Shown here: one piece after another, positions 1 to 27,974 of the stretch | How positions within the stretch are numbered: the stretch's first letter is position 1 | Layout: every line of letters begins with the position of its first letter | Source of the DNA: a virus | Direction: 5' to 3' (one strand) | IMG/VR virus record: IMGVR_UViG_3300030707_000108 | Span: 1 to 27,974 of that record | Length of the DNA stretch: 27,974 nt | Made by a program: the position numbers and the translations under genes | The notes under the pieces: generated by a model | The model's database searches: none | What the model saw: only the letters and a program-made list of their open reading frames with translations | Told to the model about the DNA's origin: nothing

Positions 1-985
1 GGTCGTCGGAACTGATGTTGGGATTGGTCGGCAGGATCTCACGAACGAAGTCGTTCTTGGGCTCCTTCCCGCGGGCGACACGCTCTTCGTCTTCCGCAGC
101 GATGCGCTCGGCTTCGCGTCGGCAACGGGCGATCACTGCTGGATCGACTACTCCGCCGGGCGGTGGCAACGACGGCGATTCGGGGTTCGTATCGTCGCCC
201 AAGGCAGCGGACGAATATCCATACGCCACATAGTTATTAGGCGGATGCAACGAGCTAGGGTGCAAGTTCAGGCCATTTGCGACGACAGATTTCCGCCATT
301 TGCCAAAGCGGTCTCGGGGCTGACTTGGGTCGAAGTTGTATTCCTGAACTGTCACCAGCCCCGGTTTGCCGCCCTGCGCACCCGACCCTCCCTGCCCGAA
401 GCGTTCGTTGTACGCTTCGATGTTTTGCATCTCCTGCTCGGGATCGAGACCTTCTTCCTGCTGCACGGTCTGCCGGCTCTTCCAGCCGCCGGTGACGCGG
501 ATTTGGTTGGCTTGGGCTTCGTCGCGCTCGTCGCGTGCGAGAATGCTTGGGGCTTCGCACTGGATGTCGATCAGGTGGGGCGTGTCCATCGGCAGCCGGC
601 CGTAGTCGATGGCGTACTCGATTGCTTCCCATAGGACTTGCGTGAACGCCTTCTTGTAGGCGTTCTGCTTCTGCGTCGCGCTGCGCACAAACGGGGCATG
701 CGCGGTCAGACTGGCGGTATAGGCGGCCATGTCGGCGCCGCTGCCGGTGGCGAGCCATTCGGGGGCGTTCCAGCGGCAGCCGGCGCCGCGCAGCGTCGCG
801 TGCAGGATGTCGATGAAACCCGAGGCATTGCCGGCTCCCGGCGGTCGCACGTACTGCATGCCGCGCGGGATGTCGGCGATCGTGCCAAGTTCGATGTGCT
901 AGTAGTTGGGTTGGGCGTCGGTGAAAGGGTGGGCGCGGAAGAGATCGAGGTGCAGGGTGCTGAGGAAGTGGTGAATCCAGGTCCG
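1..985 (-). pseudogene. Orphan portal C-terminal fragment with an alternative tail (runs off window)
   Basis: Reading on the minus strand, an open frame runs from just after a TAG at 901-899 to the window edge. It reproduces portal residues from about 344 (GTIADIPRGMQY) to the junction motif DPSQPRDRFGKW, then diverges into a new tail with a PSLPPPGG stretch and a charged helix-like segment ending near NPNISSDD. By hand count, 421-840 against 2906-3325 shows 30 mismatches in 420 bases and no indels, but only 3 amino-acid changes in 140 codons. Upstream of the TAG (which replaces portal Lys343) weaker similarity continues to about 985. There is no portal N-terminus, so it cannot be a complete portal. 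It lies 88 bases after the immunity gene. I infer an orphan tip cassette rather than random decay, because the differences are almost all silent. The tail has no recognised function and is incomplete here. Confidence 0.8.
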
Positions 986-1072
986 TGGCAGCGCGAAAAT
1001 GGTCGCGACTGCTGGAAGGCACGAAGGTCGCTTTACCATGCGATGCCGTGCGTTCTCGTAGACAAGAGAGGA

Positions 1073-1570
1073 TTAGTTGGTGTCCTCGGGCTGCCAGTCT
1101 CTCAGAGCATCGGCAATCGTTTTGTAGAAGAAGCTGCCAAAATCAGTAAATACTTCATTCAGCCCGTCCCGCTCAGCAGACCACCCCGGAAACCACATAA
1201 CGACTGGATTCTCCCCCAGCGCGTCGCGTTTTGCCGTATCTAAAGCATAGTAAGCGCCATCGCCTGTGGAGTAAACCAGCACGTAGGACTGCGGCAACTT
1301 GGAGGTACGCCTCTCCTCCATAGTCAGCCAGATTCCGTCGGGGATCGAGGAATGCCAGAAATTGTCATCAATAAGCCCGTAGACTTCCACCGCCGCAATA
1401 TCGCCGCAGCCAAGATCTTGAAGGAATCTTCTGTAAGTTGGAGGAAAAGTCAGCCCCAGTACCTCCTCCGCCCGCTCGATCAGGCGCTGTTTTCTGGGAC
1501 CCACAAAGTCGGATGGTTCCCCGCTTGCCGCGATGAACTCAAACGCGCGCTCCAAATCACTCATGCTCAT
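1073..1570 (-). CDS. SMI1/KNR4 (SUKH) family immunity protein
   Basis: A 165-residue soluble protein. The segment RAEEVLGLTFPPTYRRFLQD followed by a Gly-rich turn and VEVYGLID is the signature start of SMI1/KNR4 (SUKH) domains. The later ..VLVYSTGDGAYYALD and VVMWFPGWS segments fit the family's beta-sheet core. In polymorphic toxin loci this family binds and neutralises the neighbouring nuclease toxin, so the inferred role is to protect the host cell from the portal-fused LHH nuclease. The start at 1570 is chosen because GGAG lies 8 bases upstream and only 13 bases separate it from the portal-toxin stop; a second ATG at 1564 is possible. The base composition is visibly less GC-rich than that of the portal domain, as expected for an exchanged toxin/immunity cassette. 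The family assignment is firm, the partner inferred. Confidence 0.9.
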   Translation of the reverse strand: MSMSDLERAFEFIAASGEPSDFVGPRKQRLIERAEEVLGLTFPPTYRRFLQDLGCGDIAAVEVYGLIDDNFWHSSIPDGIWLTMEERRTSKLPQSYVLVYSTGDGAYYALDTAKRDALGENPVVMWFPGWSAERDGLNEVFTDFGSFFYKTIADALRDWQPEDTN

Positions 1571-1583
1571 GGCGTTTACTCCA

Positions 1584-4412
1584 TTACGGTGTCTTCGCGA
1601 AGTCCTTCGCCCTGTTCGTCCAGTATTCTTTTCTCCATGCATCGAATGCCGCACGGTCGATCCCGGAAGGAATAGTATTCGGGTTGATATGAATGATGCG
1701 GCTGTAGTCCTGATGGAACGTTGTCGGCATCTCCGCAAGAGCTCCTCCTTGCGTTTGAAGCATGTGATGGATATTGATCGATTTGCCATCAGGTCCAATG
1801 GGGGCCAACCCCTTCTGCATTCTTGCTAGATTCGTCCGCCCTTTGCGATCTATCCGCTGCGGATCAATCAAGTCGTTCCTCTGATAGATCTTATTCCCTC
1901 GGAACTCCGTTGACCCCGTCCAAAAGGTTCTTGCCGGAGACCGAAGCGCTGGATTTGCTAATGCGCCGCGAGCCTCTTCAAGGGCACCTTTCGTCTCCTT
2001 GAGATATGCCTTGGTGAGCTCGACCGCGTGACGCCCCTCGGCTGTCTTGACGTCTTTTTCCAACTCAGCGACAAGGTGCTCCGTGTCCTTGGCAAGTTGG
2101 CTCGCCTCGGCGACGGCGGCCTCCACGGTCGCCATCTCGCGAGCAGCGGCAAGAGGGGTCTTAAATGACTTGGCAGTCTTCCACGCCTTGTCGAGAGCCT
2201 CCAATTTGCTGCTAAGGCGCGCAGCGGAACTCTCTACCTGCAGGGCGGCTTTCCCCAGCCCGCCGACAGACCTGGCAGCCTTGCTGATCCTCGCCAACCG
2301 AGCGAGCTTGCCGCCTACTTTCGCGAAGTTGCCCAAGAGCGGCGCGGCGCCAGCAAGCGACAAGCCGGCGCCTACATAGTCCCCGCGGTAGCCTGAGATC
2401 GCGGCATTAGCAAGATCGGCCACACTGCCGATGACTGGAATAAAACCCAGCAGGTCCAATACGAACTGAAGGGTGTCTAGATTTTCATCTGTGCTCAGGT
2501 CCGGATGTGGAGGCGGCGGACCGTAATTGCTGAGACCTGCGGGGCGAACCGTATTTGGCCCGGTGTCATGCATCCGCCCTTTGAGGTAAAACCCTTGCAC
2601 TTCCGGAGGGAGGTTCTCAGGCTTCACTTGGCGGACAGAACCGTCCGGCATCATCACAGGTATCGTTCCGCGAGTCGGGTATCCTAAAGGCGCGCCGGTC
2701 GGATTGGACGGTGGACGAGGCGGCGGCGGACTCTCTTCATCGTCATCGTCACCTTGGGATGGCTGTCCGCCCGCGAAAGCCTTCGTCCACTGTCCGAATC
2801 TGTTCCTGAGTTGACTTGGATTGAAGTGGTGTTCCTGAACAGGAACTAATTTGCCGCCAATACCAGGTTTGTCGGCGTTGCCGAAGCGTTCGTTGTACGC
2901 TTCGATGTTTTGCATCTCCTGCTCGGGATCGAGGCCCTCCTCTTGCTGCACGGTCTGCCGGCTCTTCCAGCCGCCGGTCACGCGGATTTGGTTGGCTTGG
3001 GCTTCGTCACGCTCGTCGCGCGCGAGAATGCTCGGGGCTTCGCATTGGATGTCGATCAGGTGGGGCGTGTCCAGCGGCAGCCGGCCGTAGTCGATCGCGT
3101 ACTCGATTGCTTCCCACAGCACCTGCGTGAACACCTTCTTGTAGGCGTTCTGCTTCTGCGTCGCGCTGCGTACGAACGGGGCGTGGGCGGTCAGGCTGGC
3201 GGTGTACGCGGCCATGTCGGCGCCGCTGCCTGTGGCGAGCCATTCGGGGGCGTTCCAGCGGCAGCCGGCGCCACGCAGCGTCGCATGCAGAATGTCGACG
3301 AAGCCCGAGGCGTTGCCGGCTCCTGGCGGTTGCACGTATTGCATGCCGCGGGGGATGTCGGCGATGGTGCCGGGCTCGAACTGCTTGTAGTTGATCTGCT
3401 GACCCGTCAGCGGGTTGGCGCGCGTGAAGTCGATCTGCTGCGTGTTCAGGAAGTTCTGGATCTGGGCTTGCGTCGCCGACTCGTGCTGGCGGATGTAAGC
3501 GAGAGCGGACTGCACGGCGGCGCCCTCGGCCATGTTGTTGCGCAGCTTCTCGGCTACCGTGAACGCATCGTGCGTGCTGAAAGCGAAGTCGCTCAGGCCG
3601 CGCTTCACCGTGCGCTTGACGTTGATCTTGAAGTGCAGAATCTCCTCGATCGGTACTTCCTCGCGGATTTGGTTGGCGTGGTTGGAAGGGTCGGCCATGT
3701 AGAGAACGTTGTAACCGTAGACCGTTTGCACATCCTCCGGGTCGGTGTGGATGCCGAACGACCAGTGCTCCTGGGTCGCCTCGGGGACGCCGGTCATCGA
3801 GACCTGCTCGGGCTCGACGCAGCGGACGGTCATGCAGCGATTGTCGTTGTCGGGGTAGAAACGGAGGAAGAACTCGCCGTCTTCGCGCGAGCGCCAAAAG
3901 AGTTCACGCTCCCATTCGGACCAGTCATTGACGTCGCAGAACTCGTCGATGATTTCCTGGACCTTCAGTGCGAAGGAAGAAGGCTTGGCGCTCTTCTTGG
4001 TGTCGTTCTGGTTCTTCCGGTCCACGATGCGGTACTGGAAACCGTCGCCGATGACGTAGGCTTGCAAGCCGCTCAAGAAGCCAATGGTGTAGCCGTTCAT
4101 CGTGCACAGCAGGCGTGCCTGGGCGCGAAGCAGGGAGAGCTGGGTTTCGGTGTTCCAGAAGGGCCAGTTCTGGCCGTAACGGCGGTCGGTGGGCTGGCTG
4201 ATGGGGTAGGCAAGCCGGCCGCCGTCACGATAGCGGTCGAGGAGATCGACGTACGAGCTGAGCCAGTAATCCCAGTTGGCGGAAGCTTCCAGAACGCGTT
4301 CGGCGTTCTTGAGCTGATGGAGTTCGAGCTTGGCGCGGATGAGGCGTTTCTGCTCGCGGATTTCTTTGAGACTGAGGGGCTTGTCGGCGTGGCCGTTGGG
4401 ATTCGCGTCCAT
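1584..4412 (-). CDS. Phage portal protein fused to pre-toxin and LHH (HNH/EndoVII) nuclease
   Basis: A 942-residue fusion. Residues 1-515 are a portal protein, probably lambda-like, with a conserved central block around QFEPGTIADIPRGMQY and GADMAAYTASLTAH. Portals form the dodecameric DNA gate of the capsid. A junction motif (NPSQLRNRFGQW, about 541-552) is followed by an Asp/Glu- and Pro-rich linker to about 640. A hydrophobic pre-toxin segment comes next (about 656-700, FIPVIGSVADLANA and GDYVGAGLSLAGAAPLLG), then a helical region. The last 120 residues are an LHH nuclease: KIYQRNDLIDP, GRTNLARM, GLAPIGPDG, His882-His883 in INIHHMLQT, and His900 in TTFHQ. Portals usually end near residue 500-550, so the fusion nearly doubles the length. 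AAGGAG precedes the start by about 10 bases. The immunity gene follows after 13 bases. The toxin third is visibly lower in GC than the portal part. Nuclease activity and delivery are inferred. Confidence 0.9.
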   Translation of the reverse strand: MDANPNGHADKPLSLKEIREQKRLIRAKLELHQLKNAERVLEASANWDYWLSSYVDLLDRYRDGGRLAYPISQPTDRRYGQNWPFWNTETQLSLLRAQARLLCTMNGYTIGFLSGLQAYVIGDGFQYRIVDRKNQNDTKKSAKPSSFALKVQEIIDEFCDVNDWSEWERELFWRSREDGEFFLRFYPDNDNRCMTVRCVEPEQVSMTGVPEATQEHWSFGIHTDPEDVQTVYGYNVLYMADPSNHANQIREEVPIEEILHFKINVKRTVKRGLSDFAFSTHDAFTVAEKLRNNMAEGAAVQSALAYIRQHESATQAQIQNFLNTQQIDFTRANPLTGQQINYKQFEPGTIADIPRGMQYVQPPGAGNASGFVDILHATLRGAGCRWNAPEWLATGSGADMAAYTASLTAHAPFVRSATQKQNAYKKVFTQVLWEAIEYAIDYGRLPLDTPHLIDIQCEAPSILARDERDEAQANQIRVTGGWKSRQTVQQEEGLDPEQEMQNIEAYNERFGNADKPGIGGKLVPVQEHHFNPSQLRNRFGQWTKAFAGGQPSQGDDDDEESPPPPRPPSNPTGAPLGYPTRGTIPVMMPDGSVRQVKPENLPPEVQGFYLKGRMHDTGPNTVRPAGLSNYGPPPPHPDLSTDENLDTLQFVLDLLGFIPVIGSVADLANAAISGYRGDYVGAGLSLAGAAPLLGNFAKVGGKLARLARISKAARSVGGLGKAALQVESSAARLSSKLEALDKAWKTAKSFKTPLAAAREMATVEAAVAEASQLAKDTEHLVAELEKDVKTAEGRHAVELTKAYLKETKGALEEARGALANPALRSPARTFWTGSTEFRGNKIYQRNDLIDPQRIDRKGRTNLARMQKGLAPIGPDGKSINIHHMLQTQGGALAEMPTTFHQDYSRIIHINPNTIPSGIDRAAFDAWRKEYWTNRAKDFAKTP

Positions 4413-4523
4413 GCGAGGAATCTCCTTGTGAGTGTTGCCGACCCATCTTTCTTTGAACGACGAAGCGGTTGCGGCACATCGTGACGTGCGAACTGATCAG
4501 GGAGGAGACAGAATCAGATCACG

Positions 4524-5012
4524 TCATGGCCAGGCTTCTGCGTAGTAGCGATCGTGGTCCAGCAATTGCCGCATTTCCGCGAGCGCAACTCGGCGCTGGC
4601 GGACCCAGGCGCTGGGATCCGTCGCCGTGGCGGCCAGGCGCCAGAAGCGGGCGGCGGCGTTGGCTTGCTCGAGCAAGGCAGCGATGTGCTCCGCATGGTG
4701 CAACTGGAGCTGGCGGCGTTCGCAGAGCCAGCGGGCCTCGGCCTCGGCGAAACGGGCCAGGGCTTCGCAGATTGTCTGAGGGGGCAGTCGGGCAGCATCG
4801 GCGAGGGGTGGGGCGTCGCGCAGCTCGCGATAAGTAGCCCGGCACCACTGCACTTCCGCGCGGTAATCGTCGCGCCGCCAGCTTTCCACTTCCCCCGCCA
4901 GCTCCAAGGTTTGTGCCGTTCGAACCAGCGCGGCGAATAGCTCCCCATGGACCTGCCTGGGGAGCGGCAGGTCCATGGGGAGGATGATCAGGAGGTAGGC
5001 GAGGAGGGACAT
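4524..5012 (-). CDS. Hypothetical 162-residue protein upstream of portal
   Basis: I do not recognise a family. The protein starts with a short hydrophobic stretch (MSLLAYLLIILPMDLP) and continues as Ala/Glu/Arg-rich helices (for example FAEAEARWLCERRQLQLHHAEHIAALLEQ), so it is mostly alpha-helical and may form coiled coils. The ATG at 5012 is preferred over an upstream in-frame start at 5105 because GGAG sits 7 bases before it and the upstream extension is encoded by a direct repeat. It lies 111 bases upstream of the portal on the same strand. Codons about 11-24 are formed by a perfect 17-bp inverted repeat. Its position suggests a small virion or packaging accessory protein, but that is only a guess. 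Confidence 0.6.
   Translation of the reverse strand: MSLLAYLLIILPMDLPLPRQVHGELFAALVRTAQTLELAGEVESWRRDDYRAEVQWCRATYRELRDAPPLADAARLPPQTICEALARFAEAEARWLCERRQLQLHHAEHIAALLEQANAAARFWRLAATATDPSAWVRQRRVALAEMRQLLDHDRYYAEAWP
4941..4982. repeat. Perfect 17-bp inverted repeat inside a coding region
   Basis: The arms 4941-4957 and 4966-4982 are exact reverse complements separated by 8 bases. On the minus strand the hairpin spans roughly codons 11-24 of the 162-residue gene, encoding parts of MDLPLPRQVHGEL. In mRNA it would be a very stable stem just after the start codon. Confidence 0.9.
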
Positions 5013-5030
5013 GGCGGAACTCCGGGGAGC

Positions 5031-5181
5031 GGCGAGGTCGGAGGCCTGCGCCGAGTTCAAGACGGCGAGGTCGGAGAATTGCGCCGCGCGCGAGAAAGAC
5101 GGCAAGGGCCTGGGTTCCGGGCCGTCAGCACCAGGCGCCCGAGCAATGCTCGGGGTTGGGGCACAAGCTATCAGCTTGTGC
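5031..5181. repeat. Cluster of short direct repeats and triloop hairpins in a 210-base gap
   Basis: The gap 5013-5224 has no convincing gene. It holds a 13-base direct repeat (GGCGAGGTCGGAG at 5031-5043 and 5064-5076) and two perfect hairpins with 3-base loops. The first is 5138-5154 (7-bp stem CCCGAGC, loop AAT). The second is 5161-5181 (9-bp stem GCACAAGCT, loop ATC). The second hairpin resembles a dispersed repeat I associate with planctomycete genomes. Either could act as a terminator-like or mRNA-processing structure, but no U-tract follows. Confidence 0.75.
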
Positions 5182-5224
5182 TACAGCGATGCGGCTCCAG
5201 GCACTTGCAGGACAGACCACTCTC

Positions 5225-5530
5225 TTAGCGCCAGCGGCGAACGCGCCGGGGGCCGGTGGGATATCGCCATTCGAGTCGGGGGCCGAAATAGAAGGAGACA
5301 TCGAGCCGCGGGCGCTGGCAGGCGTAACAAGGACAGGCGCCTTTGCAAGGGCAATCCTGGGGCCCGCAGCAGCCGCAGGAGGGAGAAGGCGAGGGCGACT
5401 CGGCGGTCTCTCCGATCAGACAACGGCCGCCCTGGCACGATGCGCACGGCGGACCGGCCAGTGCCGGCAAGGCCAGCAGGAACAAGGCCACGATGGCCAG
5501 AAGTACACGCAGCGTTCGATTCCTTTGCAT
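5225..5530 (-). CDS. Small secreted cysteine-rich protein
   Basis: A 101-residue protein with a clear Sec signal peptide: a basic start (MQRNRTLR), a hydrophobic core (VLLAIVALFLLALPA) and a likely cleavage after ALA near residue 25. The mature part is Cys-rich (CASCQGGRC, then CGCCGPQDCPCKGACPCYAC) and ends in an Arg/Tyr-rich tail. The start is supported by an AAAGGA about 8 bases upstream. It follows the preceding zinc-finger-like gene by 21 bases. The CQGGRC element near the mature N-terminus resembles CPGGRC at the same place in the secreted protease of this cluster (8446-9579). The function is unknown; an envelope-associated lysis or metal-binding role is possible. Confidence 0.7.
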   Translation of the reverse strand: MQRNRTLRVLLAIVALFLLALPALAGPPCASCQGGRCLIGETAESPSPSPSCGCCGPQDCPCKGACPCYACQRPRLDVSFYFGPRLEWRYPTGPRRVRRWR

Positions 5531-5551
5531 GGGAAGAATCCTTTCAAAGGG

Positions 5552-5770
5552 TTAGCGGAGCTGCGTCAGGGCAAAACCGTCTGCCAGGCGCTCCGCAAAC
5601 GTGTGGCCTTCAAAACGACCTGGTTCGATGGCGGCCGCCCGATGCACTCGGTCCCTGGCCGCGAGCCGGACGGGATCGCACCAGTGCCGTGCCCAAAGAT
5701 ACGGGCGATGCTCCACGTCGCGGCCGAGATGCTCTCCACAGATGGGGCAATAGTCGTCCATGTCAGTCAT
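5552..5770 (-). CDS. Small zinc-finger-like hypothetical protein
   Basis: A 72-residue protein that begins MTDMDDYCPICGEHLG and later has HRPYLWARHWCDP, so Cys and His residues are spaced as in a small zinc-binding fold (CPICG, then His and Cys). The function is not recognised. The start is uncertain: the ATG at 5770 has little Shine-Dalgarno support, and an in-frame TTG at 5812 would add 14 residues. It lies 21 bases upstream of the secreted Cys-rich gene and about 100 bases after the 448-residue gene, on the same strand and probably in the same transcript. Confidence 0.55.
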   Translation of the reverse strand: MTDMDDYCPICGEHLGRDVEHRPYLWARHWCDPVRLAARDRVHRAAAIEPGRFEGHTFAERLADGFALTQLR

Positions 5771-5872
5771 TCGAACTCGGGGGCATGGCTTGCCGTCTCG
5801 CGGCTGGGGCAAGTTTGGGTTTTCTCGTAAGTGAAGATTGCTGGCGTGAATGGCCGGGCCAGGCGCGTTCGT

Positions 5873-7219
5873 TCAGGCAATCTCGAGGCGGTAGATAATG
5901 GGGTTGCTGTCACCAGGTCCCAGAGATTCCGCACCCTGCGCCAGGATCAGCACGTCCCGCGAGGCTGGCCGGAAGACGGCCCCGGTGATCAGGTGGCCGC
6001 AATTCCAGGCCATGGATGGGAATTGGGTGCCAAGGCTGAACGTGCAGTCGGGCCGGGCTTGCCAGGGTTGAAGCTGGCCGGTTGCCACGGCCGCGAGCGT
6101 CGCCAAACCGTAGACGTAGACCACGTCCCGGCAGTGCTGCGCGTGTTGACCTTTGGCGCCGGCGTTGCAATCGGCCTGGAGCGTGCCGCCGCCGGCGCTC
6201 TGTTCCTTGCCGTTGCCGTACCAAAAAGCTCCGTAGCCCTGGCTGACGAAGACGAGCAAACCTTGCTTGTCCGGCAAATCGATAAAGCAGCCGGCGCGCG
6301 CATAATCCGCTGAGCCCCAAACGCCGACGCCATCCGCAGCCACAGGACCAAATTGATGTGTGCCGGCAGGGCAGGGATAAAAGATCTGTCCGGGAGTCCC
6401 GCTGTAAATCGTGTAGTCTCCCGGCCGCGGCAGCCGGGTGCCGTAGGGATTGGTGCGATCGGTCGAGGACTCAGGGTAGTCGAGAAGCGTCTTGGAGGTG
6501 AGCGTTAGCGACATCGCGGTTGCCGGAGTATCGACGGCAAGCGCATTAGGCCCGAAGCTGCAATGGCTCGCCCCAGAGGTCACGCCGGCGCCAAGGCAGA
6601 GTGTGCGACCTGAAGTGTATTTCTGGGCGAACCAGGCGGGCAGCTTGTAGGCCCATTCGCGCCCCAGTTGCGAGCTGACATCCAGGCTGTAAGGCCCGCG
6701 CGCGCTTTGGCCGCTGCCCATAAAATCGATCGCGACGAGGCAAGGGTCGGCCTTGGGCGACACGGCGTAGTTGCCGCCATAGAGGGCGTAGAGCGTGCCG
6801 CTATCCCAGAATAGTCCTTCTGTAGTCGGCGTCCCGTTATTGGGATTGACGGTGCGCAGACCGCCATAGATTGCGGTGCCATAGTTCTTGACCAGGGCAG
6901 CACGGGGAAACTTGAGTGGGTCGCTCCCGGCCGCGAGGACGTTGCTAACCTGGAGGATGTTGTTGCCGAGGCGGCCAATCGTGAACAGAGTGTTCGAGGT
7001 CGGGTCGTAAGCCAGACCGCCGTAGGGGTTGCCTTCGGTCGCCAGCTTGGGCAGCAGCTGGCCGCCGGCAAACGTGAAGTCCGCAGACTTGACCACCGGC
7101 GCGATGTCAGCAACCGACTGCGTGCCGGCGCTGGGTTTTGCCGGGGAAGTCGAGACGGGCGGATCGAACAGGTCGTATTGCTGAGTGCCGATGGAAACGG
7201 TGGAGGTAATCTCACTCAT
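5873..7219 (-). CDS. 448-residue hypothetical protein, beta-rich
   Basis: A long protein without a signal peptide or membrane segment. It has repeated beta-propeller-like phrases such as GGLAYDPTSNTLFTIGR, TLYALYGGNY and GLLVFVSQGYGAFWYG, and several Cys pairs in the second half (for example CNAGAKGQHAQHC). I do not recognise a named family. It could be a propeller-type virion or receptor-binding protein, but the sequence does not prove it. The start at 7219 is well supported by AAGGAG about 9 bases upstream. It lies 6 bases after the small membrane protein gene, so it is probably co-transcribed with the lysis-like genes. Confidence 0.75.
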   Translation of the reverse strand: MSEITSTVSIGTQQYDLFDPPVSTSPAKPSAGTQSVADIAPVVKSADFTFAGGQLLPKLATEGNPYGGLAYDPTSNTLFTIGRLGNNILQVSNVLAAGSDPLKFPRAALVKNYGTAIYGGLRTVNPNNGTPTTEGLFWDSGTLYALYGGNYAVSPKADPCLVAIDFMGSGQSARGPYSLDVSSQLGREWAYKLPAWFAQKYTSGRTLCLGAGVTSGASHCSFGPNALAVDTPATAMSLTLTSKTLLDYPESSTDRTNPYGTRLPRPGDYTIYSGTPGQIFYPCPAGTHQFGPVAADGVGVWGSADYARAGCFIDLPDKQGLLVFVSQGYGAFWYGNGKEQSAGGGTLQADCNAGAKGQHAQHCRDVVYVYGLATLAAVATGQLQPWQARPDCTFSLGTQFPSMAWNCGHLITGAVFRPASRDVLILAQGAESLGPGDSNPIIYRLEIA

Positions 7220-7225
7220 GGATGG

Positions 7226-7444
7226 TTACTCCTTGCTGCTGGGTCGCTGCGGCCAAAACAGATGACCGCACAGAACGCCCACGGCAAAGGCAATGAGCGG
7301 TGTTCCCTGGGAGGCGAACAATACGCGCCGGCTGATCGTCGCGTCCACGCCCCACAGAGCGTAGGCGAGGACGTCGTAGGCGATCATGACGACCGTGAAC
7401 GAGAGGATGACAAGCCAGGTAATCAGGTTGCCGCGTTGGTTCAT
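7226..7444 (-). CDS. Small two-helix membrane protein (holin-like)
   Basis: A 72-residue protein with two predicted membrane helices (about 8-32, LITWLVILSFTVVMIAYDVLAYALW; and about 43-64, LFASQGTPLIAFAVGVLCGHLF), a short charged loop between them and a charged tail. Size and topology fit a class II holin, which forms membrane lesions at lysis. No sequence motif proves this. Its ATG overlaps the upstream gene's stop (ATGA at 7444-7441), so translation is coupled. It sits in a cluster with other tiny membrane proteins and a secreted protease, which supports an envelope role. Confidence 0.75.
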   Translation of the reverse strand: MNQRGNLITWLVILSFTVVMIAYDVLAYALWGVDATISRRVLFASQGTPLIAFAVGVLCGHLFWPQRPSSKE

Positions 7445-7932
7445 GGTTGGATGTGCTCCCGTTGGATTTCGTGCCAGGTTTTGCCGCCGTCGCTGGATTC
7501 CTCGAGGAGAACATCGTGGCCCTTGGGCACCGGGGCTCGGGGGTCGGAGGCGGGCGGCCGAGGCTCGGGGCTGGGGGGTCGGGAATCGGAAACGGCGGGT
7601 CGGAGATCAGAGGTGGGCTTGTAAAGCGCGAGGCTGGCCCAGGTCCCGCCAACGACAAGGGCGGCGCCGAGGACGACTGCCAGGGTGAGCTTGGCTGCGC
7701 CGCCGCCCTTGTCGATCATGTTCATGTGAATGCCTTGCCGGTCCATGAGCGGCCAACCGAACTTGGGAGCGGCATTGGGATCCATGCCCATCGACCGGTA
7801 AGCCGCCATGGTGGCTAACTCCTTGTCGCACGCGAGATGAAAGGTTTGCAGCGCGTTGTCGAGCGCGGTCTCCGTTTGCACCATGTTGGCCAACCAGAGG
7901 AACAGGCGCTCTTTGAAGTTCAGCGCGGCCAT
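7441..7932 (-). CDS. Membrane-anchored protein with Ser/Asp/Arg/Pro repeat tail
   Basis: A 163-residue protein. It has a helical N-terminus (about 1-70), one membrane helix near residues 84-104 (LTLAVVLGAALVVGGTWASLAL), then a low-complexity segment of SDxRP-type repeats (TSDLRPAVSDSRPPSPEPR, PPASDPRAP) and a hydrophilic end (SSDGGKTWHEIQ). The layout resembles a spanin or a membrane-anchored envelope-spanning protein, which is an inference. The ATG at 7932 is chosen because GGAGGG lies just upstream. It ends with a 4-base overlap into the holin-like gene. The Pro-rich segment is encoded by repeated GC-rich units much like those in the gap just upstream. Confidence 0.7.
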   Translation of the reverse strand: MAALNFKERLFLWLANMVQTETALDNALQTFHLACDKELATMAAYRSMGMDPNAAPKFGWPLMDRQGIHMNMIDKGGGAAKLTLAVVLGAALVVGGTWASLALYKPTSDLRPAVSDSRPPSPEPRPPASDPRAPVPKGHDVLLEESSDGGKTWHEIQREHIQP

Positions 7933-8040
7933 GCGGCCCTCCAAGGGAGGATGGGAACGGTGTCGGGGGATCAGGAGGCGCGGGACTCGGGAAGAACCCC
8001 AGAGCCTCGGGCCGGAAGCTGGGAACTTTGGTTCCGGACA
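7530..8040. repeat. GC-rich degenerate repeat, partly inside a gene and partly in the gap
   Basis: On the minus strand, units of the type gaTCCCGAcc / ccCCGAGcc recur at about 7530-7620, where they are read as SDxRP repeats in the membrane-anchored protein. They recur again at about 7955-8010 in the 138-base gap upstream of that gene. The gap also holds a small hairpin (GGAAC-CAAA-GTTCC, about 8022-8035). The similarity was judged by eye and the borders are approximate. Confidence 0.5.
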
Positions 8041-8070
8041 CCGAGACCCAGGGCCACGCCTTCGACTTGT

Positions 8071-8427
8071 CTACTTCTGGGTAGGCGGCGTCTGCGTTGC
8101 CGGCGTTACATGGGCCAGATTCATCAGGGCCATGGACAAAACGCTTGCCAACGAAGAGATGGCGCCGGCGCCGGCATTCTCCGGCTGACCCGCTGCCTTG
8201 AGCGTTTGAATGCTCGCGGCTTCCACAGGATTGGATTGTGCGGCACGCACGCCGAACATGGCCGAGAGCCGGCCGCTGTTTTCGGTGGCTTGCTGAATGG
8301 ATAGGTTGCCGATCTCGTTGAGGCGGGCCATGGCGCCGGTGAAGACCATCTGCGGGTCGAACCCGCTGTTGTTGCCGCTCACCGTGACCGTGGGAGTGGC
8401 GCCGCCGGTTGCCGTCGTGTCGGGCAT
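8071..8427 (-). CDS. Hypothetical 118-residue protein
   Basis: A small protein with a Thr/Gly-rich start, a central helical region (MARLNEIGNLSIQQATENSG) and a C-terminal mildly hydrophobic helix (ISSLASVLSMALMNLAHV). It has no recognised family. The start is well supported: GAGGAG lies about 11 bases upstream in the 18-base spacer after the protease gene. It belongs to the minus-strand cluster of small envelope-type proteins, and a virion or lysis accessory role is the only hint. Confidence 0.65.
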   Translation of the reverse strand: MPDTTATGGATPTVTVSGNNSGFDPQMVFTGAMARLNEIGNLSIQQATENSGRLSAMFGVRAAQSNPVEAASIQTLKAAGQPENAGAGAISSLASVLSMALMNLAHVTPATQTPPTQK

Positions 8428-8445
8428 GGGAAATAAACTCCTCTG

Positions 8446-9579
8446 CTAAGGGTTATTGGTTGCGGGGACAATCCGTATCCGCTGGATCTTGCCCGCGTTT
8501 GCTGCTGATTGTTGTTCGAGTGCCTCGATGCGTTTCAGGAGTGGGTTCAGGTCCGGTGGGTTGCCGGAAGGACCGGGTGGGCCCGCGGGACCGGCGGGAC
8601 CCACCACGCCGTCCCTGCCGTCCTTGGCTGAGGGGCGATTCTTCAAATCGTTCACCTGCGTTTGCAGGGCGTCTAGCTGCTTGCTGACCTTATCCAGTGC
8701 GGCCAGCGCGGAAGAAAACTCCTGAGCCGGTGTTGGTGACGGACCGGAAGGGGGAAGCACAGGAGGAGTTGGTCCCACCGGCCCAGGAGTGGAAGGAGAA
8801 ACGGGAGATGACGGTTGCTGAGGTCGCCGCAGATGCGGGAACCAGCGAAAGCATTTCTCATCGAGGAAGCGCTGAATATCGGCAACGCCGGTCACGCTGG
8901 AGGTTCGGCCATCGCTGCCCCAGAGCACGCCGACGAGAGCGCCGTCGGCTGAGCGGAAGACACCGCTGCCACTATCACCTTGCTGGACGGGGAAACTGAG
9001 GCCGAGCACGGTGGCGCTGCCGGCTCGACCGACGATGCCGAGCGCTTGCCCGGCCCGCGGCACCGGCCCGTGACCATGTGGGTAGCCGACTTGATACACC
9101 TGTTCGCCGCGCGCGATCGGGCTAGCCGCGACGCTTGTCATGGGCGTGCTTGCACCGGCCTGGATGGCTACAGCGGCGAGGTCGGCCTGGCTGTCGCTGC
9201 CCAGATACGATGCTTGCAGGCGTTGACCATCCGGAAAGGTGACGACAAGCTGTCCGACGCCGTCCGAGAAGAGATGTTTGCAGGTGATCACGCAACCATA
9301 CGTCCCTTCCCTGGCAATGACGGTGCCGCTGCCCGATTCCACGAGATTGCCGCGATAGTTCTCGATGCGCACGCTGCAAGCGATGCAGCGCGGATCGACA
9401 TGAGGGTTTTGGGAAGACGGGCGAGGGGCGAGGGCCCAGGGGGCGTATTCGCCCACGGCGGGCGGTGCGAACTGCACCGAGGGCGGCTGGCCCCAGGGTG
9501 AACAGCGCCCGCCCGGACACTGTGCTGGTGCCAGCGCAGGGAAGGCGAACAGCACGAGGAAGACTACGGTGTGTTTCAT
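8446..9579 (-). CDS. Secreted trypsin-like serine protease with collagen-like and coiled-coil tail
   Basis: A 377-residue protein. It has a signal peptide (MKHTVVFLVLFAFPALAPAQ, cleavage near 20) and a short Cys motif (CPGGRC, 21-26). The trypsin-fold domain (about 66-240) has the full triad: His102 in ITCKHLF, Asp133 in SQADLAAV and Ser203 in QQGDSGSG. After it come a Pro-rich linker (about 253-284), a coiled coil (about 287-315), a short collagen-like Gly-X-Y stretch (331-350) and a second helix. The start at 9579 has GAGGG 7 bases upstream and overlaps the stop of the upstream gene (ATGA). Secreted proteases of this design are common in planctomycetes. Within a phage cluster it could cut envelope proteins during lysis, or be host-derived cargo. 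The enzyme call is firm, its role inferred. Confidence 0.88.
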   Translation of the reverse strand: MKHTVVFLVLFAFPALAPAQCPGGRCSPWGQPPSVQFAPPAVGEYAPWALAPRPSSQNPHVDPRCIACSVRIENYRGNLVESGSGTVIAREGTYGCVITCKHLFSDGVGQLVVTFPDGQRLQASYLGSDSQADLAAVAIQAGASTPMTSVAASPIARGEQVYQVGYPHGHGPVPRAGQALGIVGRAGSATVLGLSFPVQQGDSGSGVFRSADGALVGVLWGSDGRTSSVTGVADIQRFLDEKCFRWFPHLRRPQQPSSPVSPSTPGPVGPTPPVLPPSGPSPTPAQEFSSALAALDKVSKQLDALQTQVNDLKNRPSAKDGRDGVVGPAGPAGPPGPSGNPPDLNPLLKRIEALEQQSAANAGKIQRIRIVPATNNP

Positions 9580-9863
9580 AGAGTCGCCCTCTCCAACAGG
9601 TCGTGTTCCGCACGCGCCTCTTTCTCGGTGGCGTGCCAGCTTTCGTTGAGAGTCTCCCATGGCCGGCCCACGTGCTTCCGCTGACGTTGCACCTGGAACA
9701 ACAACGAGCGCGTTTCGGTATCGCCGCGGAGGCCGACCCAGCTGGTAACGATGCAGACAGCCGGCGTGTCGGTCCGGCAGACGACGGCATACCTGCGATC
9801 GCGAAATTTCGCGGCCCATTGCTCCTTGGAGATTGGCCGGCCCGTTCGATCGAAGTAGCGCAT
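9576..9863 (-). CDS. Hypothetical 95-residue protein
   Basis: A small basic protein (MRYFDRTGRPISKEQWAAKF, then a strand-rich middle VVCRTDTPAVCIVTSWVGL and a helical end with EKEARAEHDLLERA). The middle resembles small DUF-type cytoplasmic proteins, but I cannot name a family. Its stop overlaps the protease start by 4 bases (ATGA), which argues that it is translated. The ATG at 9863 or an in-frame TTG at 9869 could be the start; neither has a strong Shine-Dalgarno. Confidence 0.65.
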   Translation of the reverse strand: MRYFDRTGRPISKEQWAAKFRDRRYAVVCRTDTPAVCIVTSWVGLRGDTETRSLLFQVQRQRKHVGRPWETLNESWHATEKEARAEHDLLERATL

Positions 9864-9929
9864 CGCCAAGTACCCATTGGTTCCAGGATTCAGCCCTTCT
9901 CCATTGCGGTGGAGAGAGGTCGTCGTGCA

Positions 9930-10100
9930 TCAGTCCTTTGCCCCACAGCTGCGACAAACCCAGGCCGGTTCGTCCCAGAGGCCTGGCCGCAGGCGCCGGC
10001 CACATGCCCGGCAGCGCGGCTGCAAGCGCTCAATGACCAGGGCCACTTCCAGTGCCAGCGCAATAGCTAGCAAAAGCGTGAAGGCGACGAGGTAGCTCAC
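9930..10100 (-). CDS. Single-helix membrane protein with C-terminal zinc ribbon
   Basis: A 56-residue protein starting at a GTG that overlaps the upstream stop (GTGA at 10100-10097). An N-terminal membrane helix (YLVAFTLLLAIALALEVALVI) is followed by a four-Cys zinc ribbon (CRACG, then CRSCG). The longer reading from 10184 would overlap the upstream gene heavily and is rejected. Its function is unknown. It is one of several small Cys4 proteins in this region. A 66-base stretch after the 10097-10393 and 9930-10100 pair, leading into the next gene, shows nothing notable. Confidence 0.65.
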   Translation of the reverse strand: MSYLVAFTLLLAIALALEVALVIERLQPRCRACGRRLRPGLWDEPAWVCRSCGAKD

Positions 10101-10393
10101 CAGGGAGTCTCTGGGAATTTCGGTCCCGTCGCGGTCGCGGGGCCGCCGAGTTTGAGGTTGGTTCGGCCGTGGCAGTATTTCCACACAGTCATGGCCGCGA
10201 CGATGCCTGCGGCAATCTTCGAGAAATTGCCGGAAAGCAAGCCAGTATCGGCAGCGCCTAGCAAACCGGCGGTGTGCAGCGCGTTGGGGATGGCGACGAA
10301 GAGCGTCAGCCAGAATTCTGTCGTCTGCCAGCCGGGCTTCCCCGGGGCTTTATCAGGAGTCGAGACAGTTGTCTTGGGTTGCTCGTCTGGCAT
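10097..10393 (-). CDS. Small membrane protein (holin-like)
   Basis: A 98-residue protein with a hydrophilic Pro/Lys N-terminus and two hydrophobic segments: about 27-48 (FWLTLFVAIPNALHTAGLLG) and about 55-72 (FSKIAAGIVAAMTVWKYC). It ends in a polar tail. This is a plausible holin or other phage-encoded membrane protein, but no motif is decisive. The start is well supported by AGGAG 6 bases upstream, which also overlaps the upstream gene's stop codon region. It is the second gene of the minus-strand cluster, coupled to the next gene by a GTGA overlap. Confidence 0.7.
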   Translation of the reverse strand: MPDEQPKTTVSTPDKAPGKPGWQTTEFWLTLFVAIPNALHTAGLLGAADTGLLSGNFSKIAAGIVAAMTVWKYCHGRTNLKLGGPATATGPKFPETPW

Positions 10394-10402
10394 GGGTTTC
10401 TC

Positions 10403-10660
10403 CTACCGTGCTTCCTTGTTGTCCAGGAGCTTGTCGATTTTGTTAGTGAGGCGGTCGATGTTGCCGTCCATGCGGTCAAGCTGCAGCTTTTGGGTCTCGA
10501 TATGCACCTTGAGGGCGGCTAACAGTTCCGCATGACCAAGGACCGTGTGCACCAACCCGCCGCCGCCGGCGAGGAACGCCCCGGTGATGATGCCGATGGC
10601 GATGCGTATGCCGATTTGCGAGGGGTTGGTTGCACCGTTGTCGCCGTTGACTGCTGCCAT
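10403..10660 (-). CDS. Membrane helix plus coiled-coil protein (lysis/holin accessory-like)
   Basis: An 85-residue protein, the first gene of the minus-strand cluster. A membrane segment (about 15-40, IGIRIAIGIITGAFLAGGGGLVHTVL) is followed by a heptad-rich helix (about 44-83, KVHIETQKLQLDRMDGNIDR, LTNKIDKLLDN). The helix recalls XhlA-type haemolysin accessory proteins, although there the helix order is reversed. The start at 10660 is supported by GAGAAG about 7 bases upstream; an upstream in-frame ATG at 10702 lacks such support. A lysis function is inferred from topology and neighbours. Confidence 0.68.
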   Translation of the reverse strand: MAAVNGDNGATNPSQIGIRIAIGIITGAFLAGGGGLVHTVLGHAELLAALKVHIETQKLQLDRMDGNIDRLTNKIDKLLDNKEAR

Positions 10661-11196
10661 GACGTTCTTCTCTCGGGTGAGAAAAGGCGGGCCGGGTTGC
10701 ATCCTTGCTGGACCTTCGTGGCCACCCGGCCGCCGTACGTTCTCTTCGCCACCAAACTAGCCCGCATAAGACGACTTCTGCCAGAGCCGTAGTGTGATAT
10801 TTTTCGAGAAAAGTGGTCGCGCCGATTGGATAAACGCCATGAGTAGGAGTAGCGGCCTGGTTGAAGGGTCATTGAGGCAGCGCGCAACCGGCCGAGAGAT
10901 ATTTATGTGACGGGTGGGTTGCTCTCGACAGTCCCGAATGAAAATCGACGATTGTTCGCCAGCTGCTCGACCCCCTGTCCCCCCACTGACTGACCCGTCG
11001 CCGTCTCCAGCGCAACGAACCGGTCTTTGCAACAGCTGCAAATGTGCGGCAGTTAGTGCAATGCTGTCTCAAAGTGCCTTACCAAGGTCAGTCTTTCCCG
11101 CCCCTGGCGTGTAATCCGGCCGACGCCCTAAGTTTTTTGTCACTTTCTTACCTCCGCCTCTTGCGAAACGAGAGCGGTCGAGGCTTGAATGGAACC
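10661..11196. other. Divergent intergenic region between the two gene clusters
   Basis: About 540 bases without a convincing gene. Transcription must diverge from here, leftward to the lysis/portal cluster and rightward to the head/tail genes. AT-richer patches lie near 10795-10812 (GATATTTTTCG) and 10899-10913 (GATATTTATG), but I cannot identify a clear -35/-10 pair or operator. A small frame in 10869-11072 and upstream extensions of the protease frame from 11044 have no ribosome-binding or family support. Confidence 0.6.
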
Positions 11197-12366
11197 ATGA
11201 CGATCACGGACGATCTCCTGAGACAAACGCACGTCGTTCAAGAAGACTTCACCCGCGCCCCGGGTCCCCTCGAAGTCGATCGCGCTACCGGCATCATCTT
11301 CGGCGTCAAGGTTTTGGGCTGGGAGTCGGACAACGGCCGGCGCTACCTACCCGAAGCAGGACAGCTCGCTGTGCCGCTCTACGAGGGCTGCAAGGTCTTC
11401 CTCGATCATCCCGACAAACGCGCCTTGCCGCGCGGCGATGAGGATGCCTTCGGCCGGCTGCTGGCCGTGCGCTGGGAGCCCGACGGCGTCTATGGCGACC
11501 TGCATTTCTTCAAGTCCCATCCGCTGGCGGAGCGCGTCTGCGAAGACGTGGAGCGCGGCCTCGGTGTCTTCGGCATGTCGCACAATGCCAAGGGCGAAGG
11601 CGAGAGCGTCGATGGCACGTTCGTCATCCATCGGATTGTTGAGGTTCGGTCCGTCGACCTGGTCAGTGAACCGGCCACCGTGAAAAATCTTTGGGACAGC
11701 AAGATGCCTACCCGTTGCGAACGCATCCGCACCATCCTCGAATCGAAGCTGCTCACGCCCGGGCAACGCCATTCCCTGAAAAAACTCCTGAAGGCGAGTA
11801 AGGGCGACGACGGCGAAAAGCCACCCACGCACCACGACCACTTACTCAACGCCGTTGAGGCTTGCCTCAAGGAGGACATGGATCCGCACGAACGCCACCA
11901 CAAGGTGAGCCGGATCATGGAGCTCCTCAATCCCAAGCCAGCGTGCAAGCAGCTCGAGGAGGACGAAGCGGATGAAGAAGAAGGCCAGATGCGCGACGAC
12001 AAGGCCGACGTCGAGCGCGACGATGACCGAACCGATCGAGGCGACAAAGACCGCCCCGACTTCACGGACGAGGCCCGGTACGAGCTTGAAGATGATTTGG
12101 CCGACCTGCGGCTCGACCGGACGATTCAGCAGCTTTGCGAAACTCGAAGTATCCCATGCACCGACGAGCTGCTCGAGACACTGACTGCAATTCAGGACGA
12201 AGACCGGATTGCACGCCACCTCGATTATCTGAAGCAACTGCGCAGGCGGCCAAGGACCACCAGGCAGGCACGCAGCCAACTTGGCCCGCCGCAGCCGCTG
12301 CAAGAATCAATCCATGCCACGATTCCCCGAGACGCCAAGAGTCGGCTGCAGTGGCTGATGAACTGA
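11197..12366 (+). CDS. Prohead protease with C-terminal scaffold-like region
   Basis: A 389-residue protein. Residues 28-175 match the prohead protease pattern: VLGWESDNGRRYLPEA, FLDHP (His71), DAFGRLLAVRWEPDGVYGDL, HPLAERV, the conserved FGMSHNA (Ser128, His129) and EVRSVDLVSEPAT (about 149-161). Such proteases cleave scaffold and capsid precursors during head maturation. Residues 180-389 are highly charged and helical, with a strongly acidic stretch near 247-300 (for example EEDEADEEEGQ), as expected for an assembly scaffold fused to the protease. The start at 11197 is chosen at MTITDDLL; upstream starts lack family support. It lies first in the plus-strand head operon, before decoration and capsid genes. 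Confident for protease, moderate for scaffold. Confidence 0.82.
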   Translation: MTITDDLLRQTHVVQEDFTRAPGPLEVDRATGIIFGVKVLGWESDNGRRYLPEAGQLAVPLYEGCKVFLDHPDKRALPRGDEDAFGRLLAVRWEPDGVYGDLHFFKSHPLAERVCEDVERGLGVFGMSHNAKGEGESVDGTFVIHRIVEVRSVDLVSEPATVKNLWDSKMPTRCERIRTILESKLLTPGQRHSLKKLLKASKGDDGEKPPTHHDHLLNAVEACLKEDMDPHERHHKVSRIMELLNPKPACKQLEEDEADEEEGQMRDDKADVERDDDRTDRGDKDRPDFTDEARYELEDDLADLRLDRTIQQLCETRSIPCTDELLETLTAIQDEDRIARHLDYLKQLRRRPRTTRQARSQLGPPQPLQESIHATIPRDAKSRLQWLMN

Positions 12367-12374
12367 GTACGCAC

Positions 12375-12506
12375 CTCGTTCCAAGGCTTTGCCTTGGAAC
12401 GCACCGCTCGGACAAGCTTTCCATCGTGAGAACGCCGAAGCATCCACGGCGCACGGCAGGCAGAGCCTGCAAGACGGTGCGTTTCGAGGCAGAGCCTTGG
12501 AACGAG
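12375..12506. repeat. 132-bp palindromic element (MITE/REP-like) with nested hairpins
   Basis: The terminal arms 12375-12406 and 12475-12506 are inverted repeats matching at 29 of 32 positions, with the outer 14 bases exact (CTCGTTCCAAGGCT). Inside lie a perfect 11-bp hairpin with a TTT loop (12377-12401) and a 6-bp hairpin with an AGA loop (12456-12470). The element fills most of the 202-base gap between the protease and decoration genes. It carries no gene. Confidence 0.88.
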
Positions 12507-12568
12507 AATCGAGGAAAACGACAACCCCTGAGAGGTAAACTCCACTCCCCTAACAAGGACGTTTTCGC

Positions 12569-13372
12569 ATGTCTCTGACACCCGGCGGATATCGGTTTCA
12601 ATACCCTCCCGGATTTACGTTCAGCAAATACCTCCCGCCCGCCAGTCTGCAAATCGAGGCGGGCGACCTGCTGTACTGGACCGGCAGCGTCGCGCAGCCA
12701 TTGTCGAGCAAGACGCTCCTGGGTAGCCAGGTGCTCGATCAGGCTGCCGTCAAGCCGCTCTTTCTGGGCGTTGCGGTCAGCGGGCGCATTACCGCCCAGA
12801 GTACGAGCGTCTGGCCCATCGATTACGTCGAGGCAGCATCCAATTGCCTCTACCTGGCGGATTGTGCCAGCGCTACCTGGGAAGTCGGCGACCTCGTCGG
12901 CGTCGTGCGCAACGGCGGCGCGACGGCGCTGCAAGATCAGCAGGTCGTCAAGGTTTCCTCCGACAACCTGGCGGTCGGGCAGGTGTTTCGCCGGGAACCG
13001 AGCGCCGTTACGCAGGTGCTTTGCAGGCTCTGGGGAAAAGGCGACCCGCTCGGCGACCTGAATCGTTACGGCTTGGGCGGCAGGCAGGGGACAGGCGTCA
13101 CTGCCCTCTCGGACGGCAACCAAACGCTCGACCCATCGTACACGCCCATCCTGTCGATGGTGCCCACGGCGGCCCGCACGGTAAAGCTCCCGGTCGAGGC
13201 GCAATCGTCTGGGCTGGAATTTCGCTTCACGAACCTATCGGCGGGCGCTAACAGCGTCACCTTCCAGGGCTCGGCCGGCGGCTCAATCAACGGCAACGGC
13301 GTCGTGCCCCAGAACAAGAGCGGCATCTTCTGGTGCGACGGGACCGTGTGGTACGGCACAGTCAGTGCGTAG
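12569..13372 (+). CDS. Head decoration / capsid-associated protein (putative)
   Basis: A 267-residue beta-rich protein between the prohead protease and the major capsid gene, where siphoviruses place head decoration proteins. The N-terminal half (ASLQIEAGDLLYWTG, KPLFLGVAVSGRI, EVGDLVGVVRNGG) reads like the repeated beta-strands of trimeric decoration proteins. The C-terminal part (TFQGSAGGSINGNG, GIFWCDGTVWYGT) resembles the short beta-motif found at the end of some phage surface proteins. No membrane or signal segment is present. AAGGAC precedes the start by about 6 bases. The function is inferred mainly from position. Confidence 0.65.
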   Translation: MSLTPGGYRFQYPPGFTFSKYLPPASLQIEAGDLLYWTGSVAQPLSSKTLLGSQVLDQAAVKPLFLGVAVSGRITAQSTSVWPIDYVEAASNCLYLADCASATWEVGDLVGVVRNGGATALQDQQVVKVSSDNLAVGQVFRREPSAVTQVLCRLWGKGDPLGDLNRYGLGGRQGTGVTALSDGNQTLDPSYTPILSMVPTAARTVKLPVEAQSSGLEFRFTNLSAGANSVTFQGSAGGSINGNGVVPQNKSGIFWCDGTVWYGTVSA

Positions 13373-13479
13373 CAGTGGCAGTGGGTAGTGGCGAGTGGTG
13401 CGTGGCGAGAGCGTTTTCCTCACCACTACTCACTCGCCATTACCTACTACTCACTCACCACTCACCACTACCCACTACA
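13373..13479. repeat. GTGGCGAGTG-family palindromic repeat, copy A
   Basis: The left side is built of GTGG(C/T)GAGTGG-type units and the right side of the complementary CACCACT(AC)TCACTC units, around a short centre near GCGTTTTCC. It starts directly after the decoration gene's TAG and stops just before the capsid gene's Shine-Dalgarno (AAGGACG). Translated in frame with the capsid gene it gives a false N-terminus (TTTHSPLPTTHSPL). Confidence 0.85.
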
Positions 13480-13493
13480 GCAAGGACGCTTCG

Positions 13494-14864
13494 ATGAATC
13501 TTTTCAAAACACGTCAGCTCTATGAATCACGCCGCGGGGCCAGTGCGGCTGGGCGAATCGAGTTCGTCAACGAGTGCCGGCACTGGCTCGGACTCTGCGA
13601 CGATCACGGCAACGATCACAAAGACCCGGCCGGCAACCGCATGCTCAGGGACCGGCAGATCAAGGCCGAGCAGTTTAGCGTCGCCGAGCTGGCCGAGGCC
13701 ATCGTCGGGGCCAATTGGCGCTTTTTCTTCGATCCCGCCAACCAGGGAAGCATGTCCGGCGCCCTGCAGCACCGCATGCTCGTCGAGCAGCAGTATCCTG
13801 GCGACCGGCGTGCCCTGCTCGAAGCGACCGGGGTCGGCGTCGATCCGACTGCTTTCCTGGACATCAACGCCTTCACCTCCGTGGTCGGCGGCCTGATCGA
13901 GGTGAAAATCCTGGAGAACTTCCAGAGCCCGATGTTTCTGGCCGAGGCCCTCATGCCTGCGATGCCGACAAAACTCAACGGCCAAAAAGTCTTCAACGCG
14001 GCACGCATCGGCGACCACGCCATTCGCAGGGTTCCCGGCGAGCCGCACGCCCGAGCCCAGTTCGCCGAGCGTTACGTGACCACGCCCGCCACACGCGAGA
14101 ACTCGCTCGCCGTCGACGTTTACAAGGAAACGGTTTTCTACGACCTGACCGGAAACATTCTCGAGATGGCGGCGAGCGTTGGCGAATGGCTCGGCTACCG
14201 CAAGGAACTGGACGTGATCGACTGCTTCATTGGCGTCACCAGCCAGAGCAGCGGTGTCAGCGCGTTCAATTACGGCGGCACGACCTACAACGCGTACTCC
14301 GCGAGCCAGACAATAGGCAAGAGCACGCTCGTCAACCAGCAGTCTAACGCGCTCAATGACTGGACTAACATCGAGTCAAGCTGGCTGCTGTTCGCCCGCA
14401 TGCAGGACCCAGAGACAGGAACGCGCGTGCTGACCAACCCCAACGTCATCGTGGTCAACCCGGCGAAGCTGAACACGGCTAAGTTGATCCTTGGCGCAGC
14501 CCGCACCGAGGTACGCACGTCCGGCGGCACCACGCAGGCGACAGCGCCGACGTTGCAGGTCCGCGATACCCCGGGCGCTCCCTACGGCAACGAAATCGAG
14601 GTTTACTGGTCGCCGCTCATCGAGCAGCGCTGTACCGATGCCACCGGCCTGAACTTGTCGCAATCCAACGCCAACCTCTACTGGTGGCACTTCGAAAGAG
14701 GCAGGCCGTTCAAATACATGCAGAATTGGCCGTTGACAACGTGGCAGTTCAGCGGCGGCCAGTACGAACTCCTCGACAAGGGCATCGTGGCCACCTACGG
14801 CGCCAACGAGCGCGGCATCCCCAGCGTTTGGAGCCCGTGGCACGTGGTGAACAATACGAACTAA
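13494..14864 (+). CDS. Major capsid protein
   Basis: A 456-residue protein in the position of the major capsid gene, right after protease and decoration genes, and of typical capsid size. The region QSPMFLAEALMPAMPTKLNG followed by AVDVYKETVFYDLTGNILEM and a long helical and beta-rich second half (VNPAKLNTAKLILGAARTEV, TWQFSGGQYELLDKGIVATY) fits HK97-fold capsid proteins of phages. The start at 13494 (MNLFKTRQLYES) is preferred: AAGGACG lies about 6 bases upstream, and the earlier in-frame start at 13395 only reads through the repeat element. It would self-assemble into the head together with the portal, which is encoded far away on the other strand. Confidence 0.82.
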   Translation: MNLFKTRQLYESRRGASAAGRIEFVNECRHWLGLCDDHGNDHKDPAGNRMLRDRQIKAEQFSVAELAEAIVGANWRFFFDPANQGSMSGALQHRMLVEQQYPGDRRALLEATGVGVDPTAFLDINAFTSVVGGLIEVKILENFQSPMFLAEALMPAMPTKLNGQKVFNAARIGDHAIRRVPGEPHARAQFAERYVTTPATRENSLAVDVYKETVFYDLTGNILEMAASVGEWLGYRKELDVIDCFIGVTSQSSGVSAFNYGGTTYNAYSASQTIGKSTLVNQQSNALNDWTNIESSWLLFARMQDPETGTRVLTNPNVIVVNPAKLNTAKLILGAARTEVRTSGGTTQATAPTLQVRDTPGAPYGNEIEVYWSPLIEQRCTDATGLNLSQSNANLYWWHFERGRPFKYMQNWPLTTWQFSGGQYELLDKGIVATYGANERGIPSVWSPWHVVNNTN

Positions 14865-14883
14865 TGGTCAGTTTTGGCTCACT

Positions 14884-14975
14884 TCTCCCCGGTACCAGGG
14901 GAGAGGCTATAGGACCCATAGGTCCCATAAGACCCATACACCCTCTTCCCTGTACTCAGTGGAGGGGCAGGCAAG
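14884..14975. repeat. Hairpin and CCCATA-repeat element
   Basis: The 142-base gap after the capsid gene holds a perfect 7-bp hairpin (TCTCCCC / GGGGAGA, 14884-14904, loop GGTACCA). Three ACCCATA/TCCCATA units follow (about 14913-14939), then a second imperfect hairpin (CCCTCTTCC...GGAGGGG, about 14941-14967). No gene is seen. The first hairpin could serve as a terminator-like stop after the highly expressed capsid gene, although no T-run follows it. Confidence 0.7.
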
Positions 14976-15006
14976 ACCCAGGAAACTGATCGTTGAGAGC
15001 TACAAC

Positions 15007-15294
15007 ATGGCGATAGTTGACAACCTCACAACCGCGTACACGAACTACAGCCTGATCCTGGTGGCGCTCACCCAGGTCATCGCCAACCCAAGTCAGGCCA
15101 ACATCGAGGCGGTCGTGCTGGCGGCGACGAATGCCGGCGTGGTCACGCCCAAGCCGACCTACAGTGTGGACGGCAAGAACTACGACTGGGTCGGTTATCA
15201 GAAATTCATCATCGATTCGATGGATACGCTGCGGCAGCGTATCCAGGATGAAGGCGGTCCTTTTCAGCTCGTAACGCGAGGCATTGGTGGCTAA
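15007..15294 (+). CDS. Hypothetical 95-residue protein after capsid gene
   Basis: A small protein (MAIVDNLTTAYTNYSLILVA, then NPSQANIEAVVLAATNAGVV and DWVGYQKFIIDSMDTLRQRI) made mostly of helices, without signal or membrane segments. I do not recognise a family. The start at 15007 has GAGAG about 8 bases upstream. It overlaps the next gene by 8 bases. Its location between capsid and tail genes suggests a small connector or virion protein, but the sequence gives no direct support. Confidence 0.65.
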   Translation: MAIVDNLTTAYTNYSLILVALTQVIANPSQANIEAVVLAATNAGVVTPKPTYSVDGKNYDWVGYQKFIIDSMDTLRQRIQDEGGPFQLVTRGIGG

Positions 15295-15622
15295 TCAATC
15301 GTTGACATCAGCGGTCGTGAACGTGGCAACCTCCGGCGACAATGTCATCGTGACGGGTGTGGCCGGCAAGATCATCCGCGTCCTGAACTTCGTGCTGCAG
15401 CCGTCGGCGATGGTGGCGTGCACCTGGAAGGACGGCTCGACCGCCTTGACCGGACCCATGAGCGTGAGCACATCGGGCCTTTATCCCGGCTGGGTTCCGC
15501 CCCAGGCGGGAGGGTTGACGGTAGGGCACTTCGAAACAACGGCGGGAAACAGCTTGGTGCTGAATCTCGGGGCTAACACCCAAGTCAGTGGCTACGTCAA
15601 TTACCTACTCGCTCCGCAATAA
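15287..15622 (+). CDS. Hypothetical beta-rich 111-residue virion protein
   Basis: A small protein rich in beta strands (SLTSAVVNVATSGDNVIVTG, IIRVLNFVLQPS, SLVLNLGANTQVSGYVNYL). The pattern resembles small phage surface or fibre-like beta domains. The GTG at 15287 is chosen as start because GAGG lies 5 bases upstream. It overlaps the preceding stop by 8 bases, so the two genes are probably translationally coupled. No family is recognised, and a head-surface or head-tail joining role is a guess from position. Confidence 0.65.
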   Translation: MANQSLTSAVVNVATSGDNVIVTGVAGKIIRVLNFVLQPSAMVACTWKDGSTALTGPMSVSTSGLYPGWVPPQAGGLTVGHFETTAGNSLVLNLGANTQVSGYVNYLLAPQ

Positions 15623-15648
15623 GCGGACCATACCAAGGAAGGTGACTC

Positions 15649-16113
15649 ATGGCTTTAGGACGACGTTACAGCATCTGGGGGCAGCGGGCTTGCGCGGCCT
15701 CGGCCCCGCAAACCATTATCGGCGTCACGGCGACCACGGCGGTGCGCCCGTTCTGGTATGACATCATCATTGGCAGCTCGGCCACGCCCGCGGATAACGC
15801 GATCCTCTGGGAAGCGCAGCGCTATTCGGCGGCCGGCACGGGCGGCAGCACGACGAGCCCCACCGCGCTCGACCCAGGCGACCCGACCAACCCGACCAGC
15901 ACGTCGGTGCAGAACAATTCCACGGACCCCACCTACACTTCGAACACGATCCTGTTCTACGTGGCCTTGAACCAGCGCGCGACGCATCGCTGGATCGCCG
16001 ATCCGAACGGCCCGATGATTACGCCCGCAACAGCCAATAACGGCATCGGCATGTGGGCCACGAACGCCTCGTTTACCGGCAACATCAACATGACGCTGCA
16101 CTTTGGAGAGTAG
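15649..16113 (+). CDS. Hypothetical 154-residue virion protein
   Basis: A Ser/Thr/Asn-rich protein without membrane segments. Its phrases (RRYSIWGQRACAA, PFWYDIIIGSSATPADNAIL, THRWIADPNGPMITPATANN, NMTLHFGE) point to a compact beta fold, but I recognise no family. The start has a strong AAGGAAGG about 6 bases upstream. It lies between two small unknown genes and the zinc-ribbon pair, in the connector region. A structural role in the virion is inferred from context only. Confidence 0.7.
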   Translation: MALGRRYSIWGQRACAASAPQTIIGVTATTAVRPFWYDIIIGSSATPADNAILWEAQRYSAAGTGGSTTSPTALDPGDPTNPTSTSVQNNSTDPTYTSNTILFYVALNQRATHRWIADPNGPMITPATANNGIGMWATNASFTGNINMTLHFGE

Positions 16114-16237
16114 GGAAAAGGGAATAGGGGCGAGGGGCGAGAGAAATGAAGGGCTTCGCCCGTCAATGCCGCGATAACAGGCGGCAGAGCCGCCCTCGTG
16201 TCCCTCGCCCCGAGTCCCCAGCCCCTAGCCCCACTTG
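16114..16237. repeat. GGGGCGAG-family palindromic element with triloop hairpins
   Basis: The left part (GGGGCGAGGGGCGAG, about 16127-16141) is mirrored by the right part (CTCGCCCCGAG...CCCCTAGCCCC, about 16203-16232). Between them are two hairpins with 3-base loops: GGGC-TTC-GCCC (16151-16161) and GGCGGC-AGA-GCCGCC (16180-16194). It fills the gap between two structural genes and starts at the upstream stop codon. Confidence 0.75.
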
Positions 16238-16244
16238 AGGAACC

Positions 16245-16835
16245 ATGGCGCGTATTTGTCCATCTTGCAAACTTGCGTTTCGGGCGCACGATCCCGGCGT
16301 GGACGTGCAAATCCCGCAAGGTCAGGAGAACGTCCAGTGGGTGGGATTCATTTCTCCGCCGGCAGGCGGGTATCAAGTCTGCAATGACTGCCTGAAGATC
16401 ATCGCGCCGGAGCGCTGGCAGCCGCTGCGCATGCCCGAGCGGTCCATCCACACCGCGCTCAGTCGCATGTACTGCGCTCTCTGCAATAACTACGCCCGCG
16501 AGGATCAAGACCCTGGCGAAAACGGCGTGCTGCACGCGATCCGTCTCACCGAAGAGGACGTGGCTGGCACGGGAGAGAAGCCGGGCGTGCGCCTGTGCTG
16601 CCACGATTGCTTGCTGAAGTGGCGACCAGTTGTCTTCGAGCGCTGGCAGCGCGAGTTGATCGTGAACCCGGTCGGGCTGTTAGAGGATAAGCAAACGGGC
16701 ATCTGGCACCTGGTGCATGGCGGCATTCACGGTCAAGGCAAAAACAAGCGGGCAGCCGTGGACGATTTTGTTGGCCTGGGCGGGATCATGGCTTGGCCCG
16801 CGGAAGAAACCCTTGGTGAATACAACCTCGTATGA
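16245..16835 (+). CDS. Zinc-ribbon-containing hypothetical protein (196 residues)
   Basis: Several Cys pairs mark it: MARICPSCKLAFRAHDPG at the N-terminus, GYQVCNDCLKII, MYCALCNNYARED and RLCCHDCLLKW. This gives at least two probable zinc-binding knuckles. The C-terminal part (LLEDKQTGIWHLVHGGIHGQ, WPAEETLGEYNLV) is not recognised. GAGG sits 4 bases before the ATG, and the stop overlaps the next gene's start (ATGA). Being translationally coupled to another Cys-rich protein suggests that they work together, perhaps in head-tail assembly. No enzymatic motif is visible. Confidence 0.7.
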   Translation: MARICPSCKLAFRAHDPGVDVQIPQGQENVQWVGFISPPAGGYQVCNDCLKIIAPERWQPLRMPERSIHTALSRMYCALCNNYAREDQDPGENGVLHAIRLTEEDVAGTGEKPGVRLCCHDCLLKWRPVVFERWQRELIVNPVGLLEDKQTGIWHLVHGGIHGQGKNKRAAVDDFVGLGGIMAWPAEETLGEYNLV

Positions 16836-17191
16836 TCGGCACCATCCAAGACTACCGAGACAGCCTGATTGGCGTACCCATGTGCAAGCCGCGTGGAGCG
16901 ACGGGCTCCGTCCTGATCTCCACGCCCTTTGACAGCGACCGGGTTGTCGAACGCGAAATGGTCATGTGCTGCCACTGCGGCGGGCACTGGCTATGGGTCA
17001 AGGGGAGCGGCCGGCGGCGTGGCTGGTGCATGCGTTGCAGCGGGTTCACTTGTGGACAGCGCGCATGCGATGCGTGCGTGCCGATGGAACGTCAGATCGA
17101 AAACATGGAAGCGGGCCGCGATAGGCTTTCGATGCCGATCTGGGCGGCGATGCCCAAGGAAGTCAGCGCGGGCGGAATTCTGTTGGGGTGA
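16832..17191 (+). CDS. Cys-rich zinc-finger hypothetical protein (119 residues)
   Basis: A small protein with a Cys/His cluster: VMCCHCGGHWLWVKGSGRRR, then WCMRCSGFTCG and CDACVPMERQIENMEAG. Six or more cysteines could hold two zinc ions. It is encoded with a 4-base ATGA overlap after the previous zinc-ribbon gene and ends 3 bases before the 877-residue gene. I cannot name its function. The Arg-rich stretch GSGRRRGW suggests nucleic-acid or protein contacts. Confidence 0.7.
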   Translation: MIGTIQDYRDSLIGVPMCKPRGATGSVLISTPFDSDRVVEREMVMCCHCGGHWLWVKGSGRRRGWCMRCSGFTCGQRACDACVPMERQIENMEAGRDRLSMPIWAAMPKEVSAGGILLG

Positions 17192-17194
17192 TTC

Positions 17195-19828
17195 GTGCCG
17201 AATCCAGCTATTGTACAATCTGTGAAAGCCGGCACGACGATCTCCGCCGTCAGTAGCCTGACGTTCAACGTCAGTGCCACAAGCGCGGGCAATCTCCTTT
17301 ACGTAGCACTCTCTTTCACGGGCAATCCGCCTACGATTACGCCCCCCAGTGGCTGGTCGTTGCTCAATTCTAATTCGTCGGGCGCCAACGGTTACGGCAT
17401 ATCGGTCTATTACATCGCCAACGCTTCGAGCATAACCAGCGCGCTCTTCAGTTTCTCTTCATCGGTACAGGTAGAGGGGGTCTTTGCGGAAATCTCCAAC
17501 GCGAACGCGGTTGATCAGAGCAACACGTCCGCTGGCACCGTGTCCAACTCGGAAATCTCTGCCACCATCGTGCCAACGCAGGCTCCGTCGATTGCGATGG
17601 CGGCGTTCTCAAATAATGGCGATGGTGGGAATACTCCCACAAATAGTTACACGCTTTTGCAGAGCAAGGTCAACAATTCAACCAGTTGCGCAATCGACAC
17701 AGCTTATCTCGTTCTCACCTCAAGCGGCTCTGGAACTTCGACTTCTCTCACTTTGGTGAATGGCCCCAACAATTATGGCGGCTCGATATCCAATTTCTAC
17801 CAGGTCGCCGTCGTCAACTTGACGACAATGTTCTTGCCGCAACCAGAAGTGCCGGCGAACAGTTGGCGGCAAATGCGCGATGCGTCCGTCAATGCACGAG
17901 CGCAGACGTATTTCGATCCAACACAGGCATGGTTTCTGAGCGATCCCTTCAAGGCGCTGGCCAATCCTGTCGAATGGGACCACCAGCCCATCGAATACCC
18001 GTATGCGTCCTTCCACATGATGGCCAGGCCGACTCACCCAGACCCGTTTTATGCCGATCCGACGCCTCAAGCGATCTTGCCGGCACTCCCCCTTACCCCA
18101 GGGTGGACGCAACTTCCGCCGGAGAAGCCGATCAGCCGGGCCTTTGCCCCAGCTCGACCCGACGCCACTACTGTCTGGCCGATCTACCCGGATTGGTCTT
18201 CTCCAGTGCAGGCCGAATCTTTTTGGCACGGCAACTATGAGCGTGCGCCTCGACAGTCCAACGTCCGTAGCGGGCCGGAAATTCATGTGACGCTGCCGTA
18301 TCCCAACGACGCAGTGCAGAATCTTCCGCCGAAGTACGATCAGGCCGTTCGCACACGGCAACAGCGCCCCGTGCTTTACTCCGACATGGTGCTGATCCCC
18401 AATATCCAGCCGGTGGTCCTGGAGATCAACCACGCTTACGACGTGCAACCAATGCCGCCAAGCCGAGGTGCATGGTTCAGGCCGGTCATTGCCGGTGGGA
18501 TGGAGCGCACGGCGACCGTGCTGGTCGAGGTTCTGGAAGATGTGCTGCAAGTCTGGAATCTCCAGCAGACGCAACCAACCAGGCCGTCAAGGCTGCAACC
18601 GCAACCCGCCTATCAACACGAATTGAGCGTTACGGCGCCGGCTCAGGTTCCCCCCATGATTCCTTACTTCGTCGTGCCGCAAGTGCCGACGCGCCCGGCC
18701 CGGCCGGACAACATAGGCGAGACGGTGACGCGCCTGGTTCCCTATGAGGAAACAGTCAGTACTGTTCAAGGCTGGCATGTGCCCGCTGCAAGTCCATTGC
18801 CGCGACAGGCGCACAGGCCGTTCATGCAGCAGGACACGACACCTACCCTGGATTTTGCCGTCGATCTTGCACCATTCCGGTGGGACAGTCCCTCGGCTGT
18901 ACCGCCGCGACGCACGCCGAGTCTCCCTGGATTCATGCAGGCAGGGCCCATGCTGAATCCCACCGATCTCGACCAGGCGCTCTTTGAGGTCTGGCAAGGA
19001 CAAACGCAGGTGCCCGTTTCGCGGCGCGGCCCGATGCAGCCGCCCGCGCCTGCCGAGCTTTCAGTCACGGCGCCTGCGCAGATACCGCCCATGATTCCCT
19101 ACTTCGTGAGCCCGGCGGTAAGCCCGCGACAAGCACCACTCCGGCTCTATGCGGATTCGGCAACCAAGGTAACGCCGTTCCTCGAGGACCCGGCTGTACT
19201 GGAAATTGTCGGCACGACGACTACCCCGTTGCCGATCCGGCCGGCGGTTCGCCAGCCGCAAGGCGAAAGCGCCTTTGTGTCCACGTTCCAGCTAGACCCT
19301 GCGTTGTCGCGAGGCTGGGATGTGCCGCAGGGTCTTCCTCGGAGCATGCCCGCGCGCCGCGAGGGCCAGAACGTATACCCGATCATCGCTCCCGACAATG
19401 TTCCTTCTCTAAGATCGTGGGATGTCGCGCCGCAGCTTCCCGTAAGGCAGGCTGCCAGTGCCCGTCCAGCTGTCTACGAGTCGCCGGCCCTCTGGGCGTG
19501 GACGCAGCTCACCGTCGATCAATTGCAAGCCTGGCATACTCAGCAGCAATCACTGCCGCTTCGTCAGGGCAGGCGACTGGACTTCCCTGAATCGCGCAGC
19601 CCCATTCAGGAGACGGATGCCGCCAGCTTCGAGGCGTGGCAGGGGCAGCAGCAGGTGCCGGCCGGCCTTTGGGTGCCGGTCTCGATGCGACCGGCGCTTT
19701 CTGCGGAAGGACAGAGCGCGCCGTCCTGGCACGCGGCCAATGTGGTGATCGTGTCCGGACCCTATTGGGCCGTCGCGGCACAGATCTTTGTGGCTGGAGC
19801 GGTACAAGCGGAGATCGAACCATTATGA
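17195..19828 (+). CDS. Large repeat-rich virion protein (877 residues)
   Basis: The start is a GTG at 17195, 3 bases after the previous stop. Residues 1-210 form a beta-sandwich-like domain (GNLLYVALSFTGNPPTITPP, YGISVYYIANASSITSALFS). The rest is a Pro/Gln/Arg-rich region built of degenerate units of the type W-x(4-7)-P-x-R-x(3-5)-RP (for example WDVPQGLPRSMPARR, WDVAPQLPVRQAASARP, WHVPAASPLPRQAHRP). One longer unit occurs twice (ELSVTAPAQ, V/I, PPMIPYFV near 18620 and 19060). The first domain is visibly less GC-rich than the repeats, so the gene looks mosaic. No enzymatic motif was seen. It is probably a fibre, whisker or surface-exposed virion protein. ATGA overlap with the next gene. Confidence 0.65.
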   Translation: MPNPAIVQSVKAGTTISAVSSLTFNVSATSAGNLLYVALSFTGNPPTITPPSGWSLLNSNSSGANGYGISVYYIANASSITSALFSFSSSVQVEGVFAEISNANAVDQSNTSAGTVSNSEISATIVPTQAPSIAMAAFSNNGDGGNTPTNSYTLLQSKVNNSTSCAIDTAYLVLTSSGSGTSTSLTLVNGPNNYGGSISNFYQVAVVNLTTMFLPQPEVPANSWRQMRDASVNARAQTYFDPTQAWFLSDPFKALANPVEWDHQPIEYPYASFHMMARPTHPDPFYADPTPQAILPALPLTPGWTQLPPEKPISRAFAPARPDATTVWPIYPDWSSPVQAESFWHGNYERAPRQSNVRSGPEIHVTLPYPNDAVQNLPPKYDQAVRTRQQRPVLYSDMVLIPNIQPVVLEINHAYDVQPMPPSRGAWFRPVIAGGMERTATVLVEVLEDVLQVWNLQQTQPTRPSRLQPQPAYQHELSVTAPAQVPPMIPYFVVPQVPTRPARPDNIGETVTRLVPYEETVSTVQGWHVPAASPLPRQAHRPFMQQDTTPTLDFAVDLAPFRWDSPSAVPPRRTPSLPGFMQAGPMLNPTDLDQALFEVWQGQTQVPVSRRGPMQPPAPAELSVTAPAQIPPMIPYFVSPAVSPRQAPLRLYADSATKVTPFLEDPAVLEIVGTTTTPLPIRPAVRQPQGESAFVSTFQLDPALSRGWDVPQGLPRSMPARREGQNVYPIIAPDNVPSLRSWDVAPQLPVRQAASARPAVYESPALWAWTQLTVDQLQAWHTQQQSLPLRQGRRLDFPESRSPIQETDAASFEAWQGQQQVPAGLWVPVSMRPALSAEGQSAPSWHAANVVIVSGPYWAVAAQIFVAGAVQAEIEPL

Positions 19829-20250
19829 GCAGTGCCATTGGCCAGGTTACGACGCAAGCGGTTGCCGGTCATTCCGGGATCGTGCTCATGGCGCGACTGG
19901 TCGGCCAGGGCGGTTTGCCCGTGACTCAGGCGACGATTAACTCCGTGGAAGTCCAGGTAACGGATTTGACCTTGGTTCAAAACGGCCAGGCGGGCAGCGT
20001 GAATACGTATACGCCCGCGGTTGCCAGCGTAATCTTCAACGCACTCCAGCAAACACCGCCCTGGAGCCAGGACAACCAGTATCAGCCCGGAACTGACGGC
20101 CTGTGGGGCTACAACTTCTTGTACGTCGTACCGGCGGTGAATTTCGAGAACAGCGGAGATACCTTCCAAATTGATGTCGCCTTTGTGCCGGCGGCGGGCG
20201 AACAGTTTGAGGTTTCGTTCCTTGTGCCAACGGTAAAAACCTTTATCTAG
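19825..20250 (+). CDS. Hypothetical 141-residue virion protein
   Basis: A beta-rich protein (HSGIVLMARLVGQGGLPVTQ, INSVEVQVTDLTLVQ, LWGYNFLYVVPAVNFENSGD, EQFEVSFLVPTVKTF) coupled to the 877-residue gene by an ATGA overlap, so the two products are probably made together. No family is recognised; a partner or chaperone of the repeat protein is one possibility. Its TAG stop at 20248-20250 is the first triplet of a palindromic repeat. Confidence 0.68.
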   Translation: MSSAIGQVTTQAVAGHSGIVLMARLVGQGGLPVTQATINSVEVQVTDLTLVQNGQAGSVNTYTPAVASVIFNALQQTPPWSQDNQYQPGTDGLWGYNFLYVVPAVNFENSGDTFQIDVAFVPAAGEQFEVSFLVPTVKTFI

Positions 20251-20324
20251 TGGCGAGTGGATAGTGGTGAGTGGCGAGAAAGTATGCTCTCGCCACTCAC
20301 CACTACTCACTCACCACTACCCAC
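20248..20324. repeat. GTGGCGAGTG-family palindromic repeat, copy B
   Basis: It begins with TAGTGGCGAGTGG, where TAG is the stop codon of the preceding gene. The inner arms GTGGTGAGTGGCGAGA and TCTCGCCACTCACCAC are perfect inverted repeats around a short AAGTATGC centre. It ends 5 bases before the next start codon, leaving that gene without a clear Shine-Dalgarno. Confidence 0.88.
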
Positions 20325-20329
20325 GTGCC

Positions 20330-21019
20330 ATGCAACTGAATCTGAGTGCCGACCCGAGCGTCTGGGACAATGTCGAAAGCGTGACGTTTCAGTCCACGCG
20401 CAAAGGCAACCGCACGACCACACTCAACGGCGTGCAGCGCACCACCCTCAGCAAGAAAGAACTGGCTGCCTCCGGAGGCGTGTATTCCGCACTGGATCTG
20501 GTTTTTCTGATTCCGGCCGTCAGTCTGCCGGCTGGTTGGTTGCCCAAGCCGGCGGATGTCATCACGGACTCATTGAACACAGCCTTCACGGTTTTGGAAG
20601 CAGACGGCCAGGTACGCGACGGAACTGCATTCCAGACCTGGAAGTTGATTTGCCGCGACCCGATTATTGCCTACGATCTGCAAGACCTGATCAACATCGA
20701 ACGGGCCGCGCTTTCCGCCGATGACACCGGCGCTGTCGTCAAGACTTTTCCACCGGCCGGCGGACAAACGCTCTATCAGAATCTTGCCTGCCGTGTCCAG
20801 GTAGTCAACGAGAGCGTGGGCGATCAGCGCCTCATCCACGCGGTCGAAGGTTCGTATGCGGTCCATGTCTCGAAACAGCTCAGCGTGAATGTCGCCGAGG
20901 ATCGGATCAAATGGGCGCCACAGGGCGGGCCGGTGACCTACTACCTGGATCTGATCGCCTATCACGATGCCCAGATGATCGACCAATTGCCGATCCTGGA
21001 AGCGAGGCTCCGCCCATGA
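20330..21019 (+). CDS. Putative head-tail connector (stopper-like) protein
   Basis: A 229-residue protein starting MQLNLSADPSVWDN. A segment with SALDLVFLIPAVSLPAGWLP and KPADVITDSLNTAFTVLEAD and the later TWKLICRDPIIAYDL resembles head-closure or stopper proteins that bind below the portal. The call is tentative and leans on order, since it lies before the tail terminator-like gene. An ATG at 20330 is used. There is no Shine-Dalgarno, because the upstream bases belong to a palindromic repeat, and the in-frame extension from 20264 is repeat-derived. It overlaps the next gene by 4 bases (ATGA). Confidence 0.6.
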   Translation: MQLNLSADPSVWDNVESVTFQSTRKGNRTTTLNGVQRTTLSKKELAASGGVYSALDLVFLIPAVSLPAGWLPKPADVITDSLNTAFTVLEADGQVRDGTAFQTWKLICRDPIIAYDLQDLINIERAALSADDTGAVVKTFPPAGGQTLYQNLACRVQVVNESVGDQRLIHAVEGSYAVHVSKQLSVNVAEDRIKWAPQGGPVTYYLDLIAYHDAQMIDQLPILEARLRP

Positions 21020-21231
21020 TGCACGGCGAGATGAAATGGGATGACGACGTGCTGGAGTCAGTCTTCGAGACCGGCTACCAGAACCTTGTGGAAGTCGCGT
21101 TCCTCGTTGGACCGCAGTCAAACGAGGTGCCCAAACCGCCCTCTCGTTTAACCGCGAGCCAGCGGCGAGCGCGCCAACAGACTGGACGCTCTTTCCTTCT
21201 GTTCACGCGCTCGCCGCTGGCTCGCGGCTAA
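21016..21231 (+). CDS. Small protein truncated by a palindromic repeat
   Basis: The ATG at 21016 overlaps the preceding stop (ATGA) and opens a 71-residue frame. The first 43 residues (MMHGEMKWDDDVLESVFETG, YQNLVEVAFLVGPQSNEVPK) look like a genuine phage protein. The remainder (from about RLTASQRRAR onward) is translated from the palindromic element that starts at 21143, which also supplies the stop codon. It is therefore probably the remaining N-terminal part of a longer gene, or a small gene whose end has been replaced. The family is unknown. Confidence 0.55.
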   Translation: MMHGEMKWDDDVLESVFETGYQNLVEVAFLVGPQSNEVPKPPSRLTASQRRARQQTGRSFLLFTRSPLARG

Positions 21232-21317
21232 ACGAGGGTCCCCAAAAGGAGCGCGCCAACAGACCGGACGCTCTTTCCTTCTGTTCACGCGCTCGCCGCT
21301 GGCTCGCGGTTAAACGA
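21143..21317. repeat. 31-bp-arm palindrome with tandemly duplicated right half
   Basis: The arms 21143-21173 and 21206-21236 are inverted repeats with one mismatch in 31 bases, extended by AACAGA/TCTGTT inside. The 69-base segment 21167-21235 is repeated at 21249-21317 with only two differences. The element covers the end of the 71-residue frame and most of the gap before the tail terminator-like gene. It carries no gene of its own. Confidence 0.9.
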
Positions 21318-21352
21318 TATTCCCAAACGGTGGCTCGAGAAACAGGCAAAGC

Positions 21353-21874
21353 ATGACCGACGCGGATCGCGACACGGCTGATGCCGTGATCAGCCTCTGG
21401 AGGCAGACCAAAGCACTGTCGGTGCTCTTTCAAGTGCCGCCGACGTGGGACAGCGTGCGCAAGAGCGATTCCAAGAATGCCGTGGCCATGCCTTACGCGA
21501 CCATCGAGGTGAAGAAGGGCGCTGAAAATAAGCGCCTGACCGGAGGCGTCTACCACGATTACCGAGACGTGACGATCAAGATTGCCGGGCCGATGGCAGC
21601 GTTGGGCGCGAGCGTCCAGGCGCAGCTGCCGGCAGTGTTGCCGGCAGGCCCAGTGAGCGTGATCAATGCGGCAAAGATCCTGGTGCTGTCGGTGTTCAAC
21701 CTGAAACTCGGCACGCCCAACAACGCGACACTGACCTTTCCCTCCGGCGCCCGCTTCGTCCGCTGGTGGCCGCAGAATGACGGTGAAATCGCCAAAGACC
21801 CAACAGCCAAGGCCGGTCAAGACATCTGGGTTGCCAACCTCAAGGGGCAAGTGTGGTCGGTGCGAATGGATTAA
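21353..21874 (+). CDS. Putative tail terminator / tail completion protein
   Basis: A 173-residue protein. The pattern helix (AVISLWRQTKALSVLFQVP), strand (MPYATIEVKK), then a strand carrying Tyr/His (YHDYRDVTIKIAG) and a following helix matches small tail-terminator and tail-completion proteins that cap the tail tube next to the head. Length and position (just upstream of the tail tube gene) agree. The start at 21353 has only a weak upstream AGGCAAAG. It lies 10 bases before the next gene, which has an excellent AAGGAG. I regard the call as likely but not proven. Confidence 0.62.
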   Translation: MTDADRDTADAVISLWRQTKALSVLFQVPPTWDSVRKSDSKNAVAMPYATIEVKKGAENKRLTGGVYHDYRDVTIKIAGPMAALGASVQAQLPAVLPAGPVSVINAAKILVLSVFNLKLGTPNNATLTFPSGARFVRWWPQNDGEIAKDPTAKAGQDIWVANLKGQVWSVRMD

Positions 21875-21884
21875 GGAGCGAGCG

Positions 21885-22103
21885 ATGAGTCCTGAAGAGA
21901 CCGTAGCGAGTCTTGAGCAAGCTCAGGCCAAACTGCAAGAGAAAGCGCAAGACGGCATCCCCGTGAAGGGTGTCATCCGCAAGCAGATGAGTTTCGACAT
22001 CCACTGCGGCCACTGCCCGCGCTGCGGCGTGACGTTCGCCCTCAACGACTGGGGCAGGCACCTGTGCACCTGCGGGGCCTGGCTGAATCTTAGTGGCGAG
22101 TGA
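21885..22103 (+). CDS. Small zinc-ribbon protein (72 residues)
   Basis: A helical N-terminus (EETVASLEQAQAKLQEKAQD) is followed by a four-Cys ribbon (HCGHCPRCGVTFAL and HLCTCGAWL). An AAGGAG 7 bases upstream gives a firm start. The last three codons before the stop (Ser-Gly-Glu) and the TGA itself come from the palindromic repeat that begins at 22091, so the original end may have been longer or different. The function is unknown; it is expressed between the tail terminator-like and tail tube genes. Confidence 0.7.
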   Translation: MSPEETVASLEQAQAKLQEKAQDGIPVKGVIRKQMSFDIHCGHCPRCGVTFALNDWGRHLCTCGAWLNLSGE

Positions 22104-22164
22104 ATAGTGAGTAGTGGCGAGAGGGCATTTTCTCGCCACTCGCCACTACTCACTGGCCACTCAT
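22091..22164. repeat. GTGGCGAGTG-family palindromic repeat, copy C
   Basis: It starts with TAGTGGCGAGTGA and has perfect inner arms AGTGGCGAGA / TCTCGCCACT around a GGGCATTT centre. Here the leading TAG is out of frame, and the upstream zinc-ribbon gene reads three codons into the element before its TGA. It ends about 10 bases before the next gene's Shine-Dalgarno. Confidence 0.87.
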
Positions 22165-22182
22165 TGAAGCACGGAGGTTTTC

Positions 22183-22671
22183 ATGGCTAATAATTTCCAG
22201 CGTGGCGATCTGTGCCCGGTAGTCTTCCAGCCTATAGGCGGGTCGCCGGTAACTCTCAATATCACGTCGCACAACGTTGATTTCACATCGACGTTGTTCG
22301 AGGTCACCCACACCGGCCTGAACGGGGCTGGCGTGGCCCGCATTGCCGGTAAACAGGATGCGAGCGGCACGGTGAAGGCGGATTACGATTCGGATCTTTC
22401 GCCCTATGCCGCCAGCCCGAACATCCGCAACGGCGTGTCGGGCGTGATCCTGTTCTACGTCGGTGCGCCCACGGCACCCGTTGGCGTAACGGGGCAACAG
22501 CCGCCCGTGCAAGGCAAGCCTCTGCAAGTGCCCGTGATTATCGAAAAGGTTCACTACGAGTCTGCCGTGCACAACCAAGTCAAATTCTCGTTTGAGGTGA
22601 AGCTCAACGTGATTGCCGGTCTCGCCGGAACGAGCAATCCGCCATTGCAGATCGTCTACCCGGCCAATTAG
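22183..22671 (+). CDS. Major tail tube protein (putative)
   Basis: A 162-residue protein in the place of the tail tube gene, directly before the frameshifted tail chaperone. The beta-rich sequence (TLNITSHNVDFTSTLFEVTH, ARIAGKQDASGTVKADYDS, VSGVILFYVG, VPVIIEKVHYESAVHNQVKF) follows the typical tube pattern in which strands flank a modification loop. ACGGAGG about 6 bases upstream supports the start. It would polymerise around the tape measure protein. The stop codon TAG is the first triplet of repeat copy D. Confidence 0.75.
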   Translation: MANNFQRGDLCPVVFQPIGGSPVTLNITSHNVDFTSTLFEVTHTGLNGAGVARIAGKQDASGTVKADYDSDLSPYAASPNIRNGVSGVILFYVGAPTAPVGVTGQQPPVQGKPLQVPVIIEKVHYESAVHNQVKFSFEVKLNVIAGLAGTSNPPLQIVYPAN

Positions 22672-22751
22672 TGGTGAGTGAATAGTGGTGAGTGGCGAGA
22701 AAATACATCTCTTCACTACTCGCCACTACTCACTATCCACTACTCACTACC
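22669..22751. repeat. GTGGCGAGTG-family palindromic repeat, copy D
   Basis: It begins with TAGTGGTGAGTGA, where TAG is the tail tube stop codon. The left GTGG(T/C)GAGT units are mirrored by ACTCGCCAC / ACTACTCAC units on the right around an AAATACAT centre. It ends just before the AGGAG of the tail chaperone gene. Confidence 0.87.
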
Positions 22752-22763
22752 CAGGAGTTGCAC

Positions 22764-23192
22764 GTGCTCGAACTAGGAAGGGAAGTTGTTGTTGAAGCTT
22801 TGGGGAAGAAATGGACGATAGGCAGGCTGACGCTGCGCATCGTCAAGGAGTTCAAGCATTACCTCGAGGAGCTGGTCGGGGATCCCTATGCACAGATCGA
22901 CGACAAGCACTTTGATCTGTTGCCGAAAGAGGAGCAGCTTGCCCTGCTGAAAGAGGCGAAGCAGGCCAAAGACGATTTGGCCTGCTTCTCGCTGAATTGT
23001 CCTCTGGCGAAAAAATACCTTGCGCGCGAAGAGGGTGTCGCCAGGTTCGGGCAGCTCATGCTTCAGCAGAGCCATCCGGACATCACTCCCGAGGACGCCT
23101 TCGACGTCTGGATGGCCGTCGGCCAGGAAGAGATGCAGAAGGCCCTCCAGAAAGCGCAGGGATCGCTCCCAAACGCGGAGGCGGCCGCTTAG
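22764..23192 (+). CDS. Tail assembly chaperone, unshifted (gpG-like) product
   Basis: A 142-residue protein starting at GTG 22764, with AGGAG 6-7 bases upstream; longer in-frame starts only read the repeat element. It is highly helical and charged (REVVVEALGKKWTIGRLTLR, KEEQLALLKEAKQAKDDLAC, PEDAFDVWMAVGQEEMQKAL) and sits between the tail tube and tape measure genes. In siphophages this is the slot for the chaperone that coats the tape measure protein during tail assembly. The frame ends at the TAG 23190-23192, inside the loop of the frameshift hairpin. Confidence 0.8.
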   Translation: MLELGREVVVEALGKKWTIGRLTLRIVKEFKHYLEELVGDPYAQIDDKHFDLLPKEEQLALLKEAKQAKDDLACFSLNCPLAKKYLAREEGVARFGQLMLQQSHPDITPEDAFDVWMAVGQEEMQKALQKAQGSLPNAEAAA

Positions 23193-23452
23193 GCGGCCGG
23201 CCACAGGCTCCGGACTGGGAGACGATCTACAGGCGGTTGCTGCACGGCAGCACCGGCTACAACACGGTCGAGAAAATCGAGAGCTGCACACTGACGGAAT
23301 TGGCGTTGGCGCTCGATGACAATTTTGATCCATCTCGGCCGCCCAGTGGCTTCCCGGCAATGTCGGCGGCCCAAAGCCGGGCGTATCAAATGTGGTGGCG
23401 CGGCTTGACACCTCGGGAACGATTGGACGCTATCAGGCGCGGGCAGGCGTGA
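22764..23452 (+). CDS. Tail assembly chaperone, -1 frameshifted (gpGT-like) product
   Basis: Ribosomes slipping back one base at CCCAAAC (23168-23174) leave the gpG-like frame and read on to the TGA at 23450-23452, giving about 229 residues. The extension (PKRGGGRLGGRPQAPDWETI, then TLTELALALDDNFDPSRPPS and a helical end MWWRGLTPRERLDAIR) has normal protein character and no start codon of its own with ribosome-binding support. In lambda the equivalent GT extension recruits the tail tube protein to the tape measure. The next gene starts 1 base after the stop. Slippery site, spacer and hairpin are all visible; the slippage rate is not. Confidence 0.85.
23168..23199 (+). promoter_or_regulatory. 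Programmed -1 ribosomal frameshift signal
   Basis: The heptamer CCCAAAC is in the right phase (C CCA AAC) at 23168-23174. After a 7-base spacer comes a hairpin with a 7-bp all-GC stem (23182-23188 pairing with 23193-23199) and a 4-base loop TTAG that contains most of the unshifted stop codon. All parameters match known -1 sites. Confidence 0.88.
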
Positions 23453-23453
23453 C

Positions 23454-25202
23454 ATGCTTTCCAAATTGCTCAGCGAGTTTGTTGTCCAATTCGTTGCCCA
23501 GGGGACAGAGACCATCCAGGCATCGACGGAACGCGTCAAGGACACGCTGGTGACGTTGGGCCAGACAGCCGACATCGTCGGCCGGTCGATCGACAAGAGC
23601 CTGGCCGGTGCCGTGCCGACAGGTGCGATCCAACAAAATGCGGCGCTGCTTCAGGCGTCGTTGTCGGCGATTGCTGGACAGGCGGAAGCAGCCGGCGAGG
23701 CGCTCGGCAAGGTGAGCGTGCCGGCGCAGGCTGCACAGAGAACCTTGCTGCCGGCGATCGGTACGCCAGGGCCAGGGTCGACCAGCTCCTCCGGGTTGGA
23801 ATCGGCTCTGACGGGCCTGACAAAACAACTGGGATCGGCGACATTCGCGGCCGCACCTCCTCGACATGTGCACCCAGCTCATCCCCCAGGATCGTCAACG
23901 GCAACAACTCGACGGCCAGCACATGGTAGGTTCAGAGTCGGACCACCACCACAGCTACCCGCAACGCCACCCGAATTCGGCACCAGCACTGTAGCCGCCG
24001 AAGCTGTCACTCAGCTCACGGCCGCCGCTCAGGCAACGAATTTGTGGACTAACCACAATAGCGCCCTCAGTAATAGCCTGCAGCAGATCACCAGAACACT
24101 TGGCGGGATGTATCAACAGCTGATCCCGACTGTCCAGTTGGCGACCGAGCCAAAAAGCGGATCGTTCTTCGACAAGTTGACTGCAAGCCTGGCGGAAGCT
24201 CAGAAAGGCGTCACCGCATTCGGCGGCTATGCAGCGCAGGCCTTTGATCGTCTCACCGGCAGCGTGATGGGCTGGGTGCAGGCGGGCCTCGCCGGCAGCA
24301 TGACGGGTGACATGCTGAACCTCCGCATGACGCAGCTTGCCCAAGCGATCGGCGGGTTGTTCCGTCCCGAGATTGACAAAATCATCGGACGCATCACCCA
24401 GCTGAATGACTGGATCCGCAGCCTGACGGACGCGCAGAAAGAGAGCATTGTCCACTGGATCGAGGCGGCGGCCGCCGGGCTCGGCATGGCGGCCATTCTG
24501 CCGCGTGTCGTGGCGGGGATCGAAGCGGCCATCGGCGCCACGAAGGCATTGGGGGTGGCCATTGGATTGCTGGAGGCTGAGACCGCTATCGGGCTCATCC
24601 TGCCTGTCATTGGGGCGATTGTAGCCGGCGTAACTGCCTTGGCGGTTGGAACCGAGACCGGGCGCGCAGGTATTGCTGCCATCTGGGAAGCGCTCAAGCC
24701 CGTCGTCGATGCCGTCAAGGAACTGGGGGCCAAGCTGGCGGACGCATTTGGGCCCGTGATGCAGAAACTGATTGCTGCCCTGGGCGAACGCATCAAGGCT
24801 TTCGTCATCGACCCACTGGTGGAAACCTTGCATGTCATCACGGAGATCGTCGGTTCGCTCCAAGGTTTGTTCATGGCGCTCAAGGAATCCTTCAGCTCAT
24901 TCGAAAGGGACCACCCCTGGCTTGCCGCCATCGCAAAAGGCACGTTCAACGCCATGACGCTTGGTGTGTTTGGCGGCGCGTGGCCGGAGAAAGAACCGAA
25001 ACAAGGAGATCCGCGAAGACCGCTTACTGCCAAGGTTAGCGGTTTCGAAAGCATCGCCAGCTCCTGGGACCGTATTGCCGCACAAGCACGCGAAGCGAAC
25101 GGCCCCGAAGTTAAGCAGGTCGATCTCCTCAAGCTTCTGAACGACGGCGTTGGTCAGGTTGTGCAGCTCATGAATAAGCGCGAACCCGAGGCGGTACGAT
25201 GA
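23454..25202 (+). CDS. Tape measure protein
   Basis: A 582-residue protein directly after the frameshifted chaperone, the fixed place of the tape measure gene. It is Ala/Gln/Ser-rich with long helices (SEFVVQFVAQGTETIQASTE, LNDWIRSLTDAQKESIVHWI). It has a hydrophobic stretch in the second half (about 325-400, GMAAILPRVVAGIEAAIGAT, IGLILPVIGAIVAGVTALAV) that could insert into the host membrane at DNA entry. At about 1.5 angstrom per residue, as known for other tape measures, it would set a rather short tail of roughly 85-90 nm. The middle (about 140-170) is Pro/His/Thr-rich and low in complexity. It overlaps the next gene by 4 bases (ATGA). Confidence 0.8.
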   Translation: MLSKLLSEFVVQFVAQGTETIQASTERVKDTLVTLGQTADIVGRSIDKSLAGAVPTGAIQQNAALLQASLSAIAGQAEAAGEALGKVSVPAQAAQRTLLPAIGTPGPGSTSSSGLESALTGLTKQLGSATFAAAPPRHVHPAHPPGSSTATTRRPAHGRFRVGPPPQLPATPPEFGTSTVAAEAVTQLTAAAQATNLWTNHNSALSNSLQQITRTLGGMYQQLIPTVQLATEPKSGSFFDKLTASLAEAQKGVTAFGGYAAQAFDRLTGSVMGWVQAGLAGSMTGDMLNLRMTQLAQAIGGLFRPEIDKIIGRITQLNDWIRSLTDAQKESIVHWIEAAAAGLGMAAILPRVVAGIEAAIGATKALGVAIGLLEAETAIGLILPVIGAIVAGVTALAVGTETGRAGIAAIWEALKPVVDAVKELGAKLADAFGPVMQKLIAALGERIKAFVIDPLVETLHVITEIVGSLQGLFMALKESFSSFERDHPWLAAIAKGTFNAMTLGVFGGAWPEKEPKQGDPRRPLTAKVSGFESIASSWDRIAAQAREANGPEVKQVDLLKLLNDGVGQVVQLMNKREPEAVR

Positions 25203-26380
25203 CACTGCTGAATTCGATTCCTGGCGATTTCCTGCCTCCTCTCGAGCAGGATTACTTTCCCCAGCTGATGCAGGGATTGTCGCCGAGCGGCATCGTCTCC
25301 AAAAACGCCGACATTCAGCTCCCCGGCGACGTGGCCATCAGCGTGTCGCAAGACGCGAGCCGCGACGATTCCGACATTCCACTGGATACCGACAAGCTCT
25401 TGCAATGCCCGGCCGGCTGGCAGGAGCTGCCGGATTACTCCGAATCCTGGCAAACGATGGCGGGGCAGCGTGGCTCTCAGGAGGTGACGCGCACGTTCCA
25501 GGGGCCCTGGGGCAGTCGCTTTGAATTCGCACAGTGGGCGCTTGGCTGGTGCGATAATGTTGCCGGCGCCCCCAGCGGCACCGGCCTCATGCGCAGCAAT
25601 CCCGCCCAGCACCCCGAGCAGCAATGGCTCTACGCCACGGCGGTTCGCGATGTGCGCGGCCAGGGTGTCCATGTCCAGAATCCCAACCTGATCCCGAAAC
25701 AAACGGGAACCATGCCGCTGCCGCAAAACCCGCTCGTGAACATGATCGCATTCGTGGATGCGGACAGCGGTTCCGATTATCTGAGCTGCAAGCTGCAGGT
25801 GGTTTATAGCCGGCTGATGTTCAACGTGCGCTCGGATGCGGACATTGCCAACAACGGCGCCTCAGAGCTGCAGCGGAACGTGATCCGAACGAAGACACGG
25901 ACTGTTCGGAGTTTGCCCATACCCGACGCACATCTAGTGTTCCAGGGAACCAACAATCCCATTTCCGCCGCCTCGGGCAATGTCCTGGTGCCTCAGGCAG
26001 AACTCACTTACACGTGGGTGTGGGTGCCGGACGTCCCGGAAGATGCGATCAACAGTTGCATAGGCAAGGTCAACTCCGTCGCCTTCGACCCGCGCATCTC
26101 GATGAACGGGAGACTGGTGGGATTCGGCCCGGCGGCCGGCTATCCTCCAGGGACGCTGCTCTGTCAGCCTCCCGAGACCATCGAAGACCGGGGCACGACT
26201 GGCCGCGAGCAGTGGACCATCGTTTACAAACTCCAGTACAACCCCGTCGGCTGGAACTATTTCCCCGATTCGACAGGGACGTTTCAGCCGGCCGTCTACA
26301 AGAACGGCGGCGGCCAGCTCTATCAATCCGTCGACCTTAACCAGCTCTTTGTCTTGCCCCAGCCTGTCAATTATTTTTGA
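25199..26380 (+). CDS. Putative distal tail protein
   Basis: A 393-residue protein coupled to the tape measure gene by ATGA. It is beta-rich with many Trp/Tyr residues (WQELPDYSESWQTMAGQRGS, TRTFQGPWGSRFEFAQWALG, ELTYTWVWVPDVPEDAINSC) and no membrane segment. Distal tail or baseplate hub proteins normally follow the tape measure, so I infer such a role. I do not recognise a named domain, and no enzymatic motif is visible. Confidence 0.65.
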   Translation: MTLLNSIPGDFLPPLEQDYFPQLMQGLSPSGIVSKNADIQLPGDVAISVSQDASRDDSDIPLDTDKLLQCPAGWQELPDYSESWQTMAGQRGSQEVTRTFQGPWGSRFEFAQWALGWCDNVAGAPSGTGLMRSNPAQHPEQQWLYATAVRDVRGQGVHVQNPNLIPKQTGTMPLPQNPLVNMIAFVDADSGSDYLSCKLQVVYSRLMFNVRSDADIANNGASELQRNVIRTKTRTVRSLPIPDAHLVFQGTNNPISAASGNVLVPQAELTYTWVWVPDVPEDAINSCIGKVNSVAFDPRISMNGRLVGFGPAAGYPPGTLLCQPPETIEDRGTTGREQWTIVYKLQYNPVGWNYFPDSTGTFQPAVYKNGGGQLYQSVDLNQLFVLPQPVNYF

Positions 26381-26389
26381 GACCTCGCC

Positions 26390-27106
26390 ATGATGTTCGG
26401 TGGTTTTCAGCCAGTGGACGATCGCGGCAAGATCCGGCTCAACGAGCTGGAGAAGATGGCGCGTGCGCTCGATCTTCTCCTGAACATCGACGGCACCGGC
26501 TTGCAGATCGACCGCACGGCCGGCGGCTTGACGCTAAAGGTTCCGGAATCGACCCGCAACGAGTTCTGCATCCCGAACACCTCGACGCCGGCCAGCACGC
26601 TGGGCACCGGGGCGTTCTACGATGCCAACTTGGTGCGCTACAACCAGGACAACGTCAGCGCTCCGTTGGTGATGGGGGCGGTGTGGTTATTCTCGGCGAA
26701 TGGGCAGCCACTCACGCAAGGGCAGCCTTACGAAGCGAGGTCGTGTACGGGCTATGCGATTGGTCCGGATGCGCGGCCGCTGTTTGTGACGGCCGCTGCG
26801 AATCCTGAAACTTGGGTCATTATCAATGGAGTGTCGAGCGGCTCTCTTTACGACGCGAACGCCGCGCTCTACCCGGCAAACTCGATCAGCTCGATTGCTC
26901 TGGGAACATGCTGGGCTTTTTATCCCATTGGACTGTCGCTCACAACAGGACACCTGTACCCGGTCCGATTCAACGGCAGCTACACAGCAACGCCATTTGG
27001 GGGTGGTCCGCAGCAACAGCGCCCTCTTTACTTCATCCAAACGGGTGGCTTCGTCAGCGGCAACGGCACATGCTCGGGCAACAACGTCGTTATGCCGACG
27101 TACTAG
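26390..27106 (+). CDS. Putative tail tip / receptor-region protein (238 residues)
   Basis: The first 45 residues are helical (DRGKIRLNELEKMARALDLL). The rest is beta-rich with two similar halves (TLGTGAFYDANLVRYNQDNV with LVMGAVWLFSANGQPLTQGQ; SGSLYDANAALYPANSISSI with LGTCWAFYPIGLSLTTGHLY), suggesting an internal duplication of about 85 residues. The end is Gly-rich. It lies 9 bases after the distal tail-like gene. Two adjacent ATGs at 26390 and 26393 could both serve. The role as a tail-tip protein is inferred from order. Confidence 0.6.
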   Translation: MMFGGFQPVDDRGKIRLNELEKMARALDLLLNIDGTGLQIDRTAGGLTLKVPESTRNEFCIPNTSTPASTLGTGAFYDANLVRYNQDNVSAPLVMGAVWLFSANGQPLTQGQPYEARSCTGYAIGPDARPLFVTAAANPETWVIINGVSSGSLYDANAALYPANSISSIALGTCWAFYPIGLSLTTGHLYPVRFNGSYTATPFGGGPQQQRPLYFIQTGGFVSGNGTCSGNNVVMPTY

Positions 27107-27115
27107 GAGGCCGGG

Positions 27116-27937
27116 ATGGGGCAGGTCAGTTTTCCCTGCGAGTGCTGCGGCGGCGGCGGGGCATGTCTCTGTACCAGTGGGTGCGAGTTGCCGGGGAAGT
27201 GGGCGAACGAATACAGGTTCACGATCCAAGGCCTGAGGAACTACGGCAACCTTCCTTTTCCTTGTCTTTATTCCCAGTTAAACATAACGCAAAATCTATG
27301 CAATTCCCCGATAGATCTTTTCGGCAATCCAGTGACTTGTTGGTGGGGCACTTCTCCACTGACGCCCTGGGAACTCATTGTTGCAGCCGATACAGTAACG
27401 TTGCTCATGCCCGGTTATGGACTGGGATGCGGTGCAATCCTCTACACTCTTCCTACAAGTCAGTGGAATCCGTGCGGCATCAATGTTATGACGTTGGTTT
27501 CTGCCCCGCCGGAGGCAAACGCGCCAGCCACCGTGGTCGTGGCACCGCCAGCAAATGACCCATGCAACTGCTCGGCTTGCCAGTTTCCATGCCCCGTGCC
27601 CGCACAATGGAACGTCACCATCGCTGGAGTCACTTCGGGATTAGGAGCGTGCTCCGACTGTGCCAGTCTGAATGGCACTTTTACCATGACCTATACCAAG
27701 GGTTGCATTTGGAACTGCGACGCACCTTGGCAAATACAGCTAATTTACCGTCCATCATTAGGTGTCTGGCAACTCTTAATAGGACCGACTTCAACTTGCT
27801 TTCGACTTATTCCGATGGCGATCCCGGTTCCTAGCTTCAATTGTCTGGGTTCAAATAACTTCGGAAATATTCCCTGGAATCAAAGTAGTCCGCCCTATCA
27901 ATGCCAGAACGGTACAGCCGTGGTTGCACCAGCATGA
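27116..27937 (+). CDS. Cys-rich putative tail/receptor protein (273 residues)
   Basis: It begins with a Cys cluster (FPCECCGGGGACLCTSGCEL), and Cys residues recur throughout (CNCSACQFPCPVPAQW, GLGACSDCASLNG, GCIWNCDAPWQ). The remainder is beta-rich and hydrophobic-aromatic. The gene is clearly AT-richer than its neighbours (about 38% GC in 27241-27300 by hand count), which suggests recent acquisition. AGGAGG lies about 6 bases upstream. It overlaps the next frame by ATGA. I infer a host-recognition or disulfide-stabilised surface protein, but no family is recognised. Confidence 0.62.
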   Translation: MGQVSFPCECCGGGGACLCTSGCELPGKWANEYRFTIQGLRNYGNLPFPCLYSQLNITQNLCNSPIDLFGNPVTCWWGTSPLTPWELIVAADTVTLLMPGYGLGCGAILYTLPTSQWNPCGINVMTLVSAPPEANAPATVVVAPPANDPCNCSACQFPCPVPAQWNVTIAGVTSGLGACSDCASLNGTFTMTYTKGCIWNCDAPWQIQLIYRPSLGVWQLLIGPTSTCFRLIPMAIPVPSFNCLGSNNFGNIPWNQSSPPYQCQNGTAVVAPA

Positions 27938-27974
27938 ACCAGAAAGACCTACCGATCTGCGCACACCGTGGCGA
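27934..27974 (+). CDS. Start of a further gene (partial)
   Basis: An ATG at 27934 overlaps the preceding stop (ATGA) and opens a frame beginning MNQKDLPICAHRG that continues past the window. Only 13 residues are visible, so no function can be given. The coupling suggests it belongs to the same tail operon. Confidence 0.5.
   Translation, partial: MNQKDLPICAHRG

Follow-up and report, generated by a model that had tools for sequence, protein, structure and literature searches.

Long palindromes lie between late genes of a virus recorded in IMG/VR and, on balance, belong to a class of intercistronic inserts in which two arrays of tandem heptamers stand in inverted orientation, each insert being seated directly after the stop codon of one gene and directly before the Shine–Dalgarno (SD) sequence or start codon of the next. 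The heptamer units are GAGTGGC/TAGTGGC in the window (the whole analysed stretch of 27,974 nt), and TAGGCAG, GAGGGGC, TAGGGAT and others elsewhere. There is still no agreed explanation for the location of the short palindromes that have for decades been recognised at gene ends. The present comparison finds unrelated palindromes, or none, at the same seat in sister species, with the upstream stop unchanged, and places the same elements in phage late operons as in bacterial ones. The natural pairs of filled and empty sites in cultivable bacteria lend themselves to a test of coupling, mRNA ends or mere tolerance.

Hairpins of the late operon

The virus record comprises 27,974 bp; its late genes form a module that is read rightward and spans roughly 11 to 27 kb. 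The hairpins lie inside what looks like a single operon. The features referred to below are:

1584–4412, minus strand: portal-like protein
12375–12506, plus strand: hairpin alike in position only, not heptameric; 32-nt arms, 91% complementary
12569–13372, plus strand: ORF for a candidate cement protein (weak match)
13373–13480, plus strand: copy A, heptamer palindrome; paired arms 13380–13404/13452–13476
13494–14864, plus strand: putative capsid gene, without family match; low-confidence AlphaFold model
16111–16227, plus strand: fifth heptamer palindrome, of the GGGGCGAG type; next gene at 16245
20248–20324, plus strand: copy B, palindrome 20248–20279/20288–20319; next ATG at 20330
21143–21327, plus strand: hairpin alike in position only, not heptameric; 39-bp hairpin (21143–21236) and partial tandem copy
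22091–22163, plus strand: copy C, palindrome 22092–22122/22131–22161; next ATG at 22183
22669–22753, plus strand: copy D, palindrome 22669–22698/22713–22742; AGGAG directly after, then GTG at 22764
23454: tape measure

Most late genes of the window had no match in Pfam or PHROGs, and AlphaFold modelled the capsid and tail candidates poorly. The tape-measure protein had no match in the plasmid collection, nor had the putative capsid protein in the phage collection. The initial annotation placed the copies at stop codons of virion genes. This is a reasonable description in view of the tape measure, the portal-like protein and the weak cement match, and is only partly shown, as the capsid gene lacks a family match.

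All four copies named in that annotation lie where it put them, and all are real hairpins. Their stems measure 25–32 bp by ungapped arm matching, and the predicted RNA folds reach −41 to −55 kcal/mol. Against dinucleotide shuffles, the fold z-scores are −5.65 (A), −10.2 (B), −6.9 (C) and −6.2 (D), and 0 of 200 shuffles folded as well. The annotated positions relative to stop codons are likewise correct. In copies B and D the first triplet is itself the stop codon: TAG 20248–20250 closes ORF 19825–20250 (TTT ATC TAG), and TAG 22669–22671 closes ORF 22183–22671 (GCC AAT TAG). Copy C supplies the final codons S-G-E and the stop TGA (22101–22103) of ORF 21885–22103, the junction reading AAT CTT AGT GGC GAG TGA. 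Copy A lies between ORF 12569–13372, whose stop TAG occupies 13370–13372, and the putative capsid gene; its junction reads AGT GCG TAG followed by CAGTGGCAGTGG, so that the paired arm begins 7 nt past the TAG. The flanking genes are co-directional throughout. Each copy also ends just before the start region of the next gene, as annotated, with 10–21 nt to the start codon in all four and room for an SD-like stretch in A, C and D.

Each arm of A–D consists of tandem 7-nt units, T/GAGTGGY on the G-rich arm and the complement on the other, and 7 nt is the best arm period in A–D and in the 16111 hairpin alike. The 5' arms of B, C and D share one heptamer order; over 37 nt, D is 92% and C 81% identical to B, and judged by sequence these three are copies of one another. 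Copying between sites has taken place within the genome. No match for the repeat was found in Rfam, none for copy B by blastn against phage and plasmid collections, and none for the exact B/D arm pattern in viral contigs beyond the virus under study.

The arm periodicity was not part of the initial annotation, nor were three more hairpins in the same operon (16111–16227, 12375–12506 and 21143–21236). The first of these begins with a TAG (16111–16113) that is the stop of ORF 15649–16113. The 12375–12506 hairpin starts 8 nt past the stop of an ORF ending at 12366.

Filled and empty sites in related phages

The comparison of relatives that the initial annotation proposed was made with related viruses, among which L019 and L020 are near-identical. 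L021 is 90–93% identical on the left side of the late module and 72–77% on its right side. At the D junction, the window reads TAG, hairpin, AGGAGTTGC; L021 has TAA AGGAGTTGC and L018 has TGA GGTGGCTATGG, both with no hairpin. Because the protein ahead of D ends at the identical residue in all three, the D hairpin is an insert that is seated exactly behind the stop. No target-site duplication of the kind that would mark a MITE is seen at D against the empty sites; the flanks have diverged.

The other sites differ in their history. Copy C is absent in L021. At the B junction, L021 carries a palindrome whose heptamers belong to another family (ACAGCAGAAAGCAGGCAGT / ACTGCCTACTGTCTACTGT), and the proteins end alike in both viruses; with a fold z of −0.58, no better than shuffles, it is a decayed or weak member. 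Copy A is retained with changes, as is the 16111 hairpin. Among 42 pairs of the latter, there are three two-sided and four one-sided pair-preserving changes against four broken pairs (one of them a gap); seven of the 11 varied pairs therefore still pair, three by two-sided change. This fits correction of one arm by the other as well as it fits selection. Of the non-heptameric hairpins, that at 12375–12506 is largely absent in L021, and that at 21143 stands where ORF 21016, compared with L021, lacks its 3' two thirds.

Hairpins in other viruses

Viral contigs were searched with patterns for three heptamer families, which gave a set of 30 hairpins after duplicates, non-heptameric and very short palindromes had been dropped. 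A period of 7 is found in 29 of them, and 24 lie between co-directional genes. Within these 24, a stop codon falls between −25 and +12 nt of the stem in 19 cases and the next start within 60 nt in 22. The neighbours include genes for major head proteins (L066, L071), a portal (L076), a major tail protein (L060), a tape measure (L063) and tail proteins (L072–L074). Among 60 half-hairpins, 29 have stop codons in each of the three frames of the G-rich arm, compared with 1% of genomic control stretches; an insert that arrives near a gene end therefore readily supplies a stop.

Dispersed copies in Brevundimonas

GAGTGGC palindromes are dispersed repeats in Brevundimonas, with 36, 45 and 30 blastn match rows in three genomes (both strands counted). 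Strict-pattern surveys of Verrucomicrobiota and Alphaproteobacteria found only 1 of 288, 2 of 289 and 1 of 145 genomes positive, but such patterns demand extended perfect arms and pass over the majority of the dispersed copies that blastn detects in Brevundimonas, so these low counts say little about abundance. In regions centred on the hits, with genes called by a home-made caller, 56 palindromes were classified: 33 between co-directional, six between convergent and six between divergent genes, 10 inside called genes and one at an end. The 10 copies inside genes and the six in divergent spacers are counter-evidence to the positional rule.

The initial annotation had called for a survey of copies relative to stop codons, with random placement as the contrary outcome. 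In Brevundimonas, placement is not random: in 37 of the 45 intergenic copies a stop lies between −35 and +12 nt of an edge, compared with 11% of random inter-ORF points. A possible, though doubtful, explanation is plain survivorship, whereby a mobile or slippage-made palindrome may arrive at any position but is observed only at those where it is harmless, just behind stops. Short residual gaps leave little room once the SD and start are spared, and in gaps of up to 60 nt, a stop is in any case no more than 12 nt away from 49% of points; stops in several heptamer frames also mean that an insert near a gene end brings its own. However, survivorship predicts most copies in the longer spacers, and 30 of the 33 co-directional copies occupy gaps of at most 50 nt (hairpin removed), which hold only 897 of 10,857 nt (8%) of co-directional spacer. 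Promoters in long spacers may account for part of this short-gap preference. As to the target specificity for stop codons that the initial annotation considered, the placement bias is real and general, but the data fit insertion specificity, selection or survivorship alike.

Turnover at orthologous junctions

One operon junction, first seen in L166, was compared across 30 Brevundimonas species. A hairpin is present in 22 and none in eight, and all 30 loci share one and the same upstream stop codon, with an open frame ahead of it. The period is 7 in 20 of the 22 hairpins, and at least 10 unit sequences occur, including GAGTGGC, TAGGCAG, TAGGCAC, TAGGCAT, TAGGGAT, AGGGACC, TAGGTGC, TAGGTCG, TAGGGGC and AGCAGGC. 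The beginning of the stem lies at most about 5 nt from the stop in 19 of the 22 hairpins, and its end no further than 6 nt from the next start codon in 21; in empty junctions, stop and start overlap or nearly so (e.g. TAATG, TAGTG). On the tree of the flanking genes, the five junction states need at least 13 changes. Even sister species differ: L197 has a hairpin and L211 none, and L196 has a heptameric palindrome where L198 has another. Units thus turn over fast at a fixed seat. Comparison of filled with empty Brevundimonas junctions revealed no target-site duplication; here too, the flanks have diverged.

The fabD–fabG junction behaves alike, with four empty cases and several unrelated palindrome families, including non-heptameric ones. 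Its arms are nearly invariant, and within the Brevundimonas fabD–fabG set covariation analysis found no pair with two-sided change. Since this and other chromosomal operons carry the same elements, a virion-specific role is rejected, and the suggestion that the hairpins set the ratio of virion proteins is not supported. Taken together, the changing letters at an unchanged seat in phages and bacterial operons indicate that position and shape, not letters, seem to be kept.

Proposed origin and possible function

The class of seated heptamer inserts proposed here would owe its turnover to events at the DNA level: heptamer slippage may renew the units, hairpin template switching may preserve complementarity of the arms, and copying between sites could be a further route of sequence turnover. 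No enzyme was identified for these inserts. As to function, we infer the following. Once folded, the stem would loop the insert out; since it shuts at the stop on one side and at the SD or start on the other, the mRNA would hold stop and start almost as near to each other as they were without the insert, which may be why the inserts are tolerated or favoured. As a side effect, the mRNA may gain a barrier or a processing site, effects known from REPs and RNase III sites. By extension, and tentatively, widespread and fast-evolving intercistronic palindromes might hide themselves: arms re-copied as complements and a stem that shuts at stop and start could leave genes coupled despite 100–190 nt of inserted DNA.

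Selection for the mRNA hairpin itself, as the initial annotation had also suggested, is rather unlikely. It would act through RNase III cleavage or as a barrier to 3'-exonucleases, setting the dosage of the adjoining cistrons in the manner of E. coli REPs or T7 RNase III sites. The very stable predicted folds, the position after stops of co-directional genes and the pair-preserving changes at 16111 speak for it, and the return of unrelated palindromes to the same junction points to a need for a hairpin as such. Yet the same junction is empty in many sister species and related phages, and divergent spacers and housekeeping operons carry palindromes too. Moreover, a wobble test on the sense strand of 62 hairpins counted 57 G–U against 77 A–C non-Watson–Crick pairs; with no G–U excess, the counts do not support selection on pairing at the RNA level.

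Intrinsic transcription terminators between genes, to which the long G+C-rich stems at gene ends might point, are very improbable and were rejected, as no stem is followed by a T-run, the terminator scan lists none, and the stems stand inside an apparent single operon.

Comparison with known repeats

Seated heptamer inserts share features with several described elements. In phage T7, RNase III processing hairpins lie between co-directional genes, as the present inserts do, but the T7 sites are not heptamer arrays. The TAACTGA repeats of Beggiatoaceae are intergenic heptamers with stops in all three frames and hence overlap only the ends of ORFs (PMC4679880). The present units are likewise intergenic heptamers with stops in three frames; the Beggiatoaceae repeats, however, are direct rather than palindromic and mostly oriented towards start codons.

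GTAG-tagged REPs are palindromic and intergenic, lie near the 3' ends of ORFs and often supply the TAG stop of the flanking ORF (Di Nocera et al. 2013, PMC3733652). The present inserts also lie near ORF 3' ends and can supply the stop, which would favour a REP/REPIN mobilised by a RAYT (Y1 transposase) with its GTAG end giving the TAG; this origin is nevertheless extremely unlikely and was rejected, as the A–D stems have no adjoining terminal GTAG/CGTC tag (the flanks of B, C and D read CTAG, TTAG and TTAG, and A has GTAG 7 nt outside the paired arm), the arms are 25–32 nt long where REP stems have 6–13 bp and a short loop, the unit sequence is not fixed and varies freely, and a match to PF01797 is absent in six of six repeat-carrying Brevundimonas genomes (it is present in the Flavobacteriales genome G001).

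In the open-access literature, to which the search was confined, no account of turnover at a fixed seat was found. The nearest known description is that of heptameric inverted repeats in Xanthomonas and Nostoc, GGGAATC and GGGGA(C/T)T, which include convergent inverted pairs (Rehm et al. 2015, PMC4692102). They occur mostly between aligned and rarely between divergent ORFs, and 70–75 inverted pairs are able to form stem-loops; the G-rich strand is found as sense just behind stops, which it may overlap, and as antisense just upstream of the next ORF (PMC4692102). The 7-nt period recurs in the present inserts, as does the arrangement with the G-rich arm in sense near the stop and in antisense near the next start; 5' arms read in sense contain 48–53% G. 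The unit, however, is T/GAGTGGY (or TAGGCAG) and does not form quadruplexes; within the window hairpins, G4 runs are found only at 16111. In addition, the inverted pair is the rule for the present inserts, which also show many unit families per orthologous seat, occurrence in phage late operons, and resolved empty sites.

Palindromes outside the heptamer hairpins

Two hairpins in the late module lack the 7-nt period of the heptamer hairpins, and the spacer that follows the putative capsid gene also contains imperfect palindromes:

12375-12506, late module: long non-heptameric hairpin
21143-21327, late module: long non-heptameric hairpin
14864-15007, spacer 3' of the putative capsid gene: imperfect palindromes and ATAGGACCCATAGGTCCCATAAGACCCAT

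ORF 21016 is missing its 3' two thirds relative to a longer homologue (17403 onward) in the related virus L021, and hairpin 21143-21327 occupies the place of the missing part. The L021 counterpart of spacer 14864-15007 differs from that in the window. Several isolate proviruses (L022, L029, L030 and L031) carry a conserved, short and perfect non-heptameric palindrome, ACGGTGGCGAGTGA..TCACTCGCCACCGT, which is probably an element distinct from the heptamer hairpins. In other Brevundimonas species (L097, L099, L101, L105, L108, L109 and L111), the chromosomal fabD-fabG spacer is occupied by non-heptameric palindrome families, of the types CGTCATCCTCGGG, GCTCATCCCCGC and CTTCTCCC; in L100, L102, L103 and L106 it holds inserts of 300-450 nt with no palindrome, which look like small genes.

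Portal and tail genes

396-695 and 2881-3180, minus strand, portal-gene region: 300-nt direct repeat
22764-23452, immediately 5' of the tape-measure gene: two overlapping frames

The repeat copies, 94% identical and spaced 2485 nt, show that the portal-like gene is partly duplicated. The overlapping frames are arranged like those of tail-assembly chaperones made by frameshifting, here a putative assignment.
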